Of a stretch of DNA of 64,000 nt, positions 1 through 64,000 are shown one piece after another. The position numbers and the translations under genes were made by a program. The notes below the pieces were generated by a model. It was not told the DNA's origin. It saw only the letters and a list, made by a program, of their open reading frames with translations, and did no database searches. The DNA lies in the IMG/VR virus record IMGVR_UViG_3300005663_000028, positions 115,554 to 179,553 of that record, one strand, 5' to 3'. Numbering within the stretch: the first letter of the stretch is position 1; every line of letters starts with the position of its first letter. Source of the DNA: a virus.

Positions 1-341
1 AAGGCTGCCATCTCACATTTTGGTGGACGATCGTCATTTAATTTCTTACATTCTATCGCATCAATAAGTACTCCGATACATGCTAAAGCACTTGCCAGAT
101 GAGGAACTTCGGTTTTTTGATCAGCCCATTCCCCATTAAACCACTTATCTAGATGACGATTTACTGCTGCAAAATAAACAGAAGCCTTAACACCAGAGAC
201 TCTGTAGTTATAGCCCCCATACTTCAGATCACCTTCAGTCATAGCTAGAGCACCATACGCCCTTGCTGTAGTAGGAAATAGGCTCAAATCTAGTCTAGCT
301 GTTGCCATTCTATCTTTAGGATTTGTATCTTTTTTCTTCAT
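1..341 (-). CDS. dATP/dGTP diphosphohydrolase-like protein (DUF5664), 3' end off window
   Basis: The visible 113 codons match the N-terminal domain of the phage dATP/dGTP diphosphohydrolase family: an NPKDRM start region, a YGGYNYR segment, then a helix with YFAAVNRHLDKW and a PHLASALACIGVLIDA helix. The family hydrolyses purine dNTPs to dNMP and pyrophosphate, and in some phages it supports modified-base genomes. The ATG at 341 overlaps the primase stop (TAATG), so it is translationally coupled. The catalytic C-terminal part may continue left of the window. No PurZ or DatZ partner is visible, so base modification cannot be claimed. Confidence 0.75.
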   Translation of the reverse strand, partial: MKKKDTNPKDRMATARLDLSLFPTTARAYGALAMTEGDLKYGGYNYRVSGVKASVYFAAVNRHLDKWFNGEWADQKTEVPHLASALACIGVLIDAIECKKLNDDRPPKCEMAA

Positions 342-1501
342 TAAACCTTTTCCTCCACCAAATAACCATCAGAAAACAACTCTGCCCGAGAAGCCTTCTG
401 TATGATAGGATTAATTTTCTTTACAATATCATCTGCAAACATCTCGCCAATATCTTTTCCAGTCTCAGGTGTTACGCAAAATACTCGAAAGTAATGAATC
501 AAATCTTGTTCTAACTTCTTCATAGCTTTGAGACCGGCTTCGTCATTATCAAGCATACACACAATGGTTAACGCCCCTGCGTTCTGTAGCATCAACCGCT
601 GCTGACGAGACATGCTAACCCCTAGTAGTGCTACGCTATTTCTAATCCCTGCCGCCTCACATGCCCAAACATCTCCAGGGCCTTCAACCAAAACAGCATA
701 GCCCGTTTTGTTAATAAATGGTTTCGCATACCAAATATTGTAAAGACTCAATTCCCCACGGAAGTCTTTGGAATGCTTCCATTTCGTGTACACTCCACCG
801 TACTGCTTATCTGGACACGATTGTCGTTCAGGATGGTGATGCATTCCACACTTAGAGCATTTGTCATAAATACTACGACCGGACCATCCAATCACATTTC
901 TCCCTGTCACATCCAGAATAGGGAAAAACGCTCTTTTGTACATAGGTTTACCCTTAACGTTGCAGAATGAAATATAGTATCTAGCAATAATCTCCGGAGA
1001 AACACCTCGGTTAGGATAATAAACCTGATCTGATTGTAGCTGAGAAACTATATCTCTCAGTGGTGTCCCCTTCCTATTGATAGTCGCTTGTTTTTTCTTA
1101 TGCTGCTTGACAAATTTAGCTATCTCAATATCCTGAGCCGTACTTGCATCAACACTACACTTATCCAACCCCAATGCCTGAGACACGAATCTGACCGCTT
1201 GCTGAAACCCCCATACTTTTTCTGTCTTGCTGCTCATCGCCCCACGGACCAACCCAAACACGCTTGTCGATGGACCAGTTATCGGTTCAAGATGACAACC
1301 CCTGGTTTTACACTGCCAATGATTAGATCGAATAGCCCAAAACATACCTCTTTGATTATCTCCCTCATGAACAGGACAGGCACATTGAAGATAATCGTGA
1401 CGTTCAACAAATTCTAATCCTAGCGCATCGAACACCTCTGCTATGCGGTCATTAGCTCGATCTTGGATAAATGCCACTTTGTCACTGCTAATGTGTTTCA
1501 T
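341..1501 (-). CDS. DNA primase, zinc-binding plus Toprim
   Basis: A 386-aa DnaG-type primase. The N-terminal zinc site is C40/C42/H45 with C64 and C69. A second Cys/His cluster lies at 215-229. The Toprim domain has E273 in LVEGPGD and the acidic pair D318/D320 in MLDNDEAG, then a KDIGEMF segment at about 349-355. It would lay RNA primers for the adjacent DnaB-like helicase. An ATG at 1531 is in frame, but 1501 has GAGG seven bases upstream and gives the small 14-base overlap typical here, so 1501 is preferred. Confidence 0.9.
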   Translation of the reverse strand: MKHISSDKVAFIQDRANDRIAEVFDALGLEFVERHDYLQCACPVHEGDNQRGMFWAIRSNHWQCKTRGCHLEPITGPSTSVFGLVRGAMSSKTEKVWGFQQAVRFVSQALGLDKCSVDASTAQDIEIAKFVKQHKKKQATINRKGTPLRDIVSQLQSDQVYYPNRGVSPEIIARYYISFCNVKGKPMYKRAFFPILDVTGRNVIGWSGRSIYDKCSKCGMHHHPERQSCPDKQYGGVYTKWKHSKDFRGELSLYNIWYAKPFINKTGYAVLVEGPGDVWACEAAGIRNSVALLGVSMSRQQRLMLQNAGALTIVCMLDNDEAGLKAMKKLEQDLIHYFRVFCVTPETGKDIGEMFADDIVKKINPIIQKASRAELFSDGYLVEEKV

Positions 1502-2930
1502 GAGCCTCGTTATCCGGCACAGATTGCGCAACTTGTGAAAACTGCTTACCTTCTATAAACGCCCCTACTGATAACCTGCTTAAGATATTGATATAATTAC
1601 CGCTTTCCATTCCCGGTCCGTTTCTAGTGTCTGTTACTACCAATTTTTTAGTTCCATTTACTGGGGGGTCTTCGTTCAATTCTGTTGGTGTTTTATCTTT
1701 TAGGATGGTAAAGTTAGAGCATAGCCATCCAATTCTATCTGACCCAGAAATTACATGAGCACCTTCTTTTTCAACACCATCTCGGTTTAATTGAACAGTA
1801 GCAAGAATGGGTAATCCAAATTTAACGGCAAAGTTATGCAACGCAGTAATGAGAAACCCGAGTAATTGATGTTCTTGTAGATTATTTTTAAACCCACCAT
1901 CATCCATCAGTTTCAAATAGTCGTAAATAATTAAACATGGCTTAGTTGCCCCACTATCAGTAAATCCAACAGTTTTAGATAACCATCGTCTTGCAATCGA
2001 CATAATTGCTTGCGGAGATAAGCCTGCTACGGAAAAATGATCAATGGGAAGTTGTTCAATCTTTTTCTGACAACCCCAGAGAGCTTCTGACTCATGTTCA
2101 TTACTTTCGAATTGACCAGTTTCAACATGATTCAATTCCACGCCAGATACCAAAGAAGTTAACCTATACAATTGCATATCACTGGTAAGTTCTGTATCTA
2201 AATACAGTACCGGTATTCCGTTCCCTGCTACGTTACGAGCTATATTTATACAGAGAAAACTTTTTCCTTGCTTCTGACGAGCCCCAATAACATTAACCGT
2301 AGCGGGACGAAAACCTCCTCCAATCATAGCATCCCATATAGGAAATCCCGTTGGTATACCTACAATGTCCTGTGGATTTTCTGATAAAGCATCCATGGTG
2401 CTCTTGAACTTATCTCCTAAAGTTACAACCCCAACACCCTGGCTCGTTATTTGACCAGTAAACTCAAACACCGGCTCTTCAATTAAGCTGATGATTTCAT
2501 CAACACCTTCTACTCCAGTAACCTTTTTAAGACTGGATTGTATCGTTGCTGCTATCATATACGCACGACGAGCTAAGGATAGTTTATATACCGCAGCTAC
2601 TAATGACCGAACATTATCTTGAGACGACCCTGTTTCACCAATAATATCCTCAAGATATTCTGAGTATTTTCCTCCCGTAATGAAATTGCTGTACCCAAGA
2701 ATTTTTGCCACTGCCTGTATACTCGGAATATCGAATGTTTTAGTATCTTCGTTATGAACCAGATGGGAGATGATTTTGAAAAGTTTTTGGTTGTGGGTCC
2801 AATAGAAGTCTCTTACACTAATAATCTCTTCAACTTCAAAGAAACAATCTGCTCCGTACGTAGTTATTCCGGCAAGGATAGCTCGTTCCATACCAGAGTC
2901 TTGAAGAATAGCGTTGGTCTTGTTACCCAT
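1488..2930 (-). CDS. dnaB: Replicative DNA helicase, DnaB family
   Basis: A 480-aa protein with DnaB order: an N-terminal helical domain (about 13-130) and a RecA-fold helicase core from about 180. Walker A is GARQKQGKS (216-224), followed by VLYLDTEL, a Walker B-like CLIIYDYLKL and an ATVQLNRDG sensor region. It should unwind DNA at the phage fork and recruit the primase encoded just downstream. The start overlaps the preceding gene by 8 bases. Confidence 0.93.
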   Translation of the reverse strand: MGNKTNAILQDSGMERAILAGITTYGADCFFEVEEIISVRDFYWTHNQKLFKIISHLVHNEDTKTFDIPSIQAVAKILGYSNFITGGKYSEYLEDIIGETGSSQDNVRSLVAAVYKLSLARRAYMIAATIQSSLKKVTGVEGVDEIISLIEEPVFEFTGQITSQGVGVVTLGDKFKSTMDALSENPQDIVGIPTGFPIWDAMIGGGFRPATVNVIGARQKQGKSFLCINIARNVAGNGIPVLYLDTELTSDMQLYRLTSLVSGVELNHVETGQFESNEHESEALWGCQKKIEQLPIDHFSVAGLSPQAIMSIARRWLSKTVGFTDSGATKPCLIIYDYLKLMDDGGFKNNLQEHQLLGFLITALHNFAVKFGLPILATVQLNRDGVEKEGAHVISGSDRIGWLCSNFTILKDKTPTELNEDPPVNGTKKLVVTDTRNGPGMESGNYINILSRLSVGAFIEGKQFSQVAQSVPDNEAHETH

Positions 2931-3444
2931 TAAGTCTACCCTTAGTTCCTTTGAGACATTTTGGACACTTTTGTCCTATCTCTCCGTTGGGCCTATCAGA
3001 ATTAAAAAATTCAGTACATTCGCTGCACGTTGCTTTGTAAATTGTCGCAGGTGGTCTTTTTACCCTTGTTTTGTTATTCCTTGTTTTCATCGCCTTTTGT
3101 TTATTTTTTTCTATTTCTTCAGGATCAGGGGAGTTGGTAATAAAGTGAGTATTATCATCTGTTAAGATAGAATCGTCTTCTACCTCCTTGGTTTTTTTCT
3201 TCTTTTTCCCACTTCCCTTTGGGCGTCCAGACTTTTTCTTTTCTGGATTTGTGGTTTTCCGTATTGAGGTATTGGATACTATAGCACCAATGTTAGCCAA
3301 TGCTTCTTCTGCCGAAAAAGTCCCAATAAATTCCTCTATTTGTGGTACCGGCAATGAAATCCCCGTTAACAATGAGTATCCCTGACAAACATCTTCCCAA
3401 CTACCTTTTGTAATACCTTGTTTTATATAATCTATTGGACTCAT
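2923..3444 (-). CDS. Unknown protein with basic linker and C-terminal zinc ribbon
   Basis: 173 aa. Residues 1-55 look helical, 65-90 form a Lys-rich low-complexity linker, and the C-terminus carries CSEC and CPKC about 18 residues apart, a plausible zinc ribbon. Its place between the helicase and recombination genes suggests a DNA-binding accessory role (helicase loader or ssDNA-binding type), but no family is recognised. It overlaps both neighbours by a few bases. Confidence 0.7.
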   Translation of the reverse strand: MSPIDYIKQGITKGSWEDVCQGYSLLTGISLPVPQIEEFIGTFSAEEALANIGAIVSNTSIRKTTNPEKKKSGRPKGSGKKKKKTKEVEDDSILTDDNTHFITNSPDPEEIEKNKQKAMKTRNNKTRVKRPPATIYKATCSECTEFFNSDRPNGEIGQKCPKCLKGTKGRLNG

Positions 3445-3860
3445 CTATTCACCCCTTCGTTATACCTAGCTCTAACTAACCCACTAATACTTTGTCCAAT
3501 CATTTCAATTCTACGGGTAAGATATGCAATCCGTTCCACTCTTAACTCTGCCAACCTTACCCATTCGTTCAGTTTTGGTTTGTCGTCTCCGAATAAACGA
3601 TTGACTACTTGGCCAGACCATCTGAGAAAGGTCTTACATTCATTCGTCTTCTGTTGGAGGAATAGGGCGTATTGCGATAAAATGACTGCGTCTTCGGATA
3701 ATTCTGTTGACGACCTTTCTCTTAGAGACTCCCTTGTAAACCCAAGAATATCTTCTACCTCAGTGTTGGATGGTTGATAGTAAGGAAGCCCAAGAGATTC
3801 TATCCATCGATCAAGCTCGTTCCTATAAACAGTTTTTTCATCTTGCAAGCTACTCATCAT
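3441..3860 (-). CDS. Helical protein, possible UvsY-like recombination mediator
   Basis: 139 aa, mostly alpha-helical by composition, no cysteine motif. The order of a central helix (EDAVILSQYALFLQQK) and a C-terminal amphipathic helix resembles T4 UvsY, which loads the RecA-like UvsX onto ssDNA. The RecA-like gene lies three genes upstream. This is an analogy from length, helix pattern and neighbourhood only. It could equally be an unrelated coiled-coil protein. Confidence 0.6.
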   Translation of the reverse strand: MMSSLQDEKTVYRNELDRWIESLGLPYYQPSNTEVEDILGFTRESLRERSSTELSEDAVILSQYALFLQQKTNECKTFLRWSGQVVNRLFGDDKPKLNEWVRLAELRVERIAYLTRRIEMIGQSISGLVRARYNEGVNR

Positions 3861-4209
3861 AAATCTCTAAAAGTCGAAATCCGTTCAGGTTACACCAATC
3901 TCTCTTATTCTGATCCGTAGTCTGCTGTTTGTGAAACGCTCTTTTCGTTTTATGAAAATGCTTTATGTGCTCTGTGTGTTGACGTCCATGCGCCTCTACC
4001 ACCAAGTCTAATGATGGTATGAAAAAATCTAAAATAAAACCTTCCCCTGGAACTATAACCTCCTCAAAAATAACATCATGAGGGTATTGTTGGACTAGTT
4101 GCTGTCCTATTTCGTACTGAAATTGTGACTTAGATTTACCTCTAGTTCGAAGTCTTTTATTACTCAAGCGAAGATTGGTAGTTCCACCACTAAGTAGTTT
4201 AACTTCCAT
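3850..4209 (-). CDS. Vsr/DUF559-like PD-(D/E)XK endonuclease
   Basis: 119 aa. The core reads FILDFFIPSLDLVVEAHG, giving the D61...E72-x-H74 pattern of very short patch repair (Vsr) and DUF559-type nucleases, followed by a KRDWCNLNGFRLLEI strand-helix ending typical of that fold. An upstream acidic pair (E49/E50) may complete the site. Its place beside RecA-like and helicase genes suggests a recombination or repair nuclease acting on branched or nicked DNA. Confidence 0.75.
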   Translation of the reverse strand: MEVKLLSGGTTNLRLSNKRLRTRGKSKSQFQYEIGQQLVQQYPHDVIFEEVIVPGEGFILDFFIPSLDLVVEAHGRQHTEHIKHFHKTKRAFHKQQTTDQNKRDWCNLNGFRLLEIYDE

Positions 4210-4210
4210 G

Positions 4211-4732
4211 TTAAACTACCGTCACCACTAATTTTCTAATTGTCTCAAGTTCTTTCGTTATCAACAGTCGATTGTTGGGCTCCCACCTAACAACTTCTAT
4301 ATCCTGATTTTCTAACATGTCTCTAACAACCGAATTAAGATTATCAACCCGAGCATTAGAATACGCTCCTTTTGATGATGTTGTAATCGGTCCATATACT
4401 ACTCGTTTAATTCCCTTTTGAATGATATGAGCCCAGCAGTGGGTACACGGCGGTCCTGTTACATACACAGTAGCCCCATCTAGGTCACCAATAGCATTTA
4501 GTATTGCATTTTCTTCTGAGTGTAAAATTGGTGGGTATTTTTCAGGTCTAGTTTGAGGCATTTTGTCATCATCAACACCCCTTGGGTATCCATTATAACC
4601 TTGACCAACAGGACGACCACGTTTATCAACTATTACACATCCACATTGCGTACTCTCATCTGGACTTCGAACCTTAGCCCAAAGAGCCTGAATCATGAAA
4701 TAGTCATCAAAACACAATCTACTTCTTAACAT
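4211..4732 (-). CDS. Deoxycytidylate (dCMP) deaminase
   Basis: 173 aa. Zinc-dependent cytidine/dCMP deaminase signatures are present: HSE (H71, E73) and PCTHC (C96, C99). The extra N-terminal DESTQCGCVIV and YNGYPRG segments are typical of the dCMP branch. It converts dCMP to dUMP, the substrate of the ThyX encoded near 20-22 kb, so the two would act in one dTMP pathway. The ATG at 4732 follows GGAGACAGGTG. Confidence 0.92.
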   Translation of the reverse strand: MLRSRLCFDDYFMIQALWAKVRSPDESTQCGCVIVDKRGRPVGQGYNGYPRGVDDDKMPQTRPEKYPPILHSEENAILNAIGDLDGATVYVTGPPCTHCWAHIIQKGIKRVVYGPITTSSKGAYSNARVDNLNSVVRDMLENQDIEVVRWEPNNRLLITKELETIRKLVVTVV

Positions 4733-5774
4733 CACCTGTCTCCTGTGGGAGAACTATATCTCTCACTTCGTCTTCTAATTTCTTCAGTTTATCTGGATTC
4801 TCAGTCAAAAAATTCGATAACCTAGCAAGCCCCTGAAATTTCGGTGGATCGCCGCCATCTGCAAACATCGGAATTGCATACCATGATCCGGCCTTCTCGA
4901 TTAGTCCAAGGTTCTCTGCTGTCGTAACTATATCCCTGGTAGTGTCTATGCCAATTCCATACCTAAGAGGTAATACGCAAGGCAACAGTGGCCTTCCCAT
5001 CGCAGATGATTGTATTGTTATGTGCATGTCGTGGCCGTCTGGGGCATTAGTCTCTGGGTTTTTCTCCCATTGCTTGGTCCAAGTGACCTTTAGCCAAACA
5101 GAACAGGCATATTGTATCGCCAACCCACCTTTCTCCATCCACTTTGGACCCATGGGTTCCCTGTTGGTCATCATCTGAGATATGAAAATTAAAATTACAT
5201 CATTAGTATCAACAACTTGCTGAGCCCTTCTGAAAAACGCCGACAACAACTTTGCTGGTCCTGCCATATCCTTATTAGAACCAATATCTTCTTCATGTTC
5301 TGTCATTGTCGAGAGTGCTGCAATGCTGTCTATTACAACCACGGCCTTTTTTTGTGTTTTAGCGATGCGTTCTATGATGTTCAAATAGTCTTCTGCCATG
5401 AGCGGTTTATCTAGTTGGCTTGGAATTACCTTAAGTTTGGTCGGGTCAAGTTCCCTAATTGTAGCCAATAGAGATGGGGTACATCGTTTTTCTATATTGA
5501 TGTAAAATGTGGGACGATTAACCAATTGTGCATTTTTAAGCAATTCAAGACATAGGGATGTTTTTCCGGACTTTGGCTTGCCTGTTATTAGACAAATTGT
5601 TCCATCAGGAATCCCCCCGCTTAATGCCATGTCAAGAGACAATGGGGTGTGAAGAACATCTCTAGATCGTGGAGCCAGAGCGTCACTCGCTGGAGCAATT
5701 ATTCCTTCACCATGTATTCTAATAAGAAAAGCATCTAGCGATTCATTTTCGATCTTCGACTTCTTTTTAGCCAC
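4719..5774 (-). CDS. RecA/UvsX-like recombinase
   Basis: 351 aa. Walker A is GKPKSGKT (65-72), Walker B is AVVVIDS with D149, followed by an IFISQMMTNR segment that fits RecA motif 3 and loop L1. It lacks the long C-terminal domain of bacterial RecA and is closer in length to phage UvsX. It would form filaments on ssDNA for strand exchange. Neighbouring genes (Vsr-like nuclease, possible mediator) fit a recombination operon. Confidence 0.9.
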   Translation of the reverse strand: MAKKKSKIENESLDAFLIRIHGEGIIAPASDALAPRSRDVLHTPLSLDMALSGGIPDGTICLITGKPKSGKTSLCLELLKNAQLVNRPTFYINIEKRCTPSLLATIRELDPTKLKVIPSQLDKPLMAEDYLNIIERIAKTQKKAVVVIDSIAALSTMTEHEEDIGSNKDMAGPAKLLSAFFRRAQQVVDTNDVILIFISQMMTNREPMGPKWMEKGGLAIQYACSVWLKVTWTKQWEKNPETNAPDGHDMHITIQSSAMGRPLLPCVLPLRYGIGIDTTRDIVTTAENLGLIEKAGSWYAIPMFADGGDPPKFQGLARLSNFLTENPDKLKKLEDEVRDIVLPQETGDVKK

Positions 5775-6237
5775 CCTCTATTTCCCTTATCTTTGCCAGT
5801 ACACCCTTTTTACCCGTATCAACAAATGTTGAATTCCTTTTGGAATCAATTTCTTTTACGGAGGGTTTTGCACTAAGTTCAGTTCTTTTCTTTTGCAATT
5901 CAGCTTTTCTAGCAACAATACACCTAGTTACTTTTTGCACAGTAGTTTTGTATGATAGTGATTTTATGTTATGCTCTTTAATTATTTGAGTAAAAGCTGT
6001 TTGAGTAAGCGGGTCTTTATTTCCAACACTCTTAAGAACATTAGACACACCCTTAACTTCGCGTCCGAATTTTGGACCCCAGTATTTTTTGTCACTCCAG
6101 AATCTTGGACCTATCTTACTGTTTACATTTAGACAAATCAACTCTATAATATAAGCTTGAAAGGTGACATATAACCCAGGTGTTGTCGGTGACTTAAATG
6201 GAAACTTTTCACTCTGTGGTTGATGTCGTATTGCCAT
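5767..6237 (-). CDS. Unknown protein
   Basis: 156 aa, basic, with a Lys-rich C-terminus and no recognised domain. Residues 1-60 look mixed alpha/beta (SPTTPGLYVTFQAYIIEL), and 60-125 are helical. It overlaps the RecA-like gene by 8 bases and is co-oriented with it, so a replication or recombination accessory role is a context guess only. Confidence 0.65.
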   Translation of the reverse strand: MAIRHQPQSEKFPFKSPTTPGLYVTFQAYIIELICLNVNSKIGPRFWSDKKYWGPKFGREVKGVSNVLKSVGNKDPLTQTAFTQIIKEHNIKSLSYKTTVQKVTRCIVARKAELQKKRTELSAKPSVKEIDSKRNSTFVDTGKKGVLAKIREIEGG

Positions 6238-6674
6238 TATGTATTCTTTATTAAAAAGAAACCAGCTTCTATCACAGTCTTTTCTTCTGCAAACGCCTGA
6301 TCGAATTTTGGTTGTCTATACCACGATACATTAACCTTTTGTCCGTCATAATAGCCAATACCACAATCATTGTATTGAGGACCGTTCCAAACACCACGGT
6401 GCTTGTTTCCAAAGAAATACCCCTTTTGGTTCGGAGGCATTTTTATATCCACACCATTCGGTCCCTGAAGTCTCATTTCAGTTATCGAAATACCTGGATT
6501 AACCTTTAGCCAATCGGCAAGTCTTGCCCATGCATGTCGAATATTTTCCTTTCTATCATCCTGAATAACAGTTCTTCCATCAGACAGTGATGCCAAAAAT
6601 CTCACCACCGGTGTTTTTTTTGTTACTTCAAACGCTAATGTCTGGTCATTGACTGTTTCTGTTTTATTCTCCAT
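6237..6674 (-). CDS. Unknown protein
   Basis: 145 aa from the ATG at 6674, chosen because AAAGGA lies five bases upstream; an in-frame ATG at 6734 has no such site. The sequence is mixed alpha/beta with a Gly/Asn-rich middle (PNQKGYFFGNKHRG). No family recognised. Its stop abuts the next gene's ATG. Confidence 0.65.
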   Translation of the reverse strand: MENKTETVNDQTLAFEVTKKTPVVRFLASLSDGRTVIQDDRKENIRHAWARLADWLKVNPGISITEMRLQGPNGVDIKMPPNQKGYFFGNKHRGVWNGPQYNDCGIGYYDGQKVNVSWYRQPKFDQAFAEEKTVIEAGFFLIKNT

Positions 6675-7026
6675 CTTGATCCTTTCCACTAAAAGGAGAG
6701 CGACCCAACTGCTCATCCGCCCTTTGAGATTCACTCGGAGTCATAGCATGAACACCTTTACCGGCATTCAGTGCAATTGCTTTGTTCTTAGGTTTAAGGC
6801 AAACGAGACGGTCATCCATATGATTAGGCTTTGATTTCTTTTTCTTATCCTTTTTGGGTTTTTCTGTTTGTTCGGACATATCTTCTTGGCTAGATAAAAA
6901 ACTATCAAGAATAGCAGATATATCGCTCAGAAAAACCTGTCGTGTTTTCGTCGTTTTCCGACCTAGATTCACCGTCGAATCTTCTAGAAACCTTAAAAGC
7001 TTTGCCTTAAATTTACTTGCTGTCAT
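6664..7026 (-). CDS. Unknown Lys-rich protein
   Basis: 120 aa. A helical N-terminus (1-45) is followed by a strongly basic KPKKDKKKKSKP stretch (about 56-67) and a polar tail. Such tails usually bind nucleic acid or are disordered. No family recognised. Confidence 0.6.
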   Translation of the reverse strand: MTASKFKAKLLRFLEDSTVNLGRKTTKTRQVFLSDISAILDSFLSSQEDMSEQTEKPKKDKKKKSKPNHMDDRLVCLKPKNKAIALNAGKGVHAMTPSESQRADEQLGRSPFSGKDQDGE

Positions 7027-7321
7027 TACGAAACCTCCTTTGTGCTACAATATACGATGTTCTATTTTTACTTCGCAAAAATGTCGTATACTGCTGATAA
7101 CACTCCTGACTACACGCTATTAATTTCCAAAACATACCACCACGTTCTTTGTCTTTCTTGTGTACATTGTTGCTAGAGTTCAGTGGGTCAAACAAGTCCC
7201 CCTCACCAGACGCTAACACAAAAAATCTATTATCCAACCACTTAGCAAAAACCTTAAAATCCACAACCACTCCATCGGTTTTGTGGGGTGTTCCATTTAT
7301 GTCAACAGTAATTAAATTCAT
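7013..7321 (-). CDS. Unknown protein
   Basis: 102 aa. It begins with a beta-hairpin-like MNLITVDINGTPHKTDG and contains WLDNRFF and GGMFWKLIACSQECYQQY. No domain recognised. It overlaps both neighbours (14 and 4 bases), consistent with an operon. Confidence 0.6.
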   Translation of the reverse strand: MNLITVDINGTPHKTDGVVVDFKVFAKWLDNRFFVLASGEGDLFDPLNSSNNVHKKDKERGGMFWKLIACSQECYQQYTTFLRSKNRTSYIVAQRRFRNDSK

Positions 7322-7656
7322 TTTTTAACCCACGTCTTAAAAAGAAAGTCTGCTTCTGGAGCCCCGGTGGTATCGTTCTCAATATCGAATCCAATCTGAT
7401 CGTTGGGAGCACCAGGATAAAACTGTCCAGCAACTTGTTCCACATAAGAATATCCAGAACAAAATCCACACTTAGCAACCACTCTTGTAAGCACTTGTGA
7501 TTGAGGTTGAGGTTCTTTACTAATACTGGTTAGCTGTAAACACAATAGTTTTTCCCCACAGTCTGCACAACAAAGAGTGACAATACCTCTGTCTACCAAA
7601 CCCTTGAGTTGGCGTTCTTGCTGTTTTCCAATTTCGAGTTTCTTTTTTTCCATCAA
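7318..7656 (-). CDS. Unknown zinc-ribbon protein
   Basis: 112 aa. Two Cys pairs, CCADC near residue 30 and KCGFC near 66, are spaced as in a zinc ribbon with beta strands between. No larger family recognised. It starts inside the stop of the FmdB-like gene, so the two zinc-ribbon genes are probably co-translated. Confidence 0.6.
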   Translation of the reverse strand: MMEKKKLEIGKQQERQLKGLVDRGIVTLCCADCGEKLLCLQLTSISKEPQPQSQVLTRVVAKCGFCSGYSYVEQVAGQFYPGAPNDQIGFDIENDTTGAPEADFLFKTWVKK

Positions 7657-7964
7657 TCTATCGTTCCTTCCCTAATGTATTTTTCCGGATTCTTGAGTAT
7701 TCTTTTGTCTACTTTACCATCTCGCCACCACGGTTGCTCTGCCTTAAACTTACCCTCTCCAAGCTTATCCTTCTTAGGCAAAACTCGCCCCCCAGTACAC
7801 TTATTCTTTGTTCCTTCAATGATTGGCGACAAACCCATACCAATCAGTTTAATCAACTTTGGTCGACCACACCTAGGGCAATCAACAAGAGGCTCTGAAG
7901 ACATCGAATGAAACGCCTCAAATCCATGATCACACTCACCGCATTCATACTCATATGTCGGCAT
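7653..7964 (-). CDS. FmdB-type zinc ribbon protein
   Basis: 103 aa. The start MPTYEYECGECDHGFE and the later CPRCGR match the FmdB/CxxC_CxxC regulatory zinc ribbon: a beta hairpin at residues 1-40 binding one zinc through C8, C11 and a second CxxC. The rest is charged and probably flexible. Function in phages is unknown; nucleic-acid or protein binding is likely. Confidence 0.8.
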   Translation of the reverse strand: MPTYEYECGECDHGFEAFHSMSSEPLVDCPRCGRPKLIKLIGMGLSPIIEGTKNKCTGGRVLPKKDKLGEGKFKAEQPWWRDGKVDKRILKNPEKYIREGTID

Positions 7965-8266
7965 TAATCATTCCTAGTTGTTGATAATACTTTCACCGAA
8001 TCCGGAGGAATTTCTTTAATGTTCTCCATGGGATCAGGCTCTTGACTTAGGGTGTCAAAATGTGCAAGAACTTTTTCTCTATCACATTCATCAACACCAA
8101 ACAATAATTGTTCTTTTAATCTTTGCGCCTTTTGCTCTTCTGTCGGTTTCAAGTTTAGAAGATCACCCAGTCCTTGCGCATCTTCCTTCAAATCCCAAAC
8201 ACAGAAGTTCTGAAAAGTTCTACGAATCCACCTACAAAAACGTGCTACTAATCTTTTTAATACCAT
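7964..8266 (-). CDS. Unknown protein with basic helical N-terminus
   Basis: 100 aa. The first 20 residues are Arg-rich and amphipathic (MVLKRLVARFCRWIRRTF); the remainder is acidic and helical. The start could be membrane-associating, but no clear transmembrane segment follows. No family recognised. Confidence 0.55.
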   Translation of the reverse strand: MVLKRLVARFCRWIRRTFQNFCVWDLKEDAQGLGDLLNLKPTEEQKAQRLKEQLLFGVDECDREKVLAHFDTLSQEPDPMENIKEIPPDSVKVLSTTRND

Positions 8267-8272
8267 AATTTC

Positions 8273-8488
8273 TTATCCCATGTTGATATTAACCTGAATC
8301 ATATCTTTAACCTGTTCGGCATCACCGTTCATACTGAATTCTTTTAGAAAAAGAACTATATCCCCAAGAGTCGCTTTATCAAGATAAACATTGTGAAGAC
8401 GCTGCATATTGGTTGATCTTATTTTTTTCTCAACTTCCCGTTGAGTTTCTGATTGTTCACAAACAGACATTGTATTGGTTACTGTCAT
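8273..8488 (-). CDS. Unknown small protein, first gene after a phage promoter
   Basis: 71 aa, helical and polar, no recognised domain. GGGGAACAG lies just before the ATG. The gene is preceded by the conserved promoter motif and the 9-bp-arm dyad at 8516-8560, so it probably heads the 341-8488 transcription unit. Confidence 0.6.
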   Translation of the reverse strand: MTVTNTMSVCEQSETQREVEKKIRSTNMQRLHNVYLDKATLGDIVLFLKEFSMNGDAEQVKDMIQVNINMG

Positions 8489-8515
8489 TCTGTTCCCCTT
8501 TTTTGTTTTTCTTAC

Positions 8516-8560
8516 GATAACGGGTATACCCCGTTATCTTACTATACCTCTAACTCCTTT
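8516..8560 (-). promoter_or_regulatory. Promoter with inverted repeat over the start site
   Basis: On the minus strand GGAGTTAGAGG precedes a -10 box TATAGT (8541-8546), then AAG and an inverted repeat with arms GATAACGGG and CCCGTTATC (8516-8538). The same arrangement recurs at 20149-20195. Because the dyad covers the expected transcription start, it may be an operator or a 5'-end hairpin. The -10 box overlaps the stop codon of the upstream gene. Confidence 0.65.
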
Positions 8561-9111
8561 TTTTGCCCCACAAATGTCCCTCTTTTTCTTGCAAAATGTC
8601 CTAAATTTTTCCGATCCTTCTCACAATAATCACCCAGAGCAACACATTTTTTCAATTCCCCCTTGATTTTCGACACAGTGTCCGGAGAATCTTTTCCCAC
8701 ATCTTTAATCGCACCGGTCAGCATTGACAACATGTTACCCCGTTTCATAAACGCCCGGACCAACAAAAGACCCGCTCCAAGAAAAATTACAGCCATGATA
8801 GATGTTCCTATGACTACGGCTCCAGCACCACTATAATTGATAGTCTCCGCCTGTATGCTTTTCCTCCAGACGGATAATTCTTCGGCGATTTGAGTCGTTT
8901 GTTCTATTCGATTGTTGACCTCCCCTATCTGATCTGCAACGACGGTATTATCGGCCTTTTGGTCAACGATTTTTTCAAGGACACCCATATCATTACGAAT
9001 CCCCTGTATATCTGTCTTGACTGCCTCTGGAGAGACGCAGGATAGCAAGACACAAAATAGAATAGTAAAGACTACAGCACCGACGCTTACTTTTTTCGTT
9101 TCTTTGGACAT
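8542..9111 (-). CDS. Probable lipoprotein/membrane protein with coiled coil
   Basis: 189 aa from MSKETKK. Residues 10-27 form a hydrophobic segment ending LLSC, a possible lipobox. About 30-85 has heptad-like repeats (DIQGIRNDMGVLEKIVDQ), and 100-125 is a second strong hydrophobic helix. The layout could suit a spanin-like or envelope protein, but no lysis gene is recognised nearby. The longer in-frame start at 9183 overlaps RNase H deeply and was rejected. Confidence 0.65.
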   Translation of the reverse strand: MSKETKKVSVGAVVFTILFCVLLSCVSPEAVKTDIQGIRNDMGVLEKIVDQKADNTVVADQIGEVNNRIEQTTQIAEELSVWRKSIQAETINYSGAGAVVIGTSIMAVIFLGAGLLLVRAFMKRGNMLSMLTGAIKDVGKDSPDTVSKIKGELKKCVALGDYCEKDRKNLGHFARKRGTFVGQKKELEV

Positions 9112-9524
9112 TTTTGTTTCCTCTTTTCGAATACTGCATTGACTAGAGCATCCGCACGCTTGTTCTGGTTTCGTGGCACCCACTTAATTGTGTAATCTTC
9201 AAAGTGATCCAATAGTTTCAACACGTGATCTCTATGATCTATTAATTCTTGTTTCTTGGCCTTAAACGCTCCAGTAACTTGCTTAATGATTAACTGCGAG
9301 TCACCGATTATATAGATGATATCTACTCCAGCTTTGAGAGCACCTTGTAGGCCAGCAATCAAGGCTCTATACTCAGCCAAATTTGATGTACCTGTCCCAC
9401 AGGTTCTACTTCCAGATGCAAAAACTTCGGTTTCATCTTCTGGATTGCAGATATACCAACCATATGCCATCTGACCCTGTCGAATACCCCCATCGAAATA
9501 GAGTGTGGCACAGAATTCATTCAT
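9087..9524 (-). CDS. rnhA: Ribonuclease HI
   Basis: 145 aa. The four catalytic carboxylates of RNase HI are visible: D11 in YFDGG, E51 in NLAEYRA, D75 in IGDSQL and D125 in NKRADAL. It cleaves RNA in RNA-DNA hybrids and would remove the primers made by the primase. The ATG at 9524 overlaps the preceding stop (ATGA), and GGGGAA lies just upstream; an ATG at 9536 is possible. Confidence 0.93.
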   Translation of the reverse strand: MNEFCATLYFDGGIRQGQMAYGWYICNPEDETEVFASGSRTCGTGTSNLAEYRALIAGLQGALKAGVDIIYIIGDSQLIIKQVTGAFKAKKQELIDHRDHVLKLLDHFEDYTIKWVPRNQNKRADALVNAVFEKRKQKCPKKRKK

Positions 9525-9739
9525 AAAGTTCCCCATCTAATAACTTCCCCAGTAGAGTGATCAATAGGTTTTCCGAGAACGTGTGCTGCCCATTCCCGCT
9601 CCTCCCTGGTATATTGTTGACGTTCGCACTTTGTCCCTCTTCCCGCACAAATTTTTTCAGCCATATCCAAAATAAATGTTCGTCCAAAAACAGGACAGTT
9701 CATCAACCCAAGATTAAATGTGTCGTCAGTGACTTTCAA
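9521..9739 (-). CDS. Unknown small protein
   Basis: 72 aa. It contains REEREWAAHVLGKPID and ends VIRWGTL. No domain recognised. It overlaps the nuclease gene upstream and RNase H downstream by 4 bases each. Confidence 0.6.
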   Translation of the reverse strand: MKVTDDTFNLGLMNCPVFGRTFILDMAEKICAGRGTKCERQQYTREEREWAAHVLGKPIDHSTGEVIRWGTL

Positions 9740-10692
9740 AACGGTGTCTCCCCATCTTCAATTTCAGTTATCGGACCTGAGCACATATCGCGCATAAAGC
9801 ATTTTTTACACGCATATTCATTATCCGTCTTGGGGAAAAAGTCGGGGTTGTCTCTATTTTCGAAAGCCTTCTTAAGCATTGGGGATTCATTCCGAATTAT
9901 ACCAGCCTGTCGCTTCATGTGCTGCATCGTTACTTCTAGATGTGGAGCGGCCTGTTCTCCCAATTCTGCAAACGCTGCGAGATACACTGGGATAATCACA
10001 ATATCTTCTGGCTTCTTGGCCCATTTCTGCTTTAAAGCATAAATCCCATAAGTAACCAACTGGTCTATCACTGAGTCAGACACTTTACCAGTCTTCCAGT
10101 CCAGGAGATAAACTTTACCTTTATACCTAAATCCACAGTCGATCTTAAGCGTTACCTCCTCTCCCGTGTCTAGCTGAAACTTCTGGAAATCCTCTAATGT
10201 CAACCAATCTTCGTTTTTCAGACCCTTAAGAACCTCGAATAGAGGCATCTCATAAAAAGCCTTGAGTGATTTTAAAACCTTCTGCTTACATCGATCGGTA
10301 GTATCCTTATCGATATCCTCTTGATAAAAATGTTCTGAGAGGTTAATATTTCCCTTTGGCCTCCCCTGCCACCTCTTATCGATGCTTTGCTTCCAGCCCT
10401 TTCTGAGAGCTTGAATGCCACCCTTTTGTGCTTGCTCTAAATTTATCCACTCTCCAGTGGCCCGACCAGTTGTGATGATTTCTTCTATGATATTATGCAC
10501 CACTGAGCCCGTCCACATCGCAAAATTCGTCATCTGTTTGAGCATATAGGCGCGCCTTTTTTCTTGAGGAGCTTGTGATTCCCAACCTTTCCAGGCAGTA
10601 TTATACATTAAATTATACTTCCACATACACTCTCGCATACACTGAACACGAGAATTCGACCACGCATAAGATTGCTCGAATATTTTACCCAT
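9736..10692 (-). CDS. PD-(D/E)XK nuclease, Cas4/RecB type
   Basis: 318 aa. The catalytic core reads LKIDCGF then YLLDWKTGK, giving D185, D198 and K200, with a supporting H66. Four cysteines frame the domain (C18 or C22 near the N-terminus; C295, C298, C304 in CKKCFMRDMC), the Cas4/AddB-type pattern that can hold an Fe-S cluster. Phage members act as 5'-3' exonucleases in replication and recombination. No cas genes or CRISPR arrays are nearby. Confidence 0.88.
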   Translation of the reverse strand: MGKIFEQSYAWSNSRVQCMRECMWKYNLMYNTAWKGWESQAPQEKRRAYMLKQMTNFAMWTGSVVHNIIEEIITTGRATGEWINLEQAQKGGIQALRKGWKQSIDKRWQGRPKGNINLSEHFYQEDIDKDTTDRCKQKVLKSLKAFYEMPLFEVLKGLKNEDWLTLEDFQKFQLDTGEEVTLKIDCGFRYKGKVYLLDWKTGKVSDSVIDQLVTYGIYALKQKWAKKPEDIVIIPVYLAAFAELGEQAAPHLEVTMQHMKRQAGIIRNESPMLKKAFENRDNPDFFPKTDNEYACKKCFMRDMCSGPITEIEDGETPF

Positions 10693-11335
10693 TGATTTTT
10701 CCTTTCCTTGTTCTTACCGGTGTCGTTAAAGCTTTTTCTATTGTCCATTTACGTCTTAATCTCGTAAAAAGTGTACTAGGTTTAATATCAACTTCTTCGG
10801 CCCAAGCTGCAATGCATTGTGTTTTCCCAAAACAAGTAATTAAACGATTGTTTCGCTTATTTCTCATTTGTTCTTTTTTAGTTGCCCATCGACAGTTGGA
10901 TTTATAGTATCCTTTATCATTATTAATTCTGTCAATCTGAAGCCCCTTTGGGGCTTCACCCATATCTTTGAGAAAATTTTCAAATTTTCTCCATCGCTTG
11001 CAGACTGTAATTCCTCGACCACCGTAATCTTTCCATTGTTTATTATTCGGATTATTACATCTTTGAATCATATCCTGCCATATTTGAAAAATACGAGTTA
11101 CTTTATTTTTTCTTGCGTGTCCGTGTTGAGTAAATCTTTTTATAGATTCTTCTTTTCGCCAACATCCACAACTTTGAGTATGACAATTCTTAAGACTCCC
11201 AGCCCGTGCAGTAATCTTATTTCCACAATCACATATACATAGCCACTGAATATTATTGTGTTTATCCTTGCCGTCCACACGAATAATAATCAATCTCCCG
11301 AACCTCTTCCCAGTTAAATCAATAAACTTACCCAC
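10685..11335 (-). CDS. HNH endonuclease (copy 1), free-standing mobile gene
   Basis: 216 aa from a GTG at 11335. It has N-terminal Cys pairs (CICDCG, CGC), the HNH-like core YGGRGITVCKRW ... IDRINNDKGY ... NCRWATKKEQ, and a C-terminal helix-turn-helix-like segment. The close paralogue at 25241-25888 also starts at GTG with an aligned N-terminus, which supports this start; upstream in-frame ATGs lie in a repetitive stretch inside the preceding gene. Such genes spread by homing. Confidence 0.88.
   Translation of the reverse strand: MGKFIDLTGKRFGRLIIIRVDGKDKHNNIQWLCICDCGNKITARAGSLKNCHTQSCGCWRKEESIKRFTQHGHARKNKVTRIFQIWQDMIQRCNNPNNKQWKDYGGRGITVCKRWRKFENFLKDMGEAPKGLQIDRINNDKGYYKSNCRWATKKEQMRNKRNNRLITCFGKTQCIAAWAEEVDIKPSTLFTRLRRKWTIEKALTTPVRTRKGKING
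10908..11014. repeat. 107-bp direct repeat, HNH copy 1
   Basis: This stretch is nearly identical, with about two mismatches seen by eye, to 25461-25567. It codes for the central HNH core in both endonuclease genes, while flanking parts have diverged more. Recent gene conversion or strong selection on the core would explain it. Confidence 0.85.
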
Positions 11336-11882
11336 TTTTCCACTCTTCTCCTTCATCATCCTCATCGTCACAATCATTCTCATTCTCATCCTCATCCTCA
11401 CCATATTTATCCAACCACATCCCGACTCCTTCCAGGACTCCTTCTCCTATTATGGAAATACCCATCGCTTGCATGAATAGATTCTCAGAATCATAAATCA
11501 GTTTCAGGATAGGTTCGTCGTCAATTACAATGGATGTCAAAGAAAACTCGAAAATAAAGTAGATAATTTTTAACACTTCAGATGACAATGATTGTCGAGC
11601 AGCCATTTCGTCTAATAGATGGCGTAACGATTTTTGGCAATTATCTTTGAATTCGATGTCTTGTTGATCGATTTCCAAAAATTCTTCTGCAACAGCCTCA
11701 ATTACCTTGACAACCTTTCTGGATTCCCAGCGAAGGACATAAACAGTTGTCATTGCAGACTTCATTTTGATTTTTTCAAATCCCTCAATAATGTCTTTAT
11801 GTTCCTGATCATTTTCAGGTGCGAGCATTTTGACATTATGTTCTTCAACAACCTTCACTTTTCTTCTCCTTAATAATCTCAT
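11328..11882 (-). CDS. Unknown helical protein with acidic tail
   Basis: Up to 184 aa. Mostly helical, ending in a run of Asp/Glu (about 157-180) that creates the repetitive DNA in which the next gene starts. A GTG eight codons inside (at 11858) has an ideal GGAG spacer and may be the real start. The first 30-40 bases duplicate the start of the gene at 12282. No domain recognised. Confidence 0.6.
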   Translation of the reverse strand: MRLLRRRKVKVVEEHNVKMLAPENDQEHKDIIEGFEKIKMKSAMTTVYVLRWESRKVVKVIEAVAEEFLEIDQQDIEFKDNCQKSLRHLLDEMAARQSLSSEVLKIIYFIFEFSLTSIVIDDEPILKLIYDSENLFMQAMGISIIGEGVLEGVGMWLDKYGEDEDENENDCDDEDDEGEEWKSG

Positions 11883-11912
11883 TACCGTCCACTAACAACG
11901 ATCACAATCAAT
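11874..11912. repeat. Duplicated intergenic/start segment, copy A
   Basis: Sequence around the start of the 11882 gene (AATCTCATTACCG ... CTAACAACGATC on the plus strand) recurs at 12276-12310 around the start of the 12282 gene. In both cases the repeat holds the end of a Cys-rich gene and the next ATG, consistent with tandem duplication. Confidence 0.6.
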
Positions 11913-12282
11913 CTTTCACACAATCACAATCAATATCCCGATTTAGCATAGGAACTCGTCCTGTTCCATGACAGTCCAGACACCTTGTGTTTGGCAATTG
12001 ACTAAACCAATCGATAAATGACTTAATAGTACCTTGATCCACAATAAAAAGATACCCACTTAAAAATACCTCAAAATAATCTCTATTATCTTTTAGTGCG
12101 GACTGTAATTCATCACAAAAGACCTTGTGTTGTTTAATTGGACGAGTAAGTGAGTGTATGGGTTCGATATTGGGAGGGTGTGTGATTTCTGTAAGAATAC
12201 CTTGATCACAATATGTATAAGTTATTGTAGTTTGTCCTGTACTGATCAACATTGAGTTATTAGAATCTTTTAATAATCTCAT
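11908..12282 (-). CDS. Unknown protein with C-terminal CxxCxGxG zinc motif
   Basis: 124 aa. The C-terminus has CLDCHGTG and then CDC, a DnaJ-like zinc knuckle also seen in the next gene upstream. The first 90 residues are mixed alpha/beta with no recognised domain. Its 3' end carries a remnant resembling the end of the 12531 gene, so the pair looks like a diverged duplication. Confidence 0.6.
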   Translation of the reverse strand: MRLLKDSNNSMLISTGQTTITYTYCDQGILTEITHPPNIEPIHSLTRPIKQHKVFCDELQSALKDNRDYFEVFLSGYLFIVDQGTIKSFIDWFSQLPNTRCLDCHGTGRVPMLNRDIDCDCVKD

Positions 12283-12312
12283 TACCGCCCCCTAACAACG
12301 ATCGCAATCGAT
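12276..12312. repeat. Duplicated intergenic/start segment, copy B
   Basis: Partner of 11874-11912. It spans the stop of the 12292-12531 gene and the ATG of the 11908-12282 gene. Confidence 0.6.
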
Positions 12313-12531
12313 AGTTTTGGAAACACGTCTATTTTCACCACAAGTAGCTTGAGCACATGAAGCATCGTTATCTCGAACCCTAACTTTCCCTGTTCCATTA
12401 CACTTTAAGCAAGTAGCCATTCGGACCATTGCGACACAATTACCACACAGATCATAAATGCCAAAAGACACACTGCCCTTATCTTCACTGTTTATACCCT
12501 CATTACAAATATCACATTTACGACTTTTCAT
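12292..12531 (-). CDS. Small zinc-finger protein (DnaJ-like CxxCxGxG)
   Basis: 79 aa from the ATG at 12531, which follows AGGGGAAG. Cys pairs CDIC, CGNC, CLKCNGTG and a final CDRC give enough ligands for two zincs. Likely binds protein or nucleic acid; no specific function can be assigned. Confidence 0.65.
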   Translation of the reverse strand: MKSRKCDICNEGINSEDKGSVSFGIYDLCGNCVAMVRMATCLKCNGTGKVRVRDNDASCAQATCGENRRVSKTIDCDRC

Positions 12532-12541
12532 TTTCTTCCCC

Positions 12542-13717
12542 TTAAACAAAAATTGGAGCTTCCACAGTCTTACCCTTCAAAGGGTGTATTAAGAAAAATG
12601 ACTGCTGTGGAGTTTCGAAGGCAGCTTTTATGCTAAGACTATATGGTCCATACCCAATTATCGATCCATTTCCAACAAAGTTTTTGCTAGAAATCCTCTG
12701 GTGCCAGTGGCCAAAAACATCCAAGCTTGCCGGTTTGGATTGATTCCACTTATCTATTGCTTTATTCAAGGGGATAGTAACTCCCCCTACTCCCCCTGCA
12801 TATCGTATATAGTTCCCGTGATGAAATCGTATGGTCTGATCATATACATCTAAATAATTGAAATACCCTCTAGACAACTTAAATCGTACCACCTTAGACT
12901 GTTCATAGTATGACAGCAAAAAGTTGTAGATTAGCCATTCGAAGTTGTTTTCAACGCATGTAGATATTCTTATCTTCGGCGTCGTCCGACTATGGTTCCC
13001 AACGCTGGTGACAACAGTTATCTCGTCAAAGTCCCCATTTTCTACCATATAGTCTATCGCTGATACGCACATCTTGTATACGTCTATAGAAGCTTCTACC
13101 GGGGACATAGCATTGCTTTCCATAAGCTCTTCGTGTATGTATCCAGCGATCATATCTCCACCGAGCCAAAGTACTAATTTTCTAATATTTGACTTAGACC
13201 TTGTCATGTCTATCAACTTCAAGCCGTTCTTAAATACTTTGTTGAATCGCTCTTTAGCTATCTTTGGATTATATTCATTGAGTCCATCTATGGTTCTCGG
13301 ATCAACAATCTCTTCGTAGTGTAAATCAGAACACAGGATGACAGCAGTAGACTCAGAAGGTCTACCATCTGTGACCACCTTTATTTTTTCGTGATCTATT
13401 AGATCAAGGTTTCTACTAAATAACTCTATGCTGTTGAGTTGATTCGTCTGTTGCTCCATCACCCCAAGAAGTTCATCATACTTTTTCTTTAGCAATCTCT
13501 TTTCTATTGTCGCTCTCTTCAGTTTCGCATCCAGACCAATCTCTTGTCCAGCAGACAACTGTGGAGTCCCTGGTACATAACCTTTGTCTAGGGCCTTATT
13601 GTAGCGACTACTAAGGGTTTTGCGAGGAATACCCATCACTTTTGCCGCTTCCGTTACGCTACTGTACTGCGATACAGCATCTATTGCCTCTTGTAATGTT
13701 TTGTTTTCACTTTCCAT
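12542..13717 (-). CDS. Metallophosphoesterase with N-terminal helix-turn-helix
   Basis: 391 aa. Residues 18-42 resemble an HTH (VTEAAKVMGIPRKTLSSRY), followed by a coiled coil (about 65-95). The calcineurin-like core has SDLHYEE (D131, H133), GGDM (D188), GNHSR (N241, H242), FHHG and GHWHQ (H337, H339). Phage homologues with this build are usually called DNA-associated phosphoesterases; a nuclease or phosphatase role at DNA is inferred. Confidence 0.85.
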   Translation of the reverse strand: MESENKTLQEAIDAVSQYSSVTEAAKVMGIPRKTLSSRYNKALDKGYVPGTPQLSAGQEIGLDAKLKRATIEKRLLKKKYDELLGVMEQQTNQLNSIELFSRNLDLIDHEKIKVVTDGRPSESTAVILCSDLHYEEIVDPRTIDGLNEYNPKIAKERFNKVFKNGLKLIDMTRSKSNIRKLVLWLGGDMIAGYIHEELMESNAMSPVEASIDVYKMCVSAIDYMVENGDFDEITVVTSVGNHSRTTPKIRISTCVENNFEWLIYNFLLSYYEQSKVVRFKLSRGYFNYLDVYDQTIRFHHGNYIRYAGGVGGVTIPLNKAIDKWNQSKPASLDVFGHWHQRISSKNFVGNGSIIGYGPYSLSIKAAFETPQQSFFLIHPLKGKTVEAPIFV

Positions 13718-13746
13718 AGTTTCTAATCACCTTTCTTCGACGATTT

Positions 13747-15516
13747 CTAAAGATCACATGTACCACTAGGGCAGTCATCAACTGCCGCCTGTTCTTCCGA
13801 CTGCTCCAAGTACTTTTTAGCTTCTGACAGCGGGACAGGTGTTAGGGGAGACTCGCTCCGACTACCGTCCCGATATATGGTAACACCCTTCAACTCACCT
13901 ATGTATTTTCTGATAGCGAGGGATAGTTGCTCGACAGAAAAGTCTGTAGAAACATTAATTGTTTTGCTAATCGCCCCGTCAATATGTCTCTGACACACCG
14001 CTTGCATTTTCAGATGATCTTCTGGTGAAATATCGTGTGCGTTTTGAATGTGCTTAATGGACTTATTTTTCCTGAGAAACTCAGCTAGTAATGGATGAAT
14101 TATAACTCTTGTTGTTCCATTTCTTTTATCTTTGTTGTGCATGTCTTTGTGTTTGTTGAATCGTCTCTTATGAACTGCCTGAAACACTGGTTCTATACCC
14201 GACGAACAACCAGCGACTAATGAGATAGTCCCGGTCGGCGCGGCCGCTAGTAAGGCACAATTGCGAATACCATGTTCTTTGATTAGACGATGATGACTGC
14301 GAGTAAGATGTTTTTTTGCAAATCCAGTTCTGGTGTGCTTAGTTGCATCAAAAGCTTGAAATGACCCCTTCTCTACGGCCAAAGTAATACTAGCATGATA
14401 AGCCTGCTTTTTGATAAAGTTCATAACCTTATCCACAACTTCTCTAGCTTCTTTACTAGAATATTTGAGGCCAAGTTCAATCAACATGTCGTGCAACCCC
14501 ATGACACCTAAACCAATCCGACGATGTTTTTGTGATGTCTGCTTAATGATTTCGAGTGGGTAATTGTTTTGTTCCAATACGTTGTCTAGAAACCTGACTC
14601 CAATAGCAACAGTTTCTTCTAGTAAGTCCCAATCTACTTCTCCGTTTATTATATGTGTGTGGAGATTAACAGCACCTAAGCAACAACATCCGTATTCTTC
14701 CAACGAAACCTCACCACATGGATTAGGAGACGAAACCTCTCCACCACTAACATATGATATAGTATTTTGTTCTTGCATGAGGCCCATATTGAGTAAACCA
14801 GGGTCTCCACCGTTCCATGCATTTTGAATAATCTTATCCCACAAGTCTTGAGCAGCAATCTTTCCTCGCTCTTCACCCTGCCACTTAAAGACTACGTCTT
14901 CCTTACTATCCAGTAGTTTGAAAAACTCATCATCAACCAGTACAGAAATGTTTGCATTAGTCAACTCATTATGGTCTAGCTTAGCTTCAAGAAACTCTGG
15001 CAAATCAGGGTGTCTCCAATCAAGACAGTAGAGTAAGGCACTTCTTCTGCCACCTCCCTCACGTAACTCATTACAGACTGCGTTTATGGCTCGCATAAGA
15101 CTAACCGCTCCGGTAGCCTCGCCGCCAGTTCCTCGAATGGGAGTACCTCTTGGACGTATTTTTGAAAAGCTAATTCCAACCCCTCCGCCTGTACCAGATA
15201 TAATCGTAACCGACCTGAGAACATCTCCCCATCCTTCTCTACTATCCTCAGCAGGCAAACAAAAACAATTTAATAACATCCCCCTTGGTCGTCCTGCTCC
15301 CCTCCATATTCTTCCCCCAGGAGAAAACCGGTTGGTTTGCAAAACATCCAAAAATCTATCAAAGTATTCATTTCGTTTAGTACCTAATTCTGCATCAGCT
15401 ATTGTTCGAGCTACTCGTTCACACGCTTCGGCAAAAGTTTCATCTTTGTGGATTGCATAACGATCTAGAAAAATTTCTAGAGCATTGCCTTTTGGTTCGT
15501 AAACTTCCAGACTCAC
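13747..15516 (-). CDS. nrdJ: Ribonucleotide reductase, class II (B12-dependent) type
   Basis: 589 aa. It has the catalytic NPCGE loop (N265, C267, E269), the partner cysteine C84 in LLNC, the glycine-rich SGTGGGVG segment (107-114), an ATP-like APTGTISLVAG segment, and a C-terminal CPSGTC (C582, C587) that can re-reduce the active site. No small subunit (NrdB) gene is nearby, which fits the adenosylcobalamin class. It would supply dNTPs, with dCMP deaminase and ThyX acting downstream. Confidence 0.9.
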   Translation of the reverse strand: MSLEVYEPKGNALEIFLDRYAIHKDETFAEACERVARTIADAELGTKRNEYFDRFLDVLQTNRFSPGGRIWRGAGRPRGMLLNCFCLPAEDSREGWGDVLRSVTIISGTGGGVGISFSKIRPRGTPIRGTGGEATGAVSLMRAINAVCNELREGGGRRSALLYCLDWRHPDLPEFLEAKLDHNELTNANISVLVDDEFFKLLDSKEDVVFKWQGEERGKIAAQDLWDKIIQNAWNGGDPGLLNMGLMQEQNTISYVSGGEVSSPNPCGEVSLEEYGCCCLGAVNLHTHIINGEVDWDLLEETVAIGVRFLDNVLEQNNYPLEIIKQTSQKHRRIGLGVMGLHDMLIELGLKYSSKEAREVVDKVMNFIKKQAYHASITLAVEKGSFQAFDATKHTRTGFAKKHLTRSHHRLIKEHGIRNCALLAAAPTGTISLVAGCSSGIEPVFQAVHKRRFNKHKDMHNKDKRNGTTRVIIHPLLAEFLRKNKSIKHIQNAHDISPEDHLKMQAVCQRHIDGAISKTINVSTDFSVEQLSLAIRKYIGELKGVTIYRDGSRSESPLTPVPLSEAKKYLEQSEEQAAVDDCPSGTCDL

Positions 15517-16151
15517 TAAGCATCTCCCCCTTTTATATGCATCCCCTGAAACGGACAGGTGAATTTAGGTTGTTCGGTCCCAGGCTGTTTTCTTAGATAA
15601 GACAAAACGGCTGAGTAAAATGGTTCTATGTATCTATTATAATACTGTTTAGAACCTGAATAAGATGCAGAATCTGCAATCCGTACAGCAAACCAATTAC
15701 CTATGTTGTCTTGCCCCACATCGGCAACAAATTTACGTATTGTTTTTTCCCGTGCCGCATTGCTTATGTCATACATATGAGTAGAGACTATTCGAGACAC
15801 TCGATCAATTATGTAGTCAGAAGCGCCCCATGAACTCAAAGTATCTTCAGCAATATTCGCCGACGCTATGGGGTGTCCAGGAAACCTAGGCAAAGATGGA
15901 TCATCAACTGGTTGTATATCACATTTCCCAAGATCGTGGAATAAACCTGCAAGCAAAGCTATGTCTTTATCGTCATGCAAAAGATCGATCACCGCCATTG
16001 TGTGTTCCCATACTGACTGGCCGTTTTTTTGATTTACATATTTCGTCGCTTCGAGTTCTGGAAAATTAATGCTTGGACATATCCAACACATACTTGGCCA
16101 ATCATTTCGCATTCGCAACAAAATTGTTTTCAGTGATGACGATTTAGTCAT
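15516..16151 (-). CDS. HD-domain phosphohydrolase
   Basis: About 211 aa. The HD signature is present: H in VWEHTMAV, the HD pair in LFHDLGK, H in GHPIAS, and D in VRIADSAS. This order resembles the HD domain of tRNA nucleotidyltransferases and dNTP/nucleotide hydrolases. The stop overlaps the reductase ATG, so a role in nucleotide turnover is a reasonable inference. The in-frame ATG at 16169 is an alternative start. Confidence 0.85.
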   Translation of the reverse strand: MTKSSSLKTILLRMRNDWPSMCWICPSINFPELEATKYVNQKNGQSVWEHTMAVIDLLHDDKDIALLAGLFHDLGKCDIQPVDDPSLPRFPGHPIASANIAEDTLSSWGASDYIIDRVSRIVSTHMYDISNAAREKTIRKFVADVGQDNIGNWFAVRIADSASYSGSKQYYNRYIEPFYSAVLSYLRKQPGTEQPKFTCPFQGMHIKGGDA

Positions 16152-16971
16152 CACACACCACATTTTCATCGATAAATTGATTCACTATTGTCATAGAAAT
16201 AGCATAAGATAGGTGGGGAAAAAATTGTCCATTAAAAGCAATGTCAACCTTAAATGGAATGCCTATCAAATAATAGTGACCATCGTAGAACTTAAACAAA
16301 CCACCACCACTGGAGCCTGGGGCTATATGTGCCGTACTAGTGTATAGGGTGTATTCTTGTCCGTCCTGAATCTTAGTCAATATCTGAGACACAATCCCAA
16401 AAGTGGGACTAGGACTATTTCCAAGTTGACAACCAACCGCATATACTTCATCAAAAACTCTTACGATTTCTAACATTTTTTGGTTGGCTAATTTTACTAC
16501 GGCAAATTGTTTAGAAGACTCAAACGACAAAAGGGCTAAGTCGCGATGAATACTTTCGGCAACGATCCGTGTTTTATGTCGCGTTCTTTCTTTTGTTTGA
16601 TGGTCAAACGTTAGAACAGAACAACCATAATTAACTTTTACTATTTTTGGTTTACCCGTTACAACATCTGCTCCAACCACATATTCAGCAATACGATTTG
16701 CTATAACGTGTGCGTTAGTTAACACCCTATATTCGAATACCTCTTTTTCGTCAATATCTAAACGATCAATGATGGTCCCAGACCCATTTCCGAAATGTGT
16801 CCCAACGAGAACTACAACATCCCTCATTTCTTTTTGTTTCAAAGTGATCGTGTCTACGGACACAACAATCGTTGATTCTGTATTGTGACTACTGTCTACT
16901 GTTTCGGGAGCAGAAATCAACATAATTCCTGCAAGTAAACCAATAATATATTGCACTATCTTCAAAAACAT
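16144..16971 (-). CDS. Exported trypsin-like serine protease
   Basis: 275 aa. Residues 3-20 form a signal peptide or anchor. The chymotrypsin-fold triad is visible: H88 in LTNAHV, D144 in HRDLALL and S221 in PGSSGGG. No PDZ domain follows, unlike DegP. It should act outside the cytoplasmic membrane, perhaps in host envelope remodelling or in defence against competitors. The ATG at 16971 follows GGGAG. It lies just past a strong terminator. Confidence 0.87.
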   Translation of the reverse strand: MFLKIVQYIIGLLAGIMLISAPETVDSSHNTESTIVVSVDTITLKQKEMRDVVVLVGTHFGNGSGTIIDRLDIDEKEVFEYRVLTNAHVIANRIAEYVVGADVVTGKPKIVKVNYGCSVLTFDHQTKERTRHKTRIVAESIHRDLALLSFESSKQFAVVKLANQKMLEIVRVFDEVYAVGCQLGNSPSPTFGIVSQILTKIQDGQEYTLYTSTAHIAPGSSGGGLFKFYDGHYYLIGIPFKVDIAFNGQFFPHLSYAISMTIVNQFIDENVVCDD

Positions 16972-16980
16972 TTTTACTCC

Positions 16981-17015
16981 CAAAAATATAAGGGTGGTCC
17001 AACTGGACCACCCTT
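16981..17015 (-). terminator. Rho-independent terminator
   Basis: Perfect 11-bp stem (16990-17000 with 17005-17015, GGGTGGTCC core) and AACT loop, followed on the minus strand by ATATTTTTG. It ends the lipoprotein transcript of 17026-17472. Confidence 0.88.
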
Positions 17016-17025
17016 ATTAATGCGA

Positions 17026-17472
17026 TTAATTCCTAAATTCCTCAACGGCATCAAGAGCACCATCGATACCTGCGTTGATTAGACCAATAATGAGTTCTTG
17101 GTCATCAGTAACGCTAAGATTTGCCCTAACTAAATATCTCTCCAATAAATCAATAATCGTTAAGCCGTAAATTTGATATTTCTGTGGAAGCTGCATTTTT
17201 GCAAGCTGCCGAGCACCAGCAAAATTAGGGGTACCGGGTACAGCCAACAAATCTTTTAACGCAATCAAATATCCTTCTACGACTACCACATCCTCAGAAG
17301 GAGTATTTGCCTCACTTAAAACAAGTCTCGTAGCCAGTTTAGAAAAGACAAAAATATCAGACTTGAGAGTCTGTGCATTATCCTGCCAATTGTTTCCGTT
17401 TGTCGTAGAACAACCAGCCATTGGCAAAACCATCGCCACCAACATCAACAATACTGCTAAAACACGCTTCAT
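17026..17472 (-). CDS. Putative lipoprotein
   Basis: 148 aa. A classic lipoprotein signal peptide: KR, a hydrophobic run, then MAGC with the lipidated Cys at 21. The mature part is helical with no recognised domain. Expected at the host membrane, possibly for superinfection exclusion or lysis timing; this is inference. The gene is followed by a strong terminator. Confidence 0.8.
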   Translation of the reverse strand: MKRVLAVLLMLVAMVLPMAGCSTTNGNNWQDNAQTLKSDIFVFSKLATRLVLSEANTPSEDVVVVEGYLIALKDLLAVPGTPNFAGARQLAKMQLPQKYQIYGLTIIDLLERYLVRANLSVTDDQELIIGLINAGIDGALDAVEEFRN

Positions 17473-17516
17473 TATCCATTCTCCTTACACACAAAAACTA
17501 TAATCCAGTTAAGGGT

Positions 17517-17864
17517 TTATACACCTTCCGACCTACCTCTTTCCAATTTTTCTCGTCTCCTTTGTTTAGACACTTGGTTCTCACTTCCCTCATTTTTATT
17601 TCTTTCATCCCTATCTTTACCAAATTTTCGTCCCCTCTTTTGTTTTTGTGATTTGTCACCGTGTATAGTAGCAGTATTAATTCTGTAACATTCTCCACAT
17701 TCTACATTTCCTGTACCTGTATTAATATGTTTTTTCCTGCATTCACCTTCACATTTTAACACATGTCCCCCAGAACAGGCACACAAATCAACCCCCAATA
17801 ATCGTTCTAAACGATTAATTCGTTTTTTAGCTTTGTTGCTCTTGTTTCTAACCTTTTCGTTCAC
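17517..17864 (-). CDS. Unknown small basic zinc-finger protein
   Basis: 115 aa from a GTG at 17864 with GGAG upstream. Cys/His residues in CACSGGHVLKCEGEC and CGEC give two possible zinc sites. The C-terminal 45 residues are Lys/Arg/Glu-rich and probably disordered. It starts next to the sigma-factor stop, so the two are likely co-expressed. Confidence 0.55.
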   Translation of the reverse strand: MNEKVRNKSNKAKKRINRLERLLGVDLCACSGGHVLKCEGECRKKHINTGTGNVECGECYRINTATIHGDKSQKQKRGRKFGKDRDERNKNEGSENQVSKQRRREKLERGRSEGV

Positions 17865-17865
17865 A

Positions 17866-18381
17866 CTACTTCTCCAATTCCATCTGATGCCTCTGTCGCA
17901 TTTTACCTATTGCCCTATCCCTTGTTCGACAAATTGTAGAAGAAACACTCCCACAATTTTGTGATATTTCTCTGATAGTTTTATTGTTAAAAAATAATTC
18001 TATTATTACATGATGTTCGTCCCTGGTTAAAAAGCTGAGATATTCTTGCACTGTCATATTCGCATCCATATCGTGGATAGGACTAACAATATTAGCTGTT
18101 GAATTTTCAGATACGGATTGTGTGCGACTTGCCCTCTGTTCCACATCTCGAACATGTCGTAACACACCAAATAGTCTACTATAGAAAAATGTTGTAAACG
18201 CCCCTCGCCCATCGTAGCGAATCATACATCTTAGCAACTCCTCTTTCGCGTGAGACTTTAGATTCTCTATATTCATCCTGTTACGACTAACCCTATAAAC
18301 TATCCTATGTATTAAAGGTACGTATTTTTTACAAGCGTACATAAAATATGCTTTTGTTATACGGCGTTCCGGTGAAATCAT
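17866..18381 (-). CDS. Sigma-70 family RNA polymerase sigma factor
   Basis: 171 aa. Region 2 is seen at about 38-85 (AKEELLRCMIRYDGRGAF, FYSRLFGVLRHVRD), and region 4 with its HTH at about 117-165 (LTRDEHHVIIELFF, then TIREISQNCGSVSSTICRTR). Size and layout fit a phage or ECF-like sigma. It is the natural candidate to read the GAGTT...TATAAT promoter motif found at 8.5, 20.2 and 38.5 kb. Confidence 0.82.
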   Translation of the reverse strand: MISPERRITKAYFMYACKKYVPLIHRIVYRVSRNRMNIENLKSHAKEELLRCMIRYDGRGAFTTFFYSRLFGVLRHVRDVEQRASRTQSVSENSTANIVSPIHDMDANMTVQEYLSFLTRDEHHVIIELFFNNKTIREISQNCGSVSSTICRTRDRAIGKMRQRHQMELEK

Positions 18382-19034
18382 TAAATAAAATCTCCGTCAA
18401 TTTGCTGTTCCATCTTCGGGGTCCAAATACCATCGATTAAACCTATTTTCATTGCTTGTTTAGGAGACATCCATCCAGTATCTCGCATAAGTTCCTTAAG
18501 CTTTTTCGGAGAAAGCTTTGATCTTTTCGCTAAATCGGTTACCTTCTTGTCATAATCATCCTTCAGATAACCTGTCATTGCTAAGTGCTTCTCAATGGAA
18601 TCCGCTGGAGCTTGAATTACTATAGAATGTAACATCATTGACGAATTGGGTGTTGCAAATCTAAACCCTTTTGTTCCATACATGGCAATCATAGCGCCCA
18701 TAGAATGAGCATATCCACGAACAATAGTATTGATGGGAGCACGACACGCTGCCATTTGATCTATAATTGCGTATCCAGAAGACATACACCCTCCTGGACT
18801 ATTGATGTACATATATATAGGGTCTTTAGATAAAGAAAACACTTGCAAATAACTACAAGTTTGTAAAGACGTGATTTCATCTATAACACCAGAAATTAGT
18901 AGTCGCCGTGTTTTTATTAGGAAATCTTCAACCAACTCATTAAACTCTACACAAATCGAACCGCCCCCCTCCTGTTCTGGACTATGTGTTTCTTCACAAT
19001 TACCGTTGCATTTCTTTTTTTTACTAAACTGCAT
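18381..19034 (-). CDS. clpP: ClpP-family serine protease
   Basis: 217 aa. The ClpP triad is present: S111 in GYAHSMGAM, H136 in MMLHS and D185 in MRDTGWMS. The INSPGG oxyanion loop is at 78-82. The N-terminal 30 residues are extra and Cys/Lys-rich. In phages ClpP-like enzymes can be prohead proteases, but no capsid genes are near, so partnership with a host Clp ATPase or a separate role is open. The stop overlaps the sigma-factor ATG. Confidence 0.9.
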   Translation of the reverse strand: MQFSKKKKCNGNCEETHSPEQEGGGSICVEFNELVEDFLIKTRRLLISGVIDEITSLQTCSYLQVFSLSKDPIYMYINSPGGCMSSGYAIIDQMAACRAPINTIVRGYAHSMGAMIAMYGTKGFRFATPNSSMMLHSIVIQAPADSIEKHLAMTGYLKDDYDKKVTDLAKRSKLSPKKLKELMRDTGWMSPKQAMKIGLIDGIWTPKMEQQIDGDFI

Positions 19035-19908
19035 TAATTTCTCCGAAAGGATGACACCGTTTGTGGAGTAATTTCAATTTTTCTGGACTAGTGACAAGAT
19101 AAGTCTGTGTTGTCGATAGATGTTTGTGACCCAACAAAACTTGAATAAGTTCAAGATCAACTCCTCGATCCATAAGTGACGTTGCGCATGATCGTCGCAG
19201 TGTATGAGAAGTAGTGTGTTTCACACCAGCACGACGCGAAAGAGATAGTAACATACCACTAACCGCCCTGCGACTAATCCTCTGGCCATCCCCCTTGACA
19301 AAAACAGCATTAGAGGTAGATTTCCGTTCTAAATCTATGTATTCTTTAATAGCCTCTATGCATCGACTAGTGGTTGGGACGATTCTCTCGCAGAAACCCT
19401 TGCCCTTCACCTTCATTTCTCGTCTGGCAAAATTGATGTCGCAGACATCAAGACTACATAATTCTGAGACTCGCAGCCCACTGTGATACATAGTCAGTAT
19501 AATAGCGACATCCCTACGAACGTTAGTTGCTCGCAATACGGGTACACGATTTTCCACAGTGGCCACCAGAGCGTCCACAGCCTGAGATTCAAGTACATCA
19601 AATGTTCCTTTTTCAATACGAACAGAGTCTGTCATTCCTAGAATGTTTTTATCCAATTTTCCAAGACTGATGAGGTGGTTACAAAAACAACGAATAGACA
19701 TGTATTTTCTACGTACACTTGTCGACTTAAGCCCTCGTTGGTGTAGACTGCTAACAAATTCTTCAATAAGTTTCGCCGTCAACTGTTTGTTTCCGATAAA
19801 ACATAGAAATTCTTTCACATCTCTAGTGTACGCTGAAAGTGTTTCCTGAGATAAACCAAGTTCTGTTAGGATGTATGTTTCAAACCCATCAATTGTTAGG
19901 GAAGTCAC
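19024..19908 (-). CDS. Tyrosine recombinase (Xer/integrase family)
   Basis: 294 aa from a GTG at 19908. A SAM-like N-terminal domain (about 5-90) precedes the catalytic domain with R146 (SGLRVSEL), a Lys near 168-170, H235 and R238 (HTLRRS), H261 (LGHKHLSTTQ) and nucleophile Y270. The build is XerC/D-like with no arm-binding domain. It could integrate the phage or resolve genome multimers. No att site could be identified by eye. Confidence 0.9.
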   Translation of the reverse strand: MTSLTIDGFETYILTELGLSQETLSAYTRDVKEFLCFIGNKQLTAKLIEEFVSSLHQRGLKSTSVRRKYMSIRCFCNHLISLGKLDKNILGMTDSVRIEKGTFDVLESQAVDALVATVENRVPVLRATNVRRDVAIILTMYHSGLRVSELCSLDVCDINFARREMKVKGKGFCERIVPTTSRCIEAIKEYIDLERKSTSNAVFVKGDGQRISRRAVSGMLLSLSRRAGVKHTTSHTLRRSCATSLMDRGVDLELIQVLLGHKHLSTTQTYLVTSPEKLKLLHKRCHPFGEINAV

Positions 19909-20125
19909 GCTGAAATTCCAATCTCATTTCTTTGGAATTAAAAATGGCCTGCATATAAGATTCCGGAGAACCGTCTCCCCATTGAAGTCTCGCTTGAGTA
20001 GAAATCTCTCTGAAAGAAAAACATATTTTGGATTCTAATCCGCAACACTTACCGTCTTGTCCAATATTCTGTGCCTCTGCACAGATATGTGGTCGATCCG
20101 GATTTTGTTCACACTCATAACACAT
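19889..20125 (-). CDS. Unknown Cys-rich small protein, first gene after promoter
   Basis: 78 aa from the ATG at 20125, which follows AAGGAAAAG. Cysteines at the N-terminus (MCYECEQ, HICAEAQ, KCCGLESKIC) could bind zinc. No family recognised. It is the first gene after the promoter and dyad at 20149-20195, ahead of the recombinase, ClpP and sigma genes. Confidence 0.6.
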   Translation of the reverse strand: MCYECEQNPDRPHICAEAQNIGQDGKCCGLESKICFSFREISTQARLQWGDGSPESYMQAIFNSKEMRLEFQRDFPNN

Positions 20126-20148
20126 TGTTTCTTTTCCTTTTTTCTTGC

Positions 20149-20195
20149 GATAACGGGTATTTCCCGTTATCTTATTGTACACCTAACTCGATTTT
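20149..20195 (-). promoter_or_regulatory. Promoter with inverted repeat over the start site
   Basis: Second copy of the 8516-8560 arrangement: an A-tract, CGAGTTAGGTG, a -10 box TACAAT (20174-20179), AAG, then the dyad with arms GATAACGGG and CCCGTTATC (20149-20171). Sharing both promoter and dyad suggests common control of the two operons. Confidence 0.65.
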
Positions 20196-20204
20196 TTGTC
20201 CCAA

Positions 20205-20236
20205 AAATGTAAGGAAAACCATGGTTTTTTTCTTAC
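20205..20236 (-). terminator. Probable terminator after thyX
   Basis: GTAAG-AAAACC pairs with GGTTTT-CTTAC around an AT loop (20209-20236), followed on the minus strand by ATTTTTG. It overlaps the thyX stop codon. The stem is A/T-rich, so strength is uncertain. Confidence 0.55.
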
Positions 20237-22050
20237 ACTCTAGGATATTTTGATTCAACCCCCTCGGTTCCATCTTCCAGCTTGACTATTTCCAGTCCAT
20301 GTGCAAAAAGCGGTGCTTTATCTTGTAGGATACGGCAGATTTTGACGGCAAGCTTTCTTATCTCAAGGTCGGCGGCCGGATTTGCCCGTAATTCAATCAA
20401 GTGACGAATTGCTCTTGCATTCATTGTGACAACTATTTTGGTTTCTGTGGCATTCGGCAATACAGATCGTGCAGCTTGACGAGCCTTTTTCCTCCGTTCT
20501 AGTCCACTCTCTATATCACTATACATATCCGATAGTTTAGTTGTCAATTCTTCATAGACTTGTCGAGACCTTTCGCAGTGTTCAATCCACGATCGATAAG
20601 CTTCTGGATCAATCTTTTCCAATTCTTGCATAGCAGGAGGAACTATAAAGGACACATCAGAAGAATCAACATACCGTTGACTAATTTGAGAATACGAAGC
20701 AATTCTGTGACGAACTAACTCGTGTGTTAAGCTGCGGGAAACATTCCATATTAAGAAATTGAAACTGGCATGCTCAATACAAGAATTTCCACACCATACC
20801 GGTTTACCATTTCTTCTGACATAAAGTGTATGATTTGGAACTTCTACGCAATAAACATTCCCTTCCCAGGAATCAATCCAGGATGTTTTTCCTACGCAGT
20901 CAACATATTTGTTCACTTCAGGCTTAAGTTCTTTTCTTATGACAGATAAACGTATAAGTGTTTTATTCCCGAATGAATTTTTTCTTTGTGTTCCTTCGTA
21001 TTCGTGGCAGATGTTGGCAGCCAATCCTATGTGTAGACATAATTGTTGAAACTGGTTTGCCAATTTCCTACTCGTAGTGTCAAAGGATATTTGGTGTGAT
21101 CCCCGCGATCCATCAGCTTCTATCAAGCCTTCATACAAAGCAGTTAATTGATCAATGGAACTTTTCACAAATAAATATTGTGGAATTTGCTTGTTTCTAT
21201 CCTCGGTATACATATCTCTAAACACACGAACTTCTGCATCAGTAGACAAGGTTACAGCAAAGTTTCCGTCTTGACCCTCCCTAATTGGTAAATTCAGTGA
21301 CTCACACAATCCTTTTAGAAAAGAAATTTTTCTCTCCTTGTATAGATGAAACTTTACTTGCCTGCTGTTTGGTTGACTACTTCCGTCTCCAATGGCAAAT
21401 CCCAACAATTTATAATGATTACAACTCATATCATCTGTTTGGTGTCTGATTTTCCAATCCGCAGTTTTAATATATGCGTGTGAGGAATCATTTAGTTCAT
21501 CCGCCCTAATTAGGTCAAAATTTTCTCTTTTTCTGCCTTGTTTAGTGGTGGTTTTGCATACCAACATACTGTGATTAGGAGTCACTAATAAGTCTACACC
21601 CTTACCCTCCACTCGATACATCTTACCTTTATGTAAGTATGTCGTAAAGTTAGATGCTGGTTGATATTCCAGTTTGCCATCTACACTTCTCGTAGCAAAC
21701 AAATCTTTGTCACAAATATCTCTAAAGTATTTCCACCCATCAGATGTAAGAACTTCTGTCTCTTCATCATAACAGCCATGTCCTATCTCAATGAGATGCT
21801 TAATATGATCTTCGTGAGACCTTCCCTTGGGTTCCTCTCCCTGTTTGGGCCAACTTAAGTAGCATAATCTCCCCGCTGCTTCCACTAGCCATTCCGCATC
21901 GTCATCACCAAGAGATATCATAGACTCTAGCTTCTTTTCGAATTCAGGCCAAGCGAGGCCATGGTCTTGTAAGAATTCTGTTATTCCATCAATTTCTATA
22001 ACTGGTTTTCCCACCAGTACGACTTTCGGTTCAGTTACAAAATTACTCAT
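20233..22050 (-). CDS. thyX: Flavin-dependent thymidylate synthase ThyX with intein
   Basis: 605 aa in one frame. Extein parts 1-92 and 423-605 join to a 275-aa ThyX with the signature RHRIASYSQISQR. The intein runs from C93 (block A CYDEETEVLT) to HTLYVRRNGKPVWCGN with the +1 residue S423, about 330 aa. It carries two LAGLIDADG-type motifs (LLGFAIGDGS and LYEGLIEADGS), so it is probably an active homing endonuclease. It interrupts the conserved GH-x-S segment. ThyX makes dTMP from dUMP using FAD and folate, downstream of the dCMP deaminase. Confidence 0.94.
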   Translation of the reverse strand: MSNFVTEPKVVLVGKPVIEIDGITEFLQDHGLAWPEFEKKLESMISLGDDDAEWLVEAAGRLCYLSWPKQGEEPKGRSHEDHIKHLIEIGHGCYDEETEVLTSDGWKYFRDICDKDLFATRSVDGKLEYQPASNFTTYLHKGKMYRVEGKGVDLLVTPNHSMLVCKTTTKQGRKRENFDLIRADELNDSSHAYIKTADWKIRHQTDDMSCNHYKLLGFAIGDGSSQPNSRQVKFHLYKERKISFLKGLCESLNLPIREGQDGNFAVTLSTDAEVRVFRDMYTEDRNKQIPQYLFVKSSIDQLTALYEGLIEADGSRGSHQISFDTTSRKLANQFQQLCLHIGLAANICHEYEGTQRKNSFGNKTLIRLSVIRKELKPEVNKYVDCVGKTSWIDSWEGNVYCVEVPNHTLYVRRNGKPVWCGNSCIEHASFNFLIWNVSRSLTHELVRHRIASYSQISQRYVDSSDVSFIVPPAMQELEKIDPEAYRSWIEHCERSRQVYEELTTKLSDMYSDIESGLERRKKARQAARSVLPNATETKIVVTMNARAIRHLIELRANPAADLEIRKLAVKICRILQDKAPLFAHGLEIVKLEDGTEGVESKYPRV

Positions 22051-22319
22051 CAGATTTTTCCCTCGTTTTCAACAATAAGGTCCAATTCTTTAGCCCGATT
22101 CCCACACTCTATCAATTTACGTCCAATCATAATAGCTTCATCCCCTGTAAAATCCATAGGGAAAAATCCTTTGGGCCAATAATTTCCCATTTTCTCTAAA
22201 TCAAGCTCCACGTTAACACATACATCTGGTCCTTCTCCCCATGTACAAGATATACTTACCTCATCCCCCGTTTTCAAAACATATTCCGATACCGGACCTT
22301 TATCGTGGTGCATCTTCAT
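22050..22319 (-). CDS. Unknown small protein
   Basis: 89 aa. Beta-rich start (VLKTGDEVSISCTWGEGPDV) and helical end. No domain recognised. The stop overlaps the thyX ATG, so it is probably co-translated with ThyX. Confidence 0.6.
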   Translation of the reverse strand: MKMHHDKGPVSEYVLKTGDEVSISCTWGEGPDVCVNVELDLEKMGNYWPKGFFPMDFTGDEAIMIGRKLIECGNRAKELDLIVENEGKI

Positions 22320-22356
22320 TACCCTTTCTTATTTCACAAACTTCCAACAATTCCCA

Positions 22357-22686
22357 CTAACGACAAGTTTCACCCCATCTATACTCTTCTAGTTCATTAA
22401 CATTCCCTATATAACAAAGCGCTCTTAAAGCATCTAAATTATTCCCATTGTAAATTGGATTTATCGTCGAATATAAGTCGAATCTCCAACAACCATCCCA
22501 TATTCCTTTAATTACACCATCTTTGTGACAAAAGACACAGGTTCTCTCATATGAAGTTTTACCCATTGGGTGCCAAATATGTCCAAATGGCCAAGTCCAA
22601 AAACATTGCTTGTGAGATAGAAAACCGTTTCTGTTTATTAATTTGTCAATTTTCCTGGTTATTGCAGCCCTAAGTTTTGTTCTCAT
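22357..22686 (-). CDS. Unknown Trp-rich small protein
   Basis: 109 aa. It holds several Trp/Cys/His residues (CFWTWPFGHIWHPMGKTSYERTC as two clusters, then CHKDG), and ends with a helical segment. The Cys/His pattern hints at a zinc site. No family recognised. Confidence 0.55.
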   Translation of the reverse strand: MRTKLRAAITRKIDKLINRNGFLSHKQCFWTWPFGHIWHPMGKTSYERTCVFCHKDGVIKGIWDGCWRFDLYSTINPIYNGNNLDALRALCYIGNVNELEEYRWGETCR

Positions 22687-23096
22687 TTTCTCTTTCTCTT
22701 ATCAACAGCCTTTTGCAATGCTTTAATCATCGGTTTTACATCCCAACTCCACATGAATTGGTCGAATGGCGATTCCGGATCCAAGCATTCAGCGTCAATT
22801 TCAGTCAATGGACATTTACCACAATCGCCGCTACGACGGGGATCATGAGTTTTACACAACGCACATGTAGAATCATCAATTCTTAGATAAGCAATATCAC
22901 GATCACAATCATCTTCATCGTCAGTAACATCCGATTTATTCATCACATTTCCATCGTATAGTACTACATCGTGTTTCTTTAGGTTTGCGGGTTTAAGGCC
23001 AAGCCATTTCTTAAGTGAGTGTCTAAGAGCGTATCTTTTAGACACTTTATCTGCCGGTGTTCGATAAAACTCTTTTTTCCATGTTGCCAAACTCAT
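22683..23096 (-). CDS. Unknown protein with Cys cluster
   Basis: 137 aa. The middle holds CALCKTHDPRRSGDCGKC and a later C, consistent with a zinc or Fe-S site; the N-terminus is basic and the C-terminus helical. It overlaps both neighbours by 4 bases. Confidence 0.6.
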   Translation of the reverse strand: MSLATWKKEFYRTPADKVSKRYALRHSLKKWLGLKPANLKKHDVVLYDGNVMNKSDVTDDEDDCDRDIAYLRIDDSTCALCKTHDPRRSGDCGKCPLTEIDAECLDPESPFDQFMWSWDVKPMIKALQKAVDKRKRK

Positions 23097-23356
23097 TGTT
23101 TTCTCCTTAAATCATAAAGCATTTTACACTTCTCTTCTTCGACTTTATTCAAGTTAATATCGAAATAATCTGCTAACCATTGTTCAATTCTAGAATGAAT
23201 GGGCCAGTATTCTTCGTTTTCCCTATTGCATATGAACAAATGTTTTTCATCTTGTAGCCATTCCAAAAATCCACCTATCGTCTGCGACTGATCTCTTACT
23301 GCCGCCATTTTTTCGCATTCCAGATATCTTTTTGGTTTATCCTGTTGATTTTTCAT
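23093..23356 (-). CDS. Unknown small protein
   Basis: 87 aa, charged and helical, no recognised domain. Its ATG overlaps the stop of a 16-codon mini-ORF upstream (23353-23403). Confidence 0.55.
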   Translation of the reverse strand: MKNQQDKPKRYLECEKMAAVRDQSQTIGGFLEWLQDEKHLFICNRENEEYWPIHSRIEQWLADYFDINLNKVEEEKCKMLYDLRRKQ

Positions 23357-23403
23357 TTCTTTTCATCCAAAAAGATATCAGATTGTATTGTTGGCGGTTT
23401 CAT
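23353..23403 (-). CDS. Mini-ORF linking two genes
   Basis: A 16-aa ORF (MKPPTIQSDIFLDEKK) with AAAGGAAAG before its ATG. Its ATG overlaps the stop of 23400-23777 and its TGA overlaps the next ATG. It may be a tiny gene or a translational relay. Confidence 0.35.
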   Translation of the reverse strand: MKPPTIQSDIFLDEKK

Positions 23404-23777
23404 ATTTTCTTTCCTTTATGCGAATATGCGAAACTAATACAAAACGAATCCACATTGGGAATAAACGGCAAAGCGAATATTTCTTTAGTTTTCTGATGTA
23501 AAATAACTTCTGACATCAAATGATCAATGAGTTGCCCCCGCTCTGTTGCTGTTTTTGTGTATTCAACGTTTAAAGAAATATGAGTAATTTGTCCATTTCC
23601 ATCAAACTCTTCTTGAAGAAAGAGTAGTTGTTTACGTCTACCTTTCTGAGTTTTTGCAAATTCCAAACAATAGATTTTAAAAGAATAATCATCTCCATAA
23701 TCTACTTCATAAGTTTCAACAACTTCACTACCTTGGATTTGAATTTTATTTGATTCCAGAAAGCTTTTCGTCAACAC
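23400..23777 (-). CDS. Unknown protein
   Basis: 125 aa. Predicted beta-rich (SEVVETYEVDYGDDYSF then QITHISLNVEYTK) with a helical segment between. No family recognised. It overlaps the BrxL-like gene by 7 bases, so the two are probably expressed together. Confidence 0.6.
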   Translation of the reverse strand: MLTKSFLESNKIQIQGSEVVETYEVDYGDDYSFKIYCLEFAKTQKGRRKQLLFLQEEFDGNGQITHISLNVEYTKTATERGQLIDHLMSEVILHQKTKEIFALPFIPNVDSFCISFAYSHKGKKI

Positions 23778-25240
23778 TTGACTTCTCCTTTTGTTATTTT
23801 GTACGGAAGCGTAACGCCCTTAAATTCGTTCGGTGAAATTATTGCTAACTGTTCCACCACACGACTCCTAAGACTAACAGCAATATCTAAAACAATTTTC
23901 AATTCACTCGACTCAACAGTATCAGAAGTTCTATGGGGAAATATCAGCTTCAACAACCCCGATCCAATCCGGACCAAAGACCTTTGATTCCGTTGAGACA
24001 TATCCCCAAAATCGACGTTACCCATTATAAGCGGAGCGTAGTTTCTATCTCTCATATGATGCATAATTTCACTGATATAATCGGCCATAAACCCTTCACC
24101 CTTAGCGAGCTTTGATTCACGAATCTGTGGGATGCGCCAACCTGGAATATACCCGTGTATTCTATCAAGGAAGGCTCTGTCTTGATTGATTACTTGGGGG
24201 AATGGGGAGAACAAACTGCGATATCTTACAGAGACTTCTCTTTTGTTGCGATCACAATCAATGTTGCCAGCAAACATAATGGAGCAACCGGAAGTAAATT
24301 CCGCTGTACCACGACCAAATCGCCCCGAATTCATAAAGTCCTTCAACATATCTATCAAGTCGCCTTGCCCAGACCACTTATTGGCCCCTCGACTACTAGC
24401 AAACTCATCGAACATAACTACATCTCGGTATCCAATGAGACCCAACTGTCGTCTCAGTTTGTCATAAAACAAGGATGCTACAGTAGTTTGACCACCAGAA
24501 ATAACAAAACTATAAGAACTGAGTGATTGATATGCAAATGTCTTTCCAGTCTCTGGTGGTCCCAGTTCTACAAGATTGACGTTGGGTTCAATAAACGGGA
24601 CCAATCTTGCTATGTATAACCACTTCTCCTCTTCAGAAAGATGATCCGGATCAAACCCAATGCTGGTAATCATCAAGTCCAACCATTCTTGGTCTGTAAG
24701 TTTAGCTCTACGTTCTATCCAAGTATCGACGTTGATTCCAGTAATTTGAATTGGCTTGAACTCGGTCAGTAAAAACGGATACAATTTGTTTCTCATCACA
24801 AACGAATCATCATAAATGATTTTGAAAACCCCCCAAGCCCCTGTCGTCAAGAGAGTCTCCCCGAATTCTGCGATAAGATAGGGGTCTATCCTTACGTATT
24901 GGTTCCCCAAAGCTGTGACATCACACCAATATTCATCTTTCGATTCATCATATCGACATCTGATTCGGCCAATGAGGGTGTATTCACCCTTCTCACGAAT
25001 TTGACTTTTCACCCAATCCTTCTGATCAGCTTCCATAAAATGCGAATCGAGAAGCTTACCAATTCTTTCCAACCCAGGAGTCGGATCGGTGGGGTCTACC
25101 ATTTCTGCAACAAGGAAATCTGCTACAAAACTTGGTAATTTTCTCCATTGTTCATTCAAGATTGTCAGACTTTTGTTTACAATTATTCCGCGATCTGGGA
25201 AAACAGTAGTTATTTTTGATCTTGTCTCAGTTTCGATCAT
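23771..25240 (-). CDS. BrxL-like AAA+ protein lacking the Lon protease domain
   Basis: 489 aa. The whole length follows the N-terminal and AAA+ parts of BREX-system BrxL: an N-terminal domain (LPSFVADFLVAEM, SQIREKGEYTLIGRI), the LVELGPPETGKT Walker A (227-234), the SGGQTTVASLFYD segment, DVVMFDEF Walker B (273-280), KDFMNSGRFGRG, MFAGNID and LDRIHGYIPGW. Full BrxL is longer because of a C-terminal Lon-like domain; here the protein ends soon after the AAA+ lid. BrxL forms MCM-like rings on DNA. No other BREX gene is in the window, so a phage replication or counter-defence role is inferred. Confidence 0.85.
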   Translation of the reverse strand: MIETETRSKITTVFPDRGIIVNKSLTILNEQWRKLPSFVADFLVAEMVDPTDPTPGLERIGKLLDSHFMEADQKDWVKSQIREKGEYTLIGRIRCRYDESKDEYWCDVTALGNQYVRIDPYLIAEFGETLLTTGAWGVFKIIYDDSFVMRNKLYPFLLTEFKPIQITGINVDTWIERRAKLTDQEWLDLMITSIGFDPDHLSEEEKWLYIARLVPFIEPNVNLVELGPPETGKTFAYQSLSSYSFVISGGQTTVASLFYDKLRRQLGLIGYRDVVMFDEFASSRGANKWSGQGDLIDMLKDFMNSGRFGRGTAEFTSGCSIMFAGNIDCDRNKREVSVRYRSLFSPFPQVINQDRAFLDRIHGYIPGWRIPQIRESKLAKGEGFMADYISEIMHHMRDRNYAPLIMGNVDFGDMSQRNQRSLVRIGSGLLKLIFPHRTSDTVESSELKIVLDIAVSLRSRVVEQLAIISPNEFKGVTLPYKITKGEVKC

Positions 25241-25888
25241 TTATTTTCTCCGCTTCTTATGTTTTCTCACTGGTGTCATTAAGGCTTTTTCTATTGACCA
25301 ACCATGATTTAATCTCCAGTAAATAGTATTGACATGAATTCCAATTTCTTCAGCCCATGCTGTAATGCATTGTGTTTTCCCAAAACAAGTAATTAAATGA
25401 TTTGTCCGTGTATTTCTTGCCTGTTCTTTTCTGGTAGCCCAGCGACAATTAGATTTACAATATCCTTTATCATTATTAATTCTGTCAATCTGAAGCCCCT
25501 TTGGGGCTTCACCCATATCTTTGAGAAAATTTTCAAATTTTCTCCATCGCTTGCAAACTGTAATTCCACGACCACCATAATAGAGATAATTACCATTACT
25601 GGGATTGGTACATCGTTGAATTATGGCAGCCCATATCATATAAGTTTTAGATGATTGACCATTCTTGTTATGACCATGAATTGTATTTTTCATGCTAGTC
25701 ATTTTCTTTTGTAGACAACCACAACTTTGTGTGTGGCCACTCTTTAGATAATCACCGCGAATAATTTTTTCTTGTCCACAATCACATCGACACAACCATT
25801 CATGATTTCCATATTTATCTTTTTTAAGATGTCTTAATACCAAAAGTTTACCAAATTTTTGTCCAACCAAATTTATTAATTTTGACAC
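25241..25888 (-). CDS. HNH endonuclease (copy 2)
   Basis: 215 aa from a GTG at 25888. Same architecture as 10685-11335: N-terminal Cys pairs (CRCDCG, CGC), core YGGRGITVCKRW ... IDRINNDKGY ... NCRWATRKEQ, then an HTH-like C-terminus. It sits directly upstream of the BrxL-like gene with no gap, consistent with a homing gene that inserts between ORFs without breaking them. Confidence 0.88.
   Translation of the reverse strand: MSKLINLVGQKFGKLLVLRHLKKDKYGNHEWLCRCDCGQEKIIRGDYLKSGHTQSCGCLQKKMTSMKNTIHGHNKNGQSSKTYMIWAAIIQRCTNPSNGNYLYYGGRGITVCKRWRKFENFLKDMGEAPKGLQIDRINNDKGYCKSNCRWATRKEQARNTRTNHLITCFGKTQCITAWAEEIGIHVNTIYWRLNHGWSIEKALMTPVRKHKKRRK
25461..25567. repeat. 107-bp direct repeat, HNH copy 2
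   Basis: Partner of 10908-11014; nearly identical DNA covering the HNH core. Confidence 0.85.
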
Positions 25889-26148
25889 AATATTTCACTA
25901 CCTTCTAAGAGGGACAATGCATCTGATCGTTGTACCAAAAACTCTTCCCCAACAAACTCGGGAGTAGCTGTATTTGACATCCTTGTGGCCGCTACTGGAT
26001 TCCTTAGACACATCAGGTGTATCGCCCCCACCAATCCCTCAGACTCTTTAGAATAGCTCCAAGAGCCGTCTGTGGAATACTCGACTTGGTTTCCGTAAAA
26101 TATTTCTTCTCCAGGTTGAATTTTTCCATTACAAATTAAACATTCCAT
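25876..26148 (-). CDS. Unknown small protein with CxxC / HxxC
   Basis: 90 aa. MECLICNGKI at the start and HLMCLRNP in the middle give a likely four-ligand zinc site. GGAG lies before the ATG. It is the first gene left of the largest gene-poor gap and may begin a transcript there. Confidence 0.6.
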   Translation of the reverse strand: MECLICNGKIQPGEEIFYGNQVEYSTDGSWSYSKESEGLVGAIHLMCLRNPVAATRMSNTATPEFVGEEFLVQRSDALSLLEGSEILCQN

Positions 26149-26535
26149 TATCCCGTAATCTCCGTGCGCACCGCCTAAGATAAATTAAATCATGAGTTAA
26201 GTCTAATTCAATGGAATCTTCGTTTTGACTCATGATATCATTGTTGCGTTGAAATTAACATTTGCTTCGATCTTTCTATAAGATAATAAATCACAGAGAT
26301 ATTCAGCTAGACAGAGAATATATGTGGTTGTTTCACTGGTAATCCCTTCTAAGTTATTTGCGCCATAATTCTAATACTTATTTCAATTAAAATGGTTCAT
26401 TTATGAGAGAGAATACGAGCAAAGTAAAGTAACTGAATTACTATTAGTATAGAGAGGGAGTTTTTGCAAAAATGTTCCAACAAAATCAGAAAAAAATGAA
26501 GAAAATCTTTTCTCTACAGTTACCACTTTATTCCT
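26149..26535. other. Longest gene-poor stretch; AT-rich, one inverted repeat
   Basis: No convincing ORF on either strand. It is AT-rich and contains an inverted repeat with 9-bp arms ATCATGAGT and ACTCATGAT (about 26190-26238). A plus-strand 37-codon ORF starts near 26472 but runs antisense into the deformylase gene and is not credited. The stretch could hold a promoter for 26148 or an origin; neither is shown. Confidence 0.5.
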
Positions 26536-27042
26536 TTAAGTGTCAAATTTTTTCCTTAGTTGTTTCAGAGCACTTTTGTTAGTCAGACTTTCGTCAGGAT
26601 TCATGCGGTCAATTATCAACTTTCCATCTAGGTGGTCGATTTCGTGTTGCCAAATTCTAGTTGTGACACTATCTCCAATTGTCCGAATCGGGAGTCCATT
26701 AAGTCCTTCACCTTCTAAAATTGAAGAGGTGGCTCTTTGTATTGTTACAGAAACTCCAGGCAAAGAAAGACATGCCTCGATTGCTTCGCTTTGTCCACTA
26801 AGATAAAGTAACACTGGATTCCAAACAACTTGATTCGTATAATTTTGCTTCCAAACAAACATACGGATATTAAGTCCGACTTGGGGTGCTGCAAGTCCGC
26901 AACCTATTCTATTCGTCATTATTTTCCACATCTCTGTTGCTAATGGGAGTCGTTCCTTCAGAACTGTTTCTCTATTTATTCCATTAACAGCATCATTACA
27001 TATCTTATAGAGTATTGGATCAGGATAATATACTAGTTGCAT
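26536..27042 (-). CDS. def: Peptide deformylase
   Basis: 168 aa. The three PDF motifs are present: GCGLAAPQVG (47-56), EACLSLPG (C91; Ala replaces the usual Gly) and QHEIDHLDG (H133, E134, H137). The metal ligands C91, H133 and H137 and the catalytic E134 are intact. It removes N-formyl groups from new proteins; phage copies are thought to help maturation of host or phage proteins. Confidence 0.93.
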   Translation of the reverse strand: MQLVYYPDPILYKICNDAVNGINRETVLKERLPLATEMWKIMTNRIGCGLAAPQVGLNIRMFVWKQNYTNQVVWNPVLLYLSGQSEAIEACLSLPGVSVTIQRATSSILEGEGLNGLPIRTIGDSVTTRIWQHEIDHLDGKLIIDRMNPDESLTNKSALKQLRKKFDT

Positions 27043-27266
27043 TGAGCCATCCTTAACATATGATCAGTAACCCAAAGAGATGCATTTCTATACCTACACA
27101 CCCACTTACCAAACTCTTCATCTAACATTTCTGTGTCTGGCAATCCCAATTCTATTGGAGAATCAAACCAGAGGAGTCTACAAATATCTGGAATTTCCCC
27201 GTGACAGACTTCGAGTACGAAGTCATTGCTCCGGCACCTTATTACTGTCGGCATTAATTTACTCAT
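27033..27266 (-). CDS. Unknown small protein
   Basis: 77 aa. It contains a CRSNDFVLEVCHGEIPD strand-turn region and WVCRYRNASLWVTD. No domain recognised. It overlaps the deformylase start by 10 bases. Confidence 0.55.
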   Translation of the reverse strand: MSKLMPTVIRCRSNDFVLEVCHGEIPDICRLLWFDSPIELGLPDTEMLDEEFGKWVCRYRNASLWVTDHMLRMAQCN

Positions 27267-27504
27267 CAATTGTCCTTTCCTCTATAAATAATTTCCTTTT
27301 CCAATTCTTGAAGTCGTTATCTACGTCAGCCTTGGGATTACTATGTGTTTGTTTACATGTTGGGCACTTAATACATTCTTCTTCTATTGGTCCTATTTCG
27401 TTTTCTGCCTTTTGTTTTGTGGAGAATACACCTCTGACCCTACTACTCCCTACTGGTTTGTTGCCACACAATTGATCACTTTGCATTACTAGATAGACTT
27501 TCAT
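27259..27504 (-). CDS. Unknown small protein with CxxCxxC
   Basis: 81 aa. Starts with MKVYLVMQSD, as many small phage proteins do; the middle has CIKCPTCKQTH, a possible zinc knuckle. No function assigned. Confidence 0.55.
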   Translation of the reverse strand: MKVYLVMQSDQLCGNKPVGSSRVRGVFSTKQKAENEIGPIEEECIKCPTCKQTHSNPKADVDNDFKNWKRKLFIEERTIDE

Positions 27505-27938
27505 TTGATTTTCCTTTTGAGTATTTTTTCTAGTCTTTTTATTCCCTTATTATTTGTCTTTTTCTCAGGGTACGCAAAGCTTTTGTGAACAATACGTCCT
27601 TCTACAAAAATGCCGTAATGTAGTGAGTCTATTATATCTACGGTAAATTTAGGCAAACCTTCAGGAAAGAAGGCATCCTTAAACTTTTGGACCTCTTCTT
27701 GGTTTTCGTAACCTTCTAATAGTAATTCAAGATAAAAACCTTCCTTTGTCTGAAGCTCTGAACAACTCATATTTTTACCTTCTACAACGATCTCCCCAGT
27801 ACAAGGTTCTCCCCATCCTTGATCTAGATTATTTTGATTCCACTCAGCTAGTTCTTCTGTATCGAACAATCTTGGATATGCCGACCCATCACCACAATCC
27901 TCTATAGAATAATAAATAATCAACTTCTCCACCTTCAT
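27501..27938 (-). CDS. Unknown protein
   Basis: 145 aa from MKVEKLI, chosen because AAGGAGAG lies just upstream; the in-frame start at 28046 has none and overlaps the previous gene. Acidic, mixed alpha/beta, with a beta-rich start (KLIIYYSIEDCGDGSAYPRL). The C-terminus is Lys-rich. Confidence 0.6.
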   Translation of the reverse strand: MKVEKLIIYYSIEDCGDGSAYPRLFDTEELAEWNQNNLDQGWGEPCTGEIVVEGKNMSCSELQTKEGFYLELLLEGYENQEEVQKFKDAFFPEGLPKFTVDIIDSLHYGIFVEGRIVHKSFAYPEKKTNNKGIKRLEKILKRKIK

Positions 27939-27969
27939 AATACTCTCCTTGTAACACACACATACTAAA

Positions 27970-28227
27970 CTAGCCTGACTGACGGAATTCTTTTGCAGTA
28001 CTTTCCTTGTATAGTTCCGGAAAATCATCGCCATCGATTCGAACATATATAGGGAATTTTATTGATCTTTGTAGACGTTCTGCTCGTTTGATTGCCTTAT
28101 CCTTTGTCTCTGTTTTCTTCCAACATCTCCTAAGAGATACAAATATTTCGTTATGGATTAATAAATTAACAGAAGCTGTTTTATCTGGCCATACATTTAT
28201 CTCTATTCGATTTGCATGCGATTTCAT
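27970..28227 (-). CDS. Unknown small protein
   Basis: 85 aa. Beta strand pair at the start (RIEINVWPDKTASVNLLI), then a basic helix (about 35-58) and a final strand. No family recognised. Confidence 0.55.
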   Translation of the reverse strand: MKSHANRIEINVWPDKTASVNLLIHNEIFVSLRRCWKKTETKDKAIKRAERLQRSIKFPIYVRIDGDDFPELYKESTAKEFRQSG

Positions 28228-28241
28228 ATTAACTTCCTTTC

Positions 28242-28427
28242 TTAAGGCTTAAAAGTTTTTCCGATAGAGGGATGTCTCATTATTTCAAATTCAATTGTAT
28301 TTCTTAGGTCGGCCTCAAGTGTATCCAGAAATTCCTTTGAAACGCGACTCATCGGCCTCCCCGCCCGCATTTCCTCAAATCTAACCAAAATGAACTTCTT
28401 GACTGCCGCTCTATTTAGTAGACTCAT
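28242..28427 (-). CDS. Unknown small helical protein
   Basis: 61 aa from the ATG at 28427, which overlaps the DUF2997 stop (TAATG). Helical and basic, no domain recognised. Confidence 0.55.
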   Translation of the reverse strand: MSLLNRAAVKKFILVRFEEMRAGRPMSRVSKEFLDTLEADLRNTIEFEIMRHPSIGKTFKP

Positions 28428-28633
28428 TACCTTCCCCCACACTGAGTTTCCCGCTCCTGAGTTTCCTCTCTTTGGTAATATTCTTCTTTGTCTCGCTGAG
28501 AAACTGTCTCCCCCAAAGCCTCTTCTATCTCACCTATGAAGTGAGCACATTCGGCACCTAGGAATCCTTGTCCATCTATGGAACAATTACCTTCGGTGTC
28601 TATGTCGATGACTATTTTCTTTTCACCTCTCAT
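28427..28633 (-). CDS. DUF2997 family protein
   Basis: 68 aa. It begins KKIVIDIDTEGNCSID, then GFLGAECAHFIGEIEEALG and EEYYQ, matching DUF2997 (a small beta-beta-alpha protein). In cyanobacteria and other bacteria DUF2997 genes commonly lie beside DUF1257 (Ycf35) and a Ycf46-type AAA+ gene; both are also in this window (33.9 and 36.7 kb). Molecular function unknown. Confidence 0.75.
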   Translation of the reverse strand: MRGEKKIVIDIDTEGNCSIDGQGFLGAECAHFIGEIEEALGETVSQRDKEEYYQREETQERETQCGGR

Positions 28634-28646
28634 ATTATTCCTCCGT

Positions 28647-29183
28647 TTAGTACTTCAGTCCTTCGAAGTAAAGGAATCGCTCGTATTCCCCCTTACACCC
28701 ATCTTGTTTAGCTAATTCGTCGCTCGCATCACAGAGTTCTTTAATATCTTGCTTGAATTTAGCTAATTCGATCTGCAATTGGTCGGACGTAAAAACACCC
28801 TTTTTCTTTCTTGCTCCAATCCATGTTTTTTTACTTATTTCTACATCTACGTCCAAAGCAGATATCCACTTAGCTTCGACCCTGATGCCACACTCTTCCC
28901 AAATTCGAACGAGATACGTTCTAGGTTTGAGTAGCCGACGAAGTTCTCTTGCAGCTTCTTTTTTTGTCATGGTTTCTTTCCTAGTTGAAACTCTTGGTAT
29001 GTAAATTGTTTGTATCCCCCTCCTACCTTTTCTTCTCGTAAATGGTTTGTACCAAATTTTTTCACAACCACTTCCCCCACAAGTTGCACATATTACTGCG
29101 GTTCCTTTTGGCTCAGCACACCCAATATATAAACCAGTTCCATCACAATCCCAACATTCTGCTTCTATACTTTCCTGACTCAT
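28647..29183 (-). CDS. Unknown protein with DnaJ-like zinc motif
   Basis: 178 aa. The N-terminus has CWDCDGTG and CATCGGSG, the DnaJ zinc-centre pattern, followed by a basic linker and a helical domain (about 90-178). A chaperone or nucleic-acid-binding role is possible; no family recognised. Confidence 0.6.
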   Translation of the reverse strand: MSQESIEAECWDCDGTGLYIGCAEPKGTAVICATCGGSGCEKIWYKPFTRRKGRRGIQTIYIPRVSTRKETMTKKEAARELRRLLKPRTYLVRIWEECGIRVEAKWISALDVDVEISKKTWIGARKKKGVFTSDQLQIELAKFKQDIKELCDASDELAKQDGCKGEYERFLYFEGLKY

Positions 29184-29237
29184 CGTTTTATTTCTCCAAT
29201 CACTAGGGACAAGGTTCAGATAAGGGCTCTAATTGTC

Positions 29238-29474
29238 TCATAATATACCCCAAGGTGTCATCCAACAATTTCTATAAGCGGCTTGACGAGCCCTTCTCCT
29301 TGCTACGACTAATGACGTACATCTTTTGATTTTACGAACATAAGCCGCTTGTTCTTTCATGTAAGGCAAGTGCCAATCTATCCATTGTTTGTAATTGAGT
29401 TGTCCCAGGCCGAATAAGCATACACCTTCTTCGCAATGACTACTACCATCAAAGATTTTCCAGTTAATTTTCAT
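29238..29474 (-). CDS. Unknown small basic protein
   Basis: 78 aa from MKINWK at 29474 (AAGGATC just upstream). Trp-rich with a basic stretch RRRARQAAYRNCW near the C-terminus. It overlaps the previous gene by 11 bases. A longer in-frame reading to 29672 is out of phase with that gene and was rejected. Confidence 0.55.
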   Translation of the reverse strand: MKINWKIFDGSSHCEEGVCLFGLGQLNYKQWIDWHLPYMKEQAAYVRKIKRCTSLVVARRRARQAAYRNCWMTPWGIL

Positions 29475-29703
29475 GATCCTTATTTTCCACAAGAGCCAAT
29501 AATCTTCTAGCCCATAGAACTTTTCCTGCATTTTGTCCCGCTCTGTATGCCCGCTGGGGAGAGTATTCTGCATAACCACACACTGTACCATTCTTATCCC
29601 TTTTAAGTTGGTCTGACCAACACTGTTTTTCTGCCATCTGCCTAATGTGTTTAACCAATACAATGAACTCATCTGCCATATCTTTATTACGTGCCCATCC
29701 CAT
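29464..29703 (-). CDS. Unknown small protein
   Basis: 79 aa with AAGGAGAAG before the ATG. Helical; contains YSPQRAYRAGQNAGKVLWARR. No domain recognised. Confidence 0.55.
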   Translation of the reverse strand: MGWARNKDMADEFIVLVKHIRQMAEKQCWSDQLKRDKNGTVCGYAEYSPQRAYRAGQNAGKVLWARRLLALVENKDHEN

Positions 29704-29721
29704 TTTTCTTCTCCTTATGAA

Positions 29722-29744
29722 ATTTTTCTGTTTACAGAAAATTT
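29722..29744. repeat. Small AT-rich hairpin between two genes
   Basis: Arms AATTTTTCTG and CAGAAAATT around a short loop. It lies just past the stop of the 29746-29916 gene on the minus strand. It could be a weak terminator, but no T-run follows. Confidence 0.35.
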
Positions 29745-29745
29745 C

Positions 29746-29916
29746 TTATCTAGAGTCTGTGACCCCTACACTTTTAACCCGAACATCTATAATATCAAGA
29801 TCGTCTGCGTCCATTTCTGGAAAAAAGTCAGCCCCTTCAAGAGCATATGTGCCGTTAGCTTCTTCGTCTTCGTGAAGCAAAACATCTAGAACTACTCTAT
29901 AATGTACTTTTCTCAT
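29746..29916 (-). CDS. Unknown small acidic protein
   Basis: 56 aa. It starts MRKVHYRVVLDVLLHEDEE and ends DVRVKSVGVTDSR, with acidic DDLDIIDV. A beta-alpha-beta fold is plausible. GAGAAAAAT precedes the ATG. No family recognised. Confidence 0.55.
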   Translation of the reverse strand: MRKVHYRVVLDVLLHEDEEANGTYALEGADFFPEMDADDLDIIDVRVKSVGVTDSR

Positions 29917-29927
29917 ATTTTTCTCTC

Positions 29928-30149
29928 TTATTTTGTTAAGCCTCTAGCAAACTGTTTCGCATCAGAAAAGCAGAAAAAATCTTGATACCACGATTGGCGT
30001 TTTGGGGAGATAGACACGGAATAATAGAATCTATTTCCGTATGCATTATATTTTCTTATGGCATAACTTCCATTATTCTGGACTAATTTTCCCCTGGAAT
30101 CGTATTCTCTAATCCAAACTGTTTTACTTCTACCTCTAGTTCGAGACAT
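29928..30149 (-). CDS. Unknown small basic protein
   Basis: 73 aa from MSRTRGRSK at 30149, which follows AGGAGG. Arg/Tyr-rich beta segments (FYYSVSISPKRQSWYQ). The start at 30233 was rejected because it overlaps the upstream gene by nearly 100 bases. Confidence 0.55.
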   Translation of the reverse strand: MSRTRGRSKTVWIREYDSRGKLVQNNGSYAIRKYNAYGNRFYYSVSISPKRQSWYQDFFCFSDAKQFARGLTK

Positions 30150-30390
30150 AAAACAAACCTCCTGGAGAAAACTCCTTAATCTCGAACTCAATCGCTTTCT
30201 CACGGTTTTTGTTTTGGTGAAGAATTTTCCCATCTAGAGATAAGACCTGCCAGACTTGTTCGCCTTCATGAAATTCTACGTTTGATGCTTTGTGGACATT
30301 TGTTACTTTACCAATAGCGAACAAGTCGATTTGGTCTGTCCATAAACAGTGAACATCACCTTGGTTATCTATGTCTAAAACCACCTTCAT
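30136..30390 (-). CDS. Unknown small protein
   Basis: 84 aa, beta-rich (MKVVLDIDNQGDVHCLW at the start resembles the DUF2997-like opening of 28427). No firm family. It overlaps the next gene by 14 bases. Confidence 0.55.
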   Translation of the reverse strand: MKVVLDIDNQGDVHCLWTDQIDLFAIGKVTNVHKASNVEFHEGEQVWQVLSLDGKILHQNKNREKAIEFEIKEFSPGGLFYVSN

Positions 30391-30412
30391 CGATCAGACT
30401 CCACTTTTATTT

Positions 30413-30598
30413 CTATGGTTCAATGCAATATACAACTAACGCTACTATAGAAAGCATCCAAGCGACCAAAATAACTAGGGTTATTTTCCAACTAAAAATC
30501 AATCCTAACAAAGCTAAACAGAGTCCTCCCCCAAAAAGCCAAACACAAATAACGGAGTCCCAAATTTTCATGAGTTTCTTTTTTATTTTACTTTTCAT
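30413..30598 (-). CDS. Small two-helix membrane protein
   Basis: 61 aa with a basic N-terminus (KSKIKKKLMK) and two hydrophobic helices (about 17-36 and 39-58). Topology resembles small phage inner-membrane proteins. Function unknown. Its ATG overlaps the end of the amber-interrupted ORF upstream. Confidence 0.6.
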   Translation of the reverse strand: MKSKIKKKLMKIWDSVICVWLFGGGLCLALLGLIFSWKITLVILVAWMLSIVALVVYCIEP

Positions 30599-30749
30599 TT
30601 TGTTGTTCCCAAGCGTAGTGTCCCGTTCCGAAAGGCCCCCACCCTGTTATCCTTGGTGCTGCCTGAAGTGCCGCACCAAGTGTCCAACTATACCAGACAC
30701 ATAACGATAGTAATCCCGTCTAAAAACATACTTGGCCTAATTTTTTCAT
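30588..30749 (-). pseudogene. Small ORF with in-frame TAG at codon 10
   Basis: Reading from the ATG at 30749 (AGGGAA upstream) gives 54 codons ending at TAA 30588, interrupted once by TAG after MKKLGQVCF. The remainder is protein-like (hydrophobic, then GWGPFGTGHYAWEQQNEK), and its end overlaps the next gene's ATG as real genes here do. It may be a nonsense mutant, a sequencing error or a readthrough gene. None of the tRNAs seen reads UAG. Confidence 0.45.
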
Positions 30750-30760
30750 ATTATTTTCCC

Positions 30761-30985
30761 TTAATAGTCCCACATAGGGACAAATCCAAAAACATCGACT
30801 AATTCCGCTAATAGTTCTGGACCTTCTAAACAATTTTCATCATTTTGCATAACAGATTCACCGTTAAAACATTGAGTTTTAATAAAAAATTCCAAAACTT
30901 TTTCAAAGACTTTATTTTTTGTTTCTTGATCATCGTGATACATAAGATTCAATAGCGATTCTCCCTCAAATGTTCTCATTGTCAT
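30761..30985 (-). CDS. Unknown small acidic protein
   Basis: 74 aa, helical and acidic (EKVLEFFIKTQCFNGES), ending VFGFVPMWDY. AAAGGA lies before the ATG. It overlaps the upstream gene by 20 bases. Confidence 0.55.
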   Translation of the reverse strand: MTMRTFEGESLLNLMYHDDQETKNKVFEKVLEFFIKTQCFNGESVMQNDENCLEGPELLAELVDVFGFVPMWDY

Positions 30986-31181
30986 TTTTTATCCTTTCTT
31001 GTTTGTCCATAGCACTTTCAAGGTCTTTCCCCACCGCTTCCCAATCTTTGCGAATAGTATCCTCATCAGTCACAGACAGTATTTTTTCCGTTTCTGCGAA
31101 TGGACGAGGGTTTTCTTTTGGGAAAATACCGATCTGTGACATAGCTTTCCATAGATTTTTCCAGAACTTTTTAAGGGTCAC
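30966..31181 (-). CDS. Unknown small protein
   Basis: 71 aa, helical with many Lys/Glu. No domain recognised. Overlaps the 31178-31420 gene by 4 bases. Confidence 0.55.
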   Translation of the reverse strand: MTLKKFWKNLWKAMSQIGIFPKENPRPFAETEKILSVTDEDTIRKDWEAVGKDLESAMDKQERIKNDNENI

Positions 31182-31420
31182 TTTTTCTTTCCTTCATTAG
31201 CTCTTTTTTCAATTTGTCTAATCTCTTCTTGTGAAAGATATTTGTAAGCAGCCATCCTTTGCTCTTTTGCATATTCTACTAAACTACCACAGCTAGCCCC
31301 ACCAAAAACACCTCTGACAAAAAGTTGTGTTCTTGCCGACAGATCGTCTGTATCGTATTTGTCTATAACGAATGTGGTGAATTCAGCTAATGCATAGGCT
31401 ATTTTATCGACAGACATCAT
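31178..31420 (-). CDS. Unknown small helical protein
   Basis: 80 aa, fully helical, ending in Lys-rich KRANEGKKK. No family recognised. The start (ATG at 31420 or 31417) overlaps the end of the GMP reductase-like gene. Confidence 0.55.
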   Translation of the reverse strand: MMSVDKIAYALAEFTTFVIDKYDTDDLSARTQLFVRGVFGGASCGSLVEYAKEQRMAAYKYLSQEEIRQIEKRANEGKKK

Positions 31421-32930
31421 TAATTGTCCCTTTTTGGTTTGTTATAGTAAAATCGACATTTGTTCGAAATTCATTAATATCAGAACATCCAGCATACGAT
31501 ATTCCCGACCTTAAAGAACCTGCATATCTTTTAAGTAACTTTTCTAATGATTCTCCTAGTGGAAGGTATTTTACGCAACCTTCCGGGGCGTCATTACTTA
31601 CTGAGCCTCTCCATTTTTCTTGTACTAATCTACTGGCCATTCCTGCATAGATTTTTTCTCCGTGTTCATTTAACAAGGCGGCACTTTCCGGGCATGAAGC
31701 AAAAATCTTACCAGCCATTACACTCGATGAGCCTGCGGCTATTGCCTTAACAAAGTCTGCTGGTTCCCTAATTCCTCCATCGCTAATTATTGGTAATCCG
31801 TAGGTTCTAGAGGCTGTTATACATTTCTGGATGGCTGAAAATTGTTTCTCCGTTACACCTGCCGTATTTTTGGTTTCACAAACAAATCCTTGTGCTATCC
31901 CAACCTTTACGGCCGATGCAAAGTCTGCGCTTTCTGCGAACAAACCTGGGTTAATTGTATTTCCAACTACGATATGAACGTTTGGTGCAAACTGTTTAAT
32001 TAGACGGCCAAGTTCTATAACAGGTTCACAATATCCATGCGCTACATCAATAAAAATAATATTAGCATTAGCCCGAATGAGCTTCTTGGCTAGATCAAAT
32101 TGTGAAACACCGATACCTACCGAAACCGCTACCCATCTGTTGTTTTTATGTATTTGGTTAGTCCATTTTTCCAACACGTTATCAGAAGAGGCCCTATGGA
32201 GAACCCCCATAGCTCCTAATTTTTCTAATAAAATACAAAATTCAGGGTTGGTTACAGTGCTCATGTTAGAAGCAATTAATGGAATATCTAATTCAACACC
32301 TCTTATTATTTCGGATACAATATTTACATTAGACCGTGATTGAACTACTGATTTTTTTTGAAGAATACTGACGTCTTCGAATCCGAGAGATATTGGTGTT
32401 GTCGACATTTTGATAGAGGGGTTAATAAAATATTCACAAGTACTATGGTCAAAATGAATAATACCCCGACCGACGAGATCAAAAGCAATTTTTTCCAATT
32501 TTGAATGTAATTTTCTATGGTTGGAATTACTTGATACGGCACAGAGGTTTGTCAATGAGTTATCGTCTTTTCGGCCGTTAATGTGGTGGATTATCCACCC
32601 ATTATCTATCAAATTAAACCCCGTGGTTTCTTCCATAACTAGATGGTGTTCCCCAATATAGCGTTTTCGTCTTTCATCCCAAATCATTATGTAATTACCA
32701 GGCTTACCGGCCTTGATTTTCCTACCGAATCTGGTTTTTATTTTTTGGTTGTCCCTGCTTCTGGAGCATGGTCCACACAAATCCTTTCCCCATTTTTCCC
32801 TAGAATCTTTGGCTTTTCTCCACTGTGGTTTACTTTCTGTCCCACAAGAGTCACATATCTTTAATACTAGGTATGTTCTCTTTAATGTTGAAAAGTCGTT
32901 TATTGTTTTATTATCAAGTGTTTTGATCAT
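31404..32930 (-). CDS. HNH endonuclease fused to GMP reductase/IMP dehydrogenase-like enzyme
   Basis: 508 aa. Residues 1-170 are an HNH domain: CDSCG and CGPC zinc pairs, then EHHLVMEE, HHINGRKDDNSLTNL and HRKLHSK. Residues 175-508 are a full TIM-barrel GMPR/IMPDH without CBS domains, starting LGFEDVSILQKKS, with SNMSTVTN, FIDVAHGY, and the active-site loop VGIAQGFVCETKNTAG (C351). GMP reductase is about this length. No ribosome site precedes M175, so one fused polypeptide is likely. Its ATG overlaps the stop of a 38-codon ORF that looks like another GMPR/IMPDH N-terminus. Confidence 0.85.
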   Translation of the reverse strand: MIKTLDNKTINDFSTLKRTYLVLKICDSCGTESKPQWRKAKDSREKWGKDLCGPCSRSRDNQKIKTRFGRKIKAGKPGNYIMIWDERRKRYIGEHHLVMEETTGFNLIDNGWIIHHINGRKDDNSLTNLCAVSSNSNHRKLHSKLEKIAFDLVGRGIIHFDHSTCEYFINPSIKMSTTPISLGFEDVSILQKKSVVQSRSNVNIVSEIIRGVELDIPLIASNMSTVTNPEFCILLEKLGAMGVLHRASSDNVLEKWTNQIHKNNRWVAVSVGIGVSQFDLAKKLIRANANIIFIDVAHGYCEPVIELGRLIKQFAPNVHIVVGNTINPGLFAESADFASAVKVGIAQGFVCETKNTAGVTEKQFSAIQKCITASRTYGLPIISDGGIREPADFVKAIAAGSSSVMAGKIFASCPESAALLNEHGEKIYAGMASRLVQEKWRGSVSNDAPEGCVKYLPLGESLEKLLKRYAGSLRSGISYAGCSDINEFRTNVDFTITNQKGTINDVCR

Positions 32931-33043
32931 GTTGTTGCTTCAGCTAGTCTGATAATTATATTCTGGGTCTTGTTCGAATTCAGAGAAGGTCGTTGCGGGA
33001 CCAGCAAGATGTCGTTAAAACAAAGATCGTGTTGTTCAGTCAT
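32927..33043 (-). pseudogene. Orphan N-terminal fragment of a GMP reductase/IMP dehydrogenase gene
   Basis: 38 aa. LCFNDILLVPQRPSLNS matches the universal IMPDH/GMPR start (usually FDDVLL-P-RS), then the frame ends. The TGA overlaps the ATG of the HNH-fused enzyme, which carries its own different version of the same segment. This looks like the 5' remnant of a resident gene displaced by an HNH-bearing copy. The ATG at 33043 overlaps the previous stop (TAATG). Confidence 0.65.
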
Positions 33044-33300
33044 TAGTCAATTTTCCATTTCTTGTTTTTCCCAAGGGTTAGTCCTAACGCGAAAGCTCTC
33101 ACTTCGTCTAGAGATTGAAATACCCCCATTTTAGTTTCACATCTTGGGTCTTGGCTATCCATCATAGACTGCCATTTGTTTATATACCTACTATCTCCCA
33201 CAATAAAGTTTTGATTATTTAAGATATCAAGGAAATAACAGTTTCTTCTCAGTTCGTCTTGTAATCGACGAAATCTAATTACCGTGGTAGAGTCGTACAT
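33043..33300 (-). CDS. Unknown small protein
   Basis: 85 aa. Contains RFRRLQDELRRNCYFLDIL and a C-terminal GVFQSLDEVRAFALGLTLG helix. No family recognised. Confidence 0.55.
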   Translation of the reverse strand: MYDSTTVIRFRRLQDELRRNCYFLDILNNQNFIVGDSRYINKWQSMMDSQDPRCETKMGVFQSLDEVRAFALGLTLGKNKKWKID

Positions 33301-33312
33301 TTGTTTCTCTCC

Positions 33313-33723
33313 TTAAAGTTTTATTTTTCTTACCAACGAATATTTCTTTTTGTCTGTTGGTTTCGGTTTGGGATTTTTGACGGCGTACTCGGATGCATAA
33401 TTTTTACCACCATGCCCTTCAACCACATTCAATACACTGTCTCCCGGTGCCGCTGCTGGTGCCCCCGCACACATTTTGAAAAATTGTTCTGGACTTATTA
33501 AGTCTATTCCTAAATATCGAGCAATTTTTGCCTTAGCAGACATGCTTGCCGGGTCAGCTATAACCAGTATAGTTGTTTTACTAGTTACTGTTTTGGTTGT
33601 TGACGCATTGGCAGCTACTGCTATGGCCTCCATTTCGCTACGAGGTTTAGGACTTTTACCTGTGAAGCAGAATATTGCTGGCTTTATGGCTCCAGTACTG
33701 TCATTCAAAAATTGCATTGGCAT
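33313..33723 (-). CDS. BRCT-domain protein
   Basis: About 136 aa. A single BRCT domain of the DNA-ligase type: IFCFTGKSPKPRSEMEAIA, then TILVIADPASMSAKAKIARYLGIDLISPEQF. The C-terminal 45 residues are basic and probably disordered. BRCT domains bind DNA ends or phosphoproteins; here it may serve replication or repair. No ligase catalytic domain is attached. Start is ATG 33723; an upstream TTG frame also exists. Confidence 0.83.
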   Translation of the reverse strand: MPMQFLNDSTGAIKPAIFCFTGKSPKPRSEMEAIAVAANASTTKTVTSKTTILVIADPASMSAKAKIARYLGIDLISPEQFFKMCAGAPAAAPGDSVLNVVEGHGGKNYASEYAVKNPKPKPTDKKKYSLVRKIKL

Positions 33724-33725
33724 TT

Positions 33726-33929
33726 CTATTCTGGTCCCCAACTGTATGACTTAAGAACCTTTCCATCTCTTTTAACCTCGAACGATCCACTACCATCTGC
33801 ATTTATAGTGGTTGAGGAGAATGTTCTCCAAGTATCCGCTTTACCCGTAGCCGATTGACTACCGAGTCTACTAGACCCTTTACACCTATTTGCATCATAT
33901 CCAAAAGCTCTTGCTCTACATTTAGCCAT
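33726..33929 (-). CDS. Unknown small protein
   Basis: 67 aa. Basic N-terminus (MAKCRARAFGYDANRCKGSSR), then beta strands (TINADGSGSFEVKRDGKVL). No family recognised. It lies between the BRCT and DUF1257 genes. Confidence 0.55.
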   Translation of the reverse strand: MAKCRARAFGYDANRCKGSSRLGSQSATGKADTWRTFSSTTINADGSGSFEVKRDGKVLKSYSWGPE

Positions 33930-33940
33930 AACAATTCTCC

Positions 33941-34357
33941 TTACCTATATCCAGTAATCTCAACCCTTTGGTGACCACTCTCAGGGCATCGCTCTCTAGT
34001 GACGGTCCGCCCCATCTCTTCTTGGTCTAGCTTCAGTTTATGAAACGCATAATTTTGCCTGAGTTGCCCAACCCATTTTGCCCCATACCTAGTGGAGTCA
34101 TATTCTGAGATAATGGCTTGATATGTTTCTTCTTCGGTTTTTGCGAAACCCAAATCATTAGACATGTCTCCGACATGTCTCTTTCGGATTATGATATGGG
34201 CCTTCTCTGCCCTCTCGTCATCTTTCCAGCCAACGAGAGACTGAGGGGTAGCATGTACCTCTATTTGGTCGAGGCTCCACTTACCAGTTTCCATTAAAGC
34301 AGCGACTAATGCTGTTTTGTCGGTAAAAACGGTCTTTACTATGCAATATCTTGACAC
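33941..34357 (-). CDS. DUF1257 / Ycf35 family protein
   Basis: 138 aa from a GTG at 34357 with GGAG seven bases upstream. It has VKTVFTDKTALVAALME, IEVHATPQSLVGW, AHIIIRKRHVG, SNDLGFAKTEEETYQAII and YGAKWVGQLRQNYAFHK, the full-length DUF1257 (Ycf35) pattern. Ycf35 is conserved in cyanobacteria, plastids and many bacteria and often neighbours DUF2997 and Ycf46-like AAA+ genes. Its biochemical role is unknown. Confidence 0.87.
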   Translation of the reverse strand: MSRYCIVKTVFTDKTALVAALMETGKWSLDQIEVHATPQSLVGWKDDERAEKAHIIIRKRHVGDMSNDLGFAKTEEETYQAIISEYDSTRYGAKWVGQLRQNYAFHKLKLDQEEMGRTVTRERCPESGHQRVEITGYR

Positions 34358-34358
34358 G

Positions 34359-35390
34359 TTATTCTCCTTGGTTTTTGAGGTACCGGGCTCTTGCAAAAGC
34401 ATTTAGGGGTGGAATTACCACCCCATTACATTCACAATTATTCTGTAATTCTCCACAGTCTGAGCAAAATGAGTCATCGCAACGACAGGGATAAAAATCA
34501 CAATCACCACACCATTCGTCGTCGTCATTATCATTCCATTTCTTTATCCCCGCACGAGGGTACCATTTACAGACAGTGGAATCATTTTGAAGGACATCAC
34601 CGCATCTGCACCTACGTGGAGATACCACTTTGGGATCGTCAGGACAGACACAGTCGAATCCGTGGCAATCTTCACATAGTTCGTCGCAGATACACACATC
34701 TTCGAGACAAACATCGCACCAAGGATCATTTTCATCACTGTCGTCTAGACAATCGGTACACCATACCTCTCCCTTTTCACGATCCATAATACCACAAAGA
34801 TTGCACCCGGCGTTATCTTTGTCGAGCCCGCATAAACATTGACAATGAACATCGTCTACGAAACCACAATCACAGTCAAGGAAATCATCTAGACAGCTTT
34901 TACAGATGAATCTGCCGTCAGTTGTTTTCCTTGCAATACTACAAACGGAACATCCCCTACCCTCACAGCAGTCACTTACGCTATCACTACATTCGATACA
35001 ACAATCATTGTCTTCGTCACAGAGACAGTCACAATCATGGTCACTATTGTGACCCGAGCAATCAATGAATCTTTGGTGACATTTATCGCATGTGTCGTCT
35101 GCTATACATTCTTCGCATAGTTTTTTGTTACCATCAGCCAAACTTCCGTTACAATCGACACAAGTTCCTCGATAGACTTCGTCAGCATCAGCTTTGCACT
35201 GATCATCTTGACTACATTCGGGACACTCACATCGACCAGCCATAAACTCGTTAATACTGGTCAATAAATCATGGATCGCTATCGCGTCGGGAGTGTTGAC
35301 CCCTTCTGATGTGCGAATCCAACCGTGGTCCCATATTCTTTGGAATTCCTGAAATAAAGACGTCGCTACTTGAATATTACTTTTTACCAT
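34359..35390 (-). CDS. Extremely cysteine- and aspartate-rich protein
   Basis: 343 aa. After an ordinary helical start (1-50), nearly every line has CxxC or CxC pairs (for example CECPEC, CDKCHQ, CLCDEDNDCC, CICDELCEDC). Cys and Asp together make up a large share of residues 53-325, implying many zinc or other metal ions. The protein is not obviously one known family; RING-like or ferredoxin-like repeats are possible. It adjoins DUF1257 directly and lies two genes from the AAA+ gene, so it may belong to that set. Confidence 0.7.
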   Translation of the reverse strand: MVKSNIQVATSLFQEFQRIWDHGWIRTSEGVNTPDAIAIHDLLTSINEFMAGRCECPECSQDDQCKADADEVYRGTCVDCNGSLADGNKKLCEECIADDTCDKCHQRFIDCSGHNSDHDCDCLCDEDNDCCIECSDSVSDCCEGRGCSVCSIARKTTDGRFICKSCLDDFLDCDCGFVDDVHCQCLCGLDKDNAGCNLCGIMDREKGEVWCTDCLDDSDENDPWCDVCLEDVCICDELCEDCHGFDCVCPDDPKVVSPRRCRCGDVLQNDSTVCKWYPRAGIKKWNDNDDDEWCGDCDFYPCRCDDSFCSDCGELQNNCECNGVVIPPLNAFARARYLKNQGE

Positions 35391-35401
35391 TTTTTCTCTC
35401 C

Positions 35402-35662
35402 TTAAAGTTCCGAGGGTTTTTGAAATTTACGTGGTTTAGGATTTTTGTTTTCCCATTGTAGTAAGCCTGTTTTTATTTCTGCCTCCATTTGTTCTTTTAG
35501 TTTTTGAACTATTTTTAATCTTTGTTTATGCTTTTTATCATCCCATTTAACAAACTCTGATGTGAGCTTTTTCTTTCCGTTACAGTACCCACACCGTACA
35601 GAGCGGTGCCCCAACCTTGTTTTTCCTTGTCCGTAACACTCGGGACAATTCCTAATTTTCAT
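35402..35662 (-). CDS. Small zinc-finger protein (DnaJ-like)
   Basis: 86 aa. N-terminal CPECYGQGKTRLGHRSVRC then GYCNGKK gives one zinc site; the remainder is a basic helix. It overlaps the DUF3150-like gene by 4 bases. Confidence 0.6.
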   Translation of the reverse strand: MKIRNCPECYGQGKTRLGHRSVRCGYCNGKKKLTSEFVKWDDKKHKQRLKIVQKLKEQMEAEIKTGLLQWENKNPKPRKFQKPSEL

Positions 35663-36651
35663 AATATGATCCTTCGTTTGAGTTCCCCAAGGAACCCACC
35701 TGCATTTTCACCCTCTGCCGCCGCCTTTTGTCTAATCGAGTTTAGCGCATTTGTTACTCCATCCTGCACTGTGGTTGATTCGAAATCTTCAGGAGATGCT
35801 GTAGAGTCCAGAAACATTTCGCTAAACTCTGTGAGCATTTTTTCTATGTCTTGGTCTTCAAAGATATTCATCTTCCGGAAACGATCGACGTACTTGCGAT
35901 AGCTGGTAATTGACCTAGCTGTTAGTTTCTTGCTCTTCTCCTCATCCTTGTAAGGTTGGCCACTGACACGGGCGGTCATCATGTCACAGAATTCGATCGT
36001 TTCTTGTCGCATGGCGGCTACATATTCGCCTACGAATTTCTCCACCTCTTTCTGCATTTGTTGTCGAAGTTCTTTTTCTCGTTCTATCTGGATTTTTTGT
36101 TTCGCCGAAACTTCCTCGACTGTGGTTTCTTGGATTGATCCAATCCCAGCTATTTGGAACAAATACCAATCGAACTTATATCGCTTTCTGAGGTGCTTTG
36201 TGCTTGCCGGGTAGTTTCCCTTGAGACATTTTTCCCAAAAATCAGGATGATCCTCCTTTATTTTACCAACGGTGTCGTCGAATCTGACCATGAAGCTGTC
36301 TACCCTATTGAAAAATTCCTCTTTGAGGTCTTTCAACTGTTGCTCTACGGTAGTTAGAATGTTGTTCGGTACAAAATGGGCGCTAGCCACGCAAAACGGG
36401 ATTGACCATTGTTCCAGAATCTTCCTTGCTTTTTGACTTATCTGGTCAAAGGCTTGAAGCTCTTCCTTTGGCACCATTAATTTTCTGCCGAGGTTGACTA
36501 TGTCGCTTGGAAGATTCTCTTGGTTTTCATATCCCATCTTGACGAGGTCTGCTCGTGTTAGCATTTTGCGTCCGCTCCACACCCCTATCTTAAGATTGAC
36601 GAGTGTTCCAAGTTCAAACAGATTGATTGTGTTTTTGTCTGTCGTTGTCAT
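35659..36651 (-). CDS. DUF3150-like protein
   Basis: 330 aa. The opening ELGTLVNLKIGVWSGRKML, the later LGRKLMVPKEEL, and the long central coiled coil (about 105-140, 180-225) resemble DUF3150 proteins of plasmids and integrative elements, which also sit beside AAA+ ATPases. The match is from memory and moderate. It lies directly downstream of the Ycf46-type AAA+ gene and may be its partner. Confidence 0.6.
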   Translation of the reverse strand: MTTTDKNTINLFELGTLVNLKIGVWSGRKMLTRADLVKMGYENQENLPSDIVNLGRKLMVPKEELQAFDQISQKARKILEQWSIPFCVASAHFVPNNILTTVEQQLKDLKEEFFNRVDSFMVRFDDTVGKIKEDHPDFWEKCLKGNYPASTKHLRKRYKFDWYLFQIAGIGSIQETTVEEVSAKQKIQIEREKELRQQMQKEVEKFVGEYVAAMRQETIEFCDMMTARVSGQPYKDEEKSKKLTARSITSYRKYVDRFRKMNIFEDQDIEKMLTEFSEMFLDSTASPEDFESTTVQDGVTNALNSIRQKAAAEGENAGGFLGELKRRIIL

Positions 36652-36660
36652 TTTTTTATC

Positions 36661-38244
36661 CTAGTTTGAGTTAGGGTCTCCATTACTCAATACAATTTTT
36701 CTACCTTCTGCTTTTGGTTGAGGATTCTCCTTATGGGGATTTGCGGGCTTCGCGTGTTTTTTGCACCACATTCTTATTGAACCAATACGATCCGATTCAG
36801 TTACTGATAGTGGTATAATTTCTCCTATTGCTTGTATCAGGTGTTTTTGCTTAAGCTTTTTATCATTTCCAAATGCTATCTTTAAGGACACCTTAACTAT
36901 TTGTTCTATATCGGCTCCCGTACACCCAGGAGTGGCAATTGCCAGTTTTGTAATATCTAAATCTTTTGATATTTTATTTCTTTTGGAAAGATGGATATTG
37001 AATATTTCTTGACGCTCTCCTTCGCTCGGCAGGTCTAATCCAAAAATTTCATCGAACCGCCCTTTGCGACAAAATTCTGGAGGCAGTGACTGGACCTGAT
37101 TAGCTGTCGCTATTACATAGACAGGGGATGTTTTATCATTTAGCCATTTCAGAAATATTCCAAAGACCCTACGAGAAGAACCTCCATCTGAATCTCCGGT
37201 TCCTCCGAAGCCTTTTTCTATCTCGTCCAAAACAAGTACACAAGGAGCGATAGTCTCAAGCATCCTGATAGCATCTCTCATATTAGACTCTGATTCCCCA
37301 ACATACTTATTCATAATACTACCAACGTCGAGCGAAATAAGTGGTAAGCCAAGTTCAGAAGCAACGGCCAGAGAGAGTAATGTTTTTCCACAGCCAGGAA
37401 TACCGACGAGCATCAATCCTTTAGGAAACTCAATACCAAAATCCCTTGCCTCTTGGGTGAAGCAGGGTTGATCTAATCGAATGTGTTGTTTCAACGCTTC
37501 ATAACCACCAACACTATCTAAACCACCTTCTGGGGGTTCTATGTAGGTAAGCAACCCAGACGCACGAATTATGGCAGCTTTTTCCCTAATTATTGTTTGG
37601 ACTGCATCGACATTCAGGTCTTTATGTTTTCTCAACGCCAACGCAACTCTGTCTGCCACCTGCTGAGTAATCATTCCTTGACACGCATCGATAATTTGTG
37701 GTAAGATTTCTGGATCGGGTTCAAATTTACCCCCGTCTTCTGTTTCCACACTACGACATACATAAGAGATTCGTTCTGCTATCTGCTTTTTGTCTGGTAG
37801 ACTGAATTCAATAGTTGTTATGTCATGAAGTAACTGTTTGGGTACATGGAAATCCGGTCCGACGAAAACGATGGTTTGTTCTACGGACGATATTATTTTG
37901 CGCAGATCATCTAAATATCCTATGGCCATGTCGTGTTTTGAGTACTTGCCTTGTTGTAGATAGAGTCCAAAATCTCTTAAAACACAAACGGTTTTCTCTG
38001 GGAACCCAAGAATTGCTGGTAAATGATCCTCGACGGGCACCTTCGACTTAGGAGCCCCGCTTACCGCTATTCCTCCTTCGTCAATCCATCCCTGGGAGAT
38101 GGACCACACAAAGACTTTCCTGTCAATTTCTGCCGCCGCCTCTGCAATTTCAGCAATAGCCCTGTCTTTTTCAAAGGTATCTACATTCAACAAAGCATGA
38201 CCCGAAAGTATGTAATCGATAAGGTCTTCTTTGAAATTTCCCAT
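36661..38244 (-). CDS. Ycf46-type AAA+ ATPase
   Basis: 527 aa. The N-terminal domain (1-235) has the Ycf46 features VFVWSISQGW, CVLRDFGLYL, TIVFVGPDFHVP and the following all-helical part. The AAA+ core has GIPGCGKT (281-288), Walker B CVLVLDE (D340, E341), a GRFDEIF box and sensor 2 helix. Ycf46 proteins are conserved in cyanobacteria and plastids, function largely unknown. Here it heads a unit with DUF3150-like, zinc-finger, Cys-rich and Ycf35 genes. Confidence 0.88.
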   Translation of the reverse strand: MGNFKEDLIDYILSGHALLNVDTFEKDRAIAEIAEAAAEIDRKVFVWSISQGWIDEGGIAVSGAPKSKVPVEDHLPAILGFPEKTVCVLRDFGLYLQQGKYSKHDMAIGYLDDLRKIISSVEQTIVFVGPDFHVPKQLLHDITTIEFSLPDKKQIAERISYVCRSVETEDGGKFEPDPEILPQIIDACQGMITQQVADRVALALRKHKDLNVDAVQTIIREKAAIIRASGLLTYIEPPEGGLDSVGGYEALKQHIRLDQPCFTQEARDFGIEFPKGLMLVGIPGCGKTLLSLAVASELGLPLISLDVGSIMNKYVGESESNMRDAIRMLETIAPCVLVLDEIEKGFGGTGDSDGGSSRRVFGIFLKWLNDKTSPVYVIATANQVQSLPPEFCRKGRFDEIFGLDLPSEGERQEIFNIHLSKRNKISKDLDITKLAIATPGCTGADIEQIVKVSLKIAFGNDKKLKQKHLIQAIGEIIPLSVTESDRIGSIRMWCKKHAKPANPHKENPQPKAEGRKIVLSNGDPNSN

Positions 38245-38279
38245 AGAAAAATCTCCATATGTTTGTTTAGTTAATTAAA

Positions 38280-38301
38280 GGAATCTTGTACTCAAGATTC
38301 C
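38280..38301 (-). terminator. Probable terminator
   Basis: Perfect 9-bp stem GGAATCTTG / CAAGATTCC with a 4-base loop, followed on the minus strand by TTTAATTAA. It overlaps the stop of the 38292-38507 gene. The T-run is imperfect. Confidence 0.6.
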
Positions 38302-38507
38302 AGGAGTGAACGGACTTGGAAAAGCTCATTTCGAGTAGAGAAGACATCAAACCCCAAATCTTTCACCAGTAACGATAGGTGCTCCAATAACACCTCTATA
38401 TCATCCTCGTGTTTGGCAGATTTCTTTCTGCTTATCAGACTATCAGGCCCGATATCCTCTCGATTAAGGATTTCCCTCAATTTGGCTTTTATTTGCTTCT
38501 GATCCAT
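38292..38507 (-). CDS. Unknown small helical protein
   Basis: 71 aa, helical and charged. The promoter -10 box at 38514-38519 ends only about 6 bases before the ATG (38507), so the mRNA may be leaderless or nearly so. Terminator right after. No family recognised. Confidence 0.55.
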   Translation of the reverse strand: MDQKQIKAKLREILNREDIGPDSLISRKKSAKHEDDIEVLLEHLSLLVKDLGFDVFSTRNELFQVRSLLES

Positions 38508-38510
38508 CAC

Positions 38511-38540
38511 CTTATTATACGTCCAACTCCTTTTTTTGTT
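38511..38540 (-). promoter_or_regulatory. Promoter, same motif as 8.5 and 20.2 kb but without dyad
   Basis: An A-tract, GGAGTTGGACG and TATAATAAG (-10 at 38514-38519) on the minus strand. It fits the three-site consensus GAGTTrGnnGTAyAATAAG. It lacks the GATAACGGG inverted repeat. Confidence 0.65.
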
Positions 38541-38563
38541 TCATAAATCCTAGCTTTTCTTTT

Positions 38564-38761
38564 TCATGAGTTCTCGGACCTGGACTGCGGAACAACCGAA
38601 CCTTCATCATTCCTGAAAAGCCCTATCTTCCCCAACACGACTTTTTCTGTCTGGCTACCCCCATCACACCCACTAATCTCAACCCAATGAGTATGACAAA
38701 GGTTTTTCCCGATATACTTGTAATCGGACATATTCCGACATCGGGGGAAGTCACATATCAT
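38564..38761 (-). CDS. Unknown small protein with zinc site
   Basis: 65 aa. CDFPRC, then CHTH and C give a plausible single zinc site, as in small treble-clef proteins. No function assigned. Confidence 0.55.
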   Translation of the reverse strand: MICDFPRCRNMSDYKYIGKNLCHTHWVEISGCDGGSQTEKVVLGKIGLFRNDEGSVVPQSRSENS

Positions 38762-39021
38762 ACTAGCTCTACGTTATGTATCGTTAAATTACCCAAAGTT
38801 CCATCCCACTCATCAGGATATGGTCTTGCTCTCATAAGGCGACTTCTGGGCATAGTTGTTGATATCATTTCTGTAGTACGGCCCTTTTTCTCCCAATACA
38901 AAATACTATATTCGTCTTTACAATACGCCCCTCCCATGACTATGCATACTTGTTCGTCATAACCAGTACAATTTTTGTTGTCAAACCTAACAATCGCCAA
39001 ATCACCAATTCTCGCCCTCAT
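38758..39021 (-). CDS. Unknown beta-rich small protein
   Basis: 87 aa from ATG 39021 (AGGGG upstream). It begins RARIGDLAIVRFDNKNC and is beta-rich, like small SH3-type phage proteins. No family recognised. Confidence 0.55.
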   Translation of the reverse strand: MRARIGDLAIVRFDNKNCTGYDEQVCIVMGGAYCKDEYSILYWEKKGRTTEMISTTMPRSRLMRARPYPDEWDGTLGNLTIHNVELV

Positions 39022-39040
39022 CACTTTACCCCTTTGTTTG

Positions 39041-39328
39041 TTACGAGTCGTCTACTTGGTCTGTAAACAACTCTGGGTCCAGGTCAGTTTCTTCAATAGT
39101 TTTTTTATCATATAGTACATCGCCGCATGTATCTAGGATGTGTCCCAGTTTACGAAGGATACGAGAACCTTTTCGGTGATCACCAGTGCTACACAATTGA
39201 TTAGACATAGCCCCTATGATTCCCCTCTGAACTACAATGGTTGTCTCTCCTGTTGCCGTATTGACTTCGACAACTTCGAACGGCGGGTCATTCCGGGTTT
39301 CACGTTCCATCTGATCTGACATTTTCAT
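39041..39328 (-). CDS. Unknown small protein
   Basis: 95 aa. Acidic C-terminus; beta segment FEVVEVNTATGETTIVV in the middle. No family recognised. 39329-39363 is a short spacer. Confidence 0.55.
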   Translation of the reverse strand: MKMSDQMERETRNDPPFEVVEVNTATGETTIVVQRGIIGAMSNQLCSTGDHRKGSRILRKLGHILDTCGDVLYDKKTIEETDLDPELFTDQVDDS

Positions 39329-39363
39329 ACTCCTGTCTTAAAAAGAGATTAGTGCCTGTAATT

Positions 39364-39537
39364 TCATTTTGTTTCGTTTGAGTTTGTGACAACAAACTCT
39401 ATTTCATCGGCCCGGTAACGACCTTTGAGACCATCATCCCACTCCACAGAGATGATTGCTCCTTCTTCGTCAAAATTGATTTCCCCAATCTCTCCCAAAC
39501 CAAACTGGCCGTGCTCTACCTTAATGATTGCAGTCAT
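39364..39537 (-). CDS. Unknown small beta-barrel-like protein
   Basis: 57 aa from ATG 39537 (GGAGG upstream). GQFGLGEIGEINFDEEGAI and WDDGLKGRYRADEIEFV suggest an SH3-like barrel. No function assigned. Confidence 0.6.
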   Translation of the reverse strand: MTAIIKVEHGQFGLGEIGEINFDEEGAIISVEWDDGLKGRYRADEIEFVVTNSNETK

Positions 39538-39779
39538 CTGATTACCTCCGCATAATATTTTTTTGCAATAGCTCTCCACGCGACTAGGATAATTACGGTG
39601 TCTGCGGCTCCAGGAACATTAAAATGCGACTTTAATTCCTTAACCCATTTTGGACATCCTGGCCCTTTCCAAACTCCATTCCTTTCTAAGTACATCAAGT
39701 CTTGGTATATTTCATCTGCTTGACACAATATTAAATCATTGGCAAGAATTTCTTCTGCTATTGACAGTACGTGTGACAT
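39534..39779 (-). CDS. Unknown small helical protein
   Basis: 81 aa; helices interrupted by GVWKGPGCPKW. It faces the plus-strand lipoprotein genes across 39780-39869. No family recognised. Confidence 0.55.
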   Translation of the reverse strand: MSHVLSIAEEILANDLILCQADEIYQDLMYLERNGVWKGPGCPKWVKELKSHFNVPGAADTVIILVAWRAIAKKYYAEVIR

Positions 39780-39869
39780 AATTCAACTCTCCCTTTAAGA
39801 GCCAGAACTTTTTTGTGGTGTATAACATATATGCTTTGGTACATAAATTGGTAGAAAAGGAGGTTTACG
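39780..39869 (+). promoter_or_regulatory. Divergent intergenic region with plus-strand promoter candidate
   Basis: Between a minus-strand start and the plus-strand lipoprotein start. It contains TTGTGG, GTGTATAAC and, before the ATG, AAAAGGAGG. A promoter for the two lipoproteins must lie here; the exact boxes are uncertain. Confidence 0.4.
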
Positions 39870-40109
39870 ATGAGTAAACGTATTACAAGACTGTTACTGG
39901 TTGCTGGTTTTCTGTTCTGTGTTACAGGATGTTCTATAGTTACGAACGGTGAAGCTAGTTGGGAAGTATTCATGGGTGCAAGACACAAACAGATTGGTGA
40001 AAAGCCCGCTTCTGTTGGTATACAGTCCAAGGTCATAGAAGATGTGATTTCTGCTATGGTCGGGACCAAAGATGCCCCGGAAGATACCCCAGAAAATACT
40101 CCTGAGTAA
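39870..40109 (+). CDS. Putative lipoprotein A of a tandem pair
   Basis: 79 aa. Signal peptide with VTGC lipobox (Cys 21). The mature part SWEVFMGARHKQ ... SVGIQSKVIEDVI is clearly related to the next gene. It is one of very few plus-strand genes in the phage region, with its own strong ribosome site. Expected at the host membrane; a superinfection-exclusion or moron role is inferred. Confidence 0.78.
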   Translation: MSKRITRLLLVAGFLFCVTGCSIVTNGEASWEVFMGARHKQIGEKPASVGIQSKVIEDVISAMVGTKDAPEDTPENTPE

Positions 40110-40124
40110 TTAATAGCTACTGTG

Positions 40125-40412
40125 ATGAGAAACATTAGTATACTACTACTATCCGTCTACCTACTCATATTTTCTCTAAGCTGTTCCGTTACAACGAGGG
40201 GTGGTAGTTGGGAAATTTTCACTGGAGTTAGGATAACTCAACACAGCATACAACAGCCTTCTATCGGAATAGAGTCTCAAGTTTTAGACGGGCTTATTGA
40301 GGCTCTTACTGATGGAAAAATAACACCTGCCGAAAAAGAAATCATAATTAAAATCATCTGGTGGACTGCTAAGTGGTACTTTAACATTCCCGGTGTGATG
40401 GATTTGTTTTAG
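40125..40412 (+). CDS. Putative lipoprotein B of a tandem pair
   Basis: 95 aa from ATG 40125. Signal peptide with SLSC lipobox. SWEIFTGVRITQ ... SIGIESQVLDGLI parallels lipoprotein A, then it is longer, with an amphipathic WWTAKWYFNIPG end. No clear ribosome site, so it may rely on translation of gene A. Confidence 0.75.
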   Translation: MRNISILLLSVYLLIFSLSCSVTTRGGSWEIFTGVRITQHSIQQPSIGIESQVLDGLIEALTDGKITPAEKEIIIKIIWWTAKWYFNIPGVMDLF

Positions 40413-40441
40413 TTCTGTGTTTGCGAACATACCTTAATAGT

Positions 40442-40720
40442 TTATTCCCCCCTCTTGTCTTCCAAAAGTGTACGGAGCACCGCACACTCGCGCCGCGTAG
40501 CTTCAAGGTCAAATACAACATAGTTTGTGACCAACCTTACGGAATTCATGGAATCCATAACAGTCGAAAGGACTTTACCGACAGTCTGGAGATTCTCTTT
40601 GTGTTGTTCATCTTGTTGTTCCTCGACCATAAGACTTATTCCTTCTTTTAGTTTTGATAGACTGCTTATTAGTCCACTGAGGAGGTTTACGAGTTCGTCT
40701 CCTGATTTTTCTTTAGACAT
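40442..40720 (-). CDS. Unknown small helical protein
   Basis: 92 aa from MSKEKSG at 40720 (AGGAAG upstream). Long helices with heptad character (SLSKLKEGISLMVEEQQDE). Convergent with the lipoproteins. A TATAAT box lies at 40750-40755. Confidence 0.6.
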   Translation of the reverse strand: MSKEKSGDELVNLLSGLISSLSKLKEGISLMVEEQQDEQHKENLQTVGKVLSTVMDSMNSVRLVTNYVVFDLEATRRECAVLRTLLEDKRGE

Positions 40721-40743
40721 TTTGAATCTTCCTATTTTTGGTG

Positions 40744-40854
40744 TCAATCATTATACCCACCTTTAGTGCAGGTTATCATGTATTTAGATTTTATACGGAT
40801 CGCTTCTGGTGGAGTATAACCCACTCCATGTTTGGAACACAGTAAGCAATTCAT
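40744..40854 (-). CDS. Tiny Cys-containing protein
   Basis: 36 aa starting MNCLLCSKHGVGYTPPEA and ending CTKGGYND. CxxC, His and a later Cys could bind one zinc. GGGG precedes the ATG, and it follows the radical SAM gene by 22 bases. Short length keeps confidence low. Confidence 0.4.
   Translation of the reverse strand: MNCLLCSKHGVGYTPPEAIRIKSKYMITCTKGGYND
40748..40775 (-). promoter_or_regulatory. Possible promoter before 40442-40720
   Basis: GGTGGGTATAATG on the minus strand (TATAAT at 40750-40755), about 30 bases before the gene start. It lacks the GAGTT element of the main motif. Confidence 0.35.
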
Positions 40855-40878
40855 CCCCTGGTCAATCTGTTTTATTCT

Positions 40879-41538
40879 CTAGTCAATCATTTTCTCTCTG
40901 GTTTCGTAGTAGTCGCATTGTGAGAAATGTTTGTATGGAGATTCACCCAATGGGCACCAATGTATTATTCCGTTTTCGTCGACAAACATATTGTCGTTCA
41001 TAGCGTTGTCACACATAGCTACGTCTTGATATTTGCTTGGCACGTTGTTATCATACGCCCTACCAACTAATACAATGTTCAGACCCAAGTCCCCAGCGAA
41101 TTGCACAAAAATACGATGCTTATGTTTGAATGATTGTTTTAGTTTTTCAAAAGCTTCTTGTCCGTATCCATCTTTGGAATGAAATTGTGATTGAGATATT
41201 CTAATGGTAATATTTTGAGTATCTAAGCTCAAAATAACACGAACAAATTCATCAAGGGTTGCTTTTTGTTTTACGAATACACCATTTGTCATTATGCCTC
41301 CCTGATAATGGCCTTGAAAGGTGTTTCTCATTAGATCGCCGTAATTCGGAATTAAAGATACTTCTCCACCCATTACGGATATATTTGAATCCACTCCTTT
41401 AGGTAACCATTCATTTAATTGTTGGGACATCTTTTCCGTCATGTGGGTCTTATTTGATGGGCCAGACCTGAACATGCAATGATCACACGTCTCGTTGCAA
41501 AAGTTCGTTAATCTGATCGTTGTTTCGTGTTTGGACAT
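40879..41538 (-). CDS. Radical SAM protein
   Basis: 219 aa. The 4Fe-4S motif CNETCDHC (C14, C18, C21), the GGE (57-59) and a shortened barrel are present. The C-terminus has Cys residues (VAMCDNAMN, HWCPLG, FSQCDY) like a reduced SPASM domain, suggesting a second cluster and a peptide substrate. No obvious precursor peptide gene adjoins, although the 36-aa ORF downstream is worth checking. Confidence 0.85.
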   Translation of the reverse strand: MSKHETTIRLTNFCNETCDHCMFRSGPSNKTHMTEKMSQQLNEWLPKGVDSNISVMGGEVSLIPNYGDLMRNTFQGHYQGGIMTNGVFVKQKATLDEFVRVILSLDTQNITIRISQSQFHSKDGYGQEAFEKLKQSFKHKHRIFVQFAGDLGLNIVLVGRAYDNNVPSKYQDVAMCDNAMNDNMFVDENGIIHWCPLGESPYKHFSQCDYYETREKMID

Positions 41539-41583
41539 GTAGTTGACTCCGCTAACATTGATTATGTTTGTGGTCCAAACACA

Positions 41584-41868
41584 TTAAATCTCGTTCTCAT
41601 TTGGGTGATCTATGCAAAAGCAAAGTTCCCATTCTCCTACATGGCTGGTGGTTGTGTTGCTTTGGTTGTCCCATATACCACAATTATCAATAGAGAGGAA
41701 CATCGGTGACTCCTCTCCCTTGGATTTCATAAGCGACAACAGAGCTTCGGCAACTTCTTCTTTCGAAAAACAAAATGTCGTCGACGCCCTACACTCACAT
41801 TTTCGCAACCCGTGCATTTTACTCGTTGGTGAGCATCTACACTCTTTTGGTCTGTGTGTTTTCTTCAT
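41584..41868 (-). CDS. Unknown Cys-rich small protein
   Basis: 94 aa. N-terminal CRCS ... CECRAS and C-terminal CFCID give likely metal ligands. The gap 41539-41583 shows nothing. No family recognised. Confidence 0.5.
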   Translation of the reverse strand: MKKTHRPKECRCSPTSKMHGLRKCECRASTTFCFSKEEVAEALLSLMKSKGEESPMFLSIDNCGIWDNQSNTTTSHVGEWELCFCIDHPNENEI

Positions 41869-41870
41869 TT

Positions 41871-42464
41871 TTAACTCTCCAGTTCTTTCCAGTATTTTTT
41901 ATCGAGATGATCCCTCATTCCGTTTTCTGAAGGATTGTCTCCATAAAACCCCCAACACGAATTCAGGTTTGGACCCTTACCGTCGCAATGTTCATAGGGT
42001 GGACCCCGTAGGACAAATCTATATACGTCACCTCTAAGATATTGATCATATGTCTCAACTTCACCGATTAGGCACTGACGGGTTTTCCTTCTTATTTCTG
42101 TTTTAAGGGTGTTCGTTCCGCCGAACGTTGATTCTGCCATTGCTTTAGTACAAAATATAAAACCGATTTGACCACTGTCCCACCGACAACCGAATGGGGT
42201 TGTTTGGATAGCAAGACCAGAGTGGTTCATCAGGTAAAGGGGTAGGATTACCGCAACGTCATTAGACGCTTCGATTACATTTTCCATTTCGTCCCATGAA
42301 TTATAATCATCATGTTTCAATTCGTGTTCGTCACCAAGATTGAGATTTTTGTGAAAACAAACCATTTGCCCAATATTATCCCAACTTCTTGGGGATTCGA
42401 CGTCTTCGTCTGGGTGGATTTCTAACGTGCAGCCGTCTTTGAGTTTTATTGTTTTAATCATCAT
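41871..42464 (-). CDS. Conserved phage protein of unknown function
   Basis: 197 aa. It resembles proteins found in many phages that share WDNIGQMVCFH, LPLYLMNHSGLAIQTTPF, CRWDSGQIGFI and GEVETYDQYLRGDVYRF. No enzymatic motif is clear. Confidence 0.7.
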   Translation of the reverse strand: MMIKTIKLKDGCTLEIHPDEDVESPRSWDNIGQMVCFHKNLNLGDEHELKHDDYNSWDEMENVIEASNDVAVILPLYLMNHSGLAIQTTPFGCRWDSGQIGFIFCTKAMAESTFGGTNTLKTEIRRKTRQCLIGEVETYDQYLRGDVYRFVLRGPPYEHCDGKGPNLNSCWGFYGDNPSENGMRDHLDKKYWKELES

Positions 42465-42466
42465 TT

Positions 42467-42805
42467 TTAGCTCGCCCCTTCCTTCTTTTGCTCTAGGAAC
42501 TTTTCCAATCGATTTTGAAACTGTTCAACATACATTTTAAGTTCGCCTAGATCACACTCAAATGACACGGTAATAGATGAACACATGTCCAAATAGACTT
42601 CTTCAACGGAGGCTATGTCCGGAGGTATATTGAGATCGAATAATCCTTCAGATAACACATTTGTGTTTCTGTATCCTTTTACTTGTCCTGCATATGCGTG
42701 CCCACCGTCGTACCTTTCTGTTACCTCCTCATCAAATTGTCTGTCGGACGTCCAATCTGGTAAACCAAATATCACCTGAACGCATTCAATACTACTTTGG
42801 GCCAC
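42467..42805 (-). CDS. Unknown protein
   Basis: 112 aa from a GTG. Mixed alpha/beta with a C-terminal helix rich in Glu/Lys. No family recognised. Overlaps 42792-43019 by 14 bases. Confidence 0.55.
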   Translation of the reverse strand: MAQSSIECVQVIFGLPDWTSDRQFDEEVTERYDGGHAYAGQVKGYRNTNVLSEGLFDLNIPPDIASVEEVYLDMCSSITVSFECDLGELKMYVEQFQNRLEKFLEQKKEGAS

Positions 42806-43019
42806 GATTCCATTCCTTCCATTTTTCGATAAGTGCCATCGCCTCTTTGTCAGAAAGCCATTGTTTAGACACTCCGTTTTCTGCGGCGAAGTAGAACTGT
42901 TTGCCTGTTGTGGATTGTTCGTTTACGGAGACATGGATTATATGGTTGGTTCTCATACACGGATAATATGGATACCCAAGCCCTTCATCTCTGGTCATAG
43001 TAGCGATAATCCACTTCAT
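42792..43019 (-). CDS. Unknown small protein
   Basis: 75 aa; beta-rich, ends in a LSDKEAMALIEKWKEW helix. It follows the E1-like gene by 3 bases and may be co-expressed with the Ubl cassette. Confidence 0.55.
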   Translation of the reverse strand: MKWIIATMTRDEGLGYPYYPCMRTNHIIHVSVNEQSTTGKQFYFAAENGVSKQWLSDKEAMALIEKWKEWNRGPK

Positions 43020-43022
43020 ATT

Positions 43023-43682
43023 CTACTTCGCTCCCATTTCATTTGTAAGCAAATTCAAATCGATTTCTTTATCAAGCTCGCAACCTCTCAGCCACTTGGC
43101 GAATTGTGCAACTCTTAATCCCGCTGAAACGTTTGCGCAGTAAATGGTTGTCTTAGCCGTACACGACCCATTGTAAGTTTCTGCTTGTGGGAAAAATGTT
43201 GTGCCGTAGTGCTCTCGTGAAGTGTCATCATAGACGATGAATATTCTCATATATTCAGCGCTCATCCTGGCATCTATAAATAAGTCTGCTCGTTCTTTTA
43301 CGGTTTCGAAAATTGATTTTCTGGTGGAAATTTTATCTACACAACAAAATAGTACACCCCCAGTGAAGTCCATTGATCGGAACTTACGGTTGACGGTAGT
43401 TATTTCAATTGCGGGGTTGATAGCAGCACAAATATCCTTGACTGCATCTACTTTGAATTTTCCGAGATCGGCTTCGTGATATCCTTGACAAGCAAGATTC
43501 TCTACAGAAACTAAATCGAAGTCGATAAGCCGTAGTCGTGGCACTCCAATAGCTGCCAGTTGAAGTGCCACTTGTCTTCCTCCTGCACCGACACCAACTA
43601 TTGTGGCTCTAATAGCGGATAGTTTATCTGGTGGTATTAATTCTTTTTGTCTGATGTCTCTATTTTTTAGCAGATTTTCCAT
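43023..43682 (-). CDS. E1-like ThiF/MoeB family adenylating enzyme
   Basis: 219 aa, a single Rossmann adenylation domain. It has the GVGAGG nucleotide loop (30-35), the LIDFDLVSVENL strand (D54, D56), the Arg-containing QGYHEADLGKFKVDA region and DxxSTR-like VDKISTRKSIFE. C174 in NGSCTAK is the likely catalytic Cys. E1/ThiF proteins adenylate the C-terminus of a Ubl protein and pass it to Cys or sulfur. In the same window lie a beta-grasp Ubl, an E2-like protein and a JAB peptidase. It lacks UBA-like or second repeats. Confidence 0.88.
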   Translation of the reverse strand: MENLLKNRDIRQKELIPPDKLSAIRATIVGVGAGGRQVALQLAAIGVPRLRLIDFDLVSVENLACQGYHEADLGKFKVDAVKDICAAINPAIEITTVNRKFRSMDFTGGVLFCCVDKISTRKSIFETVKERADLFIDARMSAEYMRIFIVYDDTSREHYGTTFFPQAETYNGSCTAKTTIYCANVSAGLRVAQFAKWLRGCELDKEIDLNLLTNEMGAK

Positions 43683-43689
43683 GGTTTTC

Positions 43690-43720
43690 TACTCCTTTTG
43701 TGTATAATAAGGTTGGAGGA
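43690..43720 (+). promoter_or_regulatory. Plus-strand promoter for the HNH gene
   Basis: TATAAT (43703-43708) followed by AAGG, the same -10 flank as the main phage motif, just upstream of GGAGG and the ATG at 43727. The expected start site gives a very short leader. Confidence 0.5.
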
Positions 43721-43726
43721 AAGGTT

Positions 43727-44365
43727 ATGAAATATTCGAAAGCCCAACAAAGTCGCGTAGATAAGGGGTTGTGCGCTAAATGTGGGGAGCCCACTGATCA
43801 TACTGTTTATTGTTCCAAATGTACTAGAGTGTGTACTGAATACAATAGACAGAGAAGGGCCAAGCGACGAGAGTTGGGAATATGTTATACGTGCGGAAAC
43901 AGTACGGAAAATAATCGTGCGTATTGTCCAGAGTGTCTAAAAAAGGCTCGTAAATATAGAACTGCTTACAAATTGAAGGCTCCATACGGTGTTTGTGTTA
44001 TTTGTCGTGTGGAATCATGCCTGCCATCATTAGTAGACGCAACATTATATCGGCGAATTTGTCAGAACTGTTATCTTAAAAACGCGTCCTGTTCACAATT
44101 AGGGTCGGTTGAATACTGGAAGCAATTGCTTTGTAAACTAGAAGCCCAACAATTTCGTTGTGTATATTCTGGAGATGAACTTATATTGGGAGTTAACGAT
44201 TCCATGGATCATATTTATCCAAAATCTAGGTATCCTGACAAAGCCCTAGACCCATCTAATATCCAATGGGTTACTCGCACAGTCAATATGGCTAAGGGGT
44301 GTTTAGATCATGATGAGTTTTTAACCCTAATTCGCCGTATCAACAACCGTTTTCCAAAAGACTAA
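43727..44365 (+). CDS. HNH endonuclease on the plus strand
   Basis: 212 aa. N-terminal zinc pairs (CAKCGE, CSKC, CYTCGN, CPEC) lead to an HNH domain with SMDHIYPKSRYPDKALDPSNIQWV and later NMAKGCL. It has its own promoter and interrupts the E1-JAB gene order in opposite orientation, so it looks like a recent mobile insertion in the Ubl cassette. Confidence 0.85.
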   Translation: MKYSKAQQSRVDKGLCAKCGEPTDHTVYCSKCTRVCTEYNRQRRAKRRELGICYTCGNSTENNRAYCPECLKKARKYRTAYKLKAPYGVCVICRVESCLPSLVDATLYRRICQNCYLKNASCSQLGSVEYWKQLLCKLEAQQFRCVYSGDELILGVNDSMDHIYPKSRYPDKALDPSNIQWVTRTVNMAKGCLDHDEFLTLIRRINNRFPKD

Positions 44366-44430
44366 TCCTCTTCTGTGTTCATGATTAGTTTTCGTTGACG
44401 AATATCCCTATCTTCAATAACTGAAGTCAT
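44362..44430 (-). CDS. Mini-ORF
   Basis: A 22-aa ORF (MTSVIEDRDIRQRKLIMNT then EED) with GGAG upstream, starting 3 bases after the preceding stop and ending convergently within the HNH gene stop. It may be a small gene or chance. Confidence 0.35.
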   Translation of the reverse strand: MTSVIEDRDIRQRKLIMNTEED

Positions 44431-44432
44431 AC

Positions 44433-44609
44433 TTAATCTCCATAAAACCCTAACGTTGCTGAATTAGTTCTAGCCCAGCTTTTTTCTTCTGTTGTCGCCT
44501 TTACTCCATCTATGATGTCTCTAATTTGCAATTCTAATTCTGTCATATCTCGCGGATCGATCCTAACCATTTCGTTTTGTATTTTTTCGATTTTTTGTTC
44601 TGCATTCAT
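44433..44609 (-). CDS. Unknown small acidic protein
   Basis: 58 aa. Starts MNAEQKIEKIQNEMVRID; helical; ends NSATLGFYGD. Its ATG overlaps the stop of the JAB gene (ATGA), so it is probably part of the cassette transcript. Confidence 0.6.
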   Translation of the reverse strand: MNAEQKIEKIQNEMVRIDPRDMTELELQIRDIIDGVKATTEEKSWARTNSATLGFYGD

Positions 44610-45529
44610 TGTGCTGCCCTCATTATATCCAATCGTTCATCGGCATTGTCAGCCGCCCAGGTTTCCATAATTCTGGTGATTCTTGCTGTTGGTTTATTAA
44701 CTGGCATACCATCTTTGAACCACGTTTTGGTAATCGGGTTATAACTGTACCAAAAATTATCTTCAGGGTTCCAGCATTCAGCATCTCCGTCTGCAAGCCA
44801 ATAACAATCATAGTCATTGTCGTCGTAAAGGTAGTCGTTATTGTCGTTGTCAGAATGACAACTGATAATGTCCAGAGAATCGGAGGGTACCGATTCTCGG
44901 TTTTCCATATAGTAATCAAGCCAATTATCGTCATCGTCTAGAAATTGAGTTCCTCTATTAACAAGGGGTTTGTTAAAGGCTGAACAGAACTCAATTTCGG
45001 TGACTTTGTCTTTGTATTCCTTTTCCCATTCTTCTTTATTCGAACCCTGAAAGGGCTCTGACCAATCAATCTCTATCGGTAGTTCTTTGATTATACCAGG
45101 GCCAATGTTTACCTTTAGTCTACAATAGGTTGCACCTCCATTGGCTATGATGAACATGACTGCCCAATGTGGATGGGAGAAGGCGTTTCTGAAGTTGTTC
45201 TCGTCTGTTGGGGAGGGTTGTGGGCAATTTGCCGGATGGGAATGTGCGAGAATATTTAGACATTGCCACGAAGCAAGTCCAGCGTCTACCATGCGTTCCC
45301 CAAAATCAGCCAAATCTTCGGGGTCCATGTCGAATGATACACTTGTGCATTTTTGTTTGATCAATGCGAAGTCGGTTACTAATAGCGGGTCTTCTGTGCC
45401 AGTTATGCAATAACCGGCAACTTCTGTCGACCCCCTATTCCGCATCCACAAAAGCTTAGCGTAAGCATACGCGGAGAAACGCAATGCGTTTCCGAAGGTC
45501 ATCTTTGGTTCCATAAAATTGTTAGACAT
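44606..45529 (-). CDS. JAB/JAMM metallopeptidase (deubiquitinase-like)
   Basis: 307 aa. The JAMM site is complete: E36 in STEVAGY, and the HSHPANCPQPSPTD run with H96, H98, S106 and D109. JAMM enzymes cut isopeptide bonds of ubiquitin-like proteins or trim Ubl precursors. Residues 180-260 are Asp-rich, and the C-terminus is helical. Gene order with E1-, E2- and Ubl-like genes argues for a Ubl pathway rather than the tail-associated JAB/NlpC peptidase of lambda-type phages. Confidence 0.87.
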   Translation of the reverse strand: MSNNFMEPKMTFGNALRFSAYAYAKLLWMRNRGSTEVAGYCITGTEDPLLVTDFALIKQKCTSVSFDMDPEDLADFGERMVDAGLASWQCLNILAHSHPANCPQPSPTDENNFRNAFSHPHWAVMFIIANGGATYCRLKVNIGPGIIKELPIEIDWSEPFQGSNKEEWEKEYKDKVTEIEFCSAFNKPLVNRGTQFLDDDDNWLDYYMENRESVPSDSLDIISCHSDNDNNDYLYDDNDYDCYWLADGDAECWNPEDNFWYSYNPITKTWFKDGMPVNKPTARITRIMETWAADNADERLDIMRAAQ

Positions 45530-45538
45530 TTTTGTTTC

Positions 45539-45622
45539 CTAATTGTGAACGTACAACAAAAATTCAAGAAATGCATTAAGCATTCCAGCCATCATAAACA
45601 AAAAACTTACGAATCCTACCAT
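45539..45622 (-). CDS. Tiny membrane peptide
   Basis: 27 aa, almost entirely one hydrophobic helix (MVGFVSFLFMMAGMLNAFL then EFLLYVHN). GGAG is eight bases before the ATG, which follows the E2-like stop by a base. It could anchor a neighbouring protein. Confidence 0.4.
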   Translation of the reverse strand: MVGFVSFLFMMAGMLNAFLEFLLYVHN

Positions 45623-45623
45623 T

Positions 45624-46907
45624 TCATACTCCTGTTCCCGCTAGTATACAATAATGTTTGTCGTCGCATTTCTCGCACGATGAAACACCACAGTAAAGAC
45701 ACCTGTTAATACAATTACTGCAAGTCGTTTTACTGCAATCACCGCAAGTGTCTTCACAATTTGGACAGAGGTAATCTTCGCACACGCTACACTTCGGAGC
45801 ACCATCTACACAGTCGTCGCATATAGTTGAACTGCAATCGGCACAATTATTAGAACATTCGATGCAATGTTCTCTGTCTTCGTCACATATTTCACACGTT
45901 CTTATGCACGAACCGCAATGAATGTTCGTGCATAGGTTGCATGTATTAGCACAAGAGATACATAAGCCCTCATTACACTCATCACAAGATGTACTACATT
46001 CGTCACATCGCCAATTACCACAATCTTCGCAATAGACCATTTCTGCGCAATGGTCACATAGGCCGGTGTAACATTCTTCACAATAGATTGATTGTTCTTC
46101 GGATATAGATTCGTTACATGAATCACAACTGAGTTGATTTTCTTTGTACCAATACCGAAGTTTCTCATGGGGGAATTCGTCGTTATATGTTCGCATGATT
46201 GCTTCAACAGTTGAGAAGTAGTACTCAAGCGACCCATGGTTTAGTGCATTTGTCAGAGTTTCTTCCCCTTCTTGACCTTCGCAAAGTTTTTCGTTTAATA
46301 CGTGTGGGTGGGTAAGACCTTTGTTGCTTGATTGAACATTGTCGATAGATTCAATTGTTAATCCATCTTGTGGACATTGAATGTCTAGCTGCAACCAAAA
46401 GCCCCCTAATTCAACCTCCTCATTCCCGTCTTCCAAACACACATCGTTGATTTTGACATTTAGCCATCCATTCCTAAATATGACCTCAGACCATTGAGTG
46501 TTGATAGCTGTGATTTCTTCGATTGCTTCTTTCATAGTAAGCGGAACCATTGATTGGTCTGTTGCCCATATTTTCACATTTGCAGCTACCCTTGCCAACA
46601 TAGTCTCTACATCTCTTCCCAACTCAGGTAACATGGAGTCGACTATGTTTTGGTAAACGCCTGGGGTTACTATACCAATATATTCTTCGGTCCACTCTCC
46701 ACTCTCATTGTCGATAACATGGGTCGACTCCTGGGTTCTGGGTATCCCACTCAAACGGTAGATTTTTTCCCACTTAGCCATTTCCTGAATTTTTTGCTCC
46801 ATACCTTGGAGATAATGACTTATTCTGTCGCTAGGTGGGGTGGCCGCTTGTTCTACCATCCAATTTTTGTATGCTAGGGCAGCACGACGTACAAGTTTAT
46901 CATTCAT
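45624..46907 (-). CDS. E2-like (UBC-fold) protein with cysteine-rich tail
   Basis: 427 aa. Residues 1-130 are helical. About 135-255 reads like an E2: strands (GFWLQLDIQCPQ), then THPHVLNEKLC, equivalent to the HPN...G-x-C signature with catalytic C209, then NHGSLEYYFSTVEAIM and TYNDEFP. Residues 261-420 hold about 20 CxxC pairs in tandem (CDSC, CEEC, CDHC, CEDC, CDEC and so on), a RING- or treble-clef-like zinc array. An E2 fused to a possible E3-like tail would transfer the Ubl from the E1-like protein to targets. The E2 call is by motif only. Confidence 0.7.
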   Translation of the reverse strand: MNDKLVRRAALAYKNWMVEQAATPPSDRISHYLQGMEQKIQEMAKWEKIYRLSGIPRTQESTHVIDNESGEWTEEYIGIVTPGVYQNIVDSMLPELGRDVETMLARVAANVKIWATDQSMVPLTMKEAIEEITAINTQWSEVIFRNGWLNVKINDVCLEDGNEEVELGGFWLQLDIQCPQDGLTIESIDNVQSSNKGLTHPHVLNEKLCEGQEGEETLTNALNHGSLEYYFSTVEAIMRTYNDEFPHEKLRYWYKENQLSCDSCNESISEEQSIYCEECYTGLCDHCAEMVYCEDCGNWRCDECSTSCDECNEGLCISCANTCNLCTNIHCGSCIRTCEICDEDREHCIECSNNCADCSSTICDDCVDGAPKCSVCEDYLCPNCEDTCGDCSKTTCSNCINRCLYCGVSSCEKCDDKHYCILAGTGV

Positions 46908-47188
46908 TAGGATTCATCCACGAACAAGTGTTTAATTTGATCCCATGGATACCATTCATCTCCAATGTAAATACCGAGACCCTGTTCATGCATGAATCCC
47001 AGTATGTTTTGTGCGGTTTCGTCGCCGTCATCCATTACCCTGCTCAGGGCTTCCATATCGCTATCTGGCATAGAGTCCCACACATTGGAATATGTTTGTC
47101 CGTGATCATCATAGATGCGATACCCAAATGTTTCATTACCATATGGATGGTTGATGAAGATGGTGGGTTGTAGTGTGATTCTATTCAT
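46907..47188 (-). CDS. Unknown protein in the Ubl cassette
   Basis: 93 aa. Acidic, mixed alpha/beta (ETFGYRIYDDHGQTY, then DEWYPWDQIKHLF). No family recognised. It lies between the Ubl and E2-like genes and overlaps the E2-like ATG by one base. Confidence 0.6.
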   Translation of the reverse strand: MNRITLQPTIFINHPYGNETFGYRIYDDHGQTYSNVWDSMPDSDMEALSRVMDDGDETAQNILGFMHEQGLGIYIGDEWYPWDQIKHLFVDES

Positions 47189-47230
47189 TTAATCTACCCA
47201 ATCTCGACTTAGGTCCATAACCAACCGCTT

Positions 47231-47281
47231 AGTAAAAGAAAGGGGGCCGGGGAGATTCCCCGACCCCCATTTTCTTTTACT
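47231..47281 (-). terminator. Strong terminator after the Ubl gene
   Basis: G/C-rich stem 47242-47252 with 47258-47268 (one mismatch), extended by AGTAAAAGAAA / TTTTCTTTTACT flanks. The minus-strand side after the stem is TTTCTTTT. It partly separates the Ubl gene from the rest of the cassette. Confidence 0.85.
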
Positions 47282-47520
47282 TATTCACCTTCGATTTTTT
47301 TCGGCGTCAATGAGACCCGATCCTCATTTTGCAGAACATAGTCCTCATACGCTTCAATTGAGGTTCCATTCGCTCGAATCCGAATAAGAAACTCATCAGG
47401 ATCCCCGTTAAACGACACCTCAAGAAACTTCTCCAGAGTTGTGTTAGGGACCACGGGAATCCGAACAGGGATTCCACCATCAGCATTACTTACCAAGGTT
47501 ACTTCAATCATACCTTCCAT
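47281..47520 (-). CDS. Beta-grasp ubiquitin-like (MoaD/ThiS-type) protein
   Basis: 79 aa. Beta-grasp order: IEVTLVSN and PVRIPVVPN strands, the helix TTLEKFLEVSF, IRIRANG, then YVLQNEDRVSLTPKKIEGE. The last segment is the classic MoaD/ThiS/Ubl ending (GDRV-x-x-x-P-x-x-x-G). The C-terminus is GE rather than GG, so it may be used as is, trimmed by the JAB protein, or inactive. AGGAG lies before the ATG. It is the first gene of the cassette. Confidence 0.72.
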   Translation of the reverse strand: MEGMIEVTLVSNADGGIPVRIPVVPNTTLEKFLEVSFNGDPDEFLIRIRANGTSIEAYEDYVLQNEDRVSLTPKKIEGE

Positions 47521-47580
47521 CGTTCTTCTCCTTAAACAAGGGTTTCAGTGATTTACGTAAAATCACATTTGGTTACACTT

Positions 47581-47814
47581 CTACAAATGAGCTATTTGCT
47601 CCCATTTACGTTCCGTGATCTTTCTTGTTATTGAGTGCCAATCCATATTCATACCTATCGCCGCCGATTCAATAGCTTCGTCCAATGTATCTCCAGTCCC
47701 GAAAGAACACAAACCATTAGGAATGGATACTTTTACCTTATATCCAAACATAGGACTATATTGTTTTGTTACCACCATACCTACGAAAGCCACCTTTTCC
47801 GCCCATGTAATCAT
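47581..47814 (-). CDS. Unknown small protein
   Basis: 77 aa from ATG 47814 (AAAGGA upstream). Double-stranded RBD-like pattern: FGYKVKVSIPNGLCSFGTG, then DEAIESAAIGM helix. No firm assignment. The spacer 47521-47580 holds a weak hairpin (GTGATTT/AAATCAC). Confidence 0.55.
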   Translation of the reverse strand: MITWAEKVAFVGMVVTKQYSPMFGYKVKVSIPNGLCSFGTGDTLDEAIESAAIGMNMDWHSITRKITERKWEQIAHL

Positions 47815-47828
47815 ATTAGTTTTCCTTT

Positions 47829-48296
47829 TTATGGACCAAACCACTTATTGATTTTACGAACGAACCAACAAGGCCGGAATAAATAGTTATAAACACTGTC
47901 TCTCAGACGATCCCAAGTAACTTCCCACATCAATATCGGTTTATTACATTGGTATGTTAGACAGATCAAATGGCTTACTGGGTTTGGATAATTCATTACA
48001 CCATAGCTCTCGCACTTTTTATTTGTTACAACATGTTTGAGTTTCTCATCGAAGATTACTGTACGTACTTTGATTCCACTATACATGAAGGTTTCACAGT
48101 CAAGACTGTGCAACTCTTTTGCTGTCCAGTCCTCCCACTTACGGAATCGCCTAAAAAATTCATCGAAGTCATCGCTCGGAATTTTGAGCAATTGTTGTTT
48201 TCCATGCTGGTCAGTCCAGGAAAAATGATGATGGTCGTCCGCACCTTCCCAAACATAGAGAGACTCAGGATTACACAAACAACGAATGTATGACAT
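47829..48296 (-). CDS. Unknown protein
   Basis: 155 aa. Aromatic-rich, with DDFDEFFRRFRKWEDW and a C-terminal basic WFVRKINKWFGP. No family recognised. Confidence 0.55.
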   Translation of the reverse strand: MSYIRCLCNPESLYVWEGADDHHHFSWTDQHGKQQLLKIPSDDFDEFFRRFRKWEDWTAKELHSLDCETFMYSGIKVRTVIFDEKLKHVVTNKKCESYGVMNYPNPVSHLICLTYQCNKPILMWEVTWDRLRDSVYNYLFRPCWFVRKINKWFGP

Positions 48297-48299
48297 TAT

Positions 48300-48599
48300 T
48301 TATTCCTCTCCTATCCCATACTCTTCCATCACAGCCGCTGCACCATCCCGAATATCCATCAACAACTCCACAGCCAACCTTTCGGCGTCTCGCTGAGCGG
48401 CCTCCCGCGACCTTCTTAACCCACCTTTTCTTCTAAATGATCCAAAATACACTATTCCCGTCCACTCATCTGCCGCCCACACAGACTTTACACATGTGAG
48501 ATAAACATCTTTCCACAGAGCACAAGATGTACTGTGATTTGGATGTTGTTTGTTCGCCCATCTTTTAGTCAATGCTATTCTTTTATGTCGAATATTCAT
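48300..48599 (-). CDS. Unknown basic protein
   Basis: 99 aa from MNIRHKR at 48599 (GGGAG upstream; ATGA overlap with previous stop). Basic helices, Trp-containing middle, acidic C-terminus. No domain recognised. Confidence 0.55.
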   Translation of the reverse strand: MNIRHKRIALTKRWANKQHPNHSTSCALWKDVYLTCVKSVWAADEWTGIVYFGSFRRKGGLRRSREAAQRDAERLAVELLMDIRDGAAAVMEEYGIGEE

Positions 48600-48808
48600 A
48601 GCATCTTCTCCCACGTCCATGGGCCAAACATTAAACATACTTCACTTGAGTTCCATTCCCATCCGAAGTACCAATCCCCCTTTCCGGTAGGGAATGAAAA
48701 AAGAAAGGTACAATATTCCCAATAAGTATTTTTCCTTTTAAGACTAATTGGAAACATTAGGACAACAGAGAGCCAAAAAAATCCTAAAAACTTAATATCA
48801 ACACTCAT
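48596..48808 (-). CDS. Small membrane-associated protein
   Basis: 70 aa. One hydrophobic segment (FLGFFWLSVVLMFPISL), followed by a Trp/Phe-rich soluble part. Function unknown. Confidence 0.55.
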   Translation of the reverse strand: MSVDIKFLGFFWLSVVLMFPISLKRKNTYWEYCTFLFSFPTGKGDWYFGWEWNSSEVCLMFGPWTWEKML

Positions 48809-49035
48809 TCTCGTTTCCTCCCTTTCTTTGTCTTGCTACGAGACTCCGTCTTAGTCTCCCCCAACAGTTCGGTCGTCCTCGCTAAATGCAATTTAATCCA
48901 CTTTCTCTTAGTCTTATCGGAAGCATACCCATACCCTTCGCCTTCTTGTAGCAAAAGGTTCAACTCATTAACAGTTTTTGCGTTTTTGATACGATCCGCC
49001 AGACTGGTCAGATTAAATTCAACAGCTATCGTCAT
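48805..49035 (-). CDS. Unknown small helical protein
   Basis: 76 aa from MTIAVEF at 49035 (GGAGG upstream; ATGA overlap). Helical; Lys-rich end KTKKGRKRE. No family recognised. Confidence 0.55.
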   Translation of the reverse strand: MTIAVEFNLTSLADRIKNAKTVNELNLLLQEGEGYGYASDKTKRKWIKLHLARTTELLGETKTESRSKTKKGRKRE

Positions 49036-49307
49036 GACAGTTCCTCCAAAAGACCTAGCACCTCTATTTTCCCCATTAATTGACCGCATTCGGCATCAAT
49101 GATGGTTCCGCTAGATTGAATCTCCCCAAGATTACTGATGTGTAGGTGAAGGTGAGAGATGTCAGGATTGCCAAGTTTACATGCCACATCTTGTAGATGT
49201 TGAATAAGAGCCCTACACGAACTAGCTAGACTTTCTCTATGGTGTGTGATTCTTTTGTCTAGACGAGTTTTTAATTCCTCAAGTTCATTTAGTTGAGTCA
49301 AATTCAT
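49032..49307 (-). CDS. Unknown small helical protein
   Basis: 91 aa. Coiled-coil-like start (QLNELEELKTRLDKRITHH), His-rich SHLHLHIS. No family recognised. Confidence 0.55.
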   Translation of the reverse strand: MNLTQLNELEELKTRLDKRITHHRESLASSCRALIQHLQDVACKLGNPDISHLHLHISNLGEIQSSGTIIDAECGQLMGKIEVLGLLEELS

Positions 49308-49504
49308 TAGTTTTTTCTCCTAAACCAAAAAGAACAATTAATAGAATCTATTGTAATAGCTATTCCTAAAACAATACTGGCCATAATGCTAAATCTGTCG
49401 TCTGACATCATCTGTAGTTTGTCTCCATATTCCAGTCCAACAATATCCATACTACACTTAGCCACCACGAGTAACGGTATTACAATAGCTGTCCACGCCG
49501 TCAT
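49307..49504 (-). CDS. Small membrane protein
   Basis: 65 aa (ATG 49504 or 49510). Two hydrophobic segments separated by a short charged loop (YGDKLQMMSDDR). Function unknown. Confidence 0.55.
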   Translation of the reverse strand: MTAWTAIVIPLLVVAKCSMDIVGLEYGDKLQMMSDDRFSIMASIVLGIAITIDSINCSFWFRRKN

Positions 49505-49543
49505 TTGCATTCTCCTTTTCCCGAGAAGTTGTACTCAACTTAT

Positions 49544-49816
49544 CTAGTGCCCACTGCACGCATGCTTATTGATCATCATGAATGCACCAACTAAAATCAG
49601 TATGAAACCCGCAATCCAATGGGTCATATCGTGTGGAAGCCACTTTTCAACAATTCCCCCAATAGAGACACCAACTCCGGTCGCGACCGCTAAGCCGATT
49701 GCAGTACCAATGATCACTGTTGCCTTACCATATTCGGTAACAAGACAGGCTGATCGCAACAGGCACCCTATTTCTGCCATAAAGACCACAAATGCAATAA
49801 AAAGTGTTGTCTGCAT
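49544..49816 (-). CDS. UPF0016/GDT1-like half transporter with altered motif
   Basis: 90 aa, three hydrophobic helices. FVVFMAEIG starts like the E-x-G-D motif of UPF0016/GDT1 cation transporters, but EIGCLL replaces EIGDKTQ. Single-repeat (three-helix) members exist in bacteria. Loss of the Asp/Lys suggests altered or absent transport. Confidence 0.55.
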   Translation of the reverse strand: MQTTLFIAFVVFMAEIGCLLRSACLVTEYGKATVIIGTAIGLAVATGVGVSIGGIVEKWLPHDMTHWIAGFILILVGAFMMINKHACSGH

Positions 49817-49818
49817 GG

Positions 49819-50898
49819 TTAGTTCTCCTTTAGAACATTTTTATGCGGGCGAATTTGTTTCATTATATATTCTTCGACTCTTCTGTGGTTACCATCAAAT
49901 ATGGCGAACATTGCTAACTGGTGTTTCATCTCCTTAACTAAATTCGCAAAAGCTGCTCGCCCTGACAGGTTAGGAACTGTACTGACTTTACCCAGAACTG
50001 ACAAGAATTGTTTTTTAATCTCAAGAAGCAAAGTCATATATTCAAGTTCGAGGGAGGCGGCCAATCTGTCAAGTTCATTGTGATAATCTACATCAACAAC
50101 TCTCCACATAACCTCTGGAACCAGACCCGTAACCATCGTATCCCAAACACCGAGTGGAGTTAGGTCCGCTAACAAATTGCTCCGTCTAAGATAATCTTTA
50201 GATTTGATTTTTACCCGTAGACCGTTTGTGAATCTAACTATGAATCCCTCAAGTTCACTACCTGGAATCGTCTTGATTTGTCCACGGCAGTACCCAAGAT
50301 AAGTTTGATCATATGATTCCGCCAGTGTGAACCCGAACTGCCTACCCCATAACTCAACTCGTTCCCAACAATATTCTACCCCAGTGTGGCGATTATATGC
50401 CCCCAATAAAATTAAATCCTCCCGATTGCCGTAATCCACGACTATCCGGGTAGCAGGACAGATAAGTTCAAATAACAATGTTACTTCGTCTGGCAAACCT
50501 GTAAGGTCATATTTTTTCAAGAATTCTGTTGCCCAAACGGCGCCAATGCTCTTAAATGACCCCCTGGTGGCGATTTTGTGTTGATTATCGTGACGATATA
50601 GAATCCCAAGCCATCCATCTTCTTTACGGAAGAGTCTGAATCCATCTTTCCATGGAAGGTTATGTTCCTGAGTTTCCTTTGTTTGGTTCGTATTGAAAAA
50701 CTTTGGAAATGCCCTTGCGACGACCTCCCCTGTTTTTCTATTAAGAATGATTCCCCTACTGTTTAGGATGATGTCATCCCATTTTTGGGTTTTGTTGACG
50801 TATGAGTAAACCCTCAGATCGCCCAAGTCGTCGCATCTGAGTAGTTTCTGTTTAACCAATTGATCTCGTTGTTCGACTTCTTCTTTTGTGACCCTCAC
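49819..50898 (-). CDS. RNA ligase, T4 Rnl1 type
   Basis: 359 aa from a GTG at 50898. Nucleotidyltransferase motifs: I RKEDGWLG (adenylated K92), IIIa LLFELICP, IV ELEGFIV, V VKIKSKDYL. T4 RnlA seals tRNAs cut by host anticodon nucleases after end-healing by Pnkp. A 5' kinase (55.2 kb) and tRNA genes nearby fit the same pathway. Confidence 0.9.
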   Translation of the reverse strand: MRVTKEEVEQRDQLVKQKLLRCDDLGDLRVYSYVNKTQKWDDIILNSRGIILNRKTGEVVARAFPKFFNTNQTKETQEHNLPWKDGFRLFRKEDGWLGILYRHDNQHKIATRGSFKSIGAVWATEFLKKYDLTGLPDEVTLLFELICPATRIVVDYGNREDLILLGAYNRHTGVEYCWERVELWGRQFGFTLAESYDQTYLGYCRGQIKTIPGSELEGFIVRFTNGLRVKIKSKDYLRRSNLLADLTPLGVWDTMVTGLVPEVMWRVVDVDYHNELDRLAASLELEYMTLLLEIKKQFLSVLGKVSTVPNLSGRAAFANLVKEMKHQLAMFAIFDGNHRRVEEYIMKQIRPHKNVLKEN

Positions 50899-51071
50899 TC
50901 TTCTAGTCCTTCATGGTAATAAATAATGAGATAGTCCCCCTCATCAGATTCCTCGCAATTTTCTACTGCCCCAAATGCATTTTCGTATATAGCTGCAAGT
51001 TCATCTGCGCCGCAATCCCTGATTAATTCGTGCAATTCATCTGCCGCTTGTTGGTGACTAATCTTTTTCAT
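50895..51071 (-). CDS. Unknown small acidic protein
   Basis: 58 aa. KKISHQQAADELHELIRD helix, then EESDEGDYLIIYYHEGLEE. AGGAACC upstream of the ATG. Its TGA overlaps the ligase GTG, so the two are coupled. Confidence 0.6.
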   Translation of the reverse strand: MKKISHQQAADELHELIRDCGADELAAIYENAFGAVENCEESDEGDYLIIYYHEGLEE

Positions 51072-51283
51072 CTTAGGTTCCTTTGAAGTACTGGTCTGGT
51101 TAGTTTATTCTGAGCCTTGAAACACTCTAGACACGCTGTTTGTCCAAACCATTCTCCCTCCCAGTCATTGGGGAGTATGATATCTTCATACACAGGAATT
51201 CCATGCGTGTTATACGTGGATTCTCCACAAACAAAACAGTCAGCGTGGGATTCATTCATATTGATGATAAGGGTTTTGGGCAT
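51068..51283 (-). CDS. Unknown zinc-finger small protein
   Basis: 71 aa. CFVC and CLEC pairs 36 residues apart suggest one zinc. AGGAG precedes the ATG. No function assigned. Confidence 0.6.
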   Translation of the reverse strand: MPKTLIINMNESHADCFVCGESTYNTHGIPVYEDIILPNDWEGEWFGQTACLECFKAQNKLTRPVLQRNLR

Positions 51284-51297
51284 GGAATTCTCCTAAA

Positions 51298-51372
51298 TAC
51301 CCCTGACCGGGCTCGAACCGGCAAATCTCCAGGATGAAAACCTGGTGTCTTAACCAATTAGACGACAGGGGC
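51298..51372 (-). tRNA. tRNA-Glu (anticodon TTC)
   Basis: 75-nt cloverleaf: acceptor GCCCCTG/CAGGGGT, anticodon stem CCAGG/CCTGG with loop TTTTCAT, T-arm CCGG-TTCGAGC. Discriminator A; CCA not encoded. Confidence 0.92.
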
Positions 51373-51398
51373 GTTAAGAAGCGTAGCTTCTTCACTAG

Positions 51399-51653
51399 TT
51401 AAGTGATGTTGGCTATTATCTGGCGAATGTTGCCAACTGTACATGGAAACTCAGATTGATCAATACCGTGTGTTCGCTTATGCCACCAGTACGTATCTCT
51501 TTTGAAGGTATCGTGCCATTCTGAATGTAAGCAGGCGTGACACTGAGCCGCCGCTGCGATCTCAAGTCCTGCGAGGAAATTTTCTTGATCGCGTTTTTCG
51601 AGATCGTCTGGACTCAATGACCAGAACGGGTCTTCATCTCCATCCTGAAACAT
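51399..51653 (-). CDS. Unknown small protein
   Basis: 84 aa. Acidic N-terminus, then CHACLHSEWHD, a possible zinc site. No clear ribosome site at 51653; a later start is possible. Between it and 51785 lies a terminator. Confidence 0.5.
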   Translation of the reverse strand: MFQDGDEDPFWSLSPDDLEKRDQENFLAGLEIAAAAQCHACLHSEWHDTFKRDTYWWHKRTHGIDQSEFPCTVGNIRQIIANIT

Positions 51654-51703
51654 AGAAAACTATTTAAGCCATTCGATTGGTGACAACATTCAATTCTCTC
51701 CGC

Positions 51704-51760
51704 AAAAAAGGGGTGGGGAAAGGGTAGGTAACCACCAAATCAACCCTATTCCCCCACCCC
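51704..51760 (-). terminator. Strong rho-independent terminator
   Basis: Long G/C-rich stem GGGGTGGGG.AAGGGT pairing with ACCCT.TTCCCCCACCCC across a 17-base loop, then TTTTTT on the minus strand. It ends the operon that includes 51785-51991. Confidence 0.85.
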
Positions 51761-51784
51761 AGGTGGTACAGAAGAAAAGTCTCC

Positions 51785-51991
51785 CTATTTTGAATTATGT
51801 GATTTGAAAAGGAAACCACATAGGATACTTAATCCCCATGCTTGTAGGAACCCAATTTCCTGAAGACCGAATATGTCGGGACATAGAACATTCCACAGCC
51901 ACAGTACTGGAAGAGCGAAGATCGCTGAGAACAAAACTACCGTAATTAAAAATCCAACTAATACTCCGATGAAAATCATAACACTCTGCAT
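51785..51991 (-). CDS. Small phage membrane protein
   Basis: 68 aa from MQSVMIF (AGGAG upstream). Two hydrophobic helices with LPVLWLWNVLCPDIFG between them and QAWGLSILCGFLF; similar small proteins occur in several T4-like phages. Function unknown. Confidence 0.65.
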   Translation of the reverse strand: MQSVMIFIGVLVGFLITVVLFSAIFALPVLWLWNVLCPDIFGLQEIGFLQAWGLSILCGFLFKSHNSK

Positions 51992-52040
51992 TGTAATCTC
52001 CTTTTTTGAATTTATCAATAGGTTGTTGTGACAACTCCCG

Positions 52041-52460
52041 TTACTCAATTAACTGATCCAGGGAAGGAAGACTACCCAGAATCGCCTTGGCGACTTCTAC
52101 ATCTTCAGCGAACTGAATTTCGACAATGGCATTGTCCATTGCTGTCGATAGCTTATTAACGGCGATTCTCTTGGAAGTCATGAGTTGGCCTTCATACGAC
52201 TCCACCGCCTTCTCGAATTCATCCCATTTGGAATCGAGTTGTTTTTGCTCTTGGTCCAGCTTTGTTTGTTTCGAAGCCAAGGATTCAAGTGTCTTAGTAA
52301 GACTTCTGCATAGTTTTGCAACAAAATCACTTGCATACTCTTGAATATCTTGGATTCTGTAACCACGTTTCTTGGGAAACTGCTTATCAAGCTCCCTCTC
52401 CAGAACCTTAGCTCGACCCTGAAGCATCTTTACCAACAAATCTCTCTGTTTCTGATTCAT
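52041..52460 (-). CDS. Coiled-coil protein
   Basis: 139 aa, nearly all helix with heptads (SLASKQTKLDQEQKQLDSK). Structural or oligomeric role likely; no family recognised. Confidence 0.6.
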   Translation of the reverse strand: MNQKQRDLLVKMLQGRAKVLERELDKQFPKKRGYRIQDIQEYASDFVAKLCRSLTKTLESLASKQTKLDQEQKQLDSKWDEFEKAVESYEGQLMTSKRIAVNKLSTAMDNAIVEIQFAEDVEVAKAILGSLPSLDQLIE

Positions 52461-52461
52461 T

Positions 52462-52680
52462 TCATTTTCCTTTCTTGAGAACTATTTGTTCAAATCTTTC
52501 TGGTAGAAAAAATCTACCATCACATGCATCAACGTGCTTCAATATTTCTTCTATTTCGGGTGTACGTCCTCCTTGTTCAATTACTACGTCAACGAGTACA
52601 TCATAGGCTTCTTCCCTAATTCCATCGTCGTCGTTTAGCAAGGCTATCATTAGCTTAGCCATAGGTTCATGAAATTTCAT
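52462..52680 (-). CDS. Unknown small acidic protein
   Basis: 72 aa. Helical, with a HEAT-repeat-like LMIALLNDDDGIREEAYDVL. Adjoins the coiled-coil gene with one base between. No function assigned. Confidence 0.55.
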   Translation of the reverse strand: MKFHEPMAKLMIALLNDDDGIREEAYDVLVDVVIEQGGRTPEIEEILKHVDACDGRFFLPERFEQIVLKKGK

Positions 52681-52729
52681 TTTCTTAATTCCTTTTTACG
52701 AGTCGTTAGTGGCGAACATCGCCACGTTT

Positions 52730-52912
52730 TTAGTCTGGATTAAAAAATTCCACTATCTCAGAAATAGCCCACATAAAGAGTGCGACACCGACAAAGACAC
52801 CAAGTGTACTAAGTACTTCCATTTCCAAAATCATTATAGTTATTAGCCCAATTGCAACCAACAACAAAATAATCGTGGCTATGGCCTTTCGAATACCCCA
52901 AACAATTCTCAT
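52730..52912 (-). CDS. Small membrane protein
   Basis: 60 aa from ATG 52912 (AGGAG six bases upstream). Two adjacent hydrophobic helices, basic N-terminus. Function unknown. Confidence 0.6.
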   Translation of the reverse strand: MRIVWGIRKAIATIILLLVAIGLITIMILEMEVLSTLGVFVGVALFMWAISEIVEFFNPD

Positions 52913-52924
52913 ACACATCTCCTA

Positions 52925-53197
52925 CTAATTATAGGGCCAATCACACTCATGACAAAAACACTCCGATCCTTCTGGAGCATTAGAATGCACTTCTAATGTT
53001 TTTTGTTTACAATTAGGGCACACATCCATATTCAAGGGTTTGACAGAGTCAAACCCGAAGCGTTTCATTAATTCAGCATCACCATACACCAATTCCCTAA
53101 TTGTCTTGGGTACTTCGTTAATGCGATTGGCGAAAGCCCGATCGCCTCCGAATTTGTTAACCCAAGAGTTCAATTTGCGGTATAGCTCTGGTCTCAT
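52925..53197 (-). CDS. Unknown protein with C-terminal zinc ribbon
   Basis: 90 aa from ATG 53197. Helical first 60 residues, then CPNC and CFCHEC, a zinc ribbon. No family recognised. Confidence 0.6.
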   Translation of the reverse strand: MRPELYRKLNSWVNKFGGDRAFANRINEVPKTIRELVYGDAELMKRFGFDSVKPLNMDVCPNCKQKTLEVHSNAPEGSECFCHECDWPYN

Positions 53198-53212
53198 TTT
53201 TTCTTTTCCCAC

Positions 53213-53298
53213 AAACGTTTACTACCAAGGTAGTATGATAAACAACAGATTACCCAACACAGCAAGACAGGCATATGGTTTTCCATATGATGTGTTCC
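53213..53298. repeat. Intergenic spacer with two small palindromes
   Basis: ACTACC-AA-GGTAGT and CATATGG-TTTT-CCATATG. They may be regulatory or part of a leader; no T-run follows either. Confidence 0.4.
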
Positions 53299-53487
53299 TT
53301 ATGTGTTTTTGCAACAAATTCTATTAAGGATTCTTTTCCAGAGGGGTGGGACAACAACAAACCAGTCTTTGTGGATCAATCTTCCGTTTACGGAGTAAGC
53401 GTTTCCTCTTGGGTCTAATTCAACTTTGTAAACCTTGCCACCTTTGATCCCCAAAGACGATAAATTACACTTAGCTCGGACTTTCAT
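53299..53487 (-). CDS. Unknown small beta-rich protein
   Basis: 62 aa. KVRAKCNLSSLGIKGGKVYKV suggests a small barrel; C-terminus basic with CC. GGGAGG precedes the ATG. It lies directly after tRNA-Met. Confidence 0.55.
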   Translation of the reverse strand: MKVRAKCNLSSLGIKGGKVYKVELDPRGNAYSVNGRLIHKDWFVVVPPLWKRILNRICCKNT

Positions 53488-53525
53488 TCTTCAACCTCCC
53501 TATATTCACAAAGCATTCCCGGAAC

Positions 53526-53600
53526 TGGGGGCTGTGGGATTCGAACCCACGATCTCAAAATTATGAGTTTTTTGCTTTGGTCCAGCTAAGCTAAGCCCCC
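53526..53600 (-). tRNA. tRNA-Met (anticodon CAT), or Ile2 if lysidine-modified
   Basis: 75 nt. Acceptor GGGGGCT/AGCCCCC, anticodon loop CTCATAA, T-arm GTGGG-TTCGAAT-CCCAC, discriminator A. A paired first base argues against initiator Met. The first anticodon-stem pair is mismatched. Confidence 0.88.
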
Positions 53601-53616
53601 GTAATAGATAAATAGA

Positions 53617-53829
53617 TTACGCTCTTAATTGTAGAGACACGATGTCTCTCCGTGAGATTGTTTCAGTCTTAATCTTGCCACTACCATTCTTATCTGTCCC
53701 GGCGCAATACTCAACTGTGATATTTCTCTCACTTGTTTCGAGAACCGTGCATGGCTGGTAAATAGCCTCTTTTGTCCCATTCATTGTCCGAACAATCACC
53801 AAATCACCCTTTTCTACTTTCTCTATCAC
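53617..53829 (-). CDS. Unknown small beta-rich protein
   Basis: 70 aa. KGDLVIVRTMNGTKEAIYQPC resembles a small SH3-like barrel. No function assigned. 53830-53880 shows nothing. Confidence 0.55.
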   Translation of the reverse strand: MIEKVEKGDLVIVRTMNGTKEAIYQPCTVLETSERNITVEYCAGTDKNGSGKIKTETISRRDIVSLQLRA

Positions 53830-53880
53830 AATATCTCCCTAAGTAAACTAGTCTCTAGTACAAACCCACCCCGCAGCTAT

Positions 53881-54051
53881 TTAGTCAATTCCAAGACTGA
53901 CCGCAATATCGTCTACACCAACGACCTGACCAGTTACGCCCGTTTCGCACATTTCCCCCAAACAAAACGCCGCCGCTTCAAATGAGGTAAATGGAGTGGT
54001 AATACTCCAGTGCAAAGCTCCGTGATTTTTATGTAAAATCACCCAGGACAT
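53881..54051 (-). CDS. Unknown small protein
   Basis: 56 aa. MSWVILHKNHGALHWSIT then FTSFEAAAFCLGEMCETG; AAGGAG before the ATG. No family recognised. Confidence 0.6.
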   Translation of the reverse strand: MSWVILHKNHGALHWSITTPFTSFEAAAFCLGEMCETGVTGQVVGVDDIAVSLGID

Positions 54052-54054
54052 TTG

Positions 54055-54285
54055 TTACTCCTTGTCAAGTATCCTTTCAAGACTCATCCAGATTTTTGAC
54101 ATAAACCCTTGGGTGTATGCTAGGTTTGACCTGGCCGATATAAATACCCACTGGTCGATTGTTGGGTCTAACCTTAGCATACCAACTTCGTAATTCCCAG
54201 ACCAAACACAAGCTCCAACCAAATCTCCACCTTCACTATCGTGAGGCAAAACCAGACAATCACAGTGAGTACTAAGAATAATCAT
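54055..54285 (-). CDS. Unknown small protein
   Basis: 76 aa from ATG 54285 (GGAG upstream). Cys near the N-terminus, beta strands in the middle, helical end. Upstream 54298-54424 holds hairpins (GGGGGAATTTATTCCCCC and GGCC-TTTCC-GGCC) and a weak 36-codon ORF ending at this ATG. Confidence 0.55.
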   Translation of the reverse strand: MIILSTHCDCLVLPHDSEGGDLVGACVWSGNYEVGMLRLDPTIDQWVFISARSNLAYTQGFMSKIWMSLERILDKE

Positions 54286-54424
54286 TGTCTTCTCCACCCG
54301 TTGGGGGAATTTATTCCCCCGACCGAAGTCCCACCCAATTCGGTATCGTGGTTACTACCACCCCGTCGCATACATATCGGCCTTTCCGGCCTCATTTACA
54401 TATCTTTCATTCCTCAGTCTCCAA

Positions 54425-55177
54425 TTAGTGATCCTTTTTATTATTACGTAACTGGCTTGTTCGTTCAGTCTTATGTTCATACAATACTGTTAATGTCGAG
54501 TTAATGTCAAAGGCTAGCCCTTCAAGTTCGTGCCAGTAATAACCAGACCCTTCAACTTGTTTCTGTGTCATAACAGATATATCCCCTAAGTATTGCTTGT
54601 AGGTTGCTACGTAACCTGGATCACGGAAATCACCATACTTAGGTGTCCAGTCATGCTTATGATACCACGACAATGGAAGTAATTTGCGATAACTATGATT
54701 GCGATCTTCATCGTGTCTATACCATACACGACGGACATGTATTGTTTCTGCAAAATCGGTTTTATCTATAATGACAAGTTTCATTCGAGATTGAGATTCT
54801 AGAACGAACAATCGTTTGTCTACGTGTGGAATGAACCACCCGTGATTATCAAGATCGTTGAATGTAAATCGATCTGTTTTCGTGTACTGTAATCTTTTGA
54901 GCATTTCATGGACCATTAGAATGTCGGGTAACATCTGTCGGAATCGGAACCACCCCAATCGATCCATCGTCCAACGGACTAATAGGTCAAAACACCCACG
55001 ATCTTCATCAACACTACTCAGTGCTGACGAGAAAAAGGTCGCCAAAATATCCGTATCCCCCGACCATTTGCGCCGTAGAATGTCTGCCACATGTATACCA
55101 AATGATTCAGCAACTCCATGTTGTTCCATATGTTTATCGAGATGGTTTGTAAGTTGATCTAGTTCTTTAGTAGTCAA
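54425..55177 (-). CDS. Unknown 250-aa protein
   Basis: 250 aa, helical N-terminus (1-90), then a His/Tyr/Trp-rich mixed domain (WFIPHVDKRLFVLESQS, RRVWYRHDEDRNHSYRK). No motif recognised. It overlaps the polynucleotide kinase by 11 bases, so a link to RNA repair is possible but unproven. Confidence 0.6.
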   Translation of the reverse strand: MTTKELDQLTNHLDKHMEQHGVAESFGIHVADILRRKWSGDTDILATFFSSALSSVDEDRGCFDLLVRWTMDRLGWFRFRQMLPDILMVHEMLKRLQYTKTDRFTFNDLDNHGWFIPHVDKRLFVLESQSRMKLVIIDKTDFAETIHVRRVWYRHDEDRNHSYRKLLPLSWYHKHDWTPKYGDFRDPGYVATYKQYLGDISVMTQKQVEGSGYYWHELEGLAFDINSTLTVLYEHKTERTSQLRNNKKDH

Positions 55178-55634
55178 TTGACTTCATCCTTTCGATATCC
55201 AAAAATCCCTCATCAAAACAAGGAGGACGAAACTCGGCGAACATCCTATTTATAATCTCATCAGGCACCTTTCTTTGTCGAGCTTTGTTCCTTTCAACAC
55301 AAACCGCAAATGGAGTATCCATCCACACACACGAAATGTCCACATTCAACTCCTCAGCTATTGTAATCCAGATTTTTCGACTCTCTTTTGTCAGATGGGT
55401 TCCGTCGATAATAACACTATGGCCGATATCGAGTAATACTCTCGCCACTGTTTTGACATGAGACCACACCATATCTTCCGCTGGTTCATGATAATCCGCA
55501 CCGGTCAAGGTCTTGCGAAACTCATCGGGACACAAAACTATTACGCCAGTTGAGCCACAATCTATACACTCTCGGATATTCTGTAGATATGTGGATTTGC
55601 CAGACCCAGGAGGGCCACACATGATTATCAGCAT
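55167..55634 (-). CDS. 5' polynucleotide kinase (T4 Pnkp kinase-like)
   Basis: 155 aa. P-loop MCGPPGSGKST (7-15), PDEFR (D37), IDGTHLTKESR (76-86) and the RNKAR lid (115-119) match the kinase domain of Pnkp and related AAA_33 enzymes. It lacks the 3' phosphatase domain. It would phosphorylate 5'-OH RNA ends for the RNA ligase at 49.8 kb. Confidence 0.87.
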   Translation of the reverse strand: MLIIMCGPPGSGKSTYLQNIRECIDCGSTGVIVLCPDEFRKTLTGADYHEPAEDMVWSHVKTVARVLLDIGHSVIIDGTHLTKESRKIWITIAEELNVDISCVWMDTPFAVCVERNKARQRKVPDEIINRMFAEFRPPCFDEGFLDIERMKSIDY

Positions 55635-55828
55635 TTTACACCTTCTCCACATACAACACAATAGATGGCGTCATTATCACCACAATCTGTCCATGAATTC
55701 GGTAGTCCAAGGTCACTCGTTATTCCCGTTTGATGTTCCGCCTCAGTCTTATTCTCCGGTGTAAAATGCTTCGCGCATAAACCTGTTTCACCACATGCTG
55801 TACCTTGTTGGGTTATTAAAGCGAACAT
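55628..55828 (-). CDS. Unknown small Cys-containing protein
   Basis: 66 aa. C-terminal CVVC and C; N-terminal C residues complete a possible zinc site. Overlaps the kinase start by 7 bases. Confidence 0.55.
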   Translation of the reverse strand: MFALITQQGTACGETGLCAKHFTPENKTEAEHQTGITSDLGLPNSWTDCGDNDAIYCVVCGEGVKC

Positions 55829-56085
55829 TTTACACTCCCGTCAATAACAGTTTGTGCTGCTTCGAAAAGGACCAATGAGGCCCCTTCTAATGACGATCTT
55901 AGGGCAGAATGAACTTGTCTAGTAGTTAGAACAGGTATGACTGCCTCATCTGGAGCTTGCGGATGTTGATATAGTTGTTCAACCACCTCATAGAGAGTAA
56001 TGTACTTTCCCTCGCTCGCCGGTTTGGTAAACCATGAGATATGCTTTTCGCTTACAGGTTTTTCGTTGATGACGGTAATTATCAT
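55816..56085 (-). CDS. Unknown small protein
   Basis: 89 aa. MIITVINEKPVSEKHISW start, then helical. No family recognised. Confidence 0.55.
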   Translation of the reverse strand: MIITVINEKPVSEKHISWFTKPASEGKYITLYEVVEQLYQHPQAPDEAVIPVLTTRQVHSALRSSLEGASLVLFEAAQTVIDGSVKCSL

Positions 56086-56101
56086 GGTATTTTCCTTTCC
56101 C

Positions 56102-56629
56102 CTACGGGTTGTTAATGATCAACTTGAGATGAGAAACTCTCAACTCTCTTTCTCTCCGTTCTCTCCTACTCATCCTACGTCTCGGTTGATTATTAATCCA
56201 CGCCAGTTCCCTATGAGCCCGAACAACTTTGGGATCACGCAACGCATCATGAATCTCACCAGAGGAAACTAAACCACACGCACTACCGTCAATCCGACGT
56301 GAAATCCGACTTGCAGTAGTCCTAGCTGATCTCGGCCTAATTAAAGTACCTCTCTTTTTCTTCCACTGCCCATCCAACCCCTGTTCCATATGAACATCGC
56401 TCTGACCCCTACGGCGAATCGAGAACCCCATGGTGCCATTGCCACATCTCTTTTGTGTCTGGCTATCCCCCTTAAACCTCTTTCCCCCCTTAACCGGAAC
56501 ACAATGCTCAGACCTGGGTATCTTGTGATCCTTCGCCCACTCCCCATCTTTCCCGTGGAGAAAATTATATCCATAACCACCACCAACAACTCCAAGAACA
56601 ACGACTTCTTTCTTTTCTCTGCGACTCAT
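56102..56629 (-). CDS. Unknown Arg/Lys-rich protein
   Basis: 175 aa, highly basic, with RRMSRRERRERELR near the end. Gly-rich N-terminus (VVVLGVVGGGYGYNF). Nucleic-acid binding is likely. No domain recognised. Confidence 0.55.
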   Translation of the reverse strand: MSRREKKEVVVLGVVGGGYGYNFLHGKDGEWAKDHKIPRSEHCVPVKGGKRFKGDSQTQKRCGNGTMGFSIRRRGQSDVHMEQGLDGQWKKKRGTLIRPRSARTTASRISRRIDGSACGLVSSGEIHDALRDPKVVRAHRELAWINNQPRRRMSRRERRERELRVSHLKLIINNP

Positions 56630-57285
56630 AGTGGCTCTCCTTTGCGAATATATTTGTCAACCACTCCAACAAATACCGAATCTTTCCGATTAAATTCATC
56701 CGTGACATATCTACTAACATTGTTGACACGAACCTCTTTTCCCGATTCAACAAGACGATAAATAGAGGTTCCAGCGATCTTGTCTTGTTCTTGTGAATAC
56801 CACGCATTGTTAATACCTGATTCTGCGGTGTGGTGTTTGGGTTTCCCGTGTTGCGAAACCTGTGGTTTCGCGACACATTCGAGACATGGTTTCGTTGATC
56901 CAGGAATGATCATGGCGATTTGTTTGGTTCCTTTGCACCATCTGCAAAGTTTGGGTCCAGAGTTAACTTCTTCCTCTTCTTTTTCCCAATCATCTAATCC
57001 CAGAACTTTGCGGAAGTGTGCTCTCTGCCTGTCTTGTAGAAGTTGATCCACGTTTCCGCAAGCAGAGATCAATTGTTTTCCTCCTCGTTTGATGATTCTA
57101 TATGAGTCTTCGTCTATCCATCCCGGCCAGTCGTTGACGTTATCTGGGTTTACGCACCATGTCAACCCGGCGTCTCTGCCGTTTGGTGGGTCCACTATGA
57201 TATATGTGTTTCCGTGAATGAAAGAACCTGGCTCGTCTATTACGACAGTGTCTCCCGGTTTGGCTTTTTCTAGTTCAGAACCCAT
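56626..57285 (-). CDS. Unknown zinc-finger protein, paralogue of 62433-62729
   Basis: 219 aa. N-terminus AKPGDTVVIDEPG ... YRIIKRGGKQ and the motif HFRKVLGLDDW are shared with the 62433-62729 protein. A zinc knuckle CRWCKGTKQ ... CLEC follows, then a mixed domain. It looks like a longer member of a small phage family. Confidence 0.6.
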   Translation of the reverse strand: MGSELEKAKPGDTVVIDEPGSFIHGNTYIIVDPPNGRDAGLTWCVNPDNVNDWPGWIDEDSYRIIKRGGKQLISACGNVDQLLQDRQRAHFRKVLGLDDWEKEEEEVNSGPKLCRWCKGTKQIAMIIPGSTKPCLECVAKPQVSQHGKPKHHTAESGINNAWYSQEQDKIAGTSIYRLVESGKEVRVNNVSRYVTDEFNRKDSVFVGVVDKYIRKGEPL

Positions 57286-57291
57286 TAAGGT

Positions 57292-57804
57292 TTACTCCTT
57301 TAGCTCACATTGCCTATCACCATTTATGAAGCCTAACACTCCATCTTTCGTACCCACTACGTTTATGCAAAAGAAAAGTGGCTTTCCTGATATCTGCTTT
57401 TTGTTTGGTAGGCTAAACTCAATATTTGTTTCTCTAGCTAGTTTGAGATATGAATAACCTTGAAAGATGAAAATAGAACCTGGGGGGATTTCATAAAACT
57501 CGATCTGATTACATGGGAATGGATGGGGCATTTTGATTGTAGAGACACCGTACTCAAGGATTGGGAAATCACTCTCCATGATTTCATCTTCCATTTTGAA
57601 CGCAAGCTTCCACGCCTCATTTATGTCGGTGAACACTTCGCACTTCCCAAACAAGCGATTTACCCAATCCATATTGAAGAATGGAGGCCCCATATCATCA
57701 GGAAGGTCTGGGTTGTAGTTAATGTTTTCAATTGCCATCGCATGGGCAACCCGATATTCCGGCCCCGCTGATTCGAGGACGTAGATTCCATTGTCAGCAC
57801 TCAT
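57292..57804 (-). CDS. Conserved phage protein (MSADNGIYVL family)
   Basis: 170 aa. The opening MSADNGIYVLES, RVAHAMAIENI and later WVNRLFGKCEVFTD are typical of a widespread phage hypothetical family. Function unknown. Confidence 0.7.
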   Translation of the reverse strand: MSADNGIYVLESAGPEYRVAHAMAIENINYNPDLPDDMGPPFFNMDWVNRLFGKCEVFTDINEAWKLAFKMEDEIMESDFPILEYGVSTIKMPHPFPCNQIEFYEIPPGSIFIFQGYSYLKLARETNIEFSLPNKKQISGKPLFFCINVVGTKDGVLGFINGDRQCELKE

Positions 57805-57819
57805 GCTTGCTCCTTTTCT

Positions 57820-58242
57820 TTATGAGCCCCACAAAATAGCCCAGATGCCAAATTCATTGTCATCCCAAAGACCAATTTTTTCTAACCCCCGTTCCATCCT
57901 CTTTCTGACATCCGAAGCGGGTAAGTGTATTAGTTGCGATGGTTTCTCACAATCATTAGCTACTTCAGAGACTGCTCCAGGACCAGCGACAGTAATGAAA
58001 TCCTCCCACTCGATATCGAACACTCGGAAGGTACACAGAGTATTCATATCACGGTTGTATTCAGGGATTGTTTTATGTAGAGTCACCCACAGCGGTTTAC
58101 CACATTTGGCGCAGAATTCGTCATCCTTAATCCGGGATTCTGGTATGTTGTGTTCACATTCCCTAACTTTTTCTGTCAGGAAGATTTTGGATTTAGGAAT
58201 TCGACATCCGACCACAGCGGCTGCGTGGTATGTTGTGCTCAT
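57820..58242 (-). CDS. Conserved phage protein with zinc site
   Basis: 140 aa. MSTTYHAAAVVG start, then CEHNIPESRIKDDEFCAKCG, a likely zinc ribbon. Function unknown. Confidence 0.65.
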   Translation of the reverse strand: MSTTYHAAAVVGCRIPKSKIFLTEKVRECEHNIPESRIKDDEFCAKCGKPLWVTLHKTIPEYNRDMNTLCTFRVFDIEWEDFITVAGPGAVSEVANDCEKPSQLIHLPASDVRKRMERGLEKIGLWDDNEFGIWAILWGS

Positions 58243-58260
58243 TCTTATTCTCTCTTTTTA

Positions 58261-58365
58261 TCACATAGATGAGGAAACGGTAGCATTCCGGAACATCAGA
58301 CACCAGAATGCCAGACACAAAAAGATGATTACTGCTGCTGTTGCGAATCTCCACGCCATTGACAT
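58261..58365 (-). CDS. Tiny membrane peptide
   Basis: 34 aa: MSMAWRFATAAVIIFLCLA, then FWCLMFRN. One hydrophobic helix; GGAGAGG upstream of the ATG. Fills a gap otherwise without genes. Confidence 0.45.
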   Translation of the reverse strand: MSMAWRFATAAVIIFLCLAFWCLMFRNATVSSSM

Positions 58366-58404
58366 GGTATTTCCTCTCCGAGAGAAATCCCAGGAGCTTT
58401 GCCC

Positions 58405-58773
58405 CTAGGTATTTTCTGTCTCAATTACGCCGTTATTATTACAGGTCCAGGCATAGACACGACAAGGACCATTGTAGTCATTGTCCTCTGGCATATCGTC
58501 ACCTTTGATTTGGTTGAAAACATCCCAGCATTCATCTTCTGAGTCACACAGGACTATCATTAACCCATCGGCAACGGCTTGGTCATCACCTTCGCAAGTG
58601 CAATTAACGAGACAATCCACCCCATGGACATCGTTTACGACAAGAAACGGAACAGCTTTTCGTAGCTCATCAAAACTATGATTTATGTCGGGGTCTGGGA
58701 ACAAAACAACGGCCCACTTACCAGAGAGTTTGCAATAATGTTGAACCAAATCTGTCAGTGTCAATTTTTTCAT
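58405..58773 (-). CDS. Unknown protein
   Basis: 122 aa from ATG 58773 (AAGGAG upstream). Acidic, mixed alpha/beta with several Cys. No family recognised. Its start overlaps the stop of the 22-codon ORF upstream. Confidence 0.55.
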   Translation of the reverse strand: MKKLTLTDLVQHYCKLSGKWAVVLFPDPDINHSFDELRKAVPFLVVNDVHGVDCLVNCTCEGDDQAVADGLMIVLCDSEDECWDVFNQIKGDDMPEDNDYNGPCRVYAWTCNNNGVIETENT

Positions 58774-58841
58774 CAATACTTCTCCTTGACTTCAGACCAG
58801 TTGTCAAGAACTACTATGGCTGCTTCTTGTGTTTGCGACAT
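58773..58841 (-). CDS. Mini-ORF before 58773 gene
   Basis: 22 aa (MSQTQEAAIVVLDNWSEV then KEKY). Its TGA overlaps the next ATG (TGATG), and the AAGGAG of that gene lies in its last codons. A leader peptide or tiny gene. Confidence 0.4.
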   Translation of the reverse strand: MSQTQEAAIVVLDNWSEVKEKY

Positions 58842-58865
58842 TTCAATACTTCACTTCTTTCCCAG

Positions 58866-59099
58866 TTAGTCCCAGTCGTAACTACACTGTTCCGTTCGCT
58901 TACCCTGTCGACACCATCTCTCATAATCCCAGCTATAGATAGCCATTTCACCATCAGGTGTCATTCCGCATGTTTGCCCACCCATCCACTCATGAAAATC
59001 CTTAGCTTCTTGTTCTGTGTGGGCTTTTTTGACCATCTCAGATGTGACATAGTAGAATTCACCCTCTTCATGGTAGATAAATTCGTTCTTTTGAATCAT
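58866..59099 (-). CDS. Unknown small protein
   Basis: 77 aa. Begins MIQKNEFIYHEEGEFYYV; Trp/Cys-rich C-terminus. No family recognised. Confidence 0.55.
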   Translation of the reverse strand: MIQKNEFIYHEEGEFYYVTSEMVKKAHTEQEAKDFHEWMGGQTCGMTPDGEMAIYSWDYERWCRQGKRTEQCSYDWD

Positions 59100-59123
59100 T
59101 TTGATCTTCCCTTTTCTGTCTGG

Positions 59124-59327
59124 CTAATCATTAAAATGAACACTGCCACGACACTTACCCATGCGGGTAATTCCCACAAATCTTAAAGATTTGCATATTC
59201 TATCTATGTTACCCCTTGGCCCATCTGGGCTTCCTCCCACACACTCTAATACCTGGAGCAAAACACTAGCTTCTTGTTGTGTCAGTTCCAGGGTAACTGG
59301 TTCTCTTGTTATACTAGCTTTAGCCAT
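59124..59327 (-). CDS. Unknown small protein
   Basis: 67 aa from MAKASIT at 59327 (AAAGGAG upstream). VTLELTQQEASVLLQVLE helix. The longer frame to 59405 runs through a tRNA and was rejected. Confidence 0.6.
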   Translation of the reverse strand: MAKASITREPVTLELTQQEASVLLQVLECVGGSPDGPRGNIDRICKSLRFVGITRMGKCRGSVHFND

Positions 59328-59357
59328 TTCAATCTCCTTTTTTGTTTTGCTTCTGAC

Positions 59358-59431
59358 TAGGGCGAGTGGGATTCGAACCCACAAACTATTGAGTTTTAAA
59401 CCCAATGCCTCTGCCGTTGGGCCACCGCCCC
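59358..59431 (-). tRNA. tRNA with anticodon TAA (Leu), short variable arm
   Basis: 74 nt. Acceptor GGGGCGG pairs with TCGCCCT using two G-U pairs, anticodon stem TTGGG/CTCAA with loop TTTAAAA, T-arm GTGGG-TTCGAAT-CCCAC. TAA decodes UUA (Leu), but bacterial tRNA-Leu has a long variable arm and this one does not. Identity by anticodon only. Confidence 0.75.
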
Positions 59432-59604
59432 TAATCTGGGTAATTTTCCCTAAAGGCTTTGCGAAGCTCTATGAGCCACATAGCCCTCTGTAGGCCACAG
59501 CAGCTTGCCAACTGCTCTCTGTTCATATCCATATGACCATGTTCTCCGATGTACTGACAGTCCGCTATGAGCCCTTCAATGGCCTCTCTGAGTCGATCGT
59601 TCAT
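59431..59604 (-). CDS. Unknown small protein
   Basis: 57 aa. Starts MNDRLREAIEGLIADC, helical; ends KAFRENYPD. Its TAG overlaps the first base of the tRNA by one. AAAAGGAAC upstream of the ATG. Confidence 0.6.
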   Translation of the reverse strand: MNDRLREAIEGLIADCQYIGEHGHMDMNREQLASCCGLQRAMWLIELRKAFRENYPD

Positions 59605-59607
59605 GTC

Positions 59608-59841
59608 TCAGTTCCTTTTATTAGCAATAAGCCTGTCAATCCATCCTTTTCTACCTGCTAAGGGATTCAAAAGGTCGTACTTACACCCTTTTACCCAATC
59701 CCCGTCCACAAAAGCCGCGTAACACAAAGTTGCCACGCCCGGTTCTTTCGGTGTTGCGCCGTCTGGTTCTTTGTTCAGGATGTAGTTTGAAGTGGCACTG
59801 CTAGTTAGACGGCCACAGTTAGTGCATTTGATTGATGCCAT
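59608..59841 (-). CDS. Unknown zinc-finger small protein
   Basis: 77 aa. CTNC near the start, CYAAF and C in the middle. AGGAG upstream of the ATG. Follows the structured element 59874-59950. Confidence 0.6.
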   Translation of the reverse strand: MASIKCTNCGRLTSSATSNYILNKEPDGATPKEPGVATLCYAAFVDGDWVKGCKYDLLNPLAGRKGWIDRLIANKRN

Positions 59842-60002
59842 GTTGCTTTTATCTCCTATATATCAAAAGGAAAGCCCCGCAACCAGTTGCACCAATCGTT
59901 GTGGAGTACTATACCACAAGCCTCTGGTTATCCGCAACTGACTACGGGGCCTATTGTCCCCCGGACATCCCGCACCTAAGCTCCCTTCGATGCGGTCCCC
60001 TA
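59842..60002. other. Intergenic region with nested inverted repeats
   Basis: Outer arms GCCCCGCAACCAGTTGC (59874-59890) and GCAACTGACTACGGGGC (59934-59950) pair over 17 bases with three mismatches. Inside, ACCA/TGGT and TTGTGG/CCACAA also pair. On the minus strand TTGCGG and TATAGT are 18 bases apart, so it could also be a promoter. A second small hairpin (CCGCA/TGCGG) follows. No ORF fits. Confidence 0.6.
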
Positions 60003-60374
60003 CTATCCTAGAATCCGTTGAACCACAATGGTTGTCGGTTGTAGTGCGTCCATGTAGTACGCAATGCTGTTAACAAGGCACACAATGGTCGATCCTACGA
60101 CTATAAGGGTGCCGAATATTCCGCCCACTATCCGAATAATGGACCCGTCTTCCTTTTGGCGACACCTCTTTGCCAGATTGAAGCAGCCCCAAAACAGAGC
60201 CACCCCAAGAGCCACAAAGAGTGGCCATACCGCGAGACACGTCCAAGCTGCGAACGTGTTACTCCGCACTACCTCCTCTATCATCGTCTCGGCTACTGGC
60301 AATATCCGCTCTGCTGCCATGCCCACCTTATCCGCCAGACTGTCCACAATCACACTAACATCGTTCACATCCAT
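60003..60374 (-). CDS. Membrane protein, two to three helices
   Basis: 123 aa from ATG 60374 (GGAGG upstream). Hydrophobic segments at about 42-66 and 82-105, with a charged RCRQKEDGS loop. A holin-like size, but no lysis enzyme is near, so no claim is made. Confidence 0.6.
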   Translation of the reverse strand: MDVNDVSVIVDSLADKVGMAAERILPVAETMIEEVVRSNTFAAWTCLAVWPLFVALGVALFWGCFNLAKRCRQKEDGSIIRIVGGIFGTLIVVGSTIVCLVNSIAYYMDALQPTTIVVQRILG

Positions 60375-60430
60375 CACTCAATCCTCCAAAATGGGTTTTC
60401 TACTATCTGAATCGGTCCCCCCGGACCTAG

Positions 60431-60604
60431 CTACCTTAGTGACGCCTTGACGTAGTCCATGTGTTCTGGTTTAACGTCAATCTGCCAATAATTATCCGGT
60501 AGTGGCATGGCCAGAAACCAAGCAGATCGCTCAATCAGTCTAGCCACCACTCCATGAACTTTGTGCCCTGGTACGTGAATCCACTCGGCTTCTGTTGTCT
60601 CCAT
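60431..60604 (-). CDS. Unknown small protein
   Basis: 57 aa. METTEAEWIHVPGHKVHG then ARLIERSAWFLAMPLPDNY. TAGGAGGG precedes the ATG. No family recognised. Confidence 0.6.
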   Translation of the reverse strand: METTEAEWIHVPGHKVHGVVARLIERSAWFLAMPLPDNYWQIDVKPEHMDYVKASLR

Positions 60605-60653
60605 CGTCTCACCCTCCTACCTGATTGATTGTCTCGTTTCCTTTACACTACCC

Positions 60654-60963
60654 TCAGATTCTGTTCAGTCTGCTGATAAGGCGTAGTTCGTTCCATTCCC
60701 TATTCTTTTCCGCTTCGTGCCTAAGCCGCAACGCCTCAATGTGAGCGTCACCCCATGCTTGGCAATCAATCGCAAACGCTCCCCAGTCTGCCCCACCGAT
60801 CTCACTCGCTCTGCCCCCCCATGGCTACCAAGTCGCCAGCCCCGTTGAACGAGAACGACCCGCTACCCTCAACCGTTGAGCATGGCCAACGCTCCGACCA
60901 CTCGGCCGCATCACGCTCACTGTACGTTACTGTGAATCCATCACCATTATCATACGTTCTCAT
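60654..60963 (-). CDS. Two-frame gene joined at a G7 run
   Basis: The first frame starts MRTYDNGDGFTVTY at 60963 and ends at 60802 just after a run of seven G. Dropping one G continues into a protein-like frame (ASEIGGADWGAFAIDCQAW ... NRI) to a stop at 60654, which has no start of its own. Together they would be about 102 aa. It is either a homopolymer error, a real frameshift mutation or programmed +1 slippage. Confidence 0.5.
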
Positions 60964-61036
60964 TTGGATTTCTCTCTTTGAATGGGGTGTTTTACGTACG
61001 GGGTAAGCAAGACAGGAACTAGGGGCGGCGGTGCAG

Positions 61037-61180
61037 CTACTCTCCTGTATTGATTGTAACTCCATCAGCGTCACACTCAACCGTTTCTATGGCGAGAGGT
61101 CCACAATCAAAACAGTCCACATCAACTTCGGCATCACTCGGATGCTTTGCGAGTTCGTCCATAAGTTCTTTTACTTTCAT
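61037..61180 (-). CDS. Unknown small protein
   Basis: 47 aa from ATG 61180 (AAGGAG upstream). MKVKELMDELAKHPSDAEVD, a widespread small phage motif (Lys-rich helix, then acidic strand). Lies just after the aberrant tRNA-like gene. Confidence 0.65.
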   Translation of the reverse strand: MKVKELMDELAKHPSDAEVDVDCFDCGPLAIETVECDADGVTINTGE

Positions 61181-61199
61181 AGTTTTCTCCTTGTTAAAA

Positions 61200-61303
61200 C
61201 GGAACTGGGAGGATTCGAACCTCCAACACCAGGAAATGAACAACCTCTACCCTGCCTCTACCCAAGTTCACGTCCCTTTCTCTGCCAATTGAGTTACAGT
61301 TCC
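61200..61303 (-). tRNA. Aberrant tRNA-like gene with extended anticodon arm
   Basis: 104 nt. Acceptor GGAACTG/CAGTTCC, D-arm ACTC-AATTGGCA-GAG and T-arm GGAGG-TTCGAAT-CCTCC are perfect. The anticodon region is about 30 nt too long: AGGGA/TTCCT pairs, then GTGAAC/GTTCAT extends the stem to a loop containing two GGGTAGAGG repeats. No normal 7-base anticodon loop can be drawn. It may be a tRNA pseudogene, an interrupted tRNA or a tRNA mimic. Confidence 0.6.
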
Positions 61304-61305
61304 AT

Positions 61306-61338
61306 AGAAAAAGGGGTCGGGTGTTACCACCCGACCCC
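61306..61338 (-). terminator. Rho-independent terminator upstream of the tRNA-like gene
   Basis: Perfect 11-bp stem GGGGTCGGGTG (61313-61323) / CACCCGACCCC (61328-61338), TTAC loop, then TTTTT on the minus strand. It lies between tRNA-Tyr and the aberrant tRNA-like gene. Confidence 0.85.
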
Positions 61339-61354
61339 CTCGGAAAGGAGCCGT

Positions 61355-61633
61355 ATGATCCACAAATGGACCATACATCGTCAACAACAAAAAGAGATCG
61401 AGCGGGGCACTGACCGCCCATGGGGTGATATCCCCAACCCGCCCGATCTCAAAGAAGAGCCGAAGGTAGTCGAGCTTCAAAATTATAACTACCGAACTCG
61501 TGCTCGACGACAAAGTAGGTTAACCGTCGACACCTACAATGCCCCCTATTACGGCTCAGACGGTATGAGGCTACCAGGGGTCGAACCTGGATTACGAGGG
61601 TTACAGCCCCGCATTCTACCAATTGAACTATAG
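61355..61633 (+). CDS. Possible plus-strand ORF
   Basis: 92 codons with AAAGGAG four bases before the ATG. Residues 1-65 look like a charged, ordinary protein (QQQKEIERGTDRPWGDIPN). The last 23 codons are antisense to tRNA-Tyr and typical of spurious translation. Either the gene is real up to there or the whole ORF is chance. No minus-strand gene fits 61342-61560. Confidence 0.3.
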   Translation: MIHKWTIHRQQQKEIERGTDRPWGDIPNPPDLKEEPKVVELQNYNYRTRARRQSRLTVDTYNAPYYGSDGMRLPGVEPGLRGLQPRILPIEL

Positions 61634-61637
61634 CCTC
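61566..61637 (-). tRNA. tRNA-Tyr (anticodon GTA), short variable arm
   Basis: 72 nt. Acceptor GAGGCTA/TAGCCTC, anticodon stem CGGGG/CCTCG with loop CTGTAAC, T-arm CCAGG-TTCGACC-CCTGG, discriminator A. The variable loop is short, unlike bacterial tRNA-Tyr. Confidence 0.88.
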
Positions 61638-61652
61638 AAAAGGAGTTGGGTA

Positions 61653-61871
61653 TTACCCATCTACCACACCCCTTAAGTGCCTTTCGGCATCATCCAAACT
61701 CCTGCCTAGGTCTGTTAGGGTAGCACGACCTACTGGTAGCACATGGTTTGGTTTTGTGTAGTCCAACAGTTCCAAATCTCCTCTCAATTCCCTCTGGATT
61801 TCCTGTACTTTGGGCAACAACTTTTTCGCGATACCGTCTATTGTTACCCTTTGTTCTGTTTTGTTTTTCAT
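61653..61871 (-). CDS. Unknown small helical protein
   Basis: 72 aa from ATG 61871 (GGAGG upstream). Helical; contains RATLTDLGRSLDDAERHL. No family recognised. Confidence 0.6.
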   Translation of the reverse strand: MKNKTEQRVTIDGIAKKLLPKVQEIQRELRGDLELLDYTKPNHVLPVGRATLTDLGRSLDDAERHLRGVVDG

Positions 61872-61898
61872 CACACCTCCTTATGCCAGGATACCCAC

Positions 61899-62231
61899 CT
61901 AATCACTCGCCACTTTCAGTCCGAGTTTCTCAGCTATAAACCATTCGTCGTCTCTTGCAGGTCCAAGTCCGAGAGTGATACTATACCCCTCCACTCTTAC
62001 TCGACCATCCAGTATTTTGACAAATGCGGCGCTTACAGCATTCCCTGATACAACTGCTGTTTCGTGATCACGCACATCCCAAGCCAATGCGTTTGCGAAA
62101 AAGAATGTGTCTTCCTCAAGCCTGACGTATTTTAGATATGGTTGACATTTTCCTTCACCGTTGTTGTTCCACCCATTAACAAACCACTTGGTTTGGTGTG
62201 TGTTCATCCAACACTCTGGTCTAGATGTCAT
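61899..62231 (-). CDS. Unknown protein
   Basis: 110 aa. Beta-rich, with EDTFFFANALAWDVRDHE and RVRVEGYSITLGLG. No family recognised. Confidence 0.55.
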   Translation of the reverse strand: MTSRPECWMNTHQTKWFVNGWNNNGEGKCQPYLKYVRLEEDTFFFANALAWDVRDHETAVVSGNAVSAAFVKILDGRVRVEGYSITLGLGPARDDEWFIAEKLGLKVASD

Positions 62232-62245
62232 AGCACCTTACTCCC

Positions 62246-62416
62246 TTAATCATTCTTGGGTAGATCAGGCAAAGGCCACCGTTTCAGTTGTCCACGATAA
62301 GGCGTACCCGTTTGTTCCAAATACGCTTCACGCCACTCTTTTCGCGATGCGTTTCTTTGTCTGGTCTGGTTGTTTCGATGACCCTTCGGGTTCTCTTTTT
62401 TCTTTTGATCGCTCAT
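62246..62416 (-). CDS. Unknown small basic protein
   Basis: 56 aa from MSDQKKK at 62416 (AAAGGA upstream). Lys/Arg/Asn-rich, probably disordered. The longer frame to 62581 is antiphase to the next gene and was rejected. Confidence 0.55.
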   Translation of the reverse strand: MSDQKKKENPKGHRNNQTRQRNASRKEWREAYLEQTGTPYRGQLKRWPLPDLPKND

Positions 62417-62432
62417 TATAGCTTCCTTTCTC

Positions 62433-62729
62433 TTACCAGGGGTCCAAACCCAAAACTTTTCGGAAGTGTTTTGTTTGCTGATCGCGGAGTTTTTGATCGA
62501 CGTCGGCGGGCATTGTATCCGTTTTTTGTCCATTGGCTCGGAGGACGATTCTGTAACTATGCAAACCGATACTCGATTCACCCCGTAAGACTCCTTTCAT
62601 CCAAACTCGCCCACATTCTTTTTCGTCAAGCCGTAACACTACTACTTCCATGTCGTAACTGGCACAAATTTTATTTGTAACCAGTATAGTATCTCCCACC
62701 TTTGCGTGTTCTTTGTTGACCGTACTCAT
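62433..62729 (-). CDS. Unknown protein, short pa­ralogue of 56626-57285
   Basis: 98 aa. Shares AKVGDTILV ... YRIVLRANGQ ... HFRKVLGLDPW with the N-terminal half of 56626-57285 but ends before the zinc region. Confidence 0.6.
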   Translation of the reverse strand: MSTVNKEHAKVGDTILVTNKICASYDMEVVVLRLDEKECGRVWMKGVLRGESSIGLHSYRIVLRANGQKTDTMPADVDQKLRDQQTKHFRKVLGLDPW

Positions 62730-62763
62730 AATCTTGCCCCAACGGATAAAGAACAGCGGGTTG

Positions 62764-62928
62764 CTAATCCCTTTTCGTAGACCCAGGACCGGCTTGTCTC
62801 TCTGTATTACAGATAGTACAGCGATAAGAGACTGTTCCGCCAGACTCCTTCATTTCGTTGTGAACTCGCTTATCTGTTCCATAAAGACGATCCTGCGCCG
62901 TGTGCTTACAGGTGCATTTGAGAATCAT
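62764..62928 (-). CDS. Unknown zinc-finger small protein, last phage gene
   Basis: 54 aa from MILKCTC at 62928 (AAGGAACC upstream). CTCKHTA and CTIC give a likely zinc site. Its upstream ribosome site at about 62932-62939 is the last sequence clearly of phage type before the junction. Confidence 0.6.
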   Translation of the reverse strand: MILKCTCKHTAQDRLYGTDKRVHNEMKESGGTVSYRCTICNTERQAGPGSTKRD

Positions 62929-62938
62929 TGTTGGTTCC

Positions 62939-62962
62939 TTTCTGTTGGTGTGTGTGGGGGTA
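62939..62962. other. Junction between phage-like and bacterial sequence
   Basis: Left of about 62939 is the leader of a phage minus-strand gene; from about 62960 the plus strand reads continuously as MgtC. The boundary falls in a T/G-rich stretch, so the exact base is unclear. No repeat or att-like sequence is evident. Confidence 0.6.
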
Positions 62963-63511
62963 GCAGGACATATGTTGGTGTCAGAACACATCTTTGTTCA
63001 GTATCAAGTTTATAAGCAAGATTCAATCCTCCGGATAGACCCTGCTAGAATTGCTGCTCAGGTCGTAACAGGGATAGGTTTTCTGGGTGCAGGTACTATT
63101 ATGAGGTTTAAGGGTAGTGTGAGGGGATTAACCACAGCAGCGTCTCTCTGGGTTGTAGCAGGTATTGGCCTGGCAATAGGTAGCGGATTTATTATACCCG
63201 CTATCTTCACAGCCTTTATTGCGATTATGACCTTAATTTTACTTCCAAAAGTTGAAAGTGAAATTAAGAAAGATAAATATATAACAATGAAAATGTTAAT
63301 TGCTGGTCAGGAACATTTTCTGGACAACATAAGAAGTGTTCTGGAAAGATATTCTCTAAAATTACAAACTTATAAATTTGAAAGGGACTTCCAAAAAAAT
63401 GAGATTATGTATGACATAAACGTTAAGTATAAGGATGAAGAGATGTTAATGCTTGCTTCGAACGAAATGACAAAAACAATCAGGGATATAAAAAAATTAG
63501 GCTGGGAATAA
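62945..63511 (+). CDS. mgtC: MgtC/SapB family membrane protein, 5'-truncated
   Basis: About 188 codons remain. FLLVCVGVA, DPARIAAQVVTGIGFLGAGTI, SVRGLTTAASLWVVAGIGLAIG and IMTLILLP are the conserved MgtC helices; the C-terminal 85 residues form its ACT-like domain. The first one or two helices are missing, cut at the junction. MgtC affects magnesium homeostasis and ATP synthase in bacteria. It is on the opposite strand to the phage genes and more AT-rich. Confidence 0.85.
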   Translation: MVCVGVAGHMLVSEHIFVQYQVYKQDSILRIDPARIAAQVVTGIGFLGAGTIMRFKGSVRGLTTAASLWVVAGIGLAIGSGFIIPAIFTAFIAIMTLILLPKVESEIKKDKYITMKMLIAGQEHFLDNIRSVLERYSLKLQTYKFERDFQKNEIMYDINVKYKDEEMLMLASNEMTKTIRDIKKLGWE

Positions 63512-63544
63512 TTCTTACTATAAATGAGGAGGTGCTAAATTACT

Positions 63545-64000
63545 ATGAAAAAAATTCTTATATTTCTTATTTTTTGTATTATACCTTCATTTCTCTTACT
63601 GGGTGCTTCAAATCCAGAACAGGTTCTTAAAAAACTTGATTCTATAGAAAAGACTATTTCTGATCTATCATTCAGAATTCTTGCCCTAGAGAAAAGGATT
63701 ATCTCACTTGAAGAAAAATTCTTGCTGGAGAGGTCTGAGACAGAAGCACAATTCAAAAGGATTCCTGATGTTTTCAAACAGTCTGATGAAGATTTTTCAA
63801 TAGTGAACGTTACTTACGAAACTCATTATAATGATACAATTTTTAAAGGTAACATTATAAATAAGTCAAATAAAGATTACAAATATGCACTCTTTAAAAT
63901 AAGTGTCTATGACAAAAAGGGTGCTGTCTTGGCAAGTAACGATTTCTACATATTGAATATGGACAGGGGGACAAGAAGGTCGTTTGAAGCAACAATGGGT
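63545..64000 (+). CDS. Exported protein with FxLYD-type domain, runs off window
   Basis: 152 codons visible. Signal peptide MKKILIFLIFCIIPSFLLL, a coiled-coil (KKLDSIEKTISDLSFRILALE), then a beta domain VTYETHYNDTIFKGNIINKS and YALFKISVYDKKG, resembling FxLYD domains. GAGGAGG precedes the ATG. Bacterial gene downstream of mgtC. Confidence 0.7.
   Translation, partial: MKKILIFLIFCIIPSFLLLGASNPEQVLKKLDSIEKTISDLSFRILALEKRIISLEEKFLLERSETEAQFKRIPDVFKQSDEDFSIVNVTYETHYNDTIFKGNIINKSNKDYKYALFKISVYDKKGAVLASNDFYILNMDRGTRRSFEATMG

Follow-up and report, generated by a model that had tools for sequence, protein, structure and literature searches.

A five-gene set around a Ycf46-type AAA+ ATPase in a phage: a probable chaperone of mobile elements that handles DNA

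Ycf46 and Ycf35 have carried the name "hypothetical chloroplast frame" for decades, and so far have been known mainly, with DUF2997, as a nameless cyanobacterial trio. What, then, is such a set doing in a phage? We analysed a 64,000-nucleotide stretch of a viral genome record (hereafter the window), in which a first-pass annotation had placed a Ycf46-type AAA+ ATPase, DUF1257 (Ycf35) and DUF2997. All three are present, with scores above the respective Pfam gathering thresholds. They belong to a set of five genes around the ATPase, all on the minus strand, four of them assigned to named Pfam families. The literature searched contains no published account of the phage set.

The ATPase (36661..38244, 527 aa) scores 108.5 bits against the Pfam AAA model, for a gathering cut-off of 21.2 (E 4.3e-31), and matches the phage Ycf46-like family phrog_8638 across residues 4-510 (E 1.5e-124). 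It has the full-length Ycf46 architecture, an N-terminal non-catalytic domain and one AAA domain. Its ATPase motifs are intact: Walker A (GIPGCGK, from residue 281), the pore loop (KYVGESE, from 313), Walker B (VLVLDE, from 336) and the arginine finger (RKGRFDE, from 393). The closest solved relatives in the PDB are the second ATPase domain of Cdc48/p97, and by this homology the protein would be expected to assemble into an ATP-driven hexameric ring. In Pfam and NCBIfam it matches best the classic AAA family and models of the CDC48/FtsH type, with no MoxR model among the hits, and a Pfam scan of ten module and neighbour proteins gave no vWA match. In the tree, the protein falls within an 8-row viral clade (support 100) and within a 48-row set of phage and Verrucomicrobia sequences (support 97), with the cyanobacterial copies outside; its identity to a cyanobacterial plasmid homologue is 32%. 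Two families near the AAA gene that at first looked conserved (clusters 1 and 4) proved to be its shadow frames and were dropped. Directly upstream lies a 72-aa gene (38292..38510, minus strand) that six relatives in the clade retain. Between the two genes a consensus scan marks a terminator-like hairpin on the minus strand (38280..38301, 9-bp stem, T-rich tail), in a region whose hairpin total is near shuffle expectation.

Directly downstream of the ATPase is a DUF3150 gene (35659..36651, 330 aa; PF11348, 83.9 bits against a gathering score of 24.9, E 1.4e-23). It is conserved in all seven of the closest viral relatives, which bears out its earlier listing with the set. AlphaFold2 predicts a mostly helical protein (pLDDT 82, pTM 0.72), likely an adaptor or scaffold. 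Foldseek gave no PDB match under E 0.001, and the structural matches seen there were generic helical bundles, which we set aside; PDB sequence searches with DUF3150, DUF1257 and DUF2997 returned nothing below E 0.05. A short-pattern scan of IMG/VR recovered no direct relatives of the window DUF3150 or DUF1257, and an alignment of the AAA protein worked in its place. A siphovirus protein designated 'X' was considered as a DUF3150 relative and rejected, profile comparison showing no relation. DUF3150 is not mentioned in the literature searched. The family is common to two AAA+ systems, Ycf46-type and MoxR, since it is also the middle gene of plasmid MoxR/AAA-DUF3150-vWA operons. These operons lie near genes for SSB, RecT, lambda-type exonuclease, another nuclease or a toprim protein, and the plasmids that carry them are conjugative or mobilizable.

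The other two named families appear to act as a pair. DUF1257 (33941..34357, 138 aa; PF06868, 37.8 bits against a gathering score of 22.2, E 2.3e-9) starts at a GTG at 34357 preceded by an AAGGAG ribosome-binding site; from there its N-terminus reads MSRYCIVKT, resembling the MSHFTTIKT with which relatives begin. DUF2997 (28427..28633, 68 aa; PF11211, 36.4 bits against 24.1, E 4.7e-9) carries the G-x-x-C motif seen in 31 of 32 viral members, here as GFLGAEC. Each family occurs in only one of 14 control genomes, both times Synechococcus, so that their chance co-occurrence in one phage is very unlikely. The proposal that the two proteins interact drew support from AlphaFold2, which gave a pLDDT of 91.5 and a pTM of 0.85 for a related cyanobacterial pair, modelled in place of the window's own from adjacent genes joined by stop read-through, with no decoy control and no PAE. 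DUF1257 and DUF2997 thus probably form a heterodimer, on the evidence of this model. Structural matches to the modelled pair run across both chains as a single domain. Foldseek found no PDB match under E 0.001, and VIA-align gave Z 11 with the spermine synthase N-terminal domain, a resemblance of fold only. One viral locus (L017) probably has a natural DUF1257-DUF2997 fusion. The DUF2997 part is called from a Pfam E of 0.007 at the right place and a G-x-x-C...LE.aLG pattern, and we grade the fusion as only probable because a stricter domain search did not recover it. Free DUF2997 chains were misplaced when aligned together with this fusion, and in-frame adjacent gene pairs were therefore used.

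The first-pass annotation had described the set as loosely scattered. The 5.5 kb that separate DUF1257 from DUF2997 in the window are real, filled by lineage-specific genes and by a fifth member, but in general the two genes lie within 150 bp of each other (17 of 30 viral and 44 of 51 genome loci). The fifth member, c8 (30136..30390, 84 aa), is similar to phrog_38408 (E 7.9e-6). It was recovered through clustering of AAA gene neighbours, is present in 17 viral loci, and in most Verrucomicrobia loci stands close behind DUF2997; we propose from this conservation that it may be a small accessory subunit. The order AAA-DUF3150-DUF1257-c8-DUF2997 is also kept in the nearest relatives of the window. 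The trio alone is not the minimal system that the phage copy might have helped to define, the phage and Verrucomicrobia form having two more members, DUF3150 and c8.

The remaining neighbours, all on the minus strand, fall outside this core. Conservation of a BRCT-domain protein (33313..33741, Pfam E 1.6e-8) as a neighbour is confined to the clade of the window, with relatives in L007-L010 and L012; in L035/L045 a relative forms the C-terminal end of phage LigA. A GMP-reductase/IMP-dehydrogenase-like protein with an HNH-like N-terminal extension (31404..32930, NCBIfam) has relatives in L007-L012 and L034, a clade-level conservation, and a 66-aa protein directly downstream of DUF2997 (28242..28442) has relatives in L007, L008 and L009. 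The zinc-finger-like gene (35402..35662, 86 aa, four Cys) and the very Cys-rich acidic gene (34359..35390, 51 Cys in 343 aa), which had been counted in, are real open frames, but neither has a relative in about 85 viral loci, and the latter matched nothing in Pfam or PHROG; both probably lie outside the system.

Neighbourhood counts confirm that the three first families recur together. An AAA gene stands nearby on the same strand in 33/33 viral DUF1257 loci, the two genes share a strand in 40/40 genome loci that have both, and viral DUF1257/DUF2997 pairs do so in 30/30. The other AAA group, with 47 viral loci, served as an internal negative control and gave no match to DUF1257, DUF2997 or DUF3150. 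In Verrucomicrobia, an operon of the same five families stands beside genes for RadC, a CHC2/Toprim primase and a WGR-DNA ligase. The AAA-DUF1257-DUF2997 core also occurs next to replication genes in isolated phages of Rhizobium, Aeromonas, Pseudomonas and Rhodobacter; in isolated phages DnaB and Pol I follow it at a distance of a few kb. Against a tie to DNA metabolism, the module in the window is ~13 kb away from the replication genes (1-16 kb), and its closest neighbours are mostly small unknown genes. We regard it as nearly certain that the five genes form a real, conserved multi-protein AAA+ module. From its recurrence next to DNA-replication genes, both in Verrucomicrobia and across many unrelated phages, we conclude that the set probably serves mobile elements as a chaperone that handles DNA, and does not belong to photosynthesis.

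On this basis we propose that the five products would build a single AAA+ remodelling machine of mobile elements. The Ycf46-type ring, driven by ATP, would pull client proteins through its conserved aromatic pore loop (KYVG), and the predicted composite alpha/beta heterodimer of DUF1257 and DUF2997 would be its dedicated adaptor or co-chaperone. The helical DUF3150 would couple the motor to clients or partner subunits, and from the gene order it may play the same part for a different motor in the plasmid operons; c8 would be a small accessory subunit. Judging by the neighbourhood, the clients would most likely belong to the complexes with which the element replicates, recombines or repairs its DNA. 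For this full mechanism, a remodelling chaperone with dedicated adaptors and clients in replication or recombination, we put the chances at about even. Cellular Ycf46-DUF1257-DUF2997 loci of Chloroflexota, Nitrospirota, Desulfobacterota and others, of which we found no description in the literature searched, join genes for Hsp70, GrpE, HEAT, radical SAM (Fer4_12) and FGE-sulfatase proteins, where the window set has DUF3150 and c8, neither of which was seen in these loci. Given such partners, the motor may act on another client, or its DNA neighbours may be there by coincidence. A cyanobacterial Ycf46 mutant has lower EcaB carbonic anhydrase activity, as cited in PMC7496141. No other mutant phenotype came to light in the literature searched, and this one points away from DNA-metabolism clients.

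Other AAA+ systems on mobile elements offer close comparisons. In the plasmid operons, too, DUF3150 adjoins an AAA+ motor and has recombination or primase genes nearby, presumably with the same motor-plus-adaptor logic, but with MoxR for Ycf46 and a vWA protein in place of DUF1257-DUF2997. The Corndog-type actinophage module (L005 gp100-gp97: AAA, c3, c2) has a full-length Ycf46-type AAA followed by the DUF3150-like c3 (profile match E 8e-4, probability 25%); it differs in that a distinct 113-aa protein (MPCDT...HSHD) replaces DUF1257 and DUF2997 in nearly all members. Profile comparison showed no relation of c2 to DUF1257 or DUF2997. The MoxR-vWA pairs of jumbo phages and Acidianus two-tailed virus (PMC7824862) also join a virus-coded AAA+ motor to a dedicated co-chaperone, and a virion role has been proposed for those of jumbo phages and reported for the two-tailed virus; the window set belongs to another AAA clade, with no vWA match among the proteins scanned and with other neighbours. 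By this precedent, the motor and its adaptors could help to fold or assemble tail or head proteins, and the siphovirus module does sit between the lysis/tail and replication blocks. We consider such a role unlikely, as the five families also occur in Verrucomicrobia contigs without a terminase match (0/9), and DUF3150 sits with another motor on conjugative or mobilizable plasmids, which make no virions.

Somewhat less probable again is a part in conflict, with the motor dismantling host defence complexes or the set being itself a phage-borne defence system. In its AAA domain the motor is similar to IetA, from the IetAS defence system, the Hsp70, GrpE, HEAT and FGE-sulfatase genes at cellular loci are partly like NTP-dependent conflict systems (PMC7159879), and RloB and DUF4007 genes adjoin one cyanobacterial plasmid copy. 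The IetA models, however, cover only residues 266-480, the AAA domain, short of a full-length match, and the NCBIfam IetA score is 86 bits against a cut-off of 510. Pfam recognised no protease in the set, phages showed no recurrent toxin, nuclease or protease effector alongside it, and in several phage lineages the module lies near replication genes. We also doubt that the set is a chaperone for metal or iron-sulphur cofactor insertion, here maturing a phage enzyme. The conserved Cys of DUF2997, the cellular linkage to genes for ferredoxin or radical SAM proteins and the action of the AAA+ protein CoxD in metal-cluster assembly, as described in PMC3471820, would fit, but one Cys per DUF2997 protein makes a weak site, the window's Cys-rich gene shows no conservation, and no Fe-S protein was seen recurring with the set in phages.

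The cyanobacterial and plastid set itself ("cluster g" of PMC4284462, with the ferredoxin Fed7) shares with the window the three families and the full-length Ycf46 architecture, and as in most viral loci its DUF1257 adjoins DUF2997. Unlike it, the window set has DUF3150 and c8, no recognised ferredoxin, an AAA protein of the separate phage and Verrucomicrobia group, and relatives in phages with DNA-replication neighbours. That these are auxiliary genes taken from a photosynthetic host for photosynthesis, carbon uptake or redox, as two marine virus records (one Kyanoviridae) with DUF2997-DUF1257 but no AAA gene may be, is largely refuted by the tree placement and highly improbable here, DUF3150 and c8 not being found in cyanobacterial loci and most isolated phages with the set infecting non-photosynthetic hosts.

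Tentatively, and with less confidence than in the mechanism proposed above, we suggest that DUF1257-DUF2997 may be a new class of AAA+ co-chaperone that replaces the vWA subunit, that DUF3150 may be a coupling subunit common to Ycf46 and MoxR, and that phages and other mobile elements may remodel their own replication or recombination complexes with an interchangeable machine. The findings also tie Ycf46 and Ycf35 to the MoxR-DUF3150-vWA operons, so far unexplained, of conjugative plasmids. The phages of Rhizobium, Aeromonas, Pseudomonas and Rhodobacter offer culturable models outside cyanobacterial hosts for knockout and for purification of the complex. Membership of a widespread AAA+ machine whose viral form lies beside DNA-replication genes in several lineages takes Ycf46 and Ycf35 out of photosynthesis.

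The full virus record is 179,553 bp long, with the window at positions 115554–179553. The same record encodes DnaB, UvsX, exonucleases, ribonucleotide reductase and an RNA ligase/tail-fibre attachment protein, which makes a large T4-like tailed phage its probable source. Four families claimed for the window by the first-pass annotation were all confirmed by Pfam models above their curated cut-offs, each on the minus strand: the Ycf46-type AAA+ gene (36661–38244), DUF3150 (35659–36651), DUF1257 (inside 33941–34402) and DUF2997 (28427–28633). The fifth member of the module, the unnamed small protein c8 (30136–30390, minus strand), was recognised by clustering every same-strand neighbour of the AAA gene. 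The phage family phrog_8638 covers the AAA protein end to end. GTG 34357, preceded by AAGGAG, is the start of the DUF1257 gene; it gives the N-terminus MSRYCIVKT, the counterpart of the MSHFTTIKT start in relatives, and abolishes a seeming overlap with the Cys-rich gene.

The recurrence of Ycf46, DUF1257 and DUF2997 as a set, likewise proposed at first pass, was borne out in viruses. By tblastn the window AAA protein matched 133 of 50,697 phage records and a phage DUF1257 query matched 21, at least 15 of which were also, by accession, among the AAA matches listed. DUF1257 was found in 33 of the 85 viral or phage loci having an AAA relative (a few being near-duplicates, e.g. L003/L081 and L035/L045), on the strand of the AAA gene in all 33; DUF1257 and DUF2997 were co-stranded in 30/30 viral or phage loci and at most 150 bp apart in 17. 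Pfam models on 50 whole records agreed with these counts (DUF1257 in 22, DUF2997 in 29, DUF3150 in 16), and each of DUF1257 and DUF2997 had a match in one of 14 control genomes. In isolated phages, the AAA gene is followed by a ~200-aa protein, DUF1257, DUF2997, small genes and, soon after, replication genes, a DnaB-like helicase and DNA polymerase I lying 4–6 kb downstream.

The c8 protein is present in 17 viral loci. Searching bacterial genomes with aligned DUF1257 proteins from plasmids and phages gave 61 loci from many phyla. In Verrucomicrobia among them (including Luteolibacter and bins named Akkermansia) the operon order is DUF3150, DUF1257, DUF2997, c8 and AAA, the very five families present in the window; judged by gene content, c8 has thus proved itself as a module member beyond phages. 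Neighbours of the Verrucomicrobia module include RadC, a CHC2/Toprim primase, a WGR-DNA ligase and an N6-methylase-like protein. None of the nine contigs bearing it, most of them short, had a terminase match; in the two longer ones (54 and 73 kb) the genes are ordinary for Verrucomicrobia, the RadC, RNase H and PD-(D/E)XK families included, and the matches listed for them comprise no virion family.

The zinc-finger-like gene (35402–35662) and the Cys-rich gene (34359–35390), which had been counted with the set, probably fall outside it and have no relative in any of the viral loci compared. The latter (minus strand) encodes an acidic orphan without a family match, with 51 Cys in 343 aa, 13 CxxC and 11 CxC, and resembles metal-binding or multi-zinc-knuckle proteins. 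A BRCT gene, a GMP-reductase-like gene and small genes at 28242, 29746, 38292, 38564 and 39041 are retained mainly inside the window's own clade. The stand-alone BRCT protein (33313–33741, minus strand) is similar to the C-terminus of phage NAD-dependent DNA ligase, and locus L009 carries LigA plus a separate BRCT gene. The GMP-reductase/IMP-dehydrogenase-like frame (31404–32930, minus strand) has an HNH-endonuclease-like N-terminal extension, its reductase part being retained in the phage's relatives. A radical-SAM-like protein (CNETCDHC; 40879–41538, minus strand) lies ~3 kb from the AAA gene. A SWIM-like C-x-C...C-x-H motif marks a small protein that recurs beside the AAA module in six viral loci (L013, L016, L018, L025, L035, L045), near the AAA gene.

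The suggested association of DUF1257 with DUF2997 was predicted, as a heterodimer, with AlphaFold2 for a related cyanobacterial pair, rather than the window's own (mean pLDDT 91.5, pTM 0.85, without PAE or decoy); the alignment held 67 rows, 13 spanning both proteins, and only the linker and C-terminal tail were weak. At several loci, that of the modelled pair among them, the two genes are adjacent and in one frame, and a stop codon read as glycine joins the pair. Structural matches extend across the two chains as a single domain (~95 aligned residues); the top one is the spermine synthase N-terminal domain (Z 11.1, rmsd 2.9 over 96 residues), a fold resemblance that is uninformative on function; Foldseek found no PDB match under E 0.001. 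In phage contig L017 the two domains occupy a single 213-aa frame, the DUF2997 part matching weakly, yet in the right place and with the right pattern. The window DUF3150 model is mostly helical (pLDDT 82, pTM 0.72) and gave no clear match in structure comparison.

The AAA-based set comes in two or three forms that differ in the partners of the AAA protein. In 47 viral loci, including Corndog-type actinophages, it is mostly followed by c3, a DUF3150-like protein, and c2 where DUF1257 and DUF2997 would be. Against the DUF3150 profile c3 scores E 8e-4 with a probability of only 25%, over its N-terminal part; in L074, c3 is found alongside both DUF1257 and DUF2997, a sign that it stands in for DUF3150. 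This Corndog-type module is seen at L005 9180–12372 and ~46 more viral loci (L024, L026, L028 and others); c2 (113 aa, MPCDT...CxYR...HSHDGG.TWH) has invariant-looking Cys and His and no Pfam name. In other bacteria, genes linked to the AAA-DUF1257-DUF2997 core encode Hsp70 (17 loci), proteins with HEAT or WD40 repeats (12), a radical SAM 4Fe-4S protein (11), a protein like FGE-sulfatase (6) and GrpE (5); these are counts of sequence clusters, in each of which one or two proteins were checked by Pfam. Such operons (L105, L107, L108, L117 and others, with Ycf46-AAA, DUF1257, DUF2997, Hsp70, HEAT-repeat, radical SAM (Fer4_12) and FGE-sulfatase genes) come from Nitrospirota, Desulfobacterota, Chloroflexota and Actinomycetota, and the cellular Ycf46-AAA/Hsp70/HEAT/radical SAM arrangement is apparently undescribed. 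The core is also found in Asgard-type archaea (L111, L127). A quick AAA tree, rooted by midpoint only, places the window in an 8-row clade (support 100) nested in a 48-row set (97) of phages and Verrucomicrobia-type loci; Hsp70-type cellular and c2/c3-type proteins fall in other groups, in agreement with gene content. In two single-cell records of marine viruses, one of them Kyanoviridae, the DUF2997 and DUF1257 genes overlap (8832–9381 in both L086 and L087), and a Ycf46-like AAA gene is absent from the entire record; these are possibly host-derived genes using a host motor. On a Geminocystis plasmid (L090 5945–12452), DUF1257-DUF2997-AAA lies amid defence-like genes (an AAA_21/RloB pair, zeta toxin, DUF4007).

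The trio's gene cluster in cyanobacteria is partly on record as DUF2997-ycf35-fed7 (PMC4284462), losses of ycf35 and ycf46 follow similar lines in red algal plastids (PMC5940233), and EcaB activity is lower in a Synechocystis ycf46 mutant (Jiang 2015, as cited in PMC7496141). We found no description of the phage set in the open-access papers searched, although one may exist elsewhere, and no mention there of DUF3150. Since MoxR-vWA is a known example of phage AAA+/co-chaperone pairs (PMC7824862), we regard the phage set as a variant of a kind itself known.

DUF3150 is present in 153 plasmid records. In the four plasmid regions read, AAA or MoxR lies upstream of it and vWA downstream, as immediate neighbours in two, and the genes nearby are those for SSB, RecT and lambda-type exonuclease, for another nuclease or for a toprim protein. 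These MoxR/AAA-DUF3150-vWA operons (L153–L156), carried by conjugative or mobilizable plasmids and with SSB-RecT-lambda exonuclease or toprim genes close by, are apparently undescribed. Because AAA/MoxR and vWA flank plasmid DUF3150, this family is, on genomic context, a partner common to two AAA+ systems of mobile elements, and it is this sharing that most shapes the mechanism we propose. The AAA domain holds Walker A, Walker B, an arginine finger and the aromatic pore loop KYVGESE, and Cdc48/p97 are its nearest solved relatives. An aromatic pore loop is how classic AAA proteins grip polypeptide. On the simplest reading, the AAA protein would be an ATP-driven protein-remodelling ring that threads its substrates, with DUF1257-DUF2997 as adaptor and DUF3150 as coupling subunit; given the recurring neighbour genes, its likeliest clients would be proteins of DNA replication or recombination.

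Follow-up and report, generated by a model that had tools for sequence, protein, structure and literature searches.

Mobile endonuclease ORFs that replace the end of the gene they invade have been described in fungal mitochondria, at atp6 of Allomyces macrogynus and at atp6, atp9, cox2 and nad3 of Glomus (PMC3630166). In these elements, the endonuclease ORF carries a foreign version of one portion of its target gene, and this restores the gene, while the native part is displaced and matches its counterpart in close relatives (PMC3630166). Among phages, SegG, MobE and other free-standing endonucleases of T4 cut relatives that lack the homing endonuclease gene (HEG) and thereby spread, the flanks being co-converted; they are also able to exclude competing markers and to split the genes they target (PMC2988022). 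Our literature search, in which most subscription journals lay outside coverage, returned nothing directly relevant to an HNH-GMPR fusion or to xenologous displacement by homing endonucleases in phages.

Here, we analyzed a stretch of 64,000 nucleotides from the virus record IMGVR_UViG_3300005663_000028 (hereafter, the window), in which a GMP reductase (GMPR) gene fused behind an HNH endonuclease lies next to the orphan start of a second GMPR. The locus resembles Allomyces atp6 in two respects: the endonuclease is fused to a copy from another clade of the target gene (here termed GMPR*), and the displaced remnant matches the resident genes of five related contigs (L110, L111, L113, L119 and L127). 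In Allomyces and Glomus, however, it is the C-terminal end that is replaced, with the displaced copy lying downstream, and the enzymes are of the LAGLIDADG or GIY-YIG type. In our dsDNA phages, by contrast, an HNH stands at the N-terminus of a whole replacement gene from another subfamily, and it is usually a 5' piece that is displaced, lying upstream in the window; a downstream 3' remnant exists in L020/L021. Moreover, the Allomyces endonuclease has been biochemically tested, whereas the nuclease activity of HNH-GMPR is predicted from sequence. That the resident GMPR of the window was replaced by a xenologous HNH-fused gene, with a piece left behind, is well supported by the comparisons below, and we infer that endonuclease-driven homing was the driver. 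Overall, we consider it rather probable that the 508-aa ORF acts as a homing-type cassette: it pairs an HNH with an in-frame GMPR of its own, displaces the resident GMPR and supplies the replacement. The features of the locus are listed in Table 1.

Table 1 Features of the GMPR slot and its surroundings, in positions of the window.
Feature	Position	Strand	Basis or remark
38-codon stub	32927..33043	-	5' end of displaced resident (canonical-type) GMPR, by profile, PHROG and DNA comparison
HNH-GMPR fusion ORF, 508 aa (putative incoming cassette)	31404..32930	-	ORF and domain matches
HNH endonuclease part, residues 1-174	32409..32930	-	CxxC...CxxC zinc-finger-like N-terminus, HNH_3, C-terminal tail
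HNH_3 domain, residues 95-139	32514..32648	-	PF13392 (E 1.4e-7, above cut-off), conserved residues
GMPR* part, residues 175-508	31407..32408	-	TIM-barrel family domain, complete and including an N-terminus of its own; IMPDH/GMPR PF00478 at residues 182-501 (E 1.5e-61)
85-aa ORF upstream of stub	33043..33300	-	Its TAA overlaps the stub ATG (TAATG)
80-aa ORF directly downstream of fusion	31178..31420	-	In L113, its homologue precedes the intact resident GMPR
BRCT-like gene	33313..33741	-	Synteny marker upstream of GMPR slot
dn84, 84-aa gene	30136..30390	-	Synteny marker downstream of GMPR slot
330-aa marker gene	35659..36651	-	Used for finding related phages

The fusion ORF holds an HNH (beta-beta-alpha metal) motif with its catalytic residues. 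The zinc-finger-like cysteines of the HNH part (C26, C29, C52 and C55), together with H95, H115-H116, N124, N128, H138 and H142, are invariant in seven full-length fusions. Between the window and L007, the HNH is under constraint (pN 0.17, with pS saturated at 0.79). The GMPR start within the fusion is complete (SLGFEDVSILQKKSVVQSRSNVNIVSEIIRG), and Cys351 and Thr353 of the catalytic loop are conserved, being invariant in the fusions compared. Like the GMP reductase / IMP dehydrogenase family (PF00478, phrog_9582), GMPR* gives a full domain match and keeps the catalytic-loop Cys; it differs as a divergent phage clade with an N-terminal HNH. The GMP reductase and IMP dehydrogenase groups of NCBIfam both matched the fusion protein, all below their curated cut-offs. 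Domain and family profile searches returned no Hint or intein domain in the 508-aa protein, and no second GMPR was found in the 179,553-base virus record. The AlphaFold model of the fusion (seven sequences) had a mean pLDDT of 57 and was set aside. The linkers of the L028 and L114 fusions contain no ATG, GTG or TTG; judged from their reading frames, both must be translated as single proteins, because no start codon lies near the domain joint. The sole candidate start in the L023 linker is a TTG ~20 codons upstream of GMPR, and this fusion, too, is almost certainly translated as one protein. With its ORF continuous with GMPR, and with no internal start in L028 and L114, the element falls outside the class of free-standing HEGs: the T4 endonucleases are separate ORFs beside or inside their targets, whereas this HEG is fused in frame to the replacement of its presumed target.

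The 38-codon ORF upstream of the fusion reads MTEQHDLCFNDILLVPQRPSLNSNKTQNIIIRLAEATT and ends at a TGA that overlaps the fusion's ATG (ATGA junction). Pfam gave no match to this stub alone, and its sole match in the whole PHROG library was phrog_9582, which is the family of the barrel as well, at profile positions 5-38, the family's N-terminus (E 0.006). The stub scored 17.8 bits with a profile of 60 phage GMPR N-termini (best background 8.1 among 9,104 ORFs). Against 41,433 stop-to-stop segments from both strands, it scored 17.7 bits with a broad canonical-type GMPR N-terminus profile (background maximum 8.3) and 32.6 bits (E 1.3e-7, best background 8.4) with a profile of the intact resident GMPRs of the five related contigs, built without the stub. 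With a GMPR*-type N-terminus profile, it was absent among the best hits from the same segments, listed down to 6.8 bits. At the DNA level, the stub aligns with the L113 gene from the ATG to ~+88 nt, with several small indels; its homology to the resident GMPR is clear to ~codon 30-35, after which 3-4 unrelated codons and the TGA follow. Because the profile scores lie far above background and the DNA is homologous to the L113 gene, the similarity to GMPR is beyond chance. A chance ORF as the origin of the stub is ruled out by the profile scores against the 41,433 segments. Taken together, homology shows that the stub is the beginning of another GMPR, of the canonical type, which related phages keep intact. 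Simple duplication is likewise ruled out, as the two N-termini belong to different GMPR clades, ~31% identical, and L007, which has no stub, is ruled out as stub donor. Downstream in the window, neither full-length nor C-terminal profiles detected anything left of the resident barrel. The first-pass annotation had described a 38-codon GMPR-like start, joined at an ATGA to an ORF with an HNH domain and a full GMPR start of its own, and had argued against simple duplication; each of these elements was recovered, on the minus strand, and its caveat that the fragment might be unrelated to GMPR does not hold against the profile scores.

A search with the 330-aa marker gene yielded 21 loci, several of them on contigs already in hand (L117 = L007, L118 = L104, L122 = L008, L123 = L027, L124 = L001 and L125 = L009); the same gene was unmatched in a set of 50,697 phage records. 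Between the g153/BRCT-like genes and dn84, an intact, HNH-free canonical GMPR is present in L110, L111/L112, L113/L130, L119 and L127, that is, in at least five related phages with the same gene neighborhood. Its N-terminus (LCFNDILLVPQ; for the L119 example, MIDKQYDLCFNDILLIPQYS) is that of the stub. The slot holds an HNH-GMPR* fusion in L117 and L114, an HNH-free GMPR* in L118, and no GMPR in L116 and L120; in L123, L124 and L128, an HNH-free GMPR* lies nearby. The homologue of the 80-aa ORF stands on the other side of GMPR in L113; therefore, local gene order has been rearranged and is imperfectly collinear. The 85-aa ORF and the stub are likely in the same operon.

HNH-GMPR* fusions occur in the window, L007, L114, L019/L022, L020/L021, L023, L024 and L028. 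That makes at least seven contigs besides the window, drawn from several phage groups, with 46-77% identity among the fusions. In a FastTree phylogeny of GMPR, all HNH fusions form one clade (support 0.80, or 0.995 with L025) inside the GMPR* clade (1.0) and apart from the resident GMPR clade (1.0), the two types being ~31% identical. In the backbone tree, computed with the same program from three flanking genes, phages with the fusion are interspersed with those that carry a resident GMPR, L114 being sister to L110 (0.89); support is weak at several nodes, among them those that place the window (0.41-0.73). The window and L117, its nearest fused relative, share 80% identity in GMPR* and 71% in the HNH, against 49-61% in flanking proteins, whereas L114 and L110 share 63-79% in flanking genes and 31% in GMPR. 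Given this contrast between cassette and flanks, the cassette has been transferred and has taken the place of the resident gene, and the identity contrast and the disagreement between trees both indicate a horizontal spread independent of the phage backbone. The phylogenies thus show, at the level of sequence, that the fused GMPR* is xenologous, a single lineage incongruent with backbone genes across phages. Bacterial genomes added only one further GMPR* (L135), which is HNH-free and has an AP2/HNH ORF directly behind it. The first-pass suggestion that an HNH-bearing copy had replaced a resident gene and left a scar is upheld by the HNH-free residents of related phages and by the separation of resident and HNH-fused GMPRs into two clades.

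Scars of this kind recur. In L028, a 47-codon ORF with a canonical GMPR stub (52.4 bits) stands directly before the fusion; in L020/L021, the tail end of a canonical GMPR gene (26.9 bits, background at most 10) stands directly after it. Judged from these flanks, independent displacements are shown to have left a piece of the canonical gene beside the same cassette, a 5' stub in L028 and the 3' end in L020/L021. In the L008/L009/L010 group, a GMPR*-type stub (42.6 bits) is followed by a different HNH ORF and then by a full GMPR*. At the L007 and L114 cassettes, no scar is present. The 5' breaks fall at codon ~30-36 in the window, 34 in L009 and 43 in L028, in a gene of ~335 codons, a clustering that, with three cases, is suggestive. 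The upstream gene of L028 retrieved only L028 itself when used to find a before/after partner, and searches with the L028 and L020 flanks found no cultured phage sharing the locus.

Plain mosaic recombination could produce a stub as well: a xenologous GMPR would have been swapped in, with the HNH as a passenger and the stub as a scar of illegitimate recombination, and no endonuclease would have taken part. Phage genomes are mosaic, and the HNH-free GMPR* in the same slot (L118) or nearby (L123, L124 and L128) indicates that exchange without a fused HNH is possible. We nevertheless regard this explanation as unlikely, since all scars (window, L028, L020/L021 and the L009 group) adjoin an HNH gene and none was seen at GMPR loci without one. 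In addition, the HNH is constrained with invariant catalytic residues, the cassette exactly adjoins the remnants of the resident gene, and the three 5' break points lie within a narrow stretch (~codons 30-43).

The HNH half can also be lost. The GMPRs of L019 and L020 are nearly identical (pS 0.005, pN 0.001), and L019 has lost ~128 HNH codons, shows HH changed to HY, and no longer has the 3' remnant. The HNH half is decayed with GMPR kept in L019/L022, and in L026 only the HNH tail is left before GMPR*. We take this decay series to be one of invasion followed by loss of the selfish nuclease, with the useful gene kept. The same contigs bear on another idea, namely that the fusion is no mobile element but an enzyme dedicated to two functions, e.g., a nucleotide-pool enzyme combined with a nuclease against host or rival DNA. 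Retention of the fusion at 46-77% identity in at least eight contigs of several phage groups, with both halves constrained, would fit such a role. We hold it to be very improbable, given that the HNH decays while GMPR persists, that the same slot in relatives works with an HNH-free GMPR, and that the canonical GMPR of L115 is fused to a decayed HNH from an unrelated family.

As far as gene arrangements tell, other endonuclease families also attack the GMPR gene. The phrog_374 HNH family adjoins GMPR in L009, L127 and L129. In L115 (11556-12929), an HNH protein of an unrelated family, with its nuclease core missing, leads in frame into a canonical GMPR (phrog_374 is followed by phrog_3377, with nothing between). 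In L009 (5989-8052; also in L008 and L010), GMPR* is broken by a LAGLIDADG intein near the AGMS motif, so that several kinds of invader (stub, upstream HNH and intein) meet at one gene. The GMPR* of L025 (4827-5972) has a helix-turn-helix-like N-terminal extension (weak, E 0.03), possibly a relic of another endonuclease. The window itself contains two free-standing HNH ORFs of phrog_374 on the minus strand, at 25241-25888 (E 1e-71) and 10685-11404 (E 2e-76), the former ending directly against a 489-aa gene (23771-25240).

In cultured phages, relatives of the HNH part are located within thyX and DNA methylase genes or next to them. At three thyX genes (Vibrio phage pVa5, Alteromonas phage AD45-P1 and Vibrio phage 1.097.O), the HNH belongs to the same family, has a similar C-terminal tail and is housed in a group I intron, whose core was clearly detected (RF00028, 92-106 bits); the fusion, in contrast, has no intron core, and its ORF runs on into GMPR. 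Stand-alone HNH relatives terminate at the point where the fusion joins GMPR. The thyX kinship lends some color to a split gene, in which the 38 codons would be exon 1, the barrel exon 2 and the HNH intronic within a self-splicing intron, a possibility that the first-pass annotation had raised against its own proposal. Rfam searches detected no group I or II intron at positions 31000-33500 of the window even at E <= 5, and no intron core at the other fusion loci at gathering score. Furthermore, the ORF is open from the HNH into a GMPR with a complete N-terminus of its own, and the stub comes from another GMPR clade. An intron joining the 38 codons to the barrel is, therefore, scarcely credible.

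Several further genes in these genomes have unusual structures. In Mycobacterium phage Schatzie (L003, 2207-4091), an HNH ORF belonging to the family of the fused HNH interrupts a DNA methylase gene; the depositors were unable to place intron boundaries, no Rfam intron was found, and the interruption may be another gene-replacement scar. Just downstream of the L028 fusion (6380-8578), a ThyX-like gene appears to bear an intein. In the window, a 605-aa thymidylate synthase ORF (20233-22050, minus strand) matches phrog_85 in two stretches, which suggests that it contains an intein. The large subunit of ribonucleotide reductase (13747-15516, minus strand) matches its family only from position ~202 of 975, and its N-terminal part may be encoded separately upstream, as a split gene. 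A tRNA match at 61200-61303 (minus strand, 39 bits), with ~31 extra bases in the anticodon arm and without a report by ARAGORN, would be either a decayed tRNA or one that has gained an insertion.

Under the homing-cassette explanation, the HNH part would cut or nick HEG-less GMPR genes near their 5' end, and the break would be repaired from a co-infecting donor, whereby the cassette is copied in. One side of the repair would proceed via flanking homology, and the other end would join illegitimately, outside homology, stranding the first 30-43 codons of the resident. The incoming GMPR would be too divergent for cutting; it would restore the enzyme and tie the nuclease to a selected gene. Some observations count against this explanation. 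At ~31% protein identity, the GMPR genes are too divergent for ordinary within-gene strand exchange; therefore, the flanks would have had to supply homology on at least one side. Additionally, L007 and L114 are scarless, local order is imperfectly collinear, and support for the fusion clade is only 0.80. A more specific claim, namely a self-contained gene-replacement drive, in which the HNH half of a single polypeptide cuts the GMPR of rival phages near the 5' end and its cut-resistant GMPR half takes over the enzyme's role, the selfish nuclease thus spreading at the expense of a metabolic gene and leaving telltale 5' or 3' scars, seems to us evenly balanced between true and false.

The stub, with its stop overlapping the fusion's ATG, may now act as a translated leader. 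It could even have been kept for a function, either as a leader peptide that drives the fusion by ATGA coupling or as a peptide that complements its N-terminus. Its ORF is intact, with TAATG coupling upstream and ATGA coupling downstream; the ribosome-binding site of the fusion ORF is poor, and the L009 stub likewise leads straight into the next ORF. We think retention for function distinctly doubtful, however, since the fusion already has a complete N-terminus, L007 and L114 manage without a stub, the L028 fusion has a strong GAGGGGAGG site of its own, and the stub DNA carries small indels relative to L113. A leader role is compatible with the homing-cassette explanation too, and a catalytic role is unneeded.

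Our analysis goes beyond the first-pass annotation by at least seven further fusion contigs, independently recurring scars and other endonuclease families at GMPR. For one gene, related phages provide a before-and-after series: an intact resident, a 5' scar, a 3' scar, a decayed nuclease and a nuclease-free state. Therefore, endonuclease-driven xenologous replacement of phage metabolic genes becomes directly testable. Reading such stubs as scars explains orphan N-termini beside HNH ORFs, which an automatic annotation would label as frameshifts or pseudogenes. This mode of making hybrid genes, described until now in fungal mitochondria (PMC3630166), would thereby be known from phages too, and at a gene's 5' end.
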